Positions 1-64,000 of a stretch of DNA of 64,000 nucleotides are shown piece by piece. The position numbers and the translations under genes are program-made. The stretch covers positions 34,762,557 through 34,826,556 of the forward strand of contig CM055113.1 in the NCBI GenBank assembly GCA_029204225.1, in the 5' to 3' direction. Every line of letters begins with the position of its first letter. Within the stretch, counting starts at the first letter, position 1. The notes below the pieces were generated by a model. That model worked only from the letters and a program-made list of their open reading frames with translations. It was not told where the DNA came from and made no database searches. The DNA comes from Diphasiastrum complanatum (Eukaryota; Streptophyta; Lycopodiopsida; Lycopodiales; Lycopodiaceae).

Positions 1-618
1 TTATCTATATTATAAGTAGGCAATGTGATAAGAGAATTATGAGAAGGAAAAAGGGTGTTGGGAGCTCTAGGGCCAACAAACGATGTCCTATTTCGTGTAG
101 GATCAAAATCTATACAATCATCTAGACTAATGCTTGTATCAATAAAAAAAAGTTTCTATATCTACAATCTTCGACTTTTCAGACTTTGTACCACTAGAAA
201 AAGCAGCTTCAGAAGTGGAAGGGCTAGCTTCCAAATCGTCAAAAATATTTAACAAAAAAAAAAACAAATGCAGATTGAAACTCAACAAATCTACATTTTT
301 TATTGCAAATTGGGCAATCATCTACAAACTTGAAATCATTATGGAACTTGGTGAACATTCTATCAAGCTTAGCTTTATAGTTATGCTTGTCGAGTGCCAC
401 CATGTCCTTATTCTAAAATCTGAATAAGGGAGTACTGAGTAGAGACTTAAGTTTAAAATAAATCTCATAAAATGCTTCCACACTAGGACCCTCAGTAATA
501 GAAGGAAAAATTTAAAAAAAGGAGAAAAAGGAGATTTGAAATACTCTAAATTATCACTAATACCAAATTCATGAGAAAAAGAAAGCAGACTAGAATCGAA
601 ATTAGATATTTTAAACAT
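1..618 (-). pseudogene. Gene 2, 5' part (unidentified protein, broken)
   Basis: Reading on the minus strand, an ATG at 618 opens a frame beginning MFKISNFDSS. It shifts frame in the T-rich run near 505-515 and then reads through a segment containing FPSITEGPSVEAFYEIYFKL, an in-frame TAG, and a Cys motif CPICNKKC near 300. It continues with further frame changes toward LDDCIDFDPTRNR and leaves the window at base 1. The start lies 23 bp below the nearest leader motif, which supports it. I do not recognise the family. The paired cysteines could bind a metal, but this is inference. The continuation is seen only in the right arm. Confidence 0.5.
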
Positions 619-640
619 AAAATACAGGAAAAAGATTTCA

Positions 641-872
641 AATATCGCTCTCAGGTGCAAAATGCTGGTCAGACAAGAACCTCAAGGCAATGTGCGCTCA
701 AAAGAGATATCAGAAAATAGGGTATCAGATCCGAAAACAAGTACAAAGATCAGAAAAGAAAGGAGACGTAAGACACGCTTGAAAGCGATACCGAACCAGA
801 CAGTATCGGTTCCAGGTGCAAGTATGTCAACAGAACGTAAATAGAGGCAAATGTGCCCTTGAAATCGATATT
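641..872. promoter_or_regulatory. Motif cluster A in the gene-2 leader (5 copies)
   Basis: Five degenerate copies of AATATCGnTnTCnAGCGC occur here: 641-658 and 803-819 in plus orientation; 694-710, 775-790 and 853-872 in minus orientation. The most constant parts are TATCG at one end and AG(C/G)(G/T)C at the other. The position downstream of the gene-2 TATA-like box puts the copies in the presumed 5' leader. Confidence 0.6.
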
Positions 873-921
873 CAGCTCAGAAATCAGGAAATTTGCATAA
901 AAATCCATGCCGAAAATGACG

Positions 922-929
922 TATTATAG
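922..929 (-). promoter_or_regulatory. TATA-like box for gene 2
   Basis: The minus strand reads TCTATAATAC here, about 300 bp upstream of the gene-2 ATG at 618. A TGACGTA element (as-1/CRE-like) lies next to it at 916-922. Position and composition fit a core promoter; this is inferred from motif only. Confidence 0.35.
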
Positions 930-1037
930 AAAAAATTGCATGTGTCGAGGAGTTTCGAAATTCCGAAAGGACACATGTCGACACAGGATTCATCAAAAAT
1001 ATTTTGCCGTACAAGGAATGATTGATCTGACATTTAT

Positions 1038-1190
1038 CACGTGCAGAATGACACGTGTCACAATATGATTAGTGCACGTGTCCTACACCCACGTGGCCTC
1101 ATACATAACGAGCCATAATTGGCAGTATGGACATAACACATGGACCAGTTACATGCTGCCACATGTCAGCAGCCGTTTTCTTCACACGTG
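1038..1190. promoter_or_regulatory. Cluster of five G-boxes (CACGTG)
   Basis: Exact CACGTG hexamers occur at 1038, 1052, 1075, 1090 and 1185. Several have ABRE-like flanks (ACACGTGTC, CCACGTGGC). In plants such boxes bind bZIP and bHLH factors. Five in about 150 bp midway between two divergent starts is far above chance for AT-rich DNA. Confidence 0.6.
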
Positions 1191-1200
1191 CGAACATTTT

Positions 1201-1210
1201 CTATATACTT
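1201..1210 (+). promoter_or_regulatory. TATA box for gene 1
   Basis: CTATATACTT lies 11 bp after the last G-box and 340 bp upstream of the ATG at 1541, giving a predicted leader of about 310 nt, similar in length to that of gene 2 on the other side. Confidence 0.45.
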
Positions 1211-1260
1211 TGCCTCTGAATTTTTATTTTTTTCTCGTAATTTTTTTGTTTTTCACTCCC

Positions 1261-1489
1261 AATATCGCTCTCAAGCGCGCTCTCTGTCCGCAATCACTCC
1301 ACCTTCTCATCCGCGCTCGGCACCGATACCACTGTATTTCCAATATCGCTTTCGAGCGTGGTTTAGGGTTCTTCTGATATTCTCTTTTTATCTTGCGCTC
1401 GAAACCGATATTTAGTTCTGGCATCGATCTCAAGTGCCTTCTTATCACAATTTTTTTTGTTTTCATTCTCTGCGCTTGGGTTCGATAAT
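1261..1489. promoter_or_regulatory. Motif cluster B in the gene-1 leader (6 copies) with telo-box
   Basis: Six copies of the cluster-A motif occur: 1261-1278, 1342-1359 and 1421-1437 in plus orientation; 1313-1330, 1395-1412 and 1472-1489 in minus orientation. GTTTAGGGTT at 1361-1370 is the complement of a telo-box (AACCCTAAAC), an element common in promoters and leaders of plant histone, ribosomal and replication genes, which suits a histone-like gene downstream. Confidence 0.6.
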
Positions 1490-1540
1490 CAGCTTATAGA
1501 CTATTTTTTTTTAAATTTATTTATTTTTATTCTGAGAATG

Positions 1541-1990
1541 ATGGCTAGGACAAAATCCAATTCTCATTTCATAACCTTTGTACAGCCATTCCATGCCCAT
1601 GTTCCCCCTGGTATTGGCTGTAGATGTGGCAGAAAGCAAGGTTGGCTGAGGGAGACAAGAAAACTTAAGAGATCAACTGGATTGTTGATCCCTACAACTC
1701 CTTTCGGCCGATCTGTGAGAAATGTCACTTGGGCTAGATATTTGTTTTGTCGTGATAGCCATGCAGGCCTTACACGGTGTTGCTGAAGATTTTCTATCCC
1801 AGTTTTTTGAGGATTCTCGTCTTTTGGCCGTGCATGGTAAGCGTATCACCATCATGTCAAAAGTATTTTTCTGATCTCTGAATCAGATGCTGGAGAATCT
1901 GATTTAGACCGAGAATCACCCTCTGCTCCTCATGTTATTCGTCCAGCTCCTCAGAAGGTTTCTTCACCAAAAGTGAAGATTATCCAAGAG
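1541..1990 (+). pseudogene. Gene 1, 5' part: histone H3-like fold, then acidic stretch (broken)
   Basis: The frame starts MARTK, the first five residues of histone H3 and of CENH3. It then reads LRETRKLKRSTGLLIPTTPF followed by RSVRNVT, matching the H3 alphaN/alpha1 region. After a 1-nt frameshift near 1735 it reads MQALHGVAEDFLSQFFEDS and LAVHGKRITIM, matching H3 alpha2, loop 2 and the start of alpha3 (H3 [25 protein letters not shown] region). LLIP and AEDFL resemble CENH3 (LLIPAASF, AEDYL) more than canonical H3 (LLIRKLPF, AEAYL). A second shift near 1865 leads into an acidic segment (SESDAGESDLDRESPSAP). Copia-1 interrupts the frame at 1990; the reading frame resumes at 6111. The N-tail lacks the canonical QTARKS residues. 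The histone assignment is fairly secure; the rest of the protein is unknown. Confidence 0.65.
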
Positions 1991-2653
1991 TGTTGGAATT
2001 AAGCAATTTTCACATGGTTTTTGATTTATTTTGACATCTATGTGGATCCACACAGAGGAGCTGTCCACATGAGTGAAATGACACTTGTAATATTGAGATC
2101 CATTATGATTAGCTTTCATTTGAGTCTAATATGACATCTCCTAAATTATAGGAGTTAGGTCCTAGATTGTAGGAATCTAGAAGGTCCACACAAACCACCA
2201 ATGGATGATGTGGCAAACCTGATAGATCTTATCCAAACTGGATATGGATGAGTACAATGAGCTGTCCCACACGTGCTGGATGCAGCTTAGAGAGAGAGTA
2301 TTGTGATTTTGTACTTGATCCATGATGGATCCATTATTGAGCTAATGATGATAAATCTTGGTTTGTGAGGCAATCTTTGTGTTTTGACTCTCTTAAGCTC
2401 TTTCTTTGTGGATGAATGCTTAGTAAATGATAAGTAAACTATTTCTCTGTTATCAGGCCATACAGTAGCTATAATTCACACGTGTGAAGCCATGGATCAC
2501 CTTTTTTGATTGTTTTTGCTTGGAATCACAAAGATTGTCAAGTAGAAGCTAGATTTGGAAGCAATCTTGATATAGATCAAGATCCCAAGCTACCAATCAC
2601 TCTTTGTGGTCATTTGTAGATCATTTTCAGTCCTTAAACTCTGAAGTTTGACA
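1991..2653 (+). repeat. Copia-1 5' LTR
   Basis: 663 bp, TG...CA ends. It differs from the 3' LTR at many positions; the first 27 bases alone carry three substitutions, plus a changed stretch after GTGGATCCACA. The LTR contains a palindromic CACACGTGTGAA box near 2477-2488, a G-box-type element that may drive the element's transcription. Confidence 0.92.
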
Positions 2654-2666
2654 TGGTATCAGAGCC
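2654..2666 (+). other. Copia-1 primer-binding site
   Basis: TGGTATCAGAGCC directly follows the 5' LTR. It is the usual copia primer site complementary to initiator tRNA-Met. Confidence 0.9.
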
Positions 2667-2741
2667 AAGTCAAAGAGCTTAGTTGATGATCCAAAGCAAG
2701 GAAGGCTTTTTAAGCTTGATGCTAATGTTTTTCTTGGAAGT

Positions 2742-5436
2742 GTGAACATGGTGAAGGAGGAGCTCAATCAAGTGGAGCTCTGGCATAAGAGGTTGGGCCA
2801 CCCCAACTTCAAATCTATGGAGATGCTATGCACCAAGGATCTTGCTCTTGGCCTTCCAAAGACACTCTCAAAGTGTGGAAAAAGTTGTCAAGCTTGTAGT
2901 CCTCAAAGGCACACAAGCTACCATTTGATATCTCTTCCACTAGATCTACAAAAACATTAGATCTTATTCATAGTGATGTGCACTCTTTTTCTCAAGAATC
3001 TAATGGAGGTTCGTCTATGTATGTATCTTTTATTGATGATTACTCTAGATACACTTGGATTGAACTTTTGGATTCCAAAAGTAAAGTGTTTGAAGCTTTT
3101 GTTAAGTTCAAAACTCTAGCTGAAAATCAACTTGATGCTAGAATTAAAGTATTGAGAAGTGATAATGGTGGAGAGTATATCTCCACCAAGATGATAGAGT
3201 TTTGTAAATTCAATGGCATTAAGAGAGAACTTACATGTACTTATAGTCCTCAACAAAATCGTATAGCCGAGAGCATGAATAGAACACTATGTGAGTGTGC
3301 TAAGGCTTTAAGGTTAGATGCATCTCTACCTAAGTCCTATTGGGGAGAGGCTATTATTTGTGCAACTTATTTGTATAATAGATTGCCATGTAAGCCCATT
3401 GGAGGCATAACATCTTATGAGGCTCTATTTTGTAAGAAGCCTAATCTTAAAGATCTAAGAATTTTCAGATCTACTTGCTATGTTTTTCAAGCATTAGATA
3501 CAAGAAAAAAGGATGATCCTACTTCTATTAAATGGATCTTTGTTGGTTATGCTGAAAATAGCAAGGGATATAGAGTCGATAATCCAATCACTAAGAAGAT
3601 TTTAGTGAGTAGAGATGTTACTTTTGATGAAGGTAACTACTACAAGTTGAATGAGAAAGCTTCTAATCCATCTTATGTCAAGGATCTTGTAAGGTTTGAG
3701 GAGGAGCCTACATGTGATCAAGATCTTGAAGATCCATCTCAAGATCTGAGGACTCCAAGGAGATCTACAAGAAGGAAGGCCGAGCCCTCGAGGCTCACCT
3801 ATGTTGACAAAGGTGAACAAAGGGAATATCTACATTCACTTACCTCTTATACTTTTCTAACTTCTATGTTTGATGAGCCAACTTGCTTTGAAGAAGCTAT
3901 GGAGTCACAAGAATGGACCAATGCCATGAAAAAAGAGTATTATGCTCTTATGGAGAATCATACATGGAAGCTTGTGGATCTTCCTCAAGGAAGAAAGCCA
4001 CTTGAGTGCAAATGGATCTATAGATTGAAGTGCAATCAAGATGGGAGCATCAACAAACACAAGGCAAGGCTAGTGGCAAAGGGGTTCTTGCAAACCAAGG
4101 GAATAGATTTTGATGAAACTTTTGCTCCTGTTGCTAAGCCAGTTTCCATAAGGTTGATTATTTCTCTTGTAACTACTTTCAATTGGCCTGTATTTCAACT
4201 TGATGTGACTAATGCTTTTCTCAATGGATATTTGGAAGAGGATATTTTCATGAGGCAACCCGAGGGCTTCATCAAAGAAGATCAAGAGGAAAAAGTGTGT
4301 TTGTTGCTAAGAAGCCTTTATGGGCTTAAGCAAGCACTAGAGCTTGGTACTCTAGGTTGAATACCTTCTTGAACTCTATTAAGTTTGTTGTAAGTGTTTA
4401 TGATCCTTCTTTGTACTTAAGATTTAATGTTGGTAAAATCATCATTCTCATTTTGTATGTTGATGACATTATCCTTGGTGGAAATGATCTTGATGGTATA
4501 CAAGAAGTGAAAGTAGCATTGTTTAAGGAGTTTAAGATGGTGGATCTTGGTAATCTTCATTTCATATTAGGAATAGAAGTCTCGAGAGGCAAGGATTAGA
4601 GTTTTATTTGTCAATCCAAATATGCTTCTTCTATCTTAGAAAAGTTTTAAATCAAAGATTGTAAAGGAGTAGAAACTCCTATGGAGCAAAATGTAAAAGT
4701 TTCCAAAAGTGATGATGAAGCATCCTTTGAGGACATCACACTATATAGGAGACTTGTAGGCTCCTTGATCTATCTTATTATAACTAGACTTGATCTAAGT
4801 TATAGTGTAGGCAAACTAAGCCAATCTATGCAAAATCCATTGGTTTGTCATTGGAAAAATGCAAAAAGGGTGTTGAGGTACATCTCGGCCACCAAGAACT
4901 TTGGCATTTTAAATGATGGATCTAATCTTGCCTTAAGGGCATATTCAAATGATGATTTTGCGGGTAATAAGGTTGATAGGAGATCCACAAGTGCTTTTGT
5001 CACCTTCCTTAGCAATGACATAGTGTCTTGGCTTTCCAAAAAGCAAGATATATATACTATTTCTCTATCGTCAACCGAATTGGAATACAAGGCACTAACA
5101 TCCACAACAAAGGAGATCCTATGGTTGAAGAGGCTTTTGGTGGAATTGCAAGTCATGGAGGCCGAGGAGCAGCCAACAATATTTTGTGACAACCAATCAA
5201 ATCAAGCATTAGCAACCAATCCCGCATTTCATGCAAGGAGCAAGCACATAGAGATTGCTCACCATTTTGTGAGGAAAAAGGTTCAAGCAAAGGAGATCAA
5301 GCTACATAATCTTTCTTCTTCAGATTGCCTTGCTGAGCTACTCACTAAAGCCTTGCCAAAGGCTTCATTTATCAAGTTAAGATCAGCCTTAGGAGTTGTA
5401 GATAGATGTACTATAGTTGTATCATGTAAAAATTGA
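2742..5436 (+). pseudogene. Copia-1 pol: integrase, reverse transcriptase, RNase H (broken)
   Basis: Domains in order: GAG-pre-integrase with HHCC residues (LWHKRLGH ... CGKSCQAC, 2742-2955); integrase core with SDVHS, RSDNGGEY and the catalytic E in NRIAESMNR (to about 3500); reverse transcriptase from KKEYYALMENHTWKLVDLP through LDVTNAFLNGYLEEDI and LYVDDIIL (about 3925-4600); RNase H with SSTELEY and FCDNQSNQA, ending in LLTKALPKASF (to 5436). Breaks: a frameshift near 2945, another near 4340 just after LYGLKQA, an in-frame TAG at 4597 and a TAA near 4648. Gag and protease are absent. The YVDD and RNase H residues remain, but the pol cannot be translated as one chain. Confidence 0.92.
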
Positions 5437-5443
5437 GGATGAG

Positions 5444-6110
5444 TGTTAGAAATAAGCAATTTTTACATGGTTTTTGATTTATTTTGACATCTATGTGGAT
5501 CCACATGTGCAAGGACCTGTCCACACGTGTGAAATGACACTTGTAATATTCAGATCCATTTTGATTAGCTTTCATTTGAGTCTAATATGACATCTCCTAA
5601 ATTATAGGAGTTAGGTCCTAGATTGTAGGAATCTAGAAGGTCAACACAAACCACCAATGGATGATGTGGCAAACTTGATAGATCTTATCCAATCTGGATA
5701 TGGATGAGTACAATGAGCTGTCCCACACGTGCTGGATGCAGCTTAGAGAGAGAGTATTGTGATTTTGTACTTGATCCATGATGGATCCATTATTGAGCTA
5801 ATGATGATAAATCTTGGTTTGTGAAGCAATCTTTGTGTTTTGACACTCTTAAGCACTTTCTTTGTGGATGAATGCTTAGTAAATGATATGTAAACTATTT
5901 CTATGTTGTCAGGCCGTATAGTAGCTGTACTTCACACGTGTGAATCCGTGGATCATCTTTTATTATTGTTCTTGCTTGGAATCACAAAGATTGTCAAGTA
6001 GAAGCTAGATTTGGAAGCTAGTCTTCATATAGATCAAGATCCCATGCTACCAATCACTCTTTGTGATCATTTGTAGATGAATTTCAGTCCTTAAACTCTG
6101 AAATTTGACA
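5444..6110 (+). repeat. Copia-1 3' LTR
   Basis: 667 bp, starting TGTTAGAAATAAGC after the purine-rich GAGGATGAG and ending TTTGACA before the target duplication. It carries CACACGTGTGAA near 5522 and 5938. Confidence 0.92.
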
Positions 6111-7304
6111 AAGAGGAGCTCGACAAAATAACCGAAAAATCTATAAATATTGTGTCTACTTCTCTTTCTGCTCTTGTACATAATCTTTTTGTCAGAATTC
6201 CATATGATTCCATGCAAGTTTATTTTGATTCCGAGCATTATAACCAATACGAGGCTTACTTAGCTAATAAAATTGATCTTCTTGGCAATTATTTTGATTT
6301 CTTTCTTCCAGATTCAAATATAAACTATAGATTAGGTCCCAAATTTTGTGTCGAGCTGAAAGAAAAAGCATCAAAGATTACAGATGTTATGATAGAAGCC
6401 GAAGGAAACTTTTTGCAACATAGTATTAGTTCTGATTCTCATGGTGTAGTTTTTGTTGTTAGTCCATTTTTTATGGGAGCGGTGAAGGCAAAAGACGCCA
6501 ATTTTGAAAGGGCTGTATATTTCATCGAATGCAGTCCAATGGCAAAGAGAATCAGTAAGGATTTCTCGATTGTTTTTATTGCTTTAATTTGGATTGTTGC
6601 AGTCAGCATTGCTTTCGTAAGTAAGGATTGTTTTGATTTTTATTTTGATTGTTGCAGTCAGCATTGGAACCTGAACATTCTTTCTGTAAAAATGAATGAG
6701 GGAGTATCAAATTTTCTATGTGTATAAGTAAACTCAGCTGCTAATACACATACATAGAGAAGTTGATTTTTTACTTCATGATGTCATTCGAGAAATACCT
6801 ACAACGACAACCTCAATTGGAGGGATAACCATTAAATCTCTCGAGGCATATTCAATTTATCTCTGATAGGCATGTATTTTTTTTTGGTTTAAATCTATCA
6901 TCATAGTATAAATAAATTTTTTGTCGTAATATTACTAAATGCAGTGTATACAATAAAGAGACACTTTTAGTTGTGCATGGTTCGTCTTGTACAATACAAA
7001 GCTCTTTTTTGAGTGATATAATTTACAAGTGGATGTAGATGTTGAAAATGTAATATTTTGTTCATTTGTAGTTTCTTTCATTCTGATTCATATTTCTTTA
7101 CTATCATTGTTTGTAATTTGCTGATTCACGTGTTTTGTGATGATAGTTCACTCTTGAGTTGTATACTCCCGACGATGTATATAGATTTCGGCAAGAGTTG
7201 ATCAGAATCTATGTACAGAACAGTGTAAGCATTACACCTAAAATCGAGGGCCCTAAAAAGCAATTTGCTCCTGCCTTAATAGCCTTTTAGGTTGCTCAGG
7301 ATGC
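6111..7304 (+). pseudogene. Gene 1, distal exons (unidentified protein, broken)
   Basis: After the target duplication the frame of gene 1 resumes as EELDKITEKSINIVSTSLSA and runs to SPMAKRIS at about 6554, where GTAAGG is a fair donor. Acceptors TTGTTGCAG occur at 6602 and 6657; the second opens SALEPEHSFCKNE, which then meets a TGA. A further open segment (REVDFLLHDVIREIPTTTTS) lies at about 6755-6850, and an exon after GATGATAG reads FTLELYTPDDVYRFRQELIR at about 7148-7290. The chain is then cut by the junction with the repeated segment near 7311. Codon use looks coding, but I recognise no domain. No plant H3 variant known to me has such an extension. Confidence 0.5.
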
Positions 7305-7324
7305 AGATATTAAGAGTTTCTATC

Positions 7325-7602
7325 GACTCAAGCAAACACCTAGAGGTTGGTACTTTAAGTTGCATATCTATCTCAACTCCCTTGGATTTGTGATAAACTC
7401 TTATGTGTCTTCATTGTATGTCAAATGTAATGATGGTAAGATCATTTTTATGGTTTTATATGTTGATGATATTATTGTTACAAGAAATGATCTTAGTGAC
7501 ATAAGAGATGTCAAGATAGCATTGTCTAGTGAGTTTAATGCATTGATTATTGTCTCCACGTATAGGCTCTTGCTTGTCTTTCCTTGTGATCACCGGTTTT
7601 AA
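7325..7602 (+). pseudogene. Copia RT fragment in segment R
   Basis: Reads YRLKQTPRGWYFKLHIYLNS and then FMVLYVDDIIVTRNDLSDIR, the palm of a copia reverse transcriptase with the YVDD catalytic box, then runs out of similarity after SSEF. About 85 residues of a domain that is normally over 240. No start codon of its own. Confidence 0.85.
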
Positions 7603-7738
7603 CATGTCCTTTGCTCAATCAAGCATTGCCTTAACATATAGAATCATTGCTTATCGTAGGTACTATTGTAGCCCTCAATGATGATAATGATATTCTTAGT
7701 TTATTAAGGGATTGTTAACGTAATTTAAAAAAAAAAAT

Positions 7739-8107
7739 TAGAAGTACATGGAGTTGTGCAAAGAGCTTCTACATTCATAGGGATTGGAACGGCCCGGATT
7801 TGCCCTAATCCTAGTATGAATGAGTGGTTACGAACTCTATCGTTTATGCATGCAGATATTGTGTTATACTATTTTTTTAAGACACGATTAAGGTTTAAAA
7901 TAAGTAAAACGATAAGATAGCTTGCGGACTCTTGGAAAGCATGGATATGCTCAAGAAGTTACAAGAATTGTACATTACCTGTTTGCTCTACGACAAGTAT
8001 GAGTATTGGTATGGCATGGATTTGCCCCACATTTCATGTACCGATCGAAGCTACTTGTTTGTTTACGATATGCTACATAGTTTATACAGTTTATTTTCAA
8101 ATGCATA
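7739..8107 (+). pseudogene. Gene-2 last-exon copy
   Basis: Matches the better-preserved exon at 57505-57879 (TFIGIGT...CPNPSMNEWLRTLSF...). A one-base deletion in the run after KISK (AGTAAAACGATAAG against AGTAAAAATGATAAG) breaks the frame. The upstream run of A and the AG before TAGAAGTACATGG resemble the acceptor in the 57.5-kb copy. Confidence 0.6.
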
Positions 8108-8515
8108 ATGATTAATTAAATTAAAAGATAAGGACCAAAACCATTACACTGATCAACATGCACTCGTCCTGATATGGTAACGATATTGTTCGGCCTGTCG
8201 CTATAAGCATTTTTCAGTAAGGGAAGATTGGACTATGAGCTTTCATTTACATTGCATGTTGATTAGTTAAGTAAACTTATTTTGTACATGGATAACAACT
8301 GACATTCAGCATTGACACGTCTTCCTCACTATGCTAACTTGCGCAGTTTTGTGTGGTGGGATGGTGGTAGTGGATGTTTTGAAATAGGTTTTGCTTTACG
8401 ATGCTTTATTAGTACTATATACTTTTAAGCTATGTTTTTTCTTGTTGATTTTATGAATAAAGGGTTTTAAAAGTTTTGGTCTTGACTTATTGGTCTTGAC
8501 TTGTCAAGAGTTCTG
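8108..8515. other. Non-coding part of segment R
   Basis: No coding signal. It includes a 278-bp piece (about 8238-8515) present in all four arm copies but missing from the diverged 57.4-58.7-kb copy. Ends with a tandem GTCTTGACT/GTCTTGACTTGTCAAGAG. Confidence 0.5.
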
Positions 8516-9684
8516 TTAATCTCTATCTATCACTACAATATTCTGGACGATTTTCGACCCTATTACCGAGGTTGCATCTTTTTGGAATCCAACAAAGATA
8601 AGCATAATAGCTAGCAAAGATGAGCGCAATAGCCAGCAACATTGACACCAGTAGCTAGAATGGCGAATGGAGATGAATGAGAGCGTCAGAATGGAGACGA
8701 GTGAGAGCACCAGAATGCAAGAATGCTAGAACCAACAAACCACAAATGAGGATGGAGATACAGCATGGAGAGCGCAAAAGATGCAAGAAGCAAGAATGCA
8801 AGAACTAGCAAAGGAGAATGGAGAGTGTGCGAATGGAGGATGGAGTAGATGGAGTGCCAATGGAGAACATAGCAAGTAGCAATACGTGATAGATGACGCT
8901 ACAATCGAAAGGTGAAAGGCGAAAAAACGTCTACAAATGCATCCAAAAACTCCATTTTTGGAAGGATTGATGGGCATGTGTACATTGTAAGACTACCATA
9001 ATCAATGAAAATTGCATCTCAATAATGTCTTATTTAATGCTGATATTAATAAATTTTGATATCATGATTTGATACACTGGTGGCATAGGGTAAAGGGGAC
9101 AAATTTGATCAGGTTATGGTGTATCCCTAGTATTGCCCGAGCCTAGACCACTCTAGCCAGGTTTCCAAAGCCAATACACAAGAATATGCACCTTTTCTAG
9201 GTATTGAAAAAGTAAATAACCAAAATGGTATGCTCTTTAATACCAGGCTGATACCACGCAAGACCCTACATACCTGCCCAACACTTGGAAAGAACTAATG
9301 TAGTGTTACCCTAGAAACTAGGGTTATGAATAGTGCGATATTCGTTTTTAAATGACGCACCCAAACACTAGCTCAGGTTTAAACTTTAGCTCAGGTTTTC
9401 ATTTTTTCACGTTCACCTTCGATGACACACCAAAACAGGAGCGGAAGTTTAAACTTTTGATTTTGTGGCAGTTTTTCTTTCCTCCGTTCCCGACGCTCTG
9501 ATCTCTCTTTCGCCAAGCGCTCTACAACACATTCGCTGCCTGCCTGCCTGCCAGCTTCACCGGCTTCACAATTCAGAGATAGCTCCAGAGGACTGTGTTT
9601 CACGGAAGGCGATATTGGAATTTAGCGTGTTTCAGGGTTCAGGGTTCAGTGTTAAACAATTGTGAGTAGCAGTATGCATAGGCA
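8516..9684 (-). repeat. Helicase-upstream segment, copy without the helicase gene
   Basis: This sequence lies directly upstream of the HLTF-like gene in the 37274-38417 copy, and here in inverted sense without that gene. It contains repeated short words such as GCAAGAATGCAAGAA and ATGGAGA in 8640-8860, and near the end a CT-rich leader-like stretch followed by TTCAGGGTTCAGGGTTCAGTG (9630-9651). Open frames in it start only at GTG or run antisense and are not convincing. It may hold the old promoter or leader of the helicase gene. Confidence 0.6.
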
Positions 9685-9827
9685 TTACCACAGTAGTTAG
9701 AATGTAGGCATTACCAAAAACTATAAAAACGACAACCAAACGATATTGGTTTTCATTCTCTCTCTACATAACCTCTCTCTAAAGTCAAACTTCTTAAAGG
9801 GCCAACTTTGAGTCCATATTTTTCCTA

Positions 9828-10828
9828 ATGAAATTCATATTCTTTCCTATTGATGGTGAATGCAAGATAGAAGGAATTGGTAGTGTACCAATTGGTATTG
9901 AATTCACTATAATTCGTAAAGATGTACTTTTTGTGCCTAATCTCACTATGAATCTCATTAGTGTTGGCAATATGCTAGATGATGGTTTCCAATTTGATTC
10001 TGGAAAGGATTGTTGCTTGGTTGAGAGGGATGGTGATGTGGTAGCAAGAGAAACTAGATGTGGTAAGGATTTTCAAAATTGATGCTAATCCTTGTGGAAG
10101 TGTGGCCAATATGATCTGGGATCATCTCAAGGAGGAGAGGCCAAGTGATCTACCTCAACTTATGTTCCAAGATGGTAAGGCTCATGAATATGGTGCTTTG
10201 GCAAAAGCATGTGGAGAGTTATTGCCAAGGAGGTCTACTTCTCAGCAATTCTCTTATCTTGTTCATTTGGATGATCTCATTTCATCATGTATAAGCAAAG
10301 GTGGTGTGATTTCATGTGACTTCTTATTTGAAGTCTTCAATTGGAGGTATCTCTTATCAATGGTGCTTGATATGAAGATTGCAATAGTTGATAGTTTGTC
10401 AATATTCCTTTGCATGAAAGGAATAAGGAGGATCTAATCTCAATCAAGAGGATGATGGTAGGATTCTCAAATCTATCAAAAATCCAAGTATATGATGGAT
10501 TTGCCAAGGCTTGAGGAGTTTTCTCAACACATGGTTCCAAGGAGATCTTCAAGAGGCAAGGCCAAGTATTTGTGGCTCACAATACATAGATAAGAGAGGC
10601 AATTTTTAGGTTGTATCCACTTCAACACATTTACTTTTGCTTCTCTTTCATTACTTGATGTACTATCTTGCTTTGTTGAGATTTCTACATCTCAAAATTG
10701 GATTGAGGCAATGGTTGTCTTGTATCATGCCTATAGTAGGGACATATTTATTTTCATTATTTGCTTAGATTTGTTTCCAAATCTTTTAGAAAACAAGTGG
10801 TTGTGTCATCAAGTATATGCTCTTGGTT
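9828..10828 (+). pseudogene. Copia-3 fragment: protease end to RT hinge (broken)
   Basis: 9828-10080 reads IIRKDVLFVPNLTMNLISVG, the typical C-terminal part of copia protease leading into GAG-pre-integrase. 10060-10437 stays open but is only loosely copia-like (KIDANPCGSVANM). 10490-10820 reads MVPRRSSRGKAKYLW and then NWIEAMVVLYHAYSR, the hinge between integrase and RT. Integrase core is missing. Copia-2 is inserted at its right edge (target CTAGT at 10829). Confidence 0.65.
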
Positions 10829-10833
10829 CTAGT

Positions 10834-11780
10834 TGTTGGAAAGACGTGGGGGAAAGATAGGTCGAACTCAAAAAAAAAAAACTCGAATAAAAAGAATTTG
10901 AACAACATGAATTAGAACTTATCGTGCGTAGCGGAATAAACTATCATTCTCTTTCTTCATGCATGACTATGCCTATCAATTTCAAACAAAACAATAGTGA
11001 TAGAAATCACATTTGATTTTATAGTAACTAACTTTGAAATCATTAGTACTATAGTGATTATGTAGCCAAACATTAAGCATCAAATTATTAGACAAATAAT
11101 TAGTCGCGAAACATTAGACAAATAATTAGTCACGAGAAACTACAAAAATACATACATTCTGAGATAAAGCTGAACACAATTAGAAGATAGTATTGATTCA
11201 ATATGGAAGCGAAACAAATGTAGATGAGTACAAGAAGTTGCAGATCAAAGCCGCGTATTCTAAGCTATTTCTGAACGGCTAAAATGTAAGTCTGAATTAA
11301 GTGCAACTATTGATAAGCAATAAGCGCAATAGCAATCTTTAATCAACTGTAAAGAACTGAGCTAGAATGCTCAAGAGTGTACAAGCTCGAAGGCTTGAGA
11401 GAGAGAGAGATAACTATTCCATACTTGATCATAAGATGTTGATCATGTTCTGATGCTTGATCTGATCCTAAGATGTTGAAATATGAATAGCTATTTATAC
11501 TAAGCAATTAGGTTGTCAAAAACGTTCATCTAGTTGGCTGTGATGTGCTGGAATCTATCCAGTTAGGACTTCTCAAAAACCACTTGCTGATGAATTAATA
11601 CAAGTCATTGGCTTTGGTCGTAAACAGTTTGTTTGTAGAAATGAACGTGAAATGTCACTGGGAGCCATTTCGAGTAGTTATGCAGTATGTGTAAAAACAT
11701 GAAGAAAAATGCAGGTTTGGGTAAAAGTTGGACGAAGATTAAAATGTCAATTGATCGATTAGTGAGAGGATAATCCAACA
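10834..11780 (-). repeat. Copia-2 3' LTR
   Basis: 947 bp with TGTTGGA...TCCAACA ends on either strand, forming a 7-bp terminal inverted repeat. The minus strand carries a CTCTCTCTCTC run (complement of about 11398-11412). Confidence 0.9.
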
Positions 11781-14700
11781 CTCCCCCTTAATCTGAATCC
11801 ATGAATGCCTTGACTCTTAAACTTAGTTTTGCACAAAACTTTATGTGTGCATCCAAGCTTAATGCTTTAGTAAAAATATTCGCTATCATATCTTGCGTTC
11901 GACAGTACTGCAATCTAACCTCTCTGTTGAGAACTTTGCTTCTGAGATAGTGATACTTAAGTTCAATGTGCTTACTCCTAGAATGAAATCTAGGGTTGGC
12001 TAACAAGGCAATGGCACTTTGATTATCACAAAATAATAATGTCGGAGCATATTGACTCAGACGGATATCTGAAAGTAAGTTTCTCAACCAAATTGTTTTC
12101 TTAGTAGCTTGTGAGGTTGCGATGTACTCTGATTCTATAGAAGATAAAGCTATCAAAGATTGCTTGAGATTGTTCCAAGAAATTGGACCATTGTTGAGGA
12201 AGAATGTAAATCTAGAAGTAGATTTACGAGTGTCTATATCTCCTGCCCAACTTGCATCTGTGTAACGACTGAGTAGATTGAGTTTGTCGTTGTCGACTGC
12301 TCCAAAACAAATGCAAACATCCATAGTACCTCGACGATATCTCATGACTCTGATGAGAGCCTTCCAATGTGTTATACCAGGGTTCGTCATATACTGACTT
12401 AGGGAGCTGACTGCAAAATCTATGTTTGGCCTGGTACAGATCATTGTGTACATACAAGATCCTATTATTGAATGATAAGGATACTAGCGCATCTGCTCCT
12501 TTTCTTCGATTGTTCGAGGACACTGGTCCTTTGACAATTTGAGACCTAGTTCCATTGGTGAGAGAGCTAACATGCAATTAACCATATTATATCTGACTAA
12601 CATATTGCAGGTGTGACTCTGTTGAGTAATGTAGATCAACTTTTGATTTTTGTCTTTATAAATTTGAATACGAATGCAGAAATGAACTTCGTCCAGATCA
12701 GTCATGTCGATTTCAGATCAATGTGTAGTCCATGTACAAAGTGATAATGATAAAGGACTGCTGCACTATCTTGGAGTAAACATTCGAATTTGAGGAGGTT
12801 GGTGTATAGACATGATTAATAAGGAAAGTATCGATCCTTTGAAACCATGCTCGAGCAAATTGCTTCAAGTCATAAAGTGCCTTATGGAGTTTACACACAT
12901 GATTGTGTTTACCCTCAATAATATATTGTTCGGGTTGCACCATGTAAATGTCTTCTTCGATAACTCCATTGAGATATGTTGTCTGTACATCCATTTGATG
13001 TATTTCCAAATCTGCTGCAGCAGCAAATGATAATAAAAGTCGAATAGAAGATTGTTTGACTACTGGACTGAAAGTGTAATCAACATTGTATACTTAAGAA
13101 AATCCTCTGGCGACAAGTCGATCTTTTCTTCTGCCGATGATTCCGTTTGCTGTGTACTTGACTTTGAAAATCCATTTGCAATCAACTACATTTCTGCAAT
13201 CCTCCATGTCTAGTTCCTGATAAGAGATGAATACTCTTTATCCATACCTTCTTTCCAGAGATCGGAATCGAACTGACTAAGTGCCTCTTCGACAGTAGTC
13301 AGCTCCCGAACAAGATAAGTTGTAGACTCATCAATATACCTGATAGGTGGTCTACTAGTTCTTGATGATCTTCTGGAGAATAGAAGAAATCAATCACTTT
13401 CATCATGCTATAGTTGCTGAACTGCAACATCATCATCTTCGGATTTGTCATTGATATGTTGTTCATCAAAAGTAGATGAGCTTGGACCTTCGATGTGAAT
13501 AGTCGATTGAGGAACTGGAATGTTCAATGTGTCAGATGAAACCGAAGAGTCATCTATATGGGCTTTGCCTTTTCCCTTGAGGTCGATAAATTGATCTTCG
13601 ATGAAGATGACATCCCCGCTATTGAATATCTTCGACTCGATAGGGTCGAACAATTTGTAGGCTTGATCTGAAGTAGTGTAGCTAATGAAAATACATTTGA
13701 TACTCTAGAAGTCGAGCTTCTTCCTGAGATCATGAGGAATTTGCACATAAGCAGTACATCCAAAAGCTCGTAAGTTTGATAAAGAAGGTTTGGTACATGT
13801 CCAAACTTCGAATGGTGTTTTGTCTGAGAGACCTTTAGTAGGACATATGTTCTGAATATAGGTTGCTATTGAAACAACTTCTGCCTAGAAGGACTTCGGA
13901 AGTGTCCCTTTGCCGATTCGACTAAGGTTCTGTTCTATCTCTCAACAAGACCATTTGACTGAGGCGAATACGAGGTAATGTATTGTTGCTCAATGCCGTT
14001 GTTAAGGCAGTACTCCTTGAATTCGGTGGAGATGTATTCTCTCCCATTATCAGATCTCAGTGCTTTGATTTGTTTACCAGTTTGATTTTTTGCATGCTCT
14101 TTGAATTGTTTGAACTTTTCTTGGATCTCATGGTTATTGCATTTGTAATACCTGCAAAACATCTTCTTCTTCGACGAATGTGGATTCGATAATTGTTCTT
14201 GACTTTGAGTCTGTTTCTGATTTGATGTAGACTTCTTGGAGCTTTTCTGCTTTCATCGTTTTGAGCTCTTGTTGACATATAGAGCATGAGATGAAGAGGT
14301 AGATGAACTGTCTTGACTTCTTCAATTATCTTCTTGCAGCAACATAGTGATAACTTTGGTAAGAGTTAAATCTGAGTGTGTTGTGATGATCATCACCCAG
14401 TTCTCATAGGTAGAGGGCAAGCTTGAAAGCAATGTCATAATTGTGTCTTGATCATCTATGACTGATCCAATATCGGCCATCTATTGCAAGAGATTCTTAA
14501 ACTAGTTAATATCATTCTAAAGAGAATCTTTATTTGACATCTTGAGTGTGAAGAATTTTTTTCAAAGATGTAACTTAGTAATTACGTCTCTCACATCATA
14601 TAGTGAGCTCAAGATGTCCCAAACTTCTCTCAAAGTTTTGGCTTCAGCTACATGGCCAATCTGAGTATCTGATATATTGAGGATAATAATTGCGAAGACT

Positions 14701-14882
14701 TTACCATCCTTCAATTTCCATTTCAAGTCGTCTGTGTCATCTTCAGGCTTCAATTCGATACTTGTAACAACATCCCACAACTTGTTGGCGATTAGCAAGG
14801 TCTTCATCTTAGATTTCCATAAATGATAATTGGATCCATTCAACTTGTCTGCGATAATACCGGGGTTACTTTGAGAATCCAT
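11781..14882 (-). pseudogene. Copia-2 gag-pol (internally deleted, broken)
   Basis: Minus strand. Gag starts at 14882 (MDSQSNPGIIADKLNGSNYH, a UBN2-type gag). Its zinc knuckle FCRYYKCNNHEIQ near 14155 runs directly into integrase EKFKQFKEHAKNQTGKQIKA then LRSDNGREYIS: an internal deletion has removed protease and the first part of integrase in frame. The integrase stops at a TAG after GLVER (about 13935). RT pieces follow (MDVQTTYLNGVIEEDIYMVQ near 13000), where the usual YVDD reads YMDY. RNase H at 12453-11788 is intact with DASWAGD, SSIESEY and CDNQSA. Several stops and shifts separate the pieces. Confidence 0.9.
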
Positions 14883-15072
14883 CTAGAACTTTAGATTGTC
14901 GATGTTTCGATTATTGTTAAGAGAAAGATACAGTACTCTGGAAATCAATTCTCTAATACCGAAACAAATTGATTCGAGTTGAAGAATATTTTGCTATCAT
15001 GAAAGATATCAAGTATAAGAGCTTGCGCTATGATACAGTATTAGGCCTTGAAGAATCAACGCTTTGATACCA

Positions 15073-15626
15073 TGTTGGAAAGAAGTGTGTGAAAGATAGG
15101 TCGAACTCGAAAAAAAATGAACTCGAATAAAAACAATTCGAACGACAAGAATTAGAACTTGTCGTGCGCAACGGAATAAACTATCTTCCTCTTGCTTCAT
15201 GCATGACTACGCCTATCAATTTCAGACAAAACAATAGTGATAGAGATCACGTTCGATCTTATAGTAACTAACTTTGAAGTCATTTGTCATATAATGTTGA
15301 TCATGTTTGTTGATGCTTGATTTGATCCTAAGATGTTGAAATATGAATAACAATTAGGTCGTCAAAAACGTTCACCAGTTGGTTGTGATGTGTTGACATC
15401 CATCCAGTTAGGACTTCTTAAAAACTACTTGCTGATGAATTAATGCAAGTCATTGGCTTTGGTCGTAAATAGTCTGTCTACAGAAATGAACATGAATTGT
15501 CACTGTGATCTGTTTCGAGTAGTTTAGCAGTCTGTGTAGAAACATGAAAAAAAATTGTAGGTCTAGATAAAAGTTGGACGAAGATTAAAATGTCGATTAG
15601 TCGATTAGTGAGAGAATAATCCAACA
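15073..15626 (-). repeat. Copia-2 5' LTR (internally deleted)
   Basis: 554 bp; matches both ends of the 947-bp 3' LTR and lacks the middle. Joined to the primer site at 15072. Confidence 0.88.
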
Positions 15627-15631
15627 CTAGT

Positions 15632-16912
15632 AAGAACAAGAATGATGTAATCTCTCATGGTTTGAAAAACCATGTTGTTCGATTTTGTGAGGTATTTTGT
15701 AAACTTCTCTTGAGAATAACTAAATCATCCACTAAGGACACTTACATCCTTGAGCAAGTATGTAGCCTCAAGAAGATCAAGATAGAAAATATACATGTTT
15801 GGTTGATCTATGTGAGGCAGAGAGCGCTCTTGACATAGATTTATGGAATAGATCTTGGTTTTCAATCTATGTGAAATCACCACATCTTAGGAGATCAAAA
15901 TCATAATTTGTGGCACTCACACATGTGTGAAATTCAACAACCTTGCATTTCACTAGCCTTCTTAGCAAAATAAATTGGTTTAGGGCTCTTGGTACAAGGG
16001 CTAACTATCTTGCAAGATAGTAAGTTAGGAGATTGTCTATAAGTAGGCAAGAGACATCATTTTGAGTATCTTTTGGCTCATTTTCAAATGAGAGAGCTTA
16101 GCCTCCTCTTTGTGAATGTGAGCCGTGGGAATAGAGGTTGTTAGGTCTCGTGTGCCCAATCCACATGAATCCCATCCCCATTTTGTATTTAATTTGCTTC
16201 TATCCCTTCAATTCAATTCCTGATTCCATGGAGTTTTATTTGTGATTTGTGTTTTATGGCTATATCAACATGATTCCATTGTGTTTCTCTTGATTCTAGC
16301 TCTAGTTTCATTACTATGGCTATTTGACTCGGTTTGACACACGACAATGACCTTTTCTCTGACATGGGAACCATTTCCTTTTCTTTGTCCATTAACCTTA
16401 TTATACAGTTAGTGGTTGGCTTGTTTCCTCCACTTTTTGAGAAAGACTTCATTGTAAATGTATAACCTTAACTTCTCTTGTAATAGAATTCCAAAATTTT
16501 CATCAAAAGAGAGTGTACTTTCCCACACCAATAGTGTGGTCACCAAGTTCTCACAAGATGCTAATAATCCATTGAGTGTATACTCTCTATATCCACATGG
16601 TCAATGACTTGGATTACATAGTTAATCATGTACCTTCTTAATCTTGTCAAGTATTTCATCATGGTCTGAACTTCACTCATTTCCATCATGTAAAACCTTT
16701 GCTTCAAGAGCAATATTTGTATTGACGGTGTAAATTGGAACATGGACTGCAATGTTCTCCATGCTTGAATTGGTGAGGAGGCAACACTAATGTATGGTAT
16801 TAGGTTATTATCTATCAACGTGTTGATAAGGCACAATGCCTTTCAAGCTCTTTTATCAAAATCGATTTACCTTCTTGGTAAATCCATTCTCATTATTACT
16901 TGATCTCACTTC
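15632..16912 (-). pseudogene. Copia-type gag remnant (UBN2-like) and flank
   Basis: On the minus strand 16836-16561 reads CLINTLIDNNLIPYISVAS, then QAWRTLQSMFQF and LLLKQRFYMMEMSEVQTMMK, a UBN2/gag-type helical domain; after stops it continues at 16452-16213 without a clear domain. 15632-16212 has no coding signal: it is AT-rich with CACACATGTGTG near 15930 and may be LTR-derived. The strand is opposite to the neighbouring copia-3 RT, so it comes from a separate element or an inversion. Confidence 0.6.
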
Positions 16913-17482
16913 TTGACCAATAGCCAAATTTCAAGAATCCATCATCACACCATATTTTGCTATTTAAATTTCCACATGGAAAATTTTGCCATCAAGATTG
17001 CTAGTATGAATGTCTCCGACTATGCAAAACCGACATTAATTATTAAAAAGAAGTTGGTTGCTCGTTTTTTCATAGGTCAAAGTGTTAAAATTGACAAAAT
17101 TCTAGCTTTGGATTCATGATTTTATGTACATAACTTGATCCCACACGAGTGGATGTTAAGCGCAATCAATTTCAAGGTGTGCCTCTTGAAGAAGAGTTTC
17201 TATCGACTCAAGCAAACACCTAGAGGTTGGTACTTTAAGTTGCATATCTATCTCAACTCCCTTGGATTTGTGATAAACTCTTATGTGTCTTCATTGTATG
17301 TCAAATGTAATGATGGTAAGATCATTTTTATGGTTTTATATGTTGATGATATTATTGTTACAAGAAATGATCTTAGTGACATAAGAGATGTCAAGATAGC
17401 ATTGTCTAGTGAGTTTAATGCATTGATTATTGTCTCCACGTATAGGCTCTTGCTTGTCTTTCCTTGTGATCACCGGTTTTAA
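16913..17482 (+). pseudogene. Copia-3 integrase-hinge and RT fragment
   Basis: 16913-17119 has the look of a copia hinge (KKLVARFFIGQSVKID). 17135-17482 reads KVCLLKKSFYRLKQTPRGW then LYVDDIIVTRNDL, reverse transcriptase with YVDD. The junction at 17193 is in the natural position inside KKSFYRLKQ, which identifies this as the source of the segment-R copy at 7311. Confidence 0.75.
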
Positions 17483-18399
17483 CATGTCCTTTGCTCAATC
17501 AAGCATTGCCTTAACATATAGAATCATTGCTTATCGTAGGTACTATTGTAGCCCTCAATGATGATAATGATATTCTTAGTTTATTAAGGGATTGTTAACG
17601 TAATTTAAAAAAAAAATTTAGAAGTACATGGAGTTGTGCAAAGAGCTTCTACATTCATAGGGATTGGAACGGCCCGGATTTGCCCTAATCCTAGTATGAA
17701 TGAGTGGTTACGAACTCTATCGTTTATGCATGCAGATATTGTGTTATACTATTTTTTTAAGACACGATTAAGGTTTAAAATAAGTAAAACGATAAGATAG
17801 CTTGCGGACTCTTGGAAAGCATGGATATGCTCAAGAAGTTACAAGAATTGTACATTACCTGTTTGCTCTACGACAAGTATGAGTATTGGTATGGCATGGA
17901 TTTGCCCCACACTTCATGTACCGATCGAAGCTACTTGTTTGTTTACGATATGCTACATAGTTTATACAGTTTATTTTCAAATGCATAATGATTAATTAGA
18001 TTAAAAGATAAGGACCAAAACCATTACACTGATCAACATGCACTCGTCCTGATATGGTAACGATATTGTTCGGCCTATCGCTATAAGCATTTTTCAGTAA
18101 GGGAAGATTGGACTATGAGCTTTCATTTACATTGCATGTTGATTAGTTAAGTAAACTTATTTTGTACATGGATAACAACTGACATTCAGCATTGACACGT
18201 CTTCCTCACTATGCTAACTTGCGCAGTTTTGTGTGGTGGGATGGTGGTAGTGGATGTTTTGAAATAGGTTTTGCTTTACGATGCTTTATTAGTACTATAT
18301 ACTTTTCAGCTATGTTTTTTCTTGTTGATTTTATAAATAAAGGGTTTTAAAAGTTTTGGTCTTGACTTATTGGTCTTGACTTGTCAAGAGTTCTGTTAA
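17193..18399 (+). repeat. Segment R, partial inner copy (left arm)
   Basis: Nearly identical to 7311-8516. It ends at TTCTGTTAA (18399), the inner end of the palindrome arm. It includes a gene-2 exon copy (about 17620-17988) with the same one-base deletion as at 7739-8107. Confidence 0.9.
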
Positions 18400-18985
18400 G
18401 AAGAGAAGGTCTCCTAGAATTCTAAATTTCTAATAAAGAAATTGGTCTTTGAATTCAAGTCAACAAAAATATTCATAAACATATCGAAAGGAAATACAAA
18501 GCTTATCAAAGAAGTAAGTGCATTCAATCATAAGACATGCAAGGTTATTATATAGTATGCAAGACCAACTAGCCCTCAACCAATTACATATACAAAGGAT
18601 AGAAATGGTTTCATAGTTTCTTGAAATTTATAAATTATTCGGATTGCAAAAAGATTAGAGCTTAGAGAATCCCATAATCTCAAAAAAAAGATTAGACTTT
18701 GGCAAAGATCATCAAGCATCGGATTAAATCTTGTTTCCAAATACATGCAAAAGCATGGTCATCAAAATAAGAACATGCATGGTCATTGGACATGGATCCT
18801 CATGACATGCAAATACTTTTACATCATTGGGAGATCATAACTTTCCAGAAATAGAAAAAAGCATTTTTTTGCATAAGATCCTCACTGACAAAATTCGTGG
18901 AGAATTCGCTGAGTCTCAAAATTACTTGTATGATTTCGTTGTCATATCTGCGAATTCTGATCAGACCAGTTTTTGTACGGTAAAA
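18400..18985 (+). repeat. Loop-side sequence shared with 58024-58660
   Basis: From AGAAGGTCTCCTAGAATTC to TTTTTGTACGG the sequence matches 58024-58660 with scattered differences. Together with the match of 17532-18120 to 57421-58012, this shows the old order of the locus; only the 278-bp piece 18121-18398 is extra here. Coding content is unclear: an open frame (MHGHWTWIL) is shared but recognisably nothing. Confidence 0.75.
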
Positions 18986-19129
18986 TGTAATCCAACCACA
19001 TCAAGATTTTTGTCAAATTTGTTCTCTAGGAAAACAAAGCCAGGAACCCTTGGATAGGTGGCCAGAGCGAAGGCACCACTTGACTTGGTACACAGAGATC
19101 TGTCTGGAACTATGGCAGTAGACTCAATA

Positions 19130-20460
19130 TCAAGATCAAGATATTTTGTCGCCTTCTCTCCCACAACAAAAATGGCCAGCATAAGAACACTCTTAGCATA
19201 TGCTACGAAGTACAATCTAGAATTTCACTAGATTGATGTCAAAGTGGCATTCCTATATGGGAACATTGACAAAGAAATTTATATGACAAATCCAGAAGGC
19301 TTTTTAGATGAAGCTCATCCAGAATTTGTATTTAGATTGACTAAATACATCTATGGATTGAAATAGGCTGCAAGAGCATGTCATAGTAGAATTGATGTTT
19401 ATCTTAAGTCAATTGGAATGCATGCTTTGCTATCTGATTGTAATATATAAACAATCAGAGATGGTGACAATTTTGTATTCATGACACTATTCGTTGATGA
19501 TTCTTTGATGATAGGGAATTGCCTGAAATTGATTAAGAAAATAAAGACTCAAATATCTGATGAGTTTTACATTTCAGATCTTGGTGAAGGGCAGATATGT
19601 GTGGGACTACAGATAGACAGGGATAGGTGCACAGGCACTCTCCACCTAACACACGAGAAATATGCGTTGAAGATTCTGAAGGATTAAAAAATGATAGAGT
19701 GCAAAGAAAACTGCACTCTTGATGGAAGCAGGAGCAAGATTGACCAAGGATGACTGCCCGAAAGATGATCCAGAGAAGGCTGAAATGGCAACAATGCCAT
19801 ATCAGAACCTTATTGGTAGCCTCGTGTACCTTGTGGTCTGCACAATATCTGACATCGATGTGGCTATGTACTCAGCCAATTTGGTAACAATCCTGGCAAG
19901 AAACATTGGAGAATGGCAAAGAGAGTCGTTCAATAAATTAAAGGTACAACAAGGTATGGCATAACCTTTAACAATAATTTTGATTTTGAGTTACTTGCTT
20001 ATAGTGATGCCACTTGGGCAAGTAGCAGAGATGACAGTAATTCTGTCTCTGGTGGATGTTTTGTTCTATGTGGAGCAATAGTAAATTCGGTATGCAAGAA
20101 GAAGACCTTGGTTGCTCAATCCTCGTGTAAAGTAGAATATGTTGTTGTATCTTAAAATGCAAATGAGCTAGTGTGGCTTCTAATGCTATTGAACGAGTTA
20201 GCTGAACCACAGGCTCAGCCACTATAATGAATATGGACAGCCAAAGCGAATCCGCCTCACCGAGGATCTTGTTTTTAACTCCAAAAGCAAACCCACTGGA
20301 GAATCACCATATGAGAGATCTGATTCAGAAAAGGGAGTTGATGATCCAATATGCTAAATCATCTGACATGATGGTAGATACACTCACAAAGCCTCTAAAC
20401 AAGACTCTGTTTGAGTAGCACAGGGTCTCAATGGGGATCAAATGAAGGTTTCCTTAGTTC
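19130..20460 (+). pseudogene. Copia-4 RT and RNase H remnant
   Basis: A decayed pol: KMASIRTLLAYATKYNLEFH, then IDVKVAFLYGNIDKEIYMTN, YIYGLK followed by a stop, LFVDDSLMIGN (the catalytic box reads FVDD), DLGEGQICVGLQIDRDR, IGSLVYLVVC, then RNase H SDATWASSRDD, SGGCFVLCGAIVNS and DTLTKPLNKTLFE. At least five stops and several frame changes interrupt it. No LTRs were found; the right side ends near the microsatellite block. It belongs to a different copia family from copia-1 to -3. Confidence 0.85.
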
Positions 20461-20739
20461 AAGAGAGAGCTGATGGAAATGGTGAACTTCAAAAACCCTT
20501 TGGCTTTTTTGGCTTTTTCACACTTCGGCTTTTTTGGCTAGGTCAATTTGCAGTGCACACGATTTTGCCCATGTGTTGAATTTTTTGCATTTTTCATTTC
20601 CCATTTTTCGCATACGCCAATTTTGTAAGACAGATGTTTTTGGGCACTTGTTGCACTTTTTGCATTTTCTGAGAAATGAAACCAGAGCGTGAATGGAAAT
20701 GCAAATAACAGAATGCAAGGAAAGCAAAAGTGGACAATC

Positions 20740-21200
20740 ACAATAACATATCACGCGGATTTTGATGTGAGCATCCGATGGATTTTTGAAAATTTTATAA
20801 TCTATCAGAATTCGACACATCAGAATCCAACATCTAGGCAAAAGCTCCAAATCCGGGAGTCCGGTGATCGGCAAATTGTGGCGACAAGCAAGTTTTAAAG
20901 TGCACGTTGGAACCAATATGTCAGAATCCGACATGACGACGTGGATATAGCATGGCATTATTTAAAAAGAAAAAAATGATGCGTCATCTGACATGGACGT
21001 AAGATTTCGATGGACGTCGGATTCTGACGTCCACATTAGCAATCTAACATCCTGTCCATGGCACCTGAGTTCTGACATCCATGTCAACAATCCGACGTCC
21101 ATGTCAACAATCTGACATCCTATCCACGGCAGCTGGGTTCTGACGTCCGACACGGACATCGGATTCCGACGTGTTTGGAGGATGTCGAAATCCAACGTTT
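20740..21200. repeat. Clustered GACGTCGGATTC-type repeats, left block
   Basis: Short related words in both orientations recur here: GGACGTCGGATTCTGACGTC near 21011-21031, ATCGGATTCCGACGTG near 21149-21165, AATCCGACGTCCATGTCAAC near 21090, GTCAGAATCCGACATGACG near 20920, and several degraded forms. The same words return at 22590-22760. The arrangement resembles subterminal repeats of a DNA transposon surrounding the microsatellite core; no transposase is present. Confidence 0.55.
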
Positions 21201-21479
21201 GATTCTTTTTTCCGAATTTGCACGGTCCAGCGTCTTTCTCCTCAATTTGTTTTGTGCAGGTTGGATCGATTGAAGGCAAGTTTGGAACAATTATTGCGAT
21301 TATTGGGATTCTTGAAGATCAGTTCATGCTTTTGATGCTTAGAGGTTAGTGCTTGATAATATTGAAAGCTTTTGGAGGCTTTTGAGTTCATGTTTTGCTT
21401 TTTTTTTAAAAGATAAAATTAGTTTTGTTTTTTTTTGTGAAGGAAAGTGAAGGGAGAAAAGATAAATGTTTGAATAAAT

Positions 21480-21749
21480 AGTGTTAAATGTTAAGTGTTT
21501 GAATAGATAGTGATAAGTGTTTTATATAGTATTAAGTCTTAACTGTTTGAATAGATAGTGTTTGATGGTAAATGAATCTTAGATTGTAATTTGAGAGAGA
21601 GTGACTGAGTGTGAGTGTGTGTATGTGTGTGTTTTTCTAAATTTTGCATTGATTTAAAATGATTTAAGAAATATTGTTTTCCTTGTTAATAGATTGTTAG
21701 AATTATTTAGGATAGTATTTGGTAGTAATAGATTGTTACATTTTTAATT

Positions 21750-21791
<42 letters not shown>

Positions 21792-21901
21792 GGAGGGGAG
21801 GTGTATGTGTTTGGAATTTTGCATTGATTTATAATTTAGGGTAATAGTTATATAGATATAGTGTTTGGTAGTAATAGATTGTTAGTTTTATTATTTGTGT
21901 G

Positions 21902-21993
<92 letters not shown>

Positions 21994-22101
21994 GAGATGT
22001 GTGTGTTTGACATTTTGCATTGATTTAGAATTTAGGATAATAGATAAATATATAATCTATTGCATTTATTTAGGATTCAGTGTGATAGATGAATAGATGG
22101 T

Positions 22102-22135
<34 letters not shown>

Positions 22136-22420
22136 AAATGTTAAATGTTTAAATAAATAGTGTTAATTGTTTGTATAGATAGTGTTTGATGATAAATGAA
22201 TCTTAGATTGTAATTTGAGAGAGAGATAAAGATTTAGAGAGAGTGAGTGAGTGTGAGTGTGTGTATGTGTGAGTGTGAGTGTGTTATTTTAAATTTTGCA
22301 TTGATTTAAAATGATTTAAGATATTGTTTTTCTTGTAATAGATTGTTAGAATTATTTATAATAGTGTTTGGTAGTAATGGATTGTTAGCTTTTTAATGTG
22401 TGTGTGTGTGTGTGTGTGTG

Positions 22421-22464
<44 letters not shown>

Positions 22465-22480
22465 GAGGAGGAGGAGGAGG
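21480..22480. repeat. Higher-order (GT)n(GA)n microsatellite array
   Basis: Three diverged units, each built of TTTGCATTGATTTA, a TTTGGTAGTAATAGATTGTTA box, a (GT)n run and a (GA)n run. (GT)n is at about 21751-21771, 21897-21937 and 22399-22422; (GA)n at 21772-21791, 21938-21988, 22105-22132 and 22425-22460. Long open frames of RERERE or SLSLSL in it are artefacts. Confidence 0.9.
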
Positions 22481-22501
22481 TGTATGTGTTTTGTAGGCAA
22501 C

Positions 22502-22770
22502 CACTACAACACACGCTGCGATTTGTGACATGAATTGCGAGCTTAATTTTTTTTTCATTCATCGCGGCCATCGCAAAACACGTCGCAACAGGGTCATCGG
22601 AATCCGACATCTATAAAACACATCAGAATCCGAAAATACCGGGTTTCCGGCATCCCGGACACTGCATTTGAAATTTGAACGCCGAATGTGATGTGGACGT
22701 CAAAATCCAACATTCCACGTGGACGTCGGATTTGGATATACATTCCACGTCCATAGTCCCATAATGTGAA
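22502..22770. repeat. GACGTCGGATTC-type repeats, right block
   Basis: Contains ATCGGAATCCGACATC near 22597, CATCAGAATCCGAAAATACC near 22622, GACGTCAAAATCCAACATTCC near 22696 and ACGTGGACGTCGGATTTGG near 22718. It mirrors the left block on the other side of the microsatellites. Confidence 0.5.
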
Positions 22771-22782
22771 CAATATCACATT

Positions 22783-22880
22783 TGCCTAAGTTGACATTTG
22801 CAATGTTGGCCTAAGTTGCCATTTGCAAATGTTTGACAATTCTATAACATTGGCCTAAGATGGCATTTGCATAATCTTTC
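22783..22880 (+). repeat. Short tandem repeat, three units
   Basis: Three copies of about 25 bp with core GCCTAAGTTGNCATTTGCAA at about 22783, 22808 and 22851; the last reads GCCTAAGATGGCATTTGCAT. The spacing between the second and third includes an extra 18 bp. Confidence 0.7.
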
Positions 22881-22884
22881 ACAC

Positions 22885-22995
22885 GTCGTTTAGGAAGAAT
22901 AATCCAGATCCGAATTCACAAGTATCTACATCTCTTGCCCAGCTTGCATGTTGATGTCCACTGTGAATGTTGAGCTTGTTGTTGTAGGAGTAAAT
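22885..22995 (-). pseudogene. Copia RNase H scrap
   Basis: CTCTTGCCCAGCTTGCAT and the sequence before it match the copia-2 RNase H region around 12230-12290 (complement of DASWAGDIDTRKS). About 110 bp only; a trace of another insertion. Confidence 0.55.
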
Positions 22996-24075
22996 CAACA
23001 ATTGCAATGTTAAAAAATAAACAACAAAAAATTTCTTCTAGTAGTAGATTTCAATATTTGACTTCTATTTCATGGTATTTAACAACGCTTTGAAAGTTAG
23101 GAGTTCTAGATCTAGTTCATACAAGGCCTTGGTATTATTTTTATTGGAATCAAAATCAGAAACTTTAACTGCTCATAATGTCACATAACTTTACAAGAAG
23201 AATGATTTCAACTTTAGAAGAGAAAAAATTAAGGCATTCACCTCAAGTGAAGGTTGGCATGTCTAGGCTAAATCAGGAGATGTAGTATTTGATGTTCGAA
23301 GAATCCTAGTCCAAGAAATATAGTCCACAAATCTTTGCCCATATATAAAAATCTGTTGCAGCCATGAATAGAGACACTCACCTCTAAACAGAAAGGGCCT
23401 TGAAACAAAGAACACATTTGCAAAAAGTTCGACAATAGTTGGAAATGTGCTTGTTTCTCCAAAGTTGTGGAAACAGAAACTTAAATTGCTCAGAACCTCA
23501 GAACTCCACATGACTTTAGGAGAAGATTCATTTACATTATTGGAATAGAGAGAGCATTCTTTTCATTGCTCTTTTCATTTTTTGTATTGTGGAGGGATAG
23601 TAGGAGAGGAGGAGACTATTGCTTCATCAGCTAGTATTCTAATCTTTCTTATGTAATGTGTGTGGGCACATGAATAAAGGTTATTGGCATCTTGTTGATC
23701 ATATGTAGAGCTCTTGTGAAATGCTTGAATAGAACCTTAAATATCTTGGTGATGTAGTAATGAAGATGTAATGTGGCTCACTGCATTTTGTTGTCTTGAA
23801 GTAGAAATCAAACTTGGTGCTTTTTCTTCTTGTTGACAAATTTTAACATGACAGTCCTACTTCATGGAGCAGTCAATATTGTTCAACGCAGCACATGACG
23901 TCTAGATCCATTCATGTTGCTGTGTATTTACTCGCATTGTCACACAATCTGCAGAAATACATGAGAATTACAAATAGGTATCTACGTGATAGTCAAGCTA
24001 TCAAGTCAAACTTTTGAGGGAGTCATGCCAGTCAAACTATCGAGAGAGTCTCAACAATCAAACCATCGAGTTGAA
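22996..24075. other. Intergenic, no gene seen
   Basis: AT-rich with scattered short open frames on the minus strand (23263-23511) that have no recognisable content. An AATAAA lies at about 23672. 23909-23955 resembles 60224-60268: both read, on the minus strand after a CAG, LCDN(V/A)SK. No promoter or gene can be supported. Confidence 0.4.
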
Positions 24076-24077
24076 GT

Positions 24078-24185
24078 TTCGACTCCAACTCGAATCGACA
24101 AATTATTTATTGTCGACTCTCTAACTCAAAGCGACAAAATTGTCGACTGTTTCGACTCCAGCTCAAATCGACAAAAAATTGTCAA
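24078..24185. repeat. Tandem palindrome repeat CGACAAAATTGTCG
   Basis: Three units of about 36 bp. The middle one holds the perfect 14-bp palindrome CGACAAAATTGTCG (24132-24145); the flanking ones are looser (24096-24115 and 24169-24184). TTTCGACTCCAACTCGAATC recurs 72 bp later with two changes. The motif TCAAACTATCGAGAGAGTC just upstream is also repeated. Possibly LTR control elements; no element boundaries could be fixed. Confidence 0.6.
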
Positions 24186-25231
24186 CTTTCTAAAGAGAAT
24201 GGTACCACTAAATAAAGAGATAGCAAGCGTAAAGCTACCATATTATCTTCTTGTCATTGTAGCAATTGTAAATCAGATTAGCTTTTGGGCATGTAGTTAT
24301 CATTGCTATTGTATTGTGTTCATCGTAATTTCCTGCTAATTTGTACATGCTACCTTTTGTATTCAATCTAATGTCTTATTGCATTCAGAATAATGTCACC
24401 GATAAATGTATGTTTTTCTAATTCATCTTGTTATGTAATACTACTCTCGTATTGATTCGTCTAAATTATCTATTGTTTCCGCTTCTGCACATTCAATTAT
24501 TTTGTGTATGCCTATGTAGTCAATTGAATATATCCTTATGATCTCAAATTCTAGATCAAGTAGAGCCTAGAAGAATTTTGAGCTTGAATTTGTTATGCGT
24601 AGTGCATTGCCACTACAAGAGGCCGAGTGATCACGAAGGCCATTTTGAGCGTTTCTTTGAAAGATAGGTTTTAAAATGAGTCGCGGGGGCAGCGGAACGC
24701 TCAAGCCTCGGGTCTGATGTTTGGCCTCGGTATACGCCTACCAAATTTGAACTTGTTTTTTAGTCATTTATAGAGAGGGATATAAAGAGGGCCTCGGAAC
24801 ATACATCGAAATATTGAACCTAATTTCAGGAGTATACCGAGGTTGACATTGGTATAAGCCTAGCAGTTTTTAACTTGTTTTCGAGACATTTATAGAGAGG
24901 GTCCAAGTGGCCAGAGGCATTCAGGACACTCTGCTAACCGAGGGTGATATCGAGATTGATGAAAAGTAAACCACGGTATAAAACATAATGTAAATGAATC
25001 TCACTTTTGGAATTTGTTACCTATCAACGTATTGAATTCCATTTCATATCAACATTGGTTGCCATATGCACAAGTAAATATATAAATTTATCTATCACAA
25101 AAAAATGATGATCACAAATTGTGTACTCACATGCATCGACTTCTTGTTCGATGTCAAGTAGTCAACTAACAAAGTGTAATTGCATCTGTGAGCATATGAT
25201 TAATATTACAATGAATTGAAATACAACGTAC

Positions 25232-26134
25232 TCACTTATTCATTTGGTGGTTCATCGTTATCATTTGCCTCATTATCATGTGACAAATCCGCCAACCAAA
25301 TGAGTCTATCTCTAATTCTACCCAAATATCTCCTATAGCTTCATCATTAATAAGCTGATCTTCAAAAGATAATGACAATGGTGACGACGAGTGAGATCGA
25401 GAAGGTGTGTCATGTGTCGTCAAACCATCCGATGATGATGCATCACACTCAATGTCATCATTAGCTTGTGAAGCTTGCACATGATCATCCTCCAAAAATG
25501 TGTCATCGAATCCTCATCACAATCTTGTTCATGAGGTGCAGTTGGCAGCACCATGTCCTTCACGACCTCTCTATCTTCAAAATTATTTTACTTCGAGGGG
25601 TGACTTGAATCACATACCACCATCTGGGATCTAAACGATCATGGTGAAAGACGACCTATAATTGATCGATGTTACCATAAATGTTGACTTATAGTTAGTT
25701 TCCATACCTATGTTACAGTTTCTTGGGTATTACTATACACAATATACATTTTTTGTTGTACATTGAAAATCGATTGATTGACAACAAAAGAGCATAGATA
25801 TCTTGAAGACATAGAAGAAATGTACCTGCTCACATTGTTGAGGAAAAACAAATGTATCGCTTTGATCTGTCCAAAGCTTGGTAGAGTGGATGGCAAAATA
25901 ACCACTCTCATTTTTCCTGATAGTTGCATTGAGACCATTGCAAATAGCTTTGAACCATTTGAAATCAAATATGAAAAAAGCTGAATTGCCTAAATCCAAC
26001 TTCGAGGATGTCATTGATTGTCCCACAATAATCAAGTTGAGAAGAGAGTAAATTGGTGTCCGCCATGCTTGCTCGACTCTCTTGGGTAAATTTTGCCATG
26101 ACTCCACAATCGTACATGTTTCTATTTTTGTCAA
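25232..26134 (-). pseudogene. CACTA transposase C-terminal part (DUF4216-like)
   Basis: Minus strand 26040-25740 reads LDLGNSAFFIFDFKWFKAIC, then TDQSDTFVFPQQCEQVHFFY, the pattern of the DUF4216 domain at the C-terminal side of TNP2-type transposases (aromatic FxCxWF block, then PF-ILA-QA-QVFY). After a gap, 25495-25232 is a Ser/Asp-rich tail (DDIECDASSSDG). Splicing or frame breaks separate the parts. Confidence 0.7.
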
Positions 26135-26335
26135 TGCGCTCTATACAAAAGTGTCATCCCCAAAGTGCATTGTATTTTTTGTACTGAACGAAATGGAACT
26201 AAATGTGTTAGGGATACAACAAACATGTACAAAATTGCACGTACAATTGTTTTAAATGACATGTTAATGTTGATCATCATAGCTTGCATGTAAATTGCAC
26301 CCCCTTGCATATTCCCGCTCTCTCCCTGTTACTTC

Positions 26336-26770
26336 CTAGTTGTTTGCCGAGGCTTTTCTAAGGGCCTCACACAACCAATCAAGCATCATGTCCTTGGGTA
26401 GAAGGGCAAGGTCAGGTGGATATGATTGTCTTCTATGCCCTCTCCTGAAAGTGGCTCGAGTGGTTTGTCTACGAGCCTTGGCCTCTTCGTATTGCGAAAT
26501 CCACTTTTGCATTTCCTCGCTATTAAGAATGCAAAACTCATTTACCATCTCCCTGAAGGACTCACTCATTCTCATAATCGCTCCTTTTCCTTGAGGAACC
26601 TCCACAACAGCACAATCATCATCCTTCTTATCCCAAAGATTATGAATAGAAGGATCGCTATGAGCAAGGAACTCTGTGATGTAAACCATGGACTCTTGCA
26701 CTAGCCATCCTTCCGCCATGCTTCCCTCAGGCCTTGCTCTTTGTCTTACAAAGCCATTCAATTTTTTCAT
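26336..26770 (-). pseudogene. CACTA transposase middle part (DUF4218-like)
   Basis: The frame reads KLNGFVRQRARPEGSMAEGW, the characteristic R(N/Q)RARPEGS(I/M)AEG(Y/W) motif of the DUF4218 domain in En/Spm TNP2 transposases, then MVNEFCILNSEEMQKWISQY. It lies upstream (minus sense) of the DUF4216-like piece, in the order expected for TNP2. The catalytic N-terminal Transposase_21 domain is not present. Confidence 0.8.
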
Positions 26771-27620
26771 GAATCATTCTAAGAAAAACATCCAACGACT
26801 ATGGACAATGCCTAAATTAAAATATATATATCAATGTTAGTGAGAGAACATGGGAATTACCACAATAACAATAGTCTAGGATGGACTAAGAATATGCAAT
26901 TGATGCAAGTATATGATGTACCTACAATGGCCACCTCATCTACCAATGCATTTGAATGGTGTGAATGGATGTGGCGAAGTGCTTCTCGATCAAACACATT
27001 GCCTCAATGGAGCTTTGTCTTGCTGCGTCAATGGATGCCAGTCGTATCTCCTTGGATGAAATGTATCTTCATAAATAAGAGAAACAACAATGTGACATAT
27101 GTGTTAGCAAGATCATCACCTTGAATCACCCCACAAGAAAAAATGATGTGAGTCGTATGCGCATTCACCGTACCTCACCAAACCACTGATTTTATAGATT
27201 GCACTCCTTAGCGCCTCTATCAAGAACACTCACAGCACCAAGGGAAGCACAAATTGCATGCACAAATACAATTTGGTCATTGAGATACATATATGTGCAA
27301 TTAGATCATCATGAAATCACTAAACATGGTATAAAATGTAATCCACAATGTTGAGGTAGAAGCAACGTCGAAAAACATGCCATGCCAACCTATAAAAATT
27401 TATGCCATTAATGAGACTTGAGTCCACTTAGCTTCTTGTCCCTTGTGAAGGCACCCTTTAGGCATCGCATGTGTCCTGTTGAAGTTCGACATGAGGCTAT
27501 TGCCTTCTTTACAATCGTCTCCTCTCTCCTCGAAAAGATCCATGGGGCCTTTGGTAGGACAGTGGAAGTCCCCACCGTTTGTAGCCATAGATCAACCATC
27601 CATTAGAGGAGCACCAAAAG
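26771..27620 (-). pseudogene. Undetermined transposon debris, possibly hAT-like
   Basis: Minus strand 27588-27400 is open and contains TKGPMDLFEERGDD, which faintly recalls the KGPMD(K/R)F motif near the N-terminus of plant hAT transposases; 27380-27300 reads WHVFRRCFYLNIVDYIL after a shift. This is weak. Upstream pieces to 26771 are open but unassignable. Confidence 0.2.
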
Positions 27621-27980
27621 GGCCTTTTGTCAAGATGTTGTTTTTGACTTTTCAACTATTCGATGTACACTTGCCCAGTTAAATATTTACACTTGTGAAA
27701 GATCGTAATGTTGTTGCCGATCGATTTCTTTTTTGGAACTTTCCGGTCATATTTTTATACAATTCAAAACTCCCGTCGGGCAGGGTCCTAACTTGTGATT
27801 GGACCGTAATTGCTGCCCGTGAGTTTCCTGAGTGCCCGGGACCTTACACTTGCGGTTAAAGTAAGTCTATTTTGATCTAACCGTAGTTAGAGTAACATGT
27901 ATGATTTACGAAAGTCCGCCAACATTTATTACAAATTTGGTTATTTATTTTCATACTGATTCAACTACATTTTGTTTCAG

Positions 27981-29202
27981 ACTCTGTTGTTCATCTTCTT
28001 TTAGCCTTGCAATGGCTTCCGAAAGCCGCAGACCACGAAGCAATATTGTCTCAGTTTCTGTTGTAATGAAAAGGACTCTGATGGCTCTTGGATACCGCGT
28101 ATTTATAGAAAATTTCATTGGGTTCTCATGTATCCCTCATCAAGAGGTGTTTTTGGTAAAAAGAGAAAATCAAATATGGATTATAGGAATTTTTGGAAAG
28201 GTAGAATTTTAGACTTCAAATTTTCACCCGGTGGTCGATCCATTTCAGAGGTCTTGATTCAACATGTCTACATGCATAAGGAAATTAGAGTGGAAGGCAT
28301 AAGTTCAAATGACAGACTCAAATGCAATTGTAAGTTTTGGAGAATTTTTTGCATTGAGCTTTGTATTGGCCATTTAGACATGTATTTGAGTATTTAAATG
28401 ACATACAATTTTATGGATTTATGCAAATTTGTATCCATCAAGCATAATTCAATGGCAACCTATACAATCCCTTGTCGGCATCATGGACGTTATTCATTCT
28501 GATACTGGTCTTCTACAATACAAAAACTGCTCCACGAGATCACTTTTGGATTCTTGTATTTTCTTCTATGATTCATTTTACACACCATCTAGTTTAGGTG
28601 GAAAATTAGAGGCGATATCATTACCCTCTTTCTCAAGCGAAGAATGGATTCCTCCATATTCCACCATAGCAGAGAGCTTCTGATCAAGGTTTTTTATGGA
28701 CATTCAAAACTGTATGAAATGTAGCACAGGTTCAAAAAACAATAGATTGCACTGGTTTTTGCCTATTGCAATTTTTGTTGATTTTTTTGTTGAATGTAAT
28801 ATTCGTAGAATAGTGACAATGTTTATTTAAACTGATTTAACAGACAATATGCTATCAAGCCTCCTTGATGATCATTGGGATAAAAAGAGTAATGGCAATA
28901 TCGAGTGCATAGTTAATAGATCGTCAATGAAATTTAGATATCTTATAGAAAAACAAGTGCTTTCTTTAACATTTTATTATAGAAGATGGTCCAAAGTTGG
29001 CAATGGATGGAAAGCATTGGATCAGAGTTTTACAGTGAATCATCAAGATCAAATAGAGATCCAAGTGAGGACAAATAATTCTGCTCTTACAACAATTGAG
29101 GTGGAAGAAGATTGGACACTCGATCACATTCGATCAGAGCTTACATTGCTGCAATATGATATTCCTAAACACTTCTGTTTTCGAGTCAACGAGAGATTGG
29201 TA
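27981..29202 (+). pseudogene. Unidentified multi-exon gene, frame-broken
   Basis: An acceptor TTTCAG at 27980 opens DSVVHLLLALQWLPKAADHE. After a frame change near 28060 a long frame reads KFHWVLMYPSSRGVFGKKRK ... GGRSISEVLIQHVYMHKEIR and ends near 28330. Another open stretch covers 28441-28683 (QWQPIQSLVGIMDVI). The clearest exon is 28843-29202, between an AACAG acceptor and a GTAGGT donor: DDHWDKKSNGNIECIVNRSS ... WTLDHIRSELTLLQYDIPKH. A 30-bp mini-exon flanked by TGTTGCAG and GTAAAC may follow at about 29542-29571. I do not recognise the protein; the last exon has a ubiquitin-like feel only. Either a decayed host gene or one with unresolved splicing. Confidence 0.45.
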
Positions 29203-29290
29203 GGTGTATGTGTATTTATTTCAGTACTTATGGTTTACTATTTAGGAATAGAAATTAGAAGTTTCCAGTTTCAATTGAAATTAGTGAGTG

Positions 29291-30118
29291 GAGAGAGAGA
29301 GAGAGAGAGCTGACTTTTGAGAGACCTAAGACCACCATGCCGATGGGTAAGGGTCCCCTGTGGGAGCACGTTATGTTACTGCATACTATGGCACATCGGG
29401 CACTAAGAGATAGACATGCCAATATTGTTATACACTTGCACGGGTGAGCCTATGCGCATCAAGGTGCATTTATTACGCTGATGGGTTACGAGATTGTCCC
29501 TTGCATGCATGCTCCTAACGTACTATTCACTCCTGTTGCAGCGGATGAGGTTGGCCCTTTGAGGCTCAGAGGTAAACAATGAACACTCAACTCTCAGCTC
29601 TAGCCTCTCTCAGGTCTCAACTATCGAACTAAGTAGTACGATTTCAATTTTCATTCCACACCCACATGATAGATTATAATAGATTCATTTTTGGAAATTC
29701 GAAATTTGGTTTTTATCTAATATCGGTACTCATCAATGTTTTAACTTTATGTCATTTAAACATCAAACTAGTAGAGACTTAAGTAATATCCTATACAGTA
29801 TACTATATAGCCTACAGCCTATAGGTATACAATGAAATGTAATAGGTATGCCGTAAAGTACGAACATTTAAGTGTCTTTTTCTCCTTGAGGTTTAAATTT
29901 TGAAATTTGATTTTTGACGAACGACTCAAAGACTCATGACTTGAGTCTTATAAAATGCTTAATCTTCTTCTTAAATCACCAAATTAAACTACTTTTTCTG
30001 GCAGATTGAGATCAAGATGTGACCATGACAAAGCCAGAGGCTACCACATCAGGCCCCCTGGTCATCACCCCTCTCTTCTCATGGAGAGGTCAGAGCTCTA
30101 GTGAGCCAGGGCTTGGTA
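29291..30118. other. Intergenic, no gene seen
   Basis: Begins with a short GA run. Apart from the possible mini-exon at 29542-29571 nothing coding is supported; 30003-30102 is open for 32 codons after CTGGCAG but has no recognisable content. Confidence 0.35.
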
Positions 30119-31135
30119 TTTAGACTTTTCAAAAACATTTGAATTAAAATAACTTTGAAATGAATTTCTCTAAGTCTAAAATGTAAATTGGCCTCAATTG
30201 CCAAATAAACAGATATAACCAAAATTGACTAAACTAGTTGAAATCTCTCACATGTTGTAGCCTCCAATGAAGCTTTCCTAATGCATTAAAAAATCGGCCA
30301 AATCTAGTAAACCACCTTTGAAATCAGAATTGATTAAGTTCATAAACCTAATTTGAGTTTTGACCTACAAAAGATCAATTCTACATATGCATAATACTTG
30401 ATTTTCGAGTAGAAACTAGTCTAGCATGCTCTAGAGATAGAAACTCTTCCAAATCTTTGATAAATGTGGATGATCCTTTCATAACCTACAACACAAGCTC
30501 TGATACCATGTGAATATTTTTTCAATCATTAAGATCCAAAATCATGTCTTGATCTTTGGGTAGAAAGACAACACTATACTCATCAATGCCAATGTAGAAA
30601 ACTAACATCTACCCAATGAAAGAGATGAAAAATCAACTTGATCTTGATCAAACATCAAACATAAGATATAATGAAGTTGTTGTCTATACAAAAATAGTAA
30701 ACTACTGTATTTCACACATGTGGATCCGAATATCTACCAATCAAAGCATTCTACACACTATCACCAATATAGTGCACCAATGGATAGATGAATCCAAGAG
30801 AACTGATGAATAAGCATGAAATGGGATGAGAGAGAGAGTGCTTCTCTTCCCACATGTGTACATCTATATATAGTAGATCCATGACTCATTAATGATTTTG
30901 GTTTCTCTCCATAACAAAAAAAATCCTACAATTAATGTGGACTAGATTTAATGTCTTCAACATTCAAATTTGAATCTACCAACTATTTTCCTCACTTTCC
31001 AAAAGTGGTAATTTAAAAACATTTGAGCTAAAATAACTTTGAAATGTTATCTCTAGGTCTAAAATGTAAATTGTCCTCAATTGTCAAATAAACAAATATG
31101 ACCAAATATGACTAAACTAGCTGAAATCTCTCACA
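30119..31135 (-). mobile_element. Stripped LTR retrotransposon (no coding capacity)
   Basis: A 627-bp LTR occupies 30509-31135, with TGTGA...TCACA ends. Directly beside it on the minus strand is the primer site TGGTATCAGAGC (complement of 30497-30508). 30119-30252 repeats the last 120-130 bp of the LTR and ends in the same CTCTCACA, so it is a truncated second LTR. The 256-bp interior holds only the primer site and a short purine-rich stretch. It is either a heavily deleted copia or a naturally coding-free derivative. Confidence 0.7.
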
Positions 31136-31359
31136 AACATCTTCCAAAAGGTAGAAATGGGATTTCTTTTGGTTGTCCACACACATGAAGACATAGATTA
31201 GGTCTTTTTAGACTACGTTGTATCACTTGTCTGTAGCTATATTATGCTAGGTCTAAGAGAAGCCTATTGAAGTGTGAGTTAACTCATGATAAACTCATGG
31301 TGAACTTCCATGTAGGAGTTAATTCATCCTAATTAGCAAACATGTTTAGGCAAGGAAGA

Positions 31360-31790
31360 GGCCCTTTTTGAGTCCCAAAAGGACCCTAATGGAAGATGCA
31401 ATAGGTATGGTAGATGTGCATATTCGCAATCATGAGGCGAGTGTAAAACTAGTTCCCCATAAGGACAACAAGGATGCAGCCAATTTCGCGAACACAAAGG
31501 GCAAAAAGAAGGTAATCCATTCCTTGAAATCCATCTAGATGGAACACGATTTTGTGTCATCTTCACAGATGATTGGAACCCCGCAGCTTATCAGTCATGC
31601 TAAGAATAACCTATTGAAGGAGGAATCTTGTCAAGCGCCAGTTCACGAGATGCCAAAAACCATAAAAAATTAAACATTAGATGACGACGTAATCATGCTG
31701 CCAAAAGCTCAACAAGAGCCTGACATTAGGGCCCTTTTTGGACTAAATAAAAACTTTTCACTAATTATAATTAGTGTGAATGACGACATG
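31360..31790 (+). pseudogene. Degenerate coding remnant, unidentified
   Basis: One plus frame stays open over about 140 codons apart from two stops (31541 and 31672): PFLSPKRTLMEDAIGMVDVH ... KGKKKVIHSLKSI, then MEHDFVSSSQMIGTPQLISH. Hydrophilic, Lys-rich. It might be retroelement gag or ORF1 debris; no motif decides. Confidence 0.25.
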
Positions 31791-33174
31791 TGTACCAATA
31801 AGAGTGACAATTGAGATGGAATGGTCCATATGACATGGCACATCCAATGGTGTAAAATAGATCTCCAAATTCTAACCCACCCATTAATGCTCCTCTAACC
31901 CTACTTGCTCAACCCATAGTAAAGATGATAGGACAAGGCTGACTATTTAAATTTTAAATAAAAATATAATCATTTTTTCAAGCCCTTCAAAATTCATTTT
32001 TTAAGCTTAGAATATGTAACTACTCAAGGTAGAGAAGCATGATTGGACCCCTTCTTTTCCTCCTCAAAATCCTATTGGTTGAGTGACATATAAGCCCTTA
32101 ATCTTGATTGGACCATTTTGATAGATTCTAGCTTTTTGATTGGTCACTAACTCTCTTGTCAACGCATAGGGATGAGTCACACATCCAACCTCAACTTCAC
32201 AAATGTAAGTAGTCTAACCTAACTCAAGCTACCTCCGTTTCTACTTTTGTCCAAATCAAGCCTTAGATGTGTACTTGCACAAATGGCCTCTAATGCTAAA
32301 AAAGGCCCTATCACCTACTTACACATGGATAGATGTCTCTAAAACATCAAGTGCCCCTAACTTAACATGACTAAGTTACTTCTCACTATTTTCCACACGT
32401 GGGAACATGCTCCACACGTGTGAGATTTAATCTCGTACAAGAAAATACAAAGTATCCAAGCTAGATTTTACCAAATTTCATGAAGGTCATTACAAGGGTA
32501 CCAATTATTGAAGTGCGAACGTTGAAGCAGCATGTGAAACTTATAGTGAAAACATATTTCAAGCTGGCTAGCTTGGTACCCATATAATCTACGGCTCACC
32601 TAATGATTCTATGGAAATATACCAATCCGGACACTAAATTAGTTAGTGTATGAAGTTGCTAGAAACTAACTAGTATAGGTTTCATGTGACATCAGAATGT
32701 GACATGATCTTTGGATGTTTAAATCGAACCAAAAGGGCACAGTAAATTTCTTTTATCTTGTATGTACTTTCTCATGTGCAAAAGTTATGGAATTTCAAAT
32801 TTTGAGATAGATAAAGAAGGCATCAAAAAGCCACATTTCGGGATGGAAAAGACGATGTGATTGAATGAGTAAGGGTGAAGTCACTGCTAAGTAGCTTGCA
32901 AGTTGAAAAAAAACAAAACAGATAACAAGAAAACTGAGATTGAAACTACTATAAGGTGACAAAGTTAGTGGTAAACAACAAAACAAAGACACTAAGATTG
33001 AATAGCAGGAAGCTGCATAGGGGGGATAGGCGTTGCTGCCAGGAGCAACAGACTGGTGGACTGATGACAAAAGCAACTTGGGAGCCCAGTGATTAGGCTC
33101 CATGCAGCTGTGGGTAGAAATTCAAGAGTCAAAATGGAAAGATGATACCAGCAGAAGTCTGAAGCTGGCTGCAT

Positions 33175-33210
<36 letters not shown>

Positions 33211-33480
33211 AAAACAGCAATTGACCGGACATCTAAAGTCGAAAACAAATGATACATAGCCACTGCAAGTACATCTTCAAGATTCCTATTACTATTTTGC
33301 TTCGGATTTTGAATAATTTCCATTACACTGATTTCCAAAATCTGGAGAGCATATTCAGCGATCACTACCAAAGCCCACACAAGGTTTCTGTTTGTGTGTC
33401 AAAAATCCTCAACAAAAACACTAGAGTTTATGAAATTTTTTGAAGCAAAGGTCAAAATGAAATGACAGACAGTCTTTAAC
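31791..33480. other. Intergenic downstream of the helicase gene
   Basis: No gene seen. Contains CACACGTGGGAA and CACACGTGTGAG near 32393 and 32411 (G-box-like, as in the copia LTRs) and an AG microsatellite at 33178-33209. Confidence 0.4.
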
Positions 33481-33502
33481 TCTCTTGAATAATTAATAAA
33501 AA

Positions 33503-35077
33503 TTAGAGACGCATAAGAAGCCGAACTTCTTCAACACGCATTAGCCTTTCCTGCTCCTGGGATTTACCAAAGGCAGCCTGGGCAAACTGTCTTTTCCTTT
33601 CTTGCAGGTCCAATATGCGCTCTTCAATGCTGTCGGCAACAATCAACCTAAAAATATGCACCTCCCTTGTCTGACCAAGCCTATGCACCCGATCCATAGC
33701 TTGTTCATCAACAGCTGGATTCCACCACGGGTCTAGCATGTATACATGAGAGGCTGATGTAAGATCGAAGCCAGTGCCAGCTGCCTTTAAAGTTAACAAA
33801 AAAACAGTGGGAGATTTTGACTTTGATGATTTCAAGGCCTGGAGTGCTTCTTCCCTCTTTGTGGCAGACATGCTACCATCAATCCGTACAAACTTAAACC
33901 CTGCATCTTTCAAAGGTTGCTGAGCAAATGTTAGCATCTTGGCAAACTGTGAAAATACTACTGACTTAATTAAGGGGTCCCTTTCCCGTGTTTCTTGTAA
34001 CAGGCTAATAAGAGCATCAATCTTAGCACTGCTCTTCACATGGCTGTCCGTGACGGACTCAGTTTCTGCTTCATCCAATGGAGCTGCAAAAACATCGGAA
34101 TCTGTCAAAGCAAATCGACATAAAGGGCAGCTCTTCTTGTCACACATAAGTGTTTTCTGAATGCATCGTTGGCAAAACACATGTGCACAACGTGTACTAA
34201 CTGCAGAATGCGGCGGTGAGAGGCAGATAGGGCAGTCAAATTCTTCCCCAGTTTGAGCTAGCAGCTTCTGTAGCAACTCTGGGCTTGCTAATGAGGGTCC
34301 TGCAGAACATAAAATACCAGGATAAGTGTTACACCAAGAAATAGATAGTTCATAAAAACAATTAAACACAGCTGGTTACTTCCTATTCCTGAATGCCATT
34401 CTCAAGAGGTGCTGTAAGGTTATAAATTCATTGAGGTTTTGGTGAAGCAGCAACATATATCTCAATATTCAGATACAATGCCAGCCAACTAACCCATAGC
34501 TCAGCAACGATGGCTATGTTTACATGTACATTGTCTAATATTTCCATTCCATTTTCAACAGACTTTAGGACTTGGTCCTTGAGGCACAAACAATCATTGG
34601 ACCTTTTGTATTTATTATTTGACAATTGACCTAGTGGTCAGGGCCCAAGGTAATAGGTCCCAAAACCTAACCTTAATTGAGCTCCAAAAGGTTATAAATA
34701 ACTTCAAGGTCCTTTACGAATGACAGTTTGAAAGTCAGCTCGTGGTCTACTAGCATAGTCTAGCATACTTCAGTAGTTTTTGTTACAAAACTGGTAACTT
34801 TCATCTTTGGTACATATATACTCAATACTCAAAGCTACTACCCGACATGCTGACAACAAGGCCACACAGTTTGACACAGACTTTGTAAATGTGCACACAA
34901 AAAGCAAAGCACTACCTCAATAGGTATAAATTTTAAACTTGTATAGATATCAGTCAGTTTGTCTGTGGTACATTTACAAAAGCCCATAAAGGACATCACA
35001 AACCCACCTGCCTTGGGCTCATTCAAGCATCAAGTAAACAGAAAAATTCAGACCCCCGGTCCCTGATTCCTTGCCGA

Positions 35078-35118
<41 letters not shown>

Positions 35119-37284
35119 TGAACGTGGCGAAGGCCTGTTGGACTTGGAGAACTTCTTGAAATAAGGAGATTTCAATGGAAGCGACACAGTGGTGGTAAAA
35201 ATTGTGATGCAACCATAAGTCCATAAAGCGATGATCTCTTGCTTGATATACAAGGGCAAGATGATTTGGGTATGTTGGTGAAGGAGGATGGAAGAGAGGC
35301 ATGCAAGAGGTGGGGAGGTTTCTCCCTTGTGTTCAAAGGATTCGAAAGCAGGTGGGGAGGAATGAGTGGATTGATCTGATGCATCTAGAATCGCAACAGG
35401 GTCCCAATGAGGGGAAGCGCAATAACAATCGAGTGGGAATCCCTATTAGGCAAACATTCAGCTCACTGATAAATACCGAAAAGTGTAGATTTCTCTTACG
35501 CGGTTTTCGAGGTAAAAGAAAAATAAGCTCACAAATGATTCTCAAATGTTAAATGCAATAGAATTTCATCAGGCAAACAAGACTTCTAAATAGATCACAT
35601 GTGCTATCAGCTGACCAGCAGGACCTCAATGTGTTTGGACTCCTCATTCAGCAACTTTGATATTTAAAATATTTGTTTGGACAGTCTAGTTGTATGATAC
35701 CTTGACTACTGGAAGCAGCGGCAAGCAAATCAGCATGTTCGGGACAGAGGGCAGCATGATCACAGATTTGACGAAGCCTCAAAATGATGCTCAAGACATG
35801 GGCATAGTTCTGAAGGGTGGTTCCAGCTTCTAGGTAGTTCCCCACCAAATTCATTCCTTTCAGCTCCATTTGATCATATATACGACGATGCTCCGATGAA
35901 AATTCCACAGGATAAACCGTCACAACTTTTGGGGGTAATTCAACCAATCGGTGCCCATCAATCTCCATTTCTTTTGTTCTACGAAGTGCGATAGCCGACA
36001 TGAGAACCTGATGGAGAACCATATGGAAGCATTAACTTTAAAGCCTCGCTAGACGTCTTTCTAGCTTATCTATGACCTGAGCATATATGCAAAACGTTTC
36101 TCGTAGAATCAGGCATTATCTAATAAAACAAATTTAACTCTTACTCATGAAGGAAACATTCTGTAAAACCTTCTGTATGTATTTAATGCACTGGCGTTAC
36201 CTGAAGACGGGAAAATCCGCTTCTTTCTCCACTTAAAAGAGGTCTTTGTATTGTGCGTGTCCAGAAATACCTTTCGTTAAGTGGGTGCAGTTTAAGAAAC
36301 ATCATGAGGCTGAACAGATCCTTATGACTATTTTGTATTGGTGTTCCAGTTACAGCCCACCTTCTATCAGCTTCCAAAGATACCGCAGCTCTAGTCTGCT
36401 GAGCACTGGGACTTTTCACAAGGTGAGCCTCATCAAGAATCACGCGTAACCAATGAACCTTTTTAAGAAGGGAATTGGGAAGATTTCTTTCTTTTGCTAG
36501 AATACCATATATTGTCAACACAACGTCGTTAGATGCTAGAGTTTTGGCATCCTTAGCACGGTCAGCTCCATGGTAGAGATGAACATCCAAGCTTCCTTCT
36601 CGAGTGTGCTCACTAAGCTGCTCAACCCAATTGGACAGCACTGTCAGTGGGCATACTACCAATGTAGCACGTGGACCCCCCAGCTTAGGTGGACACGGGG
36701 ATGGATCAGCAATGCTCAAAGACTTATCTGCAAGCTTGAGTGTGCCTTTCTTGCTTCTATTTTCTTTCTCTTCCAGCTTTTTTCTCTCCTTGGAAGGATT
36801 GGCATCTTCATCAGGTTTTGGCACGGGACTCTGAACTATATCAACAACAGGAGGGAGCACTGCACCAGGCTTATTTGTTGCAATAAGACCAAGTAACTCG
36901 AGGGTCTTGCCAAGACCCGTGTCATCTGCCAGAATACCGCCACGCAAGGCATTTGGCCGATCTTCTGAGGAAATATTTAAAATTGTGTTTTTAAATTATC
37001 TCTTTGCTGTCTTTTTCAATCTCTGCTTCCCAAAAGGGTGGAAGGCCTGAACCGTTCTCTCTTTCAACCATCCAAACCAAAGCTTCTTTCTGATGCTGCA
37101 TAAGCTTACAAGTAATAACTGAGGATGGCTCCATGCTCTGGCGCTTGCTAGACGACTGAATCAATGTCTCAAACATGCTATCAATTTTGCGCTTTCGCTC
37201 TTCCGGAATATCATCCTCCTTATTGGTATCATCCTCTTCATCACTCAACTCTTCAGTAAATTGGAAAGGCGTCTGCCTATGCAT
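33503..37284 (-). CDS. HLTF/RAD5-like SNF2 ATPase with RING finger, 5' truncated
   Basis: Minus strand. Family role: nuclear DNA-dependent ATPase and ubiquitin ligase of error-free post-replication repair. Exons: about 37284-36202 (through the 36201 donor), 36007-35701, 34299-33503. Order: acidic/Lys-rich leader; LMQHQKEALVWMVEREN and LPPFWEAE; Walker A DDTGLGKT (usual DDMGLGKT); motif II LDEAH; motif III AVTGTPIQN; RING CPIC...CAHVFCQRC...CPLC; helicase-C with RIDGSMSATKREEAL, LDPWWNPAVDEQAMDRVHRL and GQTREV; end EVRLLMRL. Closest in wording to Arabidopsis SMARCA3-like 1 (At5g05130). Oddities: no HIRAN domain, because the gene ends at the segment-R border (37274); and the frame shifts between DSKEI and FKNTILNISSEDRPN near 36990, compatible with a 4-bp insertion (ATAA) that creates a stop. 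It is probably a recent pseudogene, unless an upstream start and unseen splicing rescue it. Splice sites at 36201/36007 and 35701/34299 are all GT-AG. Confidence 0.85.
34300..35700 (-). other. Long intron of the helicase gene
   Basis: A 1.4-kb intron between the ATPase-side exon and the RING exon, flanked by a GTATCA donor and a TTCTGCAG acceptor (minus strand). It contains an AG/CT microsatellite at 35080-35115. Plus-strand and minus-strand open frames inside it are not gene-like. Confidence 0.7.
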
Positions 37285-39610
37285 ACTGCTACTCACAATT
37301 GTTTAACACTGAACCCTGAACCCTGAAACACGCTAAATTCCAATATCGCCTTCCGTGAAACACAGTCCTCTGGAGCTACCTTTGAATTGTGAAGCCGGTG
37401 AAGCTGGCAGGCAGGCAGGCAGCGAATGTGTTGTAGAGCGCTTGGCGAAAGAGAGATCAGAGCGTCGGGAACGGAGGAAAGAAAAACTGCCACAAAATCA
37501 AAAGTTTAAACTTCCGCTCCTGTTTTGGTGTGTCATCGAAGGTGAACGTGAAAAAATGAAAACCTGAGCTAAAGTTTAAACCTGAGCTAGTGTTTGGGTG
37601 CGTCATTTAAAAACGAATATCGCACTATTCATAACCCTAGTTTCTAGGGTAACACTACATTAGTTCTTTCCAAGTGTTGGGCAGGTATGTAGGGTCTTGC
37701 GTGGTATCAGCCTGGTATTAAAGAGCATACCATTTTAGTTATTTACTTTTTCAATACCTAGAAAAGGTGCATATTCTTGTGTATTGTTGGCTTTGGAAAC
37801 CTGGCTAGAGTGGTCTAGGCTCGGGCAATACTAGGGATACACCATAACCTGATCAAATTTGTCCCCTTTACCCTGTGCCACCGGTGTATCAAATCATGAT
37901 ATCAAAATTTATTAATATCAGCATTAAATAAGACATTATTGAGATGCAATTTTCATTGATTATGGTAGTCTTACAATGTACGCATGCCCATCAATCCTTC
38001 CAAAAATGGAGTTTTTGGATGCATTTGCAGACGTTTTTTCGCCTTTCACCTTTCAATTGTAGCGTCATCTATCACGTATTGCTACTTGCTATGTTCTCCA
38101 TTGGCACTCCATCTACTCCATCCTCCATTCGCGCACTCTCCATTCTCCTTTGCTAGTTCTTGCATTCTTGCTTCTTGCATCTTTTGCGCTCTCCATGCTG
38201 TATCTCCATCCTCATTTGTGGTTTGTTGGTTCTAGCATTCTTGCATTCTGGTGCTCTCACTCGTCTCCATTCGCCATTCTAGCTACTGGTGTCAATGTTG
38301 CTGGCTATTGCGCTCATCTTTGCTAGCTATTACGCTTATCTTTGTTGGATTCCAAAAAGATGCAACCTCGGTAATAGGGTCAAAAATCGTCCAGAATGTT
38401 GTAGTGATAGATAGAGATTAACAGAACTCTTGACAAGTCAAGACCAAAACTTTTAAAACCCTTTATTTATAAAATCAACAAGAAAAAACATAGCTGAAAA
38501 GTATATAGTACTAATAAAGCATCGTAAAGCAAAACCTATTTCAAAACATCCACTACCACCATCCCACCACACAAAACTGCGCAAGTTAGCATAGTGAGGA
38601 AGACGTGTCAATGCTGAATGTCAGTTGTTATCCATGTACAAAATAAGTTTACTTAACTAATCAACATGCAATGTAAATGAAAGCTCATAGTCCAATCTTC
38701 CCTTACTGAAAAATGCTTATAGCGATAGGCCGAACAATATCGTTACCATATCAGGACGAGTGCATGTTGATCAGTGTAATGGTTTTGGTCCTTATCTTTT
38801 AATTTAATTAATCATTATGCATTTGAAAATAAACTGTATAAACTATGTAGCATATCGTAAACAAACAAGTAGCTTCGATCGGTACATGAAGTGTGGGGCA
38901 AATCCATGCCATACCAATACTCATACTTGTCGTAGAGCAAACAGGTAATGTACAATTCTTGTAACTTCTTGAGCATATCCATGCTTTCCAAGAGTCCTCA
39001 AGCTATCTTATCGTTTTACTTATTTTAAACCTTAATCGTGTCTTAAAAAAATAGTATAACACAATATCTGCATGCATAAACGATAGAGTTCGTAACCACT
39101 CATTCATACTAGGATTAGGGCAAATCCGGGCCGTTCCAATCCCTATGAATGTAGAAGCTCTTTGCACAACTCCATGTACTTCTAATTTTTTTTTTTAAAT
39201 TACGTTAACAATCCCTTAATAAACTAAGAATATCATTATCATCATTGAGGGCTACAATAGTACCTACGATAAGCAATGATTCTATATGTTAAGGCAATGC
39301 TTGATTGAGCAAAGGACATGTTAAAACCGGTGATCACAAGGAAAGACAAGCAAGAGCCTATACGTGGAGACAATAATCAATGCATTAAACTCACTAGACA
39401 ATGCTATCTTGACATCTCTTATGTCACTAAGATCATTTCTTGTAACAATAATATCATCAACATATAAAACCATAAAAATGATCTTACCATCATTACATTT
39501 GACATACAATGAAGACACATAAGAGTTTATCACAAATCCAAGGGAGTTGAGATAGATATGCAACTTAAAGTACCAACCTCTAGGTGTTTGCTTGAGTCAA
39601 TAGAAACTCT
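37274..39610 (-). repeat. Segment R copy joined to the helicase gene
   Basis: About 2.3 kb matching 47115-49488 in direct orientation and 7311-9684 inverted. The border with the helicase gene is at TATGCATAGGCA (37274-37285 on the minus strand). Differences from the other copies: a 24-bp and a 14-bp deletion and a 3-bp insertion in GTATTGTTGGC. Because the copia RT reading runs on naturally at 39610, and the helicase at 37274, this copy looks like the source arrangement. It contains the helicase-upstream segment (37274-38417) with the telomere-like CCCTGAACCCTGAA at 37315-37328. Confidence 0.88.
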
Positions 39611-39890
39611 TCTTCAAGAGGCACACCTTGAAATTGATTGCGCTTAACATCCACTCGTGTGGGATCAAGTTATGTACATAAAATCATGAATCCAAAGCTA
39701 GAATTTTGTCAATTTTAACACTTTGACCTATGAAAAAACGAGCAACCAACTTCTTTTTAATAATTAATGTCGGTTTTGCATAGTCGGAGACATTCATACT
39801 AGCAATCTTGATGGCAAAATTTTCCATGTGGAAATTTAAATAGCAAAATATGGTGTGATGATGGATTCTTGAAATTTGGCTATTGGTCAA
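39321..39890 (-). pseudogene. Copia-3 hinge and RT fragment (right arm)
   Basis: Partner of 16913-17482. It has an extra stop just before YRLKQ (TTGACTCAATAG against TCGACTC), so the RT frame that is open in the left arm is split here into two pieces. Confidence 0.75.
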
Positions 39891-39966
39891 GAAGTGAGAT
39901 CAAGTAATAATGAGAATGGATTTACCAAGAAGGTAAATCGATTTTGATAAAAGAGCTTGAAAGGCA

Positions 39967-40590
39967 TTGTGCCTTATCAACACGTTGATAGATAATAACC
40001 TAATACCATACATTAGTGTTGCCTCCTCACCAATTCAAGCATGGAGAACATTGCAGTCCATGTTCCAATTTACACCGTCAATACAAATATTGCTCTTGAA
40101 GCAAAGGTTTTACATGATGGAAATGAGTGAAGTTCAGACCATGATGAAATACTTGACAAGATTAAGAAGGTACATGATTAACTATGTAATCCAAGTCATT
40201 GACCATGTGGATATAGAGAGTATACACTCAATGGATTATTAGCATCTTGTGAGAACTTGGTGACCACACTATTGGTGTGGGAAAGTACACTCTCTTTTGA
40301 TGAAAATTTTGGAATTCTATTACAAGAGAAGTTAAGGTTATACATTTACAATGAAGTCTTTCTCAACAAGTGGAGGAAACAAGCCAACCACTAACTGTAT
40401 AATAAGGTTAATGGACAAAGAAAAGGAAATGGTTCCCATGTCAGAGAAAAGGTCATTGTCGTGTGTCAAACCGAGTCAAATAGCCATAGTAATGAAACTA
40501 GAGCTAGAATCAAGAGAAACACAATGGAATCATGTTGATATAGCCATAAAACACAAATCACAAATAAAACTCCATGGAATCAGGAATTGA
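39967..40590 (+). pseudogene. Copia-type gag remnant (right arm)
   Basis: Partner of the minus-strand 16213-16836 gag. One residue differs in the second piece (STSGG here, SKSGG there). Confidence 0.6.
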
Positions 40591-41176
40591 ATTGAAGGGA
40601 TAGAAGCAAATTAAATACAAAATGGGGATGGGATTCATGTGGATTGGGCACACGAGACCTAACAACCTCTATTCCCACGGCTCACATTCACAAAGAGGAG
40701 GCTAAGCTCTCTCATTTGAAAATGAGCCAAAAGATACTCAAAATGATGTCTCTTGCCTACTTATAGACAATCTCCTAACTTACTATCTTGCAAGATAGTT
40801 AGCCCTTGTACCAAGAGCCCTAAACCAATTTATTTTGCTAAGAAGGCTAGTGAAATGCAAGGTTGTTGAATTTCACACATGTGTGAGTGCCACAAATTAT
40901 GATTTTGATCTCCTAAGATGTGGTGATTTCACATAGATTGAAAACCAAGATCTATTCCATAAATCTATGTCAAGAGCGCTCTCTGCCTCACATAGATCAA
41001 CCAAACATGTATATTTTCTATCTTGATCTTCTTGAGGCTACATACTTGCTCAAGGATGTAAGTGTCCTTAGTGGATGATTTAGTTATTCTCAAGAGAAGT
41101 TTACAAAATACCTCACAAAATCGAACAACATGGTTTTTCAAACCATGAGAGATTACATCATTCTTGTTCTTACTAG

Positions 41177-44100
41177 TGTTGGATTATTCTCTCACTAATC
41201 GACTAATCGACATTTTAATCTTCGTCCAACTTTTATCTAGACCTACAATTTTTTTTCATGTTTCTACACAGACTGCTAAACTACTCGAAACAGATCACAG
41301 TGACAATTCATGTTCATTTCTGTAGACAGACTATTTACGACCAAAGCCAATGACTTGCATTAATTCATCAGCAAGTAGTTTTTAAGAAGTCCTAACTGGA
41401 TGGATGTCAACGCATCACAACCAACTGGTGAACGTTTTTGACGACCTAATTGTTATTCATATTTCAACATCTTGGGATCAAATCAAGCATCAACAAACAT
41501 GATCAACATTATATGACAAATGACTTCAAAGTTAGTTACTATAAGATCGAACGTGTGATCTCTATCACTATTGTTTTGTCTGAAATTGATAGGCGTAGTC
41601 ATGCATGAAGCAAGAGGAAGATAGTTTATTCCGTTGCGCACGACAAGTTCTAATTCTTGTCGTTCGAATTGTTTTTATTCGAGTTCATTTTTTTTCGAGT
41701 TCGACCTATCTTTCACACACTTCTTTCCAACATGGTATCAAAGCGTTGATTCTTCAAGGCCTAATACTGTATCATAGCGCAAGCTCTTATACTTGATATC
41801 TTTCATGATAGCAAAATATTCTTCAACTCGAATCAATTTGTTTCGATATTAGAGAATTGATTTCCAGAGTACTGTATCTTTCTCTTAACAATAATCAAAA
41901 CATCGATAGTCTAAAGTTCTAGATGGATTCTCAAAGTAACCCCGGTATTATCGCAGACAAGTTGAATGGATCCAATTATCATTTATGGAAATCTAAGATG
42001 AAGACCTTGCTAATTGCCAACAAGTTGTGGGATGTTGTTACAAGTATCGAATTGAAGCCTGAAGATGACACAGACGACTTGAAATGGAAATTGAAGGATG
42101 GTAAAGTCTTCGCAATTATTATCCTCAATATATCAAATACTCAGATTGGCCATGTAGCTGAAGCCAAAACTTCGAGAGAAGTTTGGGACATCTTGAGCTC
42201 ACTATATGATGTGAGAGACGTAATTACTAAGTTACATCTTTGAAAAAAATTCTTCACACTCAAGATGTCAAATAATGATTCTCTTTAGAATGATATTAAC
42301 TAGTTTAAGAATCTCTTGCAATAGATGGCCGCTATTGGATCAGTCATAGATGATCAAGACACAATTATGACATTGCTTTCAAGCTTGCCCTCTACCTATG
42401 AGAACTGGGTGATGATCATCACAACACACTCAGATTTAACTCTTACCAAAGTTATCACTATGTTGCTGCAAGAAGATAATTGAAGAAGTCAAGACAGTTC
42501 ATCTACCTCTTCATCTCATGCTCTATATGTCAACAAGAGCTCAAAACGATGAAAGCAGAAAAGCTCCAAGAAGTCTACATCAAATCAGAAACAGACTCAA
42601 AGTCAAGAACAATTATCGAATCCACATTCGTCGAAGAAGAAGATGTTTTGCAGGTATTACAAATGCAATAACCATGAGATCCAAGAAAAGTTCAAACAAT
42701 TCAAAGAGCATGCAAAAAATCAAACTGGTAATCAAAGCACTGAGATCTGATAATGGGAGAGAATACATCTCCACCGAATTCAAGGAGTACTGCCTTAACA
42801 ACGGCATTGAGCAACAATACATTACCTCGTATTCGCCTCAGTCAAATGGTCTTGTTGAGAGATAGAACAGAACCTTAGTCGAATCGGCAAAGGGACACTT
42901 CCGAAGTCCTTCTAGGCAGAAGTTGTTTCAATAGCAACCTATATTCAGAACATATGTCCTACTAAAGGTCTCTCAGACAAAACACCATTCGAAGTTTGGA
43001 CATGTACCAAACCTTCTTTATCAAACTTACGAGCTTTTGGATGTACTGCTTATGTGCAAATTCCTCATGATCTCAGGAAGAAGCTCGACTTCTAGAGTAT
43101 CAAATGTATTTTCATTAGCTACACTACTTCAGATCAAGCCTACAAATTGTTCGACCCTATCGAGTCGAAGATATTCAATAGCGGGGATGTCATCTTCATC
43201 GAAGATCAATTTATCGACCTCAAGGGAAAAGGCAAAGCCCATATAGCTGACTCTTCGGTTTCATCTGACACATTGAACATTCCAGTTCCTCAATCGACTA
43301 TTCACATCGAAGGTCCAAGCTCATCTACTTTTGATGAACAACATATCAATGACAAATCCGAAGATGATGATGTTGCAGTTCAGCAACTATAGCATGATGA
43401 AAGTGATTGATTTCTTCTATTCTCCAGAAGATCATCAAGAACTAGTAGACCACCTATCAGGTATATTGATGAGTCTACAACTTATCTTGTTCGGGAGCTG
43501 ACTACTGTCGAAGAGGCACTTAGTCAGTTCGATTCCGATCTCTGGAAAGAAGGTATGGATAAAGAGTATTCATCTCTTATCAGGAACTAGACATGGAGGA
43601 TTGCAGAAATGTAGTTGATTGCAAATGGATTTTCAAAGTCAAGTACACAGCAAACGGAATCATCGGCAGAAGAAAAGATCGACTTGTCGCCAGAGGATTT
43701 TCTTAAGTATACAATGTTGATTACACTTTCAGTCCAGTAGTCAAACAATCTTCTATTCGACTTTTATTATCATTTGCTGCTGCAGCAGATTTGGAAATAC
43801 ATCAAATGGATGTACAGACAACATATCTCAATGGAGTTATCGAAGAAGACATTTACATGGTGCAACCCGAACAATATATTATCGAGGGTAAACACAATCA
43901 TGTGTGTAAACTCCATAAGGCACTTTATGACTTGAAGCAATTTGCTCGAGCATGGTTTCAAAGGATCGATACTTTCCTTATTAATCATGTCTATACACCA
44001 ACCTCCTCAAATTCGAATGTTTACTTCAAGATAGTGCAGCAGTCCTTTATCATTATCACTTTGTACATGGACTACACATTGATCTGAAATCGACATGACT

Positions 44101-45965
44101 GATCTGGACGAAGTTCATTTCTACATTCGTATTCAAATTTATAAAGACAAAAATCAAAAGTTGATCTACATTACTCAACAGAGTCACACCTGCAATATGT
44201 TAGTCAGATATAATATGGTTAATTGCATGTTAGCTCTCTCACCAATGGAACTAGGTCTCAAATTGTCAAAGGACCAGTGTCCTCGAACAATCGAAGAAAA
44301 GGAGCAGATGCGCTAGTATCCTTATCATTCAATAATAGGATCTTGTATGTACACAATGATCTGTACCAGGCCAAACATAGATTTTGCAGTCAGCTCCCTA
44401 AGTCAGTATATGACGAACCCTGGTATAACACATTGGAAGGCTCTCATCAGAGTCATGAGATATCGTCGAGGTACTATGGATGTTTGCATTTGTTTTGGAG
44501 CAGTCGACAACGACAAACTCAATCTACTCAGTCGTTACACAGATGCAAGTTGGGCAGGAGATATAGACACTCGTAAATCTACTTCTAGATTTACATTCTT
44601 CCTCAACAATGGTCCAATTTCTTGGAACAATCGCAAGCAATCTTTGATAGCTTTATCTTCTATAGAATCAGAGTACATCGCAACCTCACAAGCTACTAAG
44701 AAAACAATTTGGTTGAGAAACTTACTTTCAGATATCCGTCTGAGTCAATATGCTCCGACATTATTATTTTGTGATAATCAAAGTGCCATTGCCTTGTTAG
44801 CCAACCCTAGATTTCATTCTAGGAGTAAGCACATTGAACTTAAGTATCACTATCTCAGAAGCAAAGTTCTCAACAGAGAGGTTAGATTGCAGTACTGTCG
44901 AACGCAAGATATGATAGCGAATATTTTTCTAAAGCATTAAGCTTGGATGCACACATAAAGTTTTGTGCAAAACTAAGTTTAAGAGTCAAGGCATTCATGG
45001 ATTCAGATTAAGGGGGAGTGTTGGATTATCCTCTCACTAATCGATCAATTGACATTTTAATCTTCGTCCAACTTTTACCCAAACCTGCATTTTTCTTCAT
45101 GTTTTTACACATACTGCATAACTACTCGAAATGGCTCCCAGTGACATTTCACGTTCATTTCTACAAACAAACTGTTTACGACCAAAGCCAATGACTTGTA
45201 TTAATTCATCAGCAAGTGGTTTTTGAGAAGTCCTAACTGGATAGATTCCAGCACATCACAGCCAACTAGATGAACGTTTTTGACAACCTAATTGCTTAGT
45301 ATAAATAGCTATTCATATTTCAACATCTTAGGATCAGATCAAGCATCAGAACATGATCAACATCTTATGATCAAGTATGGAATAGTTATCTCTCTCTCTC
45401 TCAAGCCTTCGAGCTTGTACACTCTTGAGCATTCTAGCTCAGTTCTTTACAGTTGATTAAAGATTGCTATTGCGCTTATTGCTTATCAATAGTTGCACTT
45501 AATTCAGACTTACATTTTAGCCGTTCAGAAATAGCTTAGAATACGCGGCTTTGATCTGCAACTTCTTGTACTCATCTACATTTGTTTCGCTTCCATATTG
45601 AATCAATACTATCTTCTAATTGTGTTCAGCTTTATCTCAGAATGTATGTATTTTTGTAGTTTCTCGTGACTAATTATTTGTCTAATGTTTCGCGACTAAT
45701 TATTTGTCTAATAATTTGATGCTTAATGTTTAGCTACATAATCACTATAGTACTAATGATTTCAAAGTTAGTTACTATAAAATCAAATGTGATTTCTATC
45801 ACTATTGTTTTGTTTGAAATTGATAGGCATAGTCATGCATGAAGAAAGAGAATGATAGTTTATTCCGCTACGCATGATAAGTTCTAATTCATGTTGTTCA
45901 AATTCTTTTTATTCGAGTTTTTTTTTTTTGAGTTCGACCTATCTTTCCCCCACGTCTTTCCAACA
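41177..45965 (+). mobile_element. Copia-2 (right-arm copy)
   Basis: 5' LTR 41177-41732, primer site from 41733, polypurine AAGGGGGAG just before the 3' LTR 45019-45965. Target duplication ACTAG at 41172-41176 and 45966-45970, the reverse complement of the left-arm CTAGT, as expected if the whole arm was duplicated after insertion. Confidence 0.95.
41923..45011 (+). pseudogene. Copia-2 gag-pol (right arm, broken)
   Basis: Same gag-to-integrase internal deletion as in the left arm, with extra damage: a 5-bp deletion in the integrase between TGGTAA and TCAAAGC (about 42730), and a 1-bp deletion in ATTTTTCTAAAGC that ends RNase H early at 44940 (IFLKH instead of IFTKAL). Gag begins at 41923. RT catalytic box again reads YMDY. 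Confidence 0.9.
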
Positions 45966-45970
45966 ACTAG

Positions 45971-46971
45971 AACCAAGAGCATATACTTGATGACACAACC
46001 ACTTGTTTTCTAAAAGATTTGGAAACAAATCTAAGCAAATAATGAAAATAAATATGTCCCTACTATAGGCATGATACAAGACAACCATTGCCTCAATCCA
46101 ATTTTGAGATGTAGAAATCTCAACAAAGCAAGATAGTACATCAAGTAATGAAAGAGAAGCAAAAGTAAATGTGTTGAAGTGGATACAACCTAAAAATTGC
46201 CTCTCTTATCTATGTATTGTGAGCCACAAATACTTGGCCTTGCCTCTTGAAGATCTCCTTGGAACCATGTGTTGAGAAAACTCCTCAAGCCTTGGCAAAT
46301 CCATCATATACTTGGATTTTTGATAGATTTGAGAATCCTACCATCATCCTCTTGATTGAGATTAGATCCTCCTTATTCCTTTCATGCAAAGGAATATTGA
46401 CAAACTATCAACTATTGCAATCTTCATATCAAGCACCATTGATAAGAGATACCTCCAATTGAAGACTTCAAATAAGAAGTCACATGAAATCACACCACCT
46501 TTGCTTATACATGATGAAATGAGATCATCCAAATGAACAAGATAAGAGAATTGCTGAGAAGTAGACCTCCTTGGCAATAACTCTCCACATGCTTTTGCCA
46601 AAGCACCATATTCATGAGCCTTACCATCTTGTAACATAAGTTGAGGTAGATCACTTGGCCTCTCCTCCTTGAGATGATCCCAGTTCATATTGGCCACACT
46701 TCCACAAGGATTAGCATCAATTTTGAAAATCCTTACCACATCTAGTTTCTCTTGCTACCACATCACCATCCCTCTCAACCAAGCAACAATCCTTTCCAGA
46801 ATCAAATTGGAAACCATCATCTAGCATATTGCCAACACTAATGAGATTCATAGTGAGATTAGGCACAAAAAGTACATCTTTACGAATTATAGTGGATTCA
46901 ATACCAATTGGTACACTACCAATTCCTTCTATCTTGCATTCACCATCAATAGGAAAGAATATGAATTTCAT
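45971..46971 (-). pseudogene. Copia-3 protease-to-hinge fragment (right arm)
   Basis: Partner of 9828-10828: minus strand IIRKDVLFVPNLTMNLISVG. Minor residue differences (IESTI here, IEFTI there; MNWDH here, MIWDH there). Confidence 0.65.
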
Positions 46972-47114
46972 TAGGAAAAATATGGACTCAAAGTTGGCCC
47001 TTTAAGAAGTTTGACTTTAGAGAGAGGTTATGTAGAGAGAGAATGAAAACCAATATCGTTTGGTTGTCGTTTTTATAGTTTTTGGTAATGCCTACATTCT
47101 AACTACTGTGGTAA

Positions 47115-49488
47115 TGCCTATGCATACTGCTACTCACAATTGTTTAACACTGAACCCTGAACCCTGAAACACGCTAAATTCCAATATCGCCTTCCGTGAA
47201 ACACAGTCCTCTGGAGCTATCTTTGAATTGTGAAGCCGGTGAAGCTGGCAGGCAGGCAGGCAGCGAATGTGTTGTAGAGCGCTTGGCGAAAGAGAGATCA
47301 GAGCGTCGGGAACGGAGGAAACAAAAACTGCCACAAAATCAAAAGTTTAAACTTCCGCTCCTGTTTTGGTGTGTCATCGAAGGTGAACGTGAAAAAATGA
47401 AAACCTGAGCTAAAGTTTAAACCTGAGCTAGTGTTTGGGTGCGTCATTTAAAAACGAATATCGCACTATTCATAACCCTAGTTTCTAGGGTAACACTACA
47501 TTAGTTCTTTCCAAGTGTTGGGCAGGTATGTAGGGTCTTGCGTGGTATCAGCCTGGTATTAAAGAGCATACCATTTTGGTTATTTACTTTTTCAATACCT
47601 AGAAAAGGTGCATATTCTTGTGTATTGGCTTTGGAAACCTGGCTAGAGTGGTCTAGGCTCGGGCAATACTAGGGATACACCATAACCTGATCAAATTTGT
47701 CCCCTTTACCCTATGCCACCAGTGTATCAAATCATGATATCAAAATTTATTAATATCAGCATTAAATAAGACATTATTGAGATGCAATTTTCATTGATTA
47801 TGGTAGTCTTACAATGTACGCATGCCCATCAATCCTTCCAAAAATGGAGTTTTTGGATGCATTTGTAGACGTTTTTTCGCCTTTCACCTTTCGATTGTAG
47901 CGTCATCTATCACGTATTGCTACTTGCTATGTTCTCCATTGGCACTCCATCTACTCCATTCTCCATTCGCACACTCTCCATTCTCCTCTGCTAGTTCTTG
48001 CATTCTTGCTTCTTGCATCTTTTGCGCTCTCCATGCTGTATCTCCATCCTCATTTGTGGTTTGTTGGTTCTAGCATTCTTGCATTCTGGTGCTCTCACTC
48101 GTCTCCATTCTGACGCTCTCATTCATCTCCATTCGCCATTCTAGCTACTGGTGTCAATGTTGCTGGCTATTGCGCTCATCTTTGCTAGCTATTACGCTTA
48201 TCTTTGTTGGATTCCAAAAAGATGCAACCTCGGTAATAGGGTCGAAAATCGTCCAGAATATTGTAGTGATAGATAGAGATTAACAGAACTCTTGACAAGT
48301 CAAGACCAATAAGTCAAGACCAAAACTTTTAAAACCCTTTATTCATAAAATCAACAAGAAAAAACATAGCTGAAAAGTATATAGTACTAATAAAGCATCG
48401 TAAAGCAAAACCTATTTCAAAACATCCACTACCACCATCCCACCACACAAAACTGCACAAGTTAGCATAGTGAGGAAGACGTGTCAATGCTGAATGTCAG
48501 TTGTTATCCATGTACAAAATAAGTTTACTTAACTAATCAACATGCAATGTAAATGAAAGCTCATAGTCCAATCTTCCCTTACTGAAAAATGCTTATAGCG
48601 ATAGGCCGAACAATATCGTTACCATATCAGGACGAGTGCATGTTGATCAGTGTAATGGTTTTGGTCCTTATCTTTTAATTTAATTAATCATTATGCATTT
48701 GAAAATAAACTGTATAAACTATGTAGCATATTGTAAACAAACAAGTAGCTTCGATCGGTACATGAAGTGTGGGGCAAATCCATGCCATACCAATACTCAT
48801 ACTTGTCGTAGAGCAAACAGGTAATGTACAATTCTTGTAACTTCTTGAGCATATCCATGCTTTCCAAGAGTCCGCAAGCTATCTTATCGTTTTACTTATT
48901 TTAAACCTTAATCGTGTCTTAAAAAAATAGTATAACACAATATCTGCATGCATAAACGATAGAGTTCGTAACCACTCATTCATACTAGGATTAGGGCAAA
49001 TCCGGGCCGTTCCAATCCCTATGAATGTAGAAGCTCTTTGCACAACTCCATGTACTTCTAATTTTTTTTTTTAAATTACGTTAACAATCCCTTAATAAAC
49101 TAAGAATATCATTATCATCATTGAGGGCTACAATAGTACCTACGATAAGCAATGATTCTATATGTTAAGGCAATGCTTGATTGAGCAAAGGACATGTTAA
49201 AACCGGTGATCACAAGGAAAGACAAGCAAGAGCCTATACGTGGAGACAATAATCAATGCATTAAACTCACTAGACAATGCTATCTTGACATCTCTTATGT
49301 CACTAAGATTATTTCTTGTAACAATAATATCATCAACATATAAAACCATAAAAATGATCTTACCATCATTACATTTGACATACAATGAAGACACATAAGA
49401 GTTTATCACAAATCCAAGGGAGTTGAGATAGATATGCAACTTAAAGTACCAACCTCTAGGTGTTTGCTTGAGTCGATAGAAACTCTTA
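47115..49488 (-). repeat. Segment R, right-arm outer copy
   Basis: Inverted partner of 7311-9684 and direct repeat of 37274-39610. It contains the copia RT piece (49197-49439), a gene-2 exon copy (about 48692-49060) and the helicase-upstream segment without the helicase. Direct repeats of this size 10 kb apart are good substrates for recombination. Confidence 0.9.
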
Positions 49489-49494
49489 ATATCT

Positions 49495-50702
49495 GCATCC
49501 TGAGCAACCTAAAAGGCTATTAAGGCAGGAGCAAATTGCTTTTTAGGGCCCTCGATTTTAGGTGTAATGCTTACACTGTTCTGTACATAGATTCTGATCA
49601 ACTCTTGCCGAAATCTATATACATCGTCGGGAGTATACAACTCAAGAGTGAACTATCATCACAAAACACGTGAATCAGCAAATTACAAACAATGATAGTA
49701 AAGAAATATGAATCAGAATGAAAGAAACTACAAATGAACAAAATATTACATTTTCAACATCTACATCCACTTGTAAATTATATCACTCAAAAAAGAGCTT
49801 TGTATTGTACAAGACGAATCATGCACAACTAAAAGTGTCTCTTTATTGTATACACTGCATATATTGAACGAAAATTAGTAATATTACGACAAAAAATTTA
49901 TTTATACTATGATGATAGATTTAAACCAAAAAAAAATACATGCCTATCAGAGATAAATTGAATATGCCTCGAGAGATTTAATGGTTATCCCTCCAATTGA
50001 GGTTGTCGTTGTAGGTATTTCTCGAATGACATCATGAAGTAAAAAATCAACTTCTCTATGTATGTGTATTAGCAGCTGAGTTTACTTATACACATAGAAA
50101 ATTTGATACTCCCTCATTCATTTTTACAGAAAGAATGTTCAGGTTCCAATGCTGACTGCAACAATCAAAATAAAAATCAAAACAATCCTTACTTACGAAA
50201 GCAATGCTGACTGCAACAATCCAAATTAAAGCAATAAAAACAATCGAGAAATCCTTACTGATTCTCTTTGCCATTGGACTGCATTCGATGAAATATACAG
50301 CCCTTTCAAAATTGGCGTCTTTTGCCTTCACCGCTCCCATAAAAAATGGACTAACAACAAAAACTACACCATGAGAATCAGAACTAATACTATGTTGCAA
50401 AAAGTTTCCTTCGGCTTCTATCATAACATCTGTAATCTTTGATGCTTTTTCTTTCAGCTCGACACAAAATTTGGGACCTAATCTATAGTTTATATTTGAA
50501 TCTGGAAGAAAGAAATCAAAATAATTGCCAAGAAGATCAATTTTATTAGCTAAGTAAGCCTCGTATTGGTTATAATGCTCGGAATCAAAATAAACTTGCA
50601 TGGAATCATATGGAATTCTGACAAAAAAATTATGTACAAGAGCAGAAAGAGAAGTAGACACAATATTTATAGATTTTTCGGTTATTTTGTCGAGCTCCTC
50701 TT
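49495..50702 (-). pseudogene. Gene 1 distal exons (right arm)
   Basis: Partner of 6111-7304. The main exon reads identically except LVHNFFVRI for LVHNLFVRI. An extra TATATTGAACGAAAA-type stretch near 49860-49875 is an indel relative to the left arm, in the intron. Confidence 0.5.
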
Positions 50703-53700
50703 TGTCAAATTTCAGAGTTTAAGGACTGAAATTGATCTACAAATGATCACAAAGAGTGATTGGTAGCATGGGATCTTGATCTATATGAAGACTAGCTTCC
50801 AAATCTAGCTTCTACTTGACAATCTTTGTGATTCCAAGCAAGAACAATAATAAAAGATGATCCACGGATTCACACGTGTGAAGTACAGCTACTATACGGC
50901 CTGACAACATAGAAATAGTTTACATATCATTTACTAAGCATTCATCCACAAAGAAAGTGCTTAAGAGTGTCAAAACACAAAGATTGCTTCACAAACCAAG
51001 ATTTATCATCATTAGCTCAATAATGGATCCATCATGGATCAAGTACAAAATCACAATACTCTCTCTCTAAGCTGCATCCAGCACGTGTGGGACAGCTCAT
51101 TGTACTCATCCATATCCAGATTGGATAAGATCTATCAAGTTTGCCACATCATCCATTGGTGGTTTGTGTTGACCTTCTAGATTCCTACAATCTAGGACCT
51201 AACTCCTATAATTTAGGAGATGTCATATTAGACTCAAATGAAAGCTAATCAAAATGGATCTGAATATTACAAGTGTCATTTCACACGTGTGGACAGGTCC
51301 TTGCACATGTGGATCCACATAGATGTCAAAATAAATCAAAAACCATGTAAAAATTGCTTATTTCTAACACTCATCCTCAATTTTTACATGATACAACTAT
51401 AGTACATCTATCTACAACTCCTAAGGCTGATCTTAACTTGATAAATGAAGCCTTTGGCAAGGCTTTAGTGAGTAGCTCAGCAAGGCAATCTGAAGAAGAA
51501 AGATTATGTAGCTTGATCTCCTTTGCTTGAACCTTTTTCCTCACAAAATGGTGAGCAATCTCTATGTGCTTGCTCCTTGCATGAAATGCGGGATTGGTTG
51601 CTAATGCTTGGCTTGATTGGTTGTCACAAAATATTGTTGGCTGCTCCTCGGCCTCCATGACTTGGAATTCCACCAAAAGCCTCTTCAACCATAGGATCTC
51701 CTTTGTTGTGGATGTTAGTGCCTTGTATTCCAATTCGGTTGACGATAGAGAAATAGTATATATATCTTGCTTTTTGGAAAGCCAAGACACTATGTCATTG
51801 CTAAGGAAGGTGACAAAAGCACTTGTGGATCTCCTATCCACCTTATTACCCGCAAAATCATCATTTGAATATGCCCTTAAGGCAAGATTAGATCCATCAT
51901 TTAAAATGCCAAAGTTCTTGGTGGCCGAGATGTACCTCAACACCCTTTTTGCATTTTTCCAATGACAAACCAATGGATTTTGCATAGATTGGCTTAGTTT
52001 GCCTACACTATAACTTAGATCAAGTCTAGTTATAATAAGATAGATCAAGGAGCCTACAAGTCTCCTATATAGTGTGATGTCCTCAAAGGATGCTTCATCA
52101 TCACTTTTGGAAACTTTTACATTTTGCTCCATAGGAGTTTCTACTCCTTTACAATCTTTGATTTAAAACTTTTCTAAGATAGGAGAAGCATATTTGGATT
52201 GACAAATAAAACTCTAATCCTTGCCTCTCGAGACTTCTATTCCTAATATGAAATGAAGATTACCAAGATCCACCATCTTAAACTCCTTAAACAATGCTAC
52301 TTTCACTTCTTGTATACCATCAAGATCATTTCCACCAAGGATAATGTCATCAACATACAAAATGAGAATGATGATTTTACCATCATTAAATCTTAAGTAC
52401 AAAGAAGGATCATAAACACTTACAACAAACTTACTAGAGTTCAAGAAGGTATTCAACCTAGAGTACCAAGCTCTAGTGCTTGCTTAAGCCCATAAAGGCT
52501 TCTTAGCAACAAACACACTTTTTCCTCTTGATCTTCTTTGATGAAGCCCTCGGGTTGCCTCATGAAAATCTCCTCTTCCAAATATCCATTGAGAAAAGCA
52601 TTAGTCACATCAAGTTGAAATACAGGCCAATTGAAAGTAGTTACAAGAGAAATAATCAACCTTATGGAAACTGGCTTAGCAATAGGAGCAAAAGTTTCAT
52701 CAAAATCTATTCCCTTGGTTTGCAAGAACCCCTTTGCCACTAGCCTTGCCTTGTGTTTGTTGATGCTCCCATCTTGATTGCACTTCAATCTATAGATCCA
52801 TTTGCACTCAAGTGGCTTTCTTCCTTGAGGAAGATCCACAAGCTTCCATGTATGATTCTCCATAAGAGCATAATACTCTTTTTTCATGGCATTGCTCCAT
52901 TCTTGTGACTCCATAGCTTCTTCAAAGCAAGTTGGCTCATCAAACATAGAAGTTAGAAAAGTATAAGAGGTAAGTGAATGTAGATATTCCCTTTGTTCAC
53001 CTTTGTCAACATAGGTGAGCCTCGAGGGCTCGGCCTTCCTTCTTGTAGATCTCCTTGGAGTCCTCAGATCTTGAGATGGATCTTCAAGATCTTGATCACA
53101 TGTAGGCTCCTCCTCAAACCTTACAAGATCCTTGACATAAGATGGATTAGAAGCTTTCTCATTCAACTTGTAGTAGTTACCTTCATCAAAAGTAACATCT
53201 CTACTCACTAAAATCTTCTTAGTGATTGGATTATCGACTCTATATCCCTTGCTATTTTCAGCATAACCAACAAAGATCCATTTAATAGAAGTAGGATCAT
53301 CCTTTTTTCTTGTATCTAATGCTTGAAAAACATAGCAAGTAGATCTGAAAATTCTTAGATCTTTAAGATTAGGCTTCTTACAAAATAGAGCCTCATAAGA
53401 TGTTATGCCTCCAATGGGCTTACATGGCAATCTATTATACAAATAAGTTGCACAAATAATAGCCTCTCCCCAATAGGACTTAGGTAGAGATGCATCTAAC
53501 CTTAAAGCCTTAGCACACTCACATAGTGTTCTATTCATGCTCTCGGCTATACGATTTTGTTGAGGACTATAAGTACATGTAAGTTCTCTCTTAATGCCAT
53601 TGAATTTACAAAACTCTATCATCTTGGTGGAGATATACTCTCCACCATTATCACTTCTCAATACTTTAATTCTAGCATCAAGTTGATTTTCAGCTAGAGT

Positions 53701-54822
53701 TTTGAACTTAACAAAAGCTTCAAACACTTTACTTTTGGAATCCAAAAGTTCAATCCAAGTGTATCTAGAGTAATCATCAATAAAAGATACATACATAGAC
53801 GAACCTCCATTAGATTCTTGAGAAAAAGAGTGCACATCACTATGAATAAGATCTAATGTTTTTGTAGATCTAGTGGAAGAGATATCAAATGGTAGCTTGT
53901 GTGCCTTTGAGGACTACAAGCTTGACAACTTTTTCCACACTTTGAGAGTGTCTTTGGAAGGCCAAGAGCAAGATCCTTGGTGCATAGCATCTCCATAGAT
54001 TTGAAGTTGGGGTGGCCCAACCTCTTATGCCAGAGCTCCACTTGATTGAGCTCCTCCTTCACCATGTTCACACTTCCAAGAAAAACATTAGCATCAAGCT
54101 TAAAAAGCCTTCCTTGCTTTGGATCATCAACTAAGCTCTTTGACTTGGCTCTGATACCATGTCAAACTTCAGAGTTTAAGGACTGAAAATGATCTACAAA
54201 TGACCACAAAGAGTGATTGGTAGCTTGGGATCTTGATCTATATCAAGATTGCTTCCAAATCTAGCTTCTACTTGACAATCTTTGTGATTCCAAGCAAAAA
54301 CAATCAAAAAAGGTGATCCATGGCTTCACACGTGTGAATTATAGCTACTGTATGGCCTGATAACAGAGAAATAGTTTACTTATCATTTACTAAGCATTCA
54401 TCCACAAAGAAAGAGCTTAAGAGAGTCAAAACACAAAGATTGCCTCACAAACCAAGATTTATCATCATTAGCTCAATAATGGATCCATCATGGATCAAGT
54501 ACAAAATCACAATACTCTCTCTCTAAGCTGCATCCAGCACGTGTGGGACAGCTCATTGTACTCATCCATATCCAGTTTGGATAAGATCTATCAGGTTTGC
54601 CACATCATCCATTGGTGGTTTGTGTGGACCTTCTAGATTCTTACAATCTAGGACCTAACTCCTATAATTTAGGAGATGTCATATTAGACTCAAATGAAAG
54701 CTAATCATAATGGATCTCAATATTTCAAGTGTCATTTCACTCATGTGGACAGCTCCTCTGTGTGGATCCACATAGATGTCAAAATAAATCAAAAACCATG
54801 TGAAAATTGCTTAATTCCAACA
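50703..54822 (-). mobile_element. Copia-1 (right-arm copy)
   Basis: LTRs 54160-54822 (5') and 50703-51369 (3'). Target duplication CTCTT at 54823-54827 and 50698-50702, the reverse complement of AAGAG. Interior as in the left arm. Confidence 0.95.
51377..54071 (-). pseudogene. Copia-1 pol (right arm, broken)
   Basis: Same domains and same breaks as 2742-5436. In the 460-residue integrase-RT frame only three residues differ (WSNAM for WTNAM, FAPIAK for FAPVAK, LEEEIF for LEEDIF). This gives a feel for how recent the arm duplication is. Confidence 0.92.
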
Positions 54823-55272
54823 CTCTTGGATAATCTTCACTTTTGGTGAAGAAACCTTCTGAGGAGCTGGACGAATAACATGAGGAGCAGAGGGTGATTC
54901 TCGGTCTAAATCAGATTCTCCAGCATCTGATTCAGAGATCAGAAAAATACTTTTGACATGATGGTGATACGCTTACCATGCACGGCCAAAAGACGAGAAT
55001 CCTCAAAAAACTGGGATAGAAAATCTTCAGCAACACCGTGTAAGGCCTGCATGGCTATCACGACAAAACAAATATCTAGCCCAAGTGACATTTCTCACAG
55101 ATCGGCCGAAAGGAGTTGTAGGGATCAACAATCCAGTTGATCTCTTAAGTTTTCTTGTCTCCCTCAGCCAACCTTGCTTTCTGCCACATCTACAGCCAAT
55201 ACCAGGGGGAACATGGGCATGGAATGGCTGTACAAAGGTTATGAAATGAGAATTGGATTTTGTCCTAGCCAT
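54823..55272 (-). pseudogene. Gene 1 histone H3-like part (right arm)
   Basis: Partner of 1541-1990, start MARTK at 55272, with the same two frameshifts. The breaks therefore predate the arm duplication. Confidence 0.65.
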
Positions 55273-56195
55273 CATTCTCAGAATAAAAATAAATAAATTT
55301 AAAAAAAAATAGTCTATAAGCTGATTATCGAACCCAAGCGCAGAGAATGAAAACAAAAAAAATTGTGATAAGAAGGCACTTGAGATCGATGCCAGAACTA
55401 AATATCGGTTTCGAGCGCAAGATAAAAAGAGAATATCAGAAGAACCCTAAACCACGCTCGAAAGCGATATTGGAAATACAGTGGTATCGGTGCCGAGCGC
55501 GGATGAGAAGGTGGAGTGATTGCGGACAGAGAGCGCGCTTGAGAGCGATATTGGGAGTGAAAAACAAAAAAATTACGAGAAAAAAATAAAAATTCAGAGG
55601 CAAAGTATATAGAAAAAGTTCGCACGTGTGAAGAAAACGGCTGCTGACATGTGGTAGCATGTAACTGGTCCATGTGTTATGTCCATACTGCCAATTATGG
55701 CTCGTTATGTATGAGGCCACGTGGGTGTAGGACACGTGCACTAATCATATTGTGACACGTGTCATTCTGCACGTGATAAATGTCAGATCAATCATTCCTT
55801 GTACGGCAAAATATTTTTGATGAATCCTGTGTCGACATGTGTCCTTTCGGAATTTCGAAACTCCTCGACACATGCAATTTTTTCTATAATACGTCATTTT
55901 CGGCATGGATTTTTATGCAAATTTCCTGATTTCTGAGCTGAATATCGATTTCAAGGGCACATTTGCCTCTATTTACGTTCTGTTGACATACTTGCACCTG
56001 GAACCGATACTGTCTGGTTCGGTATCGCTTTCAAGCGTGTCTTACGTCTCCTTTCTTTTCTGATCTTTGTACTTGTTTTCGGATCTGATACCCTATTTTC
56101 TGATATCTCTTTTGAGCGCACATTGCCTTGAGGTTCTTGTCTGACCAGCATTTTGCACCTGAGAGCGATATTTGAAATCTTTTTCCTGTATTTTT
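55273..56195. promoter_or_regulatory. Divergent control region (right arm)
   Basis: Mirror of 619-1540 with the five G-boxes (about 55624-55776) and both motif clusters (about 55324-55553 and 55941-56172). The motif copies are preserved almost without change. Telo-box AACCCTAAAC at 55443-55452. Confidence 0.55.
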
Positions 56196-57879
56196 TGTTT
56201 AAAATATCTAATTTCGATTCTAGTCTGCTTTCTTTTTCTCATGAATTTGGTATTAGTGATAATTTAGAGTATTTCAAATCTCCTTTTTCTCCTTTTTTTA
56301 AATTTTTCCTTCTATTACTGAGGGTCCTAGTGTGGAAGCATTTTATGAGATTTATTTTAAACTTAAGTCTCTACTCAGTACTCCCTTATTCAGATTTTAG
56401 AATAAGGACATGGTGGCACTCGACAAGCATAACTATAAAGCTAAGCTTGATAGAATGTTCACCAAGTTCCATAATGATTTTAAGTTTGTAGATGATTGCC
56501 CAATTTGCAATAAAAAATGTAGATTTGTTGAGTTTCAATCTGCATTTGTTTTTTTCTTTTGTTAAATATTTTTGACGATTTGGAAGCTAGCCCTTCCACT
56601 TCTGAAGCTGCTTTTTCTAGTGGTACAAAGTCTGAAAAGTCGAAGATTGTAGATATAGAAACTTTTTTTTATTGATACAAGCATTAGTCTAGATGATTGT
56701 ATAGATTTTGATCCTACACGAAATAGGACATCGTTTGTTGGCCCTAGAGCTCCCAACACCCTTTTTCCTTCTCATAATTCTCTTATCACATTGCCTACTT
56801 ATAATATAGATAATAATTCTTTTTCGACATTATCGGATATATCAGATCTTTTTTATTTCACTGAAGCTGAGACTCTTTGCATTTTGAGCAAAAAGCTTGA
56901 TGAATTTTTAGATATAATTGATTTTGATGTTGATGATCTTCTCCCTGGTGTTGACAATGTACATAATGATGAGCTTTATTCAGAAAAAGATTGCCTAAAA
57001 ATGGTTGTGGAGGAAACGTGCAATAAAGAATATGATCTGCCTTCTGAAGAGGAGTTTCTCAGAATTCAAAGTCATCTTGGTATTCCAAAACCAACTGTCT
57101 ATTCACCAACTATATTGATATCAAAAGGTGGACATAATATTGATGGAGAGACAATAATCATGGAAGACAAAGCCGGATGCGTAAGTTTTGTATCTTATTA
57201 TGTACCAGTAGATTCGTTATGTCAGATTATATACTGGAGCTAACTTTGGATTTTTTCATTTCAGGAAACAATTTTCCTTGATGATTTCGTAATTTGTCGA
57301 GGAGATAAGTGTTGCCCATTCAAAGTTTCATCAACATGGTGAGACAATGATTATGGCAATCAAGACACTGTCTCATTTTCTTGGAGGACATGATTTTAAT
57401 AAGGTGCATAGATTTATTGTTTATCGTAGGTACTATTGTAACCCTCAATTATGGTAATGATATTCTTAGCATATTAAGGGATTGTTAACCTAATTTCAAA
57501 AAAGTTCTTAGAAGTACATGGAGTTGTGCAACGTGCTTCTACATTCATAGGGATTGGAACGACATGGATTTGCCCTAATCCTAGTATGAATGAGTGGTTA
57601 CGAACTCTATCTTTTATGCATGTAGATATTGTGTTATATTGTTTTTTTAAGACACGATTAAGGTTTAAGATAAGTAAAAATGATAAGATAGCTTGCGGAC
57701 TCTTGGAAAGCATGGATATGCTCAAGAAGTTACGAGAATTGTACATTACTTGTTTGCTCTATGACAAGTATAAGTATTGGTATGGCATGGATTTGCCCCA
57801 CACTTCATGTACCAGTCCAAGCTACTTATTTGTTTGTGATATGCTACATATTTTATACAGCTTATTTTTTATTGCATAA
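56196..57879 (+). pseudogene. Gene 2, most complete copy (unidentified protein, broken)
   Basis: The start codon is TTG here (ATG in the left arm). The coding path has frame changes in homopolymers near 56300 and 56555 and a stop near 56399. It includes CPICNKKC, then a long open exon 56670-57180 (DDCIDFDPTRNRTSFVGPRA ... LPSEEEFLRIQSHLGIPKPT) ending at a GTAAGT donor near 57181. The next exon after TTTCAG (57265) reads ETIFLDDFVICRGDKCCPFK, then shifts frame to MIMAIKTLSHFLGGHDFNK with a possible donor at 57402. The last exon starts after CAAAAAAG at 57505, TFIGIGTTWICPNPSMNEWL, and ends at 57879. The protein would exceed 500 residues, acidic in the middle, with two CxxC-type sites. No family recognised. 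No copia insertion here. Confidence 0.5.
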
Positions 57880-58660
57880 TGATTTATTAAATTGAAATAT
57901 AAAGACCAAAATCATTACAACGTTCAGCATGGCACTCGCCCTGATACGGTAACGATATGGTTCGGCCTATTGCTATAAGCAACTTTCAGTTCGGGAAGAT
58001 TGGACTATGAAATTTGTGAACCTGAAGGGAAGGTCTCCTAAAATTCTAAAGTTCTAATAAAGAAACAGTGGTCTTTAAAATCAAGTAAACAAAAATATTC
58101 ATAAACATATCGAAAGGAAAATACAAAGCTTATCAAAATAGTAATTCCGTTCAATCATAAAGCATTCAATCATAAGACATGAGGGGTCATGATGGGGACT
58201 CCCCCTCGAAAGATTCTTTTATAGTATGCAAGACCAACTGGCCCTCAACCAATTACATATACAGAGGATAGAAATGGTTTCATAGTTTCTTGAAATCTTG
58301 AAATCATGTGGATTGCAAAAAGATTAGAACTTAGAGAATTCCATAATCTGAAAAAAAAAATTAGACTTTGGCAAAGATCATCAAGCATCGGATTAGATCT
58401 TGTTTCCAAATACATACAAAAGCATTGTCATCAAAATAAGAACATGCATGGTCATTGGACATGGATCCTCATGACATGCAAATACTTTTACATAATTGGA
58501 AGATCATAACTTTCCAGAAATAGAAAAAAACTAGTTTTTTTGCATCAAATCCTCATTGACAAAATTCGTGGAGAATTCACTGAGTCTCAAAATTATTTGT
58601 ACGATTTCTTTGTCATATCCGCGAATTCTGATCAAACCAATTTTTGTACTGTTAGGCAAT
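57421..58660 (+). repeat. Diverged copy of the segment-R/loop sequence
   Basis: 57421-58012 matches 17532-18120 and 58024-58660 matches 18400-18985, clearly more diverged than the palindrome arms. It lacks the 278-bp piece 18121-18398. The gene-2 last exon in it (57505-57879) is open, so this copy is closest to the ancestral state. Confidence 0.85.
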
Positions 58661-58790
58661 TTCACTCATTTTGTACAAAAAAATCAGTTACAATGGACCT
58701 CAGAACATTGCCTTGAAATTCACGAACCTCACTAAGAAATCATAGGCACTAAGGGCGATTACTGGGTGAAAATTCCCATCCAAAAAATTC

Positions 58791-58800
58791 TATATATAGG
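58791..58800 (+). promoter_or_regulatory. TATA box
   Basis: TATATATAGG, 116 bp upstream of an ATG at 58916, with a pyrimidine-rich CTCACCCATCCTCTCC start-like region after it. Confidence 0.4.
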
Positions 58801-58915
58801 TCTCACCCATCCTCTCCATGAGTTCATTCTAGATTCTTGCAAGTGAGTTCATGCTGAAATTTTCAGAAATTTCATAATTTTCAGAACTATCTAGAATCAC
58901 TGTACTATTGTTTTC

Positions 58916-59095
58916 ATGGCTTCTAGAGATCCTTCACTCTCACTGCATCGCTGTAAGGCAACAAAACCTTACACGGGCAATATCTTTTTACTAGAAATCA
59001 AGAATCATTCCACAACGTTCCAATTAGCCAATTACGTTTTCACCCGTATTGGTTTTAATCTAATCCATCTTCCTGAGCAACGACATGAAAGATGA
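58916..59095 (+). CDS. Small ORF, 59 residues, unidentified
   Basis: Starts MASRDPSLSLHRCKATKPYT and ends FNLIHLPEQRHER. A TATA box sits at a natural distance upstream. It could be the first exon of a gene or the start of a retroelement gag (KPYTGNIF recalls the gag opening NYxxW weakly). Downstream (59096-59260) is a run of CTAAGTT-like words and no continuation was found. Confidence 0.3.
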   Translation: MASRDPSLSLHRCKATKPYTGNIFLLEIKNHSTTFQLANYVFTRIGFNLIHLPEQRHER

Positions 59096-59270
59096 GACTA
59101 ATTTATTTCTAGCCATTCTAGAACTTCTAACTTAGGATTTAGAACTTCGAAGTTCCTATCTTAGGAAAACTTAAGACTATATTTCTAAGCTTAAGTTACC
59201 TAAGTCTAAGTTCTAAATCTAAGTTTAAGCTATTTTATTATTATTTAAGCTTCTACTCACGAGCTTACAA
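59096..59270 (+). repeat. Degenerate CTAAGTT-type short repeats
   Basis: The stretch consists mainly of variants of CTAAGTT, TTAAGCTT and CTTAGG (for instance CTAAGCTTAAGTTACCTAAG near 59183). Not telomeric. Followed by a 25-bp direct repeat: ACAAAACACATGCCA at 59268 and 59319. Confidence 0.4.
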
Positions 59271-59386
59271 AACACATGCCATGGTGGAAGTTTACTAACA
59301 GACACTCATACGTGGATTTACAAAACACATGCCACGGAATTTTATTTTTCTTTGTGTTAGCACACATGCTAACATTATCCCTCTCC

Positions 59387-60474
59387 CTATTGGATTGGTG
59401 GTCCCACACCAATCGAAGCCTTTTCTTCCTGGATCTTTTGCGCTTCTTGGAGGCAAGCCTGTTGCTGGTGGGATTGATAAAACTTTGTGCCGATGCCCTC
59501 CATCATTTGCCACCGCAATCTGTTCAGGAAGGGCATGAGTTTATAATAATGGAGCATACCATTATTATAAATCCATGCCCATTCTGTGTTTTCCATATCA
59601 ACATGCAGGGCCGAGGTAAGAGTGGCGCGATAGTAAAGCCTTGCTACGCTGATCTGGTCTTCTTGCGTGCGCAATGGTTTATTGATATCAATGGCTATTG
59701 AGGGTAGTCCTCGATCCCAGAAACCCTTCAGTTCTGCTAGAAAGGCTACCAGGCCGCAATTATTCGCACAATATCTTACGTCGCGATCAAGGTTGCCATG
59801 GTGCTTCTGGTAGGATACACAATAGTTAGTGACCATGTCTTCAGCTAAGTTGCCGGTATCGATGCATGTGGGCTTGGGCCAAAATATCATGTTCTTGACC
59901 TTGGTGGCAGAGAATGGTTCTCACCTCGCTACCGGATAATAATATGGATTGGTACACATGTAGGAGGGTGCTTCAAGATACCGTGCCATGGAGGTTTTAC
60001 TCTGCAAGAAGAGTTGATGACGCCAGAGAGGTTGTGGATCCAGTAGTTTGACTGCTTCTTTATGTGTTTTACATTGGTCCAAATCTGGCAATATGTAGCA
60101 TCCGTGCTCCTTTATGGTTGGAATTCTTTGTGATTTAGGAAAAAATTGGCGTTGAATAAAATGGGGGGTTAGTGGTGTCGAGGGTGTTGGATTTATCTCC
60201 TAAGTCCCATTTTACTCTGCCTCCATTCATGCTACAGTTTTACTCACGTTGTCGCACAGTCTGTACATTTACATATAAAATAAGACAAACGAATAAAATA
60301 CAACTGTTTGCATAAATACAAGTAAATTCTTACAGGCAAAGAAAAGGCAAAATCTTCACCAACGTTCATCTCAGCAAAAGCTGATGTCACGGCCCTTTTC
60401 ATGCTCACCCCATGCAATTGTGCTAACAGACTTGACAACAACAGTAGCCACCCACGATCTCCTACAGACAACAC
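59387..60474 (-). pseudogene. Unidentified multi-exon gene with in-frame stops
   Basis: Minus strand. An exon at 60465-60334 lies between CTGTAG and GTAAGA and reads LLAQLHGVSMKRAVTSAF, ending DFAFSLP. After ATGTACAG a second exon from about 60256 reads LCDNVSK, then through stops at about 60226, 60214 and 60202, then RIPTIKEHGCYILPDLDQCK, LLDPQPLWRHQLFLQSKTSM, a stop near 59926, and an open frame 59890-59387 with GLVAFLAELKGFWDRGLPSI and NTEWAWIYNNGMLHYYKLMP. About 300 residues in all. Each stop could come from one C-to-T change (CGA, CAA or CAG). I do not recognise the protein. Frames on the plus strand here are shadows. Confidence 0.5.
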
Positions 60475-61060
60475 ATCTACTTTGTACTTTCTTCATCTGC
60501 ACACCTCTAACATTGTGTAAATATACTAAATACCATTTGCATATTCAAATAGATGAGAGAGATCAAGAGAATAAGTGTGTGTGACATCATCATAGCTATG
60601 CACTTTTATTTTTAATGCCAAGATCTGGATTAATCTTAACTTTATTGCAAGCTTCGCTCTTGTTTGAGCTTACTTTCATTTAAACTTCCCCTTCGGGGTG
60701 TATATATCTTTTTCATCAATGTACTTACTACTTTTTCCTATGAATAAATGCATCAATGTGTTTTTTTTTTAAATCAACGATGGTTTATTGGCCTTGCATT
60801 GCAAATACTATGTGTTGAGGTCGGTCAACTGAGTTTTAAAAAACTCATGAGCCATAAGCCAAAAAAAAACTCATGAGCCATAAGCAAAAGCAAAGGCTAT
60901 TTTGGGTTTGCATGAGCCATAAGTAGGAAGTGATGCGTGGTAAGTGTTCTGAGCCATGTGAAATTATTCTTCTCGGGAAATCATACTAATTTAGTTTGCA
61001 GCTTTCATTGTCGCTCCTCCCCGCACACAAATCTCTCCCGGACTGTTTGCTGGTGGCGAG
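60475..61060. other. Intergenic, no gene seen
   Basis: AT-rich; TATATATC near 60701. A 20-bp direct repeat AAACTCATGAGCCATAAGC occurs at 60840 and 60869 with a third partial copy at 60913. Confidence 0.4.
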
Positions 61061-62180
61061 TGAAGGTAGCAGGTGTCAATCTTATTGTTCGAAGGTATAA
61101 GTTTGTGTCCAGCTCATCGTCTGAAGGTAGCATGTGTCAAACTCATGTCCGAATGGAGACATCGATCCGGATGATGTTGTCGCTCTTACTTTCTCTTCTG
61201 GAATAGAATCAGACATAATTGCTCATTGTTTAATGAAGGCCTCACGAAGCAGAATCACAAGTGTGTCTAAGCAACGGCGATGTCTAAGAGAGAGCTCACG
61301 GTGTTCAAGAATCAAGAGAGAGATCACGATCTTCGGGCATCAACAATGTTCAAGAGAGAGCTCACAAAGTTCTAGTTGTCGTTGAAAGGTTGATAGTCGT
61401 TGAGCTACATGCATAATAGTCACTAGCACGTTGACCGGGCTAGAACGTTGAGATACAGGTCGATGGTCGTTGAGACAACATAACCACAAGCATATCACAA
61501 GTGCATCTGTGATCTGAGCTACAAATCATAGGCAGATCACAAGCAGAATCAAATCACAATCAAAATCAATCACTGTTTAATGAAGGCCTCATTAGCGAAA
61601 TCACAAGTGCATGTGAAAACCACAAGTCCATATGAGCTACAGTCACAAACGATGATACTATTTCATGTCTTTTGTGAGTGCGAGCGAGCGAGAGAGAGAG
61701 AGAGCTCACGGTGACAGGTCTCTCGCGGTTTAATGAAGGCAAGATAGTCTGCAGAAACAAAAGCAGAATCACAGGCAGATCACAAACGGATCCTCGCTCT
61801 TCGTTGATACTCATTCCCTAGCATACACGTTATGAGTCTGTCTTTAGTAACAACAGACCTGTCCCGTTTTGGAGTCTGGAGGCACGGTCCTTCGAAGAAG
61901 AGAATAGGAAACCGATTGCTGTTAGCATCAGACCTCTCCCCACTATTGAAAAATTCTTGGAGACATGATCCTTCAAATAATGGCCATCGTGAGAAAGATA
62001 AACAGTAGTTTCAGATAGAATCTGGGAAGATCCTTGTCACGGTTTACAAAGTGCTAAGAGATCAGTAGTCATCGTTGCTGCAATGTGCTAGAAGACAGAT
62101 TCAACAAATTGTAGATTTTTATCAAGTACGGGTAACAGGTAGCATCTCGCGTATTAGCACAAACTGAGTTCTCTACAAAG
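61061..62180. repeat. Patchwork of short dispersed repeats
   Basis: GTTTAATGAAGGC occurs at about 61227, 61570 and 61728; AGAGAGAGCTCAC at about 61287, 61343 and 61693; GAAGGTAGCA(G/T)GTGTCAA at about 61064 and 61124. No reliable ORF. It may be the control part of an LTR belonging to the copia remnant further right, but borders are not visible. Confidence 0.4.
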
Positions 62181-62814
62181 AGGCAGATTGTTGAGATTTA
62201 GCAGCGGTCATAGAAACTACTAGTCCGGTCAGGGCAGAAGATCCTCCAGTGCAGAAGAACAGCTTTTTTCCACGGAAGGGCCAAGGGGTTGCATCGTGGC
62301 ACATTATTGCAGCTCGACGAGGACGCTAAAACTCAATTGTGTCTTCAAGCCGCTCTGCTCTTGTTGAATTACTGTGAACGTAAATAAGAGACTCTTCCTG
62401 TTTTGGGTACAATGCATGAACTGATAATTCACGTTTCTTGGATCCCAAGCGGCGCTGGGTATATTCTACTTGCATTGATTTTCATTTATCATAAAGGTGC
62501 TATCAGTGTCGTCGTCTAACTCCTGAAGCACTGTATTATCTTTCTTGTGCATGACTTGACATAAGTAATAAAGCACAGCAAGAACAGTGATCATACAGCA
62601 TGCCTTACTGAAAAGACACCAGAGGTAATCCTATTGCCAGATGTGCAAAAACAGTGCATCCATGTTCGTATAGCTTCTACTTATATCCTACTGATCATCA
62701 AAGATCTTTACATGTCATTGCCGATGACAGGTACCCTTCTTTTCACACCCGCCAATTTCTCACATGGGTGTGACATTCAATATATAACGGCCTAACAGTT
62801 GAATTGCTACCAAC
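62181..62814 (-). repeat. Probable 3' LTR of copia-5, left border uncertain
   Basis: The minus strand reads GTGGGAGAGAT followed by TGTTGGTAGC at 62814, the polypurine tract and LTR start typical of copia. The LTR contains a TATATATT box (minus, near 62780). The other end was not identified; 62181 is a guess based on a TGTTGAG. Confidence 0.4.
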
Positions 62815-63600
62815 AATCTCTCCCACAATTCAACTTCATTCTACTAAGAAATTTTCTCTTACTCCCATCAGATCTCTGAAATACTGAAATTTTGCTTTAC
62901 CTAAACTCTTGGTCATGAGATCCGCTATCATTTCTTTAGTAGCACAATACTTCAGCCTAAATTCTCCAGATTGTATCATATATCTAACATAGTGATATTG
63001 CAGACACTATATGTTTGCTTCTCTTATGAAAGCAACCATTTTTACACAAGAAAATGCATCCCTGATTATCACTTTGTAAAACAAAACTATCTACTTTAAT
63101 CTCTATTTCATTAATAATATTCTTGATCTACATGTGTTCCTTTGAAGCATGACACAGAGCCATGTATTCAGCTTCAGTGGTGGATAGAGTCACGGATCTA
63201 TGTTTGGTACTTGCCCAGCTGATTATTGCATTGGCCATGATGAATGTATAAGCTGATGTGGATGTCCTGTCATCCTCATTTCCTCCCCAGTCCGAAACTG
63301 CATAACCTGTAGATTATACCATGTGCAGCTATTCCTTGTAAATATTTTAGAACTCTCTTTCCTGCATTCCAGTGTGCTATGCCTGGGTTATTCAAAAGCT
63401 GACTTAACTTCCCTACTGCCGTGCAAATATCCGGTCTGGTACTGCATACAAGTCCACAGATGTGCATTTTGTTGGCTGACACCTGTTGAAGTGTATATGT
63501 ACCCAAGGATGGAATGTATCAAGTACCTTTTGATTTCTGCATTTCGTGTCTTCTGTGTTGTACAGATATTTAGCTTGCCATCATGAATGCTCTCATTGTT
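62815..63600 (-). pseudogene. Copia-5 RNase H remnant
   Basis: Minus strand 63506-63276 reads CGLVCSTRPDICTAVGKLSQ then WNAGKRVLKYLQGI, the RT-RNase H link. Further left come TLSTTEAEYMALCHASKEH and LQSDNQGCIFL, RNase H catalytic blocks, then KRSKHI. Many stops. A family different from copia-1 to -4. No 5' half seen in the window. Confidence 0.8.
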
Positions 63601-63745
63601 TGATTGCTGCGTGTCATAGTTTCATTTACCTAGTATGTAATCGTTGATTCCGGTACATATAGAATTATGATCTTTCGAAGGTTATGGGCCCACATCACGA
63701 GGTAGTGTAATCATTTCTGAAAGCGATCTGTACCGTCGAAGGGAT

Positions 63746-63922
63746 ATGAAGGAGAAAGCGACTGAGGCCAAAGCAGAACAAATTATAGTCTGCCTAAAGG
63801 TCGAGATGACAACCGAAATCAGTCCATTGAGCGATTCACGAGTCCTTGAGGAAGATGAAATTGATCCTCAAGGAGAGAGGGCTGTGGGGAGTAGTGGATG
63901 GGAGCGATCCTGTAGATCGTGA
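63746..63922 (+). CDS. Short ORF, 58 residues or more, unidentified
   Basis: From ATG at 63746: MKEKATEAKAEQIIVCLKVE ... VLEEDEIDPQGERAVGSS. The frame is open upstream to about 63670 (GYGPTSRGSVIISESDLYRR), so it is probably an exon of a longer gene. Charged and acidic. It lies just before the gene-2 exon copy at the window end, separated by a GATGCAG that could be an acceptor. Confidence 0.35.
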   Translation: MKEKATEAKAEQIIVCLKVEMTTEISPLSDSRVLEEDEIDPQGERAVGSSGWERSCRS

Positions 63923-63951
63923 TGAGGAAGGGGTTCGCATGGATGCAGCTA

Positions 63952-64000
63952 GAAGTACATGGAGTTGTGCAAAGAGCTTCTACATTCATAGGGATTGGAA
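63952..64000 (+). pseudogene. Start of another gene-2 last-exon copy
   Basis: AGAAGTACATGGAGTTGTGC through GGGATTGGAA is identical to 7740-7788, including AAAGAGC where the 57.5-kb copy has AACGTGC. It continues past the window. This is the sixth copy in or entering the window. Confidence 0.75.

Follow-up and report, generated by a model that had tools for sequence, protein, structure and literature searches.

The window, a stretch of 64,000 nucleotides from contig CM055113.1 of Diphasiastrum complanatum, holds the broken remains of a gene in which a histone H3-like part is joined to a C-terminal extension. Its parts are numbered here by residues of an open copy from the same genome, L009. 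We identified the following features.

1541 to 1871, plus strand: H3-like tail and histone fold of the fusion gene (tblastn with the L009 frame, E 2.7e-39)
1865 to 1990, plus strand: remnant of the acidic linker (L009 residues 180-222, E 5.9e-11)
1991 to 6110, plus strand: Ty1/copia LTR retrotransposon inside the fusion gene (LTR alignment, flanks, domains)
6098 to 6547, plus strand: C-terminal extension domain of the fusion gene (L009 residues 217-367, E 8.5e-70)
7291 to 7602, plus strand: separate copia reverse-transcriptase fragment, outside the gene (RVT_2, 2.2e-14)
9799 to 9830, minus strand: sequence resembling the terminal inverted repeat of the element described below, a possible right end (6 mismatches in 32)
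50266 to 50715, minus strand: second copy, extension domain (inverted duplication)
50703 to 54825, minus strand: second copy, copia element (outer limits of its two LTR matches)
54823 to 54948, minus strand: second copy, linker remnant (inverted duplication)
54942 to 55272, minus strand: second copy, H3-like part (inverted duplication)
56659 to 57243, plus strand: open frame resembling gene Y of the element, of no known family (likeness to L013:2459-3697 judged by eye; no Pfam match)

The H3-like blocks that the first-pass annotation had placed at the start of the frame are present, though split over two frames. Positions 1541-1735 correspond to L009 residues 1-65 and positions 1722-1871 to residues 64-113, with the frame change near 1722-1735. 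The profile search that had been proposed as a check recognised a histone in the related L009 frame (Pfam Histone PF00125, 1.7e-19), but the first window piece alone scored 6.7e-4, below the cut-off, and the second piece alone gave no Pfam match. The acidic stretch that had been noted downstream is real. Before it, approximately 66 linker residues (L009 residues 114-179) are gone from the window copy.

The exon-like segments that had been assigned to a long unknown protein turned out to be largely Ty1/copia sequence; what stands of that assignment is the true extension, which belongs to no known family. A host gene with exons up to 7304 was therefore rejected, since its middle is copia. The LTRs of the retrotransposon lie at 1991-2653 and 5444-6110 (K2P distance 0.053), the target-site duplication AAGAG at 1986-1990 and 6111-6115, and the element contains the domains gag_pre-integrs, rve and RVT_2. 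The insertion separates the H3-like part from the extension, and the first codons of the extension match run back into the LTR end (6098 versus 6110). The locus is present twice in the window as an inverted duplication (1-18399 and 38418-56813, identity 99.49%). What the window preserves is therefore a defunct version of a gene that travels with a repeated DNA element.

Copies of the fusion gene in the genome

We searched the genome of D. complanatum itself (1.74 Gb, 5176 contigs). The extension query gave 4982 first-look candidates, unconfirmed as copies; of these, 150 were scored, and every one matched with an E value of 6.4e-65 or lower. Twenty places, picked for long open frames or high scores, were fetched as 9.9-kb loci (L009-L028). 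Queries derived from the window detected the extension in all 20 loci; in every locus an H3-like match, fragmented in some copies, lay upstream of it on the same strand. The proposed joining of a histone fold to an extension is therefore genuine. Most of the fetched copies carry stops or frame changes. The whole frame was open without a stop in 1/20, namely L009 (376 codons), in a selected sample that gives no genome-wide rate. L009:3836-4963 encodes an H3-like tail, a complete H3 fold, a basic/acidic linker and the C-terminal domain. Its best PDB matches were to CENP-A (9.1e-19), narrowly ahead of H3.3 (4.7e-18). The best matches of the extension to PDB and Pfam (E 0.072 and 0.15, respectively) were treated as chance, and structure prediction gave no usable fold for it (pLDDT 44.9).

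Diverged relatives were found with an Arabidopsis CENH3 query, for which 150 of 5403 candidates were scored. Thirteen of these were stop-free matches with E values between 3.0e-28 and 6.8e-28; the E values of the other 137 ranged from 1.3e-18 to 4.5e-14, and several of these matches lay in open frames that were 330-527 codons long and free of stops. L052, which belongs to the first group, is a canonical H3 of the host (ARTKQTARKS). L051 (C13) begins MARTKQTTRPKS and holds a complete fold (Pfam Histone 3.5e-25), a linker and an extension. This extension is 32% identical to that of L009 (E 7e-17), and its hhalign probability against a profile of seven copies was 98.1%. Intact paralogues with the two parts as separate genes had been named in advance as evidence against the joining; both L009 and L051 hold the two parts in one open frame. 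A search with part of the L051 extension gave 3826 candidates, and each of the 150 that were scored was a match. Among those scored, a near-full-length group at 45-50% identity stood below the close relatives, which suggests a third lineage. An H3 match (C2:54304530-54304796, minus strand) lies approximately 350 bases upstream of one member of this group (C2:54303878-54304180, minus strand), a spacing that would fit the same fusion. In L050 an H3 fold stands behind a different N-terminal part, and the extension was not found in the fetched piece of this locus.

We compared the tail and fold with canonical H3, counting the letters available among the 20 copies. Like canonical H3, the protein has a complete fold, a start that mostly follows ARTKxTAR and a loop 1 of H3 length. 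It differs from canonical H3 in its shorter tail, in having alanine at the position of K9 and in its replaced R63; unlike both H3 and CENH3, it continues into a linker and a new domain and is carried by a repeated element. Residue 4 of the tail was K in 14/15 copies. Residue 9, K in canonical H3, was A in 16/17 and V in 1/17, residue 10 (S in H3) was I in 16/17, and the ARKS motif was absent from the L009 sequence. The K is also missing at this place in the window's own broken copy. A canonical H3 tail with its K4, K9 and K27 sites was thus not found in copies of the fusion gene. The tail of L051 reads ARTKQTTRPKS, with proline at position 9 and lysine at 10. The loss of K9 therefore differs between the lineages, as the lysine of L051 sits one place on.

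Within the fold, R72 was kept in 17/19 copies, H113 in 16/19, and K122 and D123 in 17/19 each. R83 was R in 9, H in 5 and C in 4 of 19, with one gap, and the H and C variants are those that CpG decay of R would give. R63, which we take to be a DNA-contacting residue of H3, was replaced by P in 16 and by L in 2 of 19, with one gap. Loop 1 has no insertion relative to H3.1 and two-residue gaps relative to AtCENH3, ZmCENH3 and CENP-A. The CENH3 origin that the earlier reading had entertained is not favoured and was set aside, since the copies have no longer loop 1 and their tail follows ARTKxTAR.

The repeated element and constraint on its genes

The first-pass guess that the gene might be a component of a large mobile element gained support from terminal repeats and a bounded copy. 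Among the ends listed, the left ends start with CATTAG in 6 of 9 cases; two (L036 and L039) differ in the first base and one (L043) in the first bases. Six of the seven right ends listed finish with CTAATG, and the other (L022) with CTTATG. In copy A (C8; L029 then L011) the ends bound 9248 bp (9.25 kb) and are inverted repeats of each other, agreeing in 25 of the first 31 bases, a score reached by 0/2000 shuffles. We did not observe any target-site repeat in the flanks of copy A. Two further end pairs, separated by approximately 8.5 kb on C2 and approximately 10.7 kb on C3, interrupt copia-like reading frames. Joined directly, their flanks give uninterrupted integrase-like and gag-like frames (read by eye), so no base was duplicated. 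A target-site duplication was thus absent in 3/3 two-ended insertions (copy A, C2 and C3, the latter two judged from the ends alone). Since they share these ends, the copies on C2 and C3 presumably carry the H3 gene too.

Genome-wide, the right-end pattern matched 591 + 584 = 1175 times at <=3 mismatches and the left inner pattern 483 + 459 = 942 times at <=2 mismatches (control 0 for each); some right ends are short or rearranged derivatives, so these totals do not give the number of complete elements.

Open frames and tblastn matches give the gene order in A-type copies as X (plus), Y (minus), the H3 fusion (plus) and minus-strand frames at the right (Z). In copies outside the window gene Y lies upstream of the H3 fusion on the opposite strand. 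Gene X contains the motifs GDLKTL, CLYC and HIYTLH in this order; of the transposase pattern D, C(2)C, H(3-4)H, E they may cover all but the closing E, for which no residue could be assigned. No profile match recognises gene X, and a sub-cut-off Pfam match of its N-terminal piece to Borrelia BLYB (3.7e-4) was treated as chance. A likeness to RAG1, seen by eye, was dropped as profile support was absent. A Helitron had been considered because of a right-end hairpin followed by CTAA. This was also dropped: Helitrons have 5' TC, a Rep/helicase and no inverted repeats, and the left end here is the inverted repeat of the right end, starting CATTAG.

The element looks like the CMCT clade (CACTA, Mirage, Chapaev, Transib, Plavaka, Lanisha), which has mostly CA..TG ends and the transposase pattern given above (PMC12730594). 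It shares with this clade the CA..TG inverted-repeat ends (CATTAG..CTAATG), and the acidic residue of gene X, followed by C(2)C and then H(4)H, resembles the first parts of that pattern. We liken it to the clade and do not assert membership, because gene X has no profile match and the clade makes duplications of 2-5 bp, in contrast to none in 3/3 insertions here. Spy elements are also reported to be inverted-repeat DNA transposons without target-site duplications, but no PIF/Harbinger-type transposase was recognised in this element. Leaving its role apart, we consider it very probable that the feature is an H3 fusion gene borne by this element.

To estimate constraint, we calculated Nei-Gojobori dN/dS for pairwise comparisons of copies and used the remaining five reading frames as controls. 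The frame-controlled values exclude seven near-duplicate loci (L001-L005, L040, L041), and the pairs share ancestry and hence are not independent. The extension gave 0.33 against 0.49, 0.71, 0.72, 0.76 and 0.78 in the control frames (253 pairs), and the histone fold 0.42 against 0.48-0.81 (187 pairs). For part 1 of gene Y the value was 0.37, with controls of 0.54-0.97 (102 pairs in frame). Part 2 of this gene (0.32; 64 pairs) was not under its lowest control (0.30-1.07). Gene X part 1 showed no frame-specific signal (0.63 against 0.54-0.80; 114 pairs in frame), and we do not claim that gene X is maintained by selection in these copies. Without frame controls, the 20 copies gave 0.57 for the linker and 0.68 for the tail (ratio of means). 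Because the controls are not at 1, raw dN/dS values overstate constraint. Constraint is thus clear for the extension and gene Y part 1, and modest for the fold.

Possible role of an H3 without K9

In plants, transposons are silenced through H3K9 methylation, which in turn brings in DNA methylation. We tentatively propose, as the reading we prefer at somewhat short of even confidence, that the K9-less H3 encoded by the element may help it to escape heterochromatic silencing. The fusion protein would enter chromatin as a substitute for H3, or would compete for H4 and for H3 chaperones. Nucleosomes containing it, with K4 kept and K9 gone, would be closed to H3K9 methylation because the tail has no K9. 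The extension may supply specificity by binding the DNA of the element or its proteins; it is from its conservation alone that we infer such a role. The fusion protein would then be an anti-silencing factor, VANC-like in effect and working by a different route. Several observations speak against this role. The dN/dS of the fold (0.42) is barely under its lowest control and that of gene Y part 2 is not under its own, R63 is replaced in 18/19 copies, L051 has its lysine one place on, and the whole frame is open in just one of the 20 selected copies. Somewhat more doubtful is the wider claim that a clade of plant DNA transposons may carry its own silencing-proof H3, with K4 kept, K9 removed and a new domain that brings the H3 to the element.

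The histone fold could instead let the transposition complex dock at certain kinds of chromatin, such as that of centromeres or chromatin in the course of assembly, so that the protein selects insertion sites. The best PDB scores, to CENP-A, are in line with this, but loop 1 is not CENH3-like. Among the matches listed, 14 of 26 exact right ends on C1 fall within 48.43-50.24 Mb of this 101.6-Mb contig. However, the places listed are the first 100 exact ones, as far as C12, 12 of the 14 lie on one strand, and the two C1 ends examined in sequence proved to be rearranged or short derivatives. Of the 16 left-inner places listed for C1, none falls within the same interval. We consider such targeting unlikely.

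Alternatively, the protein might never enter nucleosomes and might bind H4 or H3 chaperones, keeping new or excised element DNA free of chromatin. The fold residues on the H4 side and at the C-terminus are mostly kept (H113, K122 and D123) and R63 is lost, in favour of a decoy of this kind, and a long extension could hinder the stacking of nucleosomes. Other positions on the DNA side are nevertheless kept, R72 in 17/19 and R83 as R in 9/19, and we regard this explanation as rather improbable.

It may also be asked whether a host H3 gene was captured, fused by chance and carried without function. Plant DNA elements often capture gene fragments, and the stops and frame changes in most fetched copies agree with a passenger. 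This reading was already unlikely and receives little credence from us, since the extension is constrained and the same fusion recurs where the extension is only 32% identical. An origin from an integrated DNA virus that bore a histone is highly improbable: DNA viruses with histone genes, a single H3 included, are described in PMC9145170 and PMC5769502, but no relative was confirmed in IMG/VR contigs, there was no phage match, copy A measures 9.25 kb and ends in inverted repeats, and the element frames scanned held no viral domain.

Escape from silencing, the role we prefer, can be set beside known systems. VANC of the VANDAL (MuDR) elements causes sequence-specific loss of DNA methylation (PMC5735166); as there, a plant DNA element has an accessory protein proposed to counter silencing, but here the protein is a histone and the anti-silencing effect is putative. 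DNA transposons with TET/JBP and SET cargo genes are known (PMC12730594). They share with this element a chromatin-related cargo gene, but theirs encode enzymes that modify DNA or histones and here the cargo is a histone. Viral histones (bracovirus H4, phycodnavirus H3, nudivirus Orf1) are likewise parasite-encoded folds, sometimes with extra domains (PMC9145170, PMC5769502), whereas the present gene sits in a repeated plant-genome element bounded by inverted repeats, for which no viral relative was found. Among the papers listed in searches of the open-access literature, we found no transposon-encoded histone in titles or opening lines of abstracts.

If true, a conserved K9-less H3, fused to a new domain in a repeated element, would join the theme of DNA-binding, demethylating or histone-modifying transposon cargo that acts against silencing with that of viral histones. 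It would make testable an escape route in which the substrate of silencing is replaced, rather than its marks erased. Surveys of histone genes in such genomes may be inflated by copies of the element, and the unnamed extension domain, with its many sequences, would be material for structure work.

Inverted duplication and neighbouring genes

We found that positions 1-18399 and 38418-56813 of the window form an inverted segmental duplication with an identity of 99.49%. When the genome was searched with the extension of the H3 fusion protein, more near-identical copies of it were detected on contig C22, within about 0.25 Mb and at 0.36 Mb. The duplication is either a genuine palindrome or a product of assembly. 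The following features were identified in the window:

33506-36995, minus strand: Rad5/SMARCA3-like gene with SNF2 domain, RING finger and helicase C domain
27865-29313, plus strand: frames resembling gene Z, by eye

The Rad5/SMARCA3-like gene is placed between the arms of the duplication, and its three domains sit in separate frames. The gene Z-like frames gave no Pfam family above the cut-off. The sequence they were compared with, L013:6800-7282, is gene Z, the right-hand minus-strand gene of the element.

An altered element copy and another H3-fold gene

In the L015 copy (L015:3100-5239) the left end of the element lies about 1 kb upstream of the H3 gene; the H3 fusion is kept, while genes X and Y are absent. 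Two further fetched loci carried the following:

L013:9506-9901, plus strand: frame resembling a Penelope-type reverse transcriptase by eye, without a match in the Pfam search
L050:614-1201, minus strand: H3-fold gene (Pfam, 6.1e-27)

The L050 gene has an open frame of 391 codons and differs in its N-terminal part. It is another H3-fold gene, neither the fusion nor a canonical H3.

Element ends and their clustering

A GGGCCC-type hairpin was present inside each terminal inverted repeat, at both ends of the element. Among the matches listed, 14 of the 26 exact right ends of contig C1 fell within 1.8 Mb (C1:48431021-50241420), 12 of these 14 on one strand. The two C1 right ends that were read were short or rearranged derivatives. 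Either a centromere or a local array may account for the cluster.
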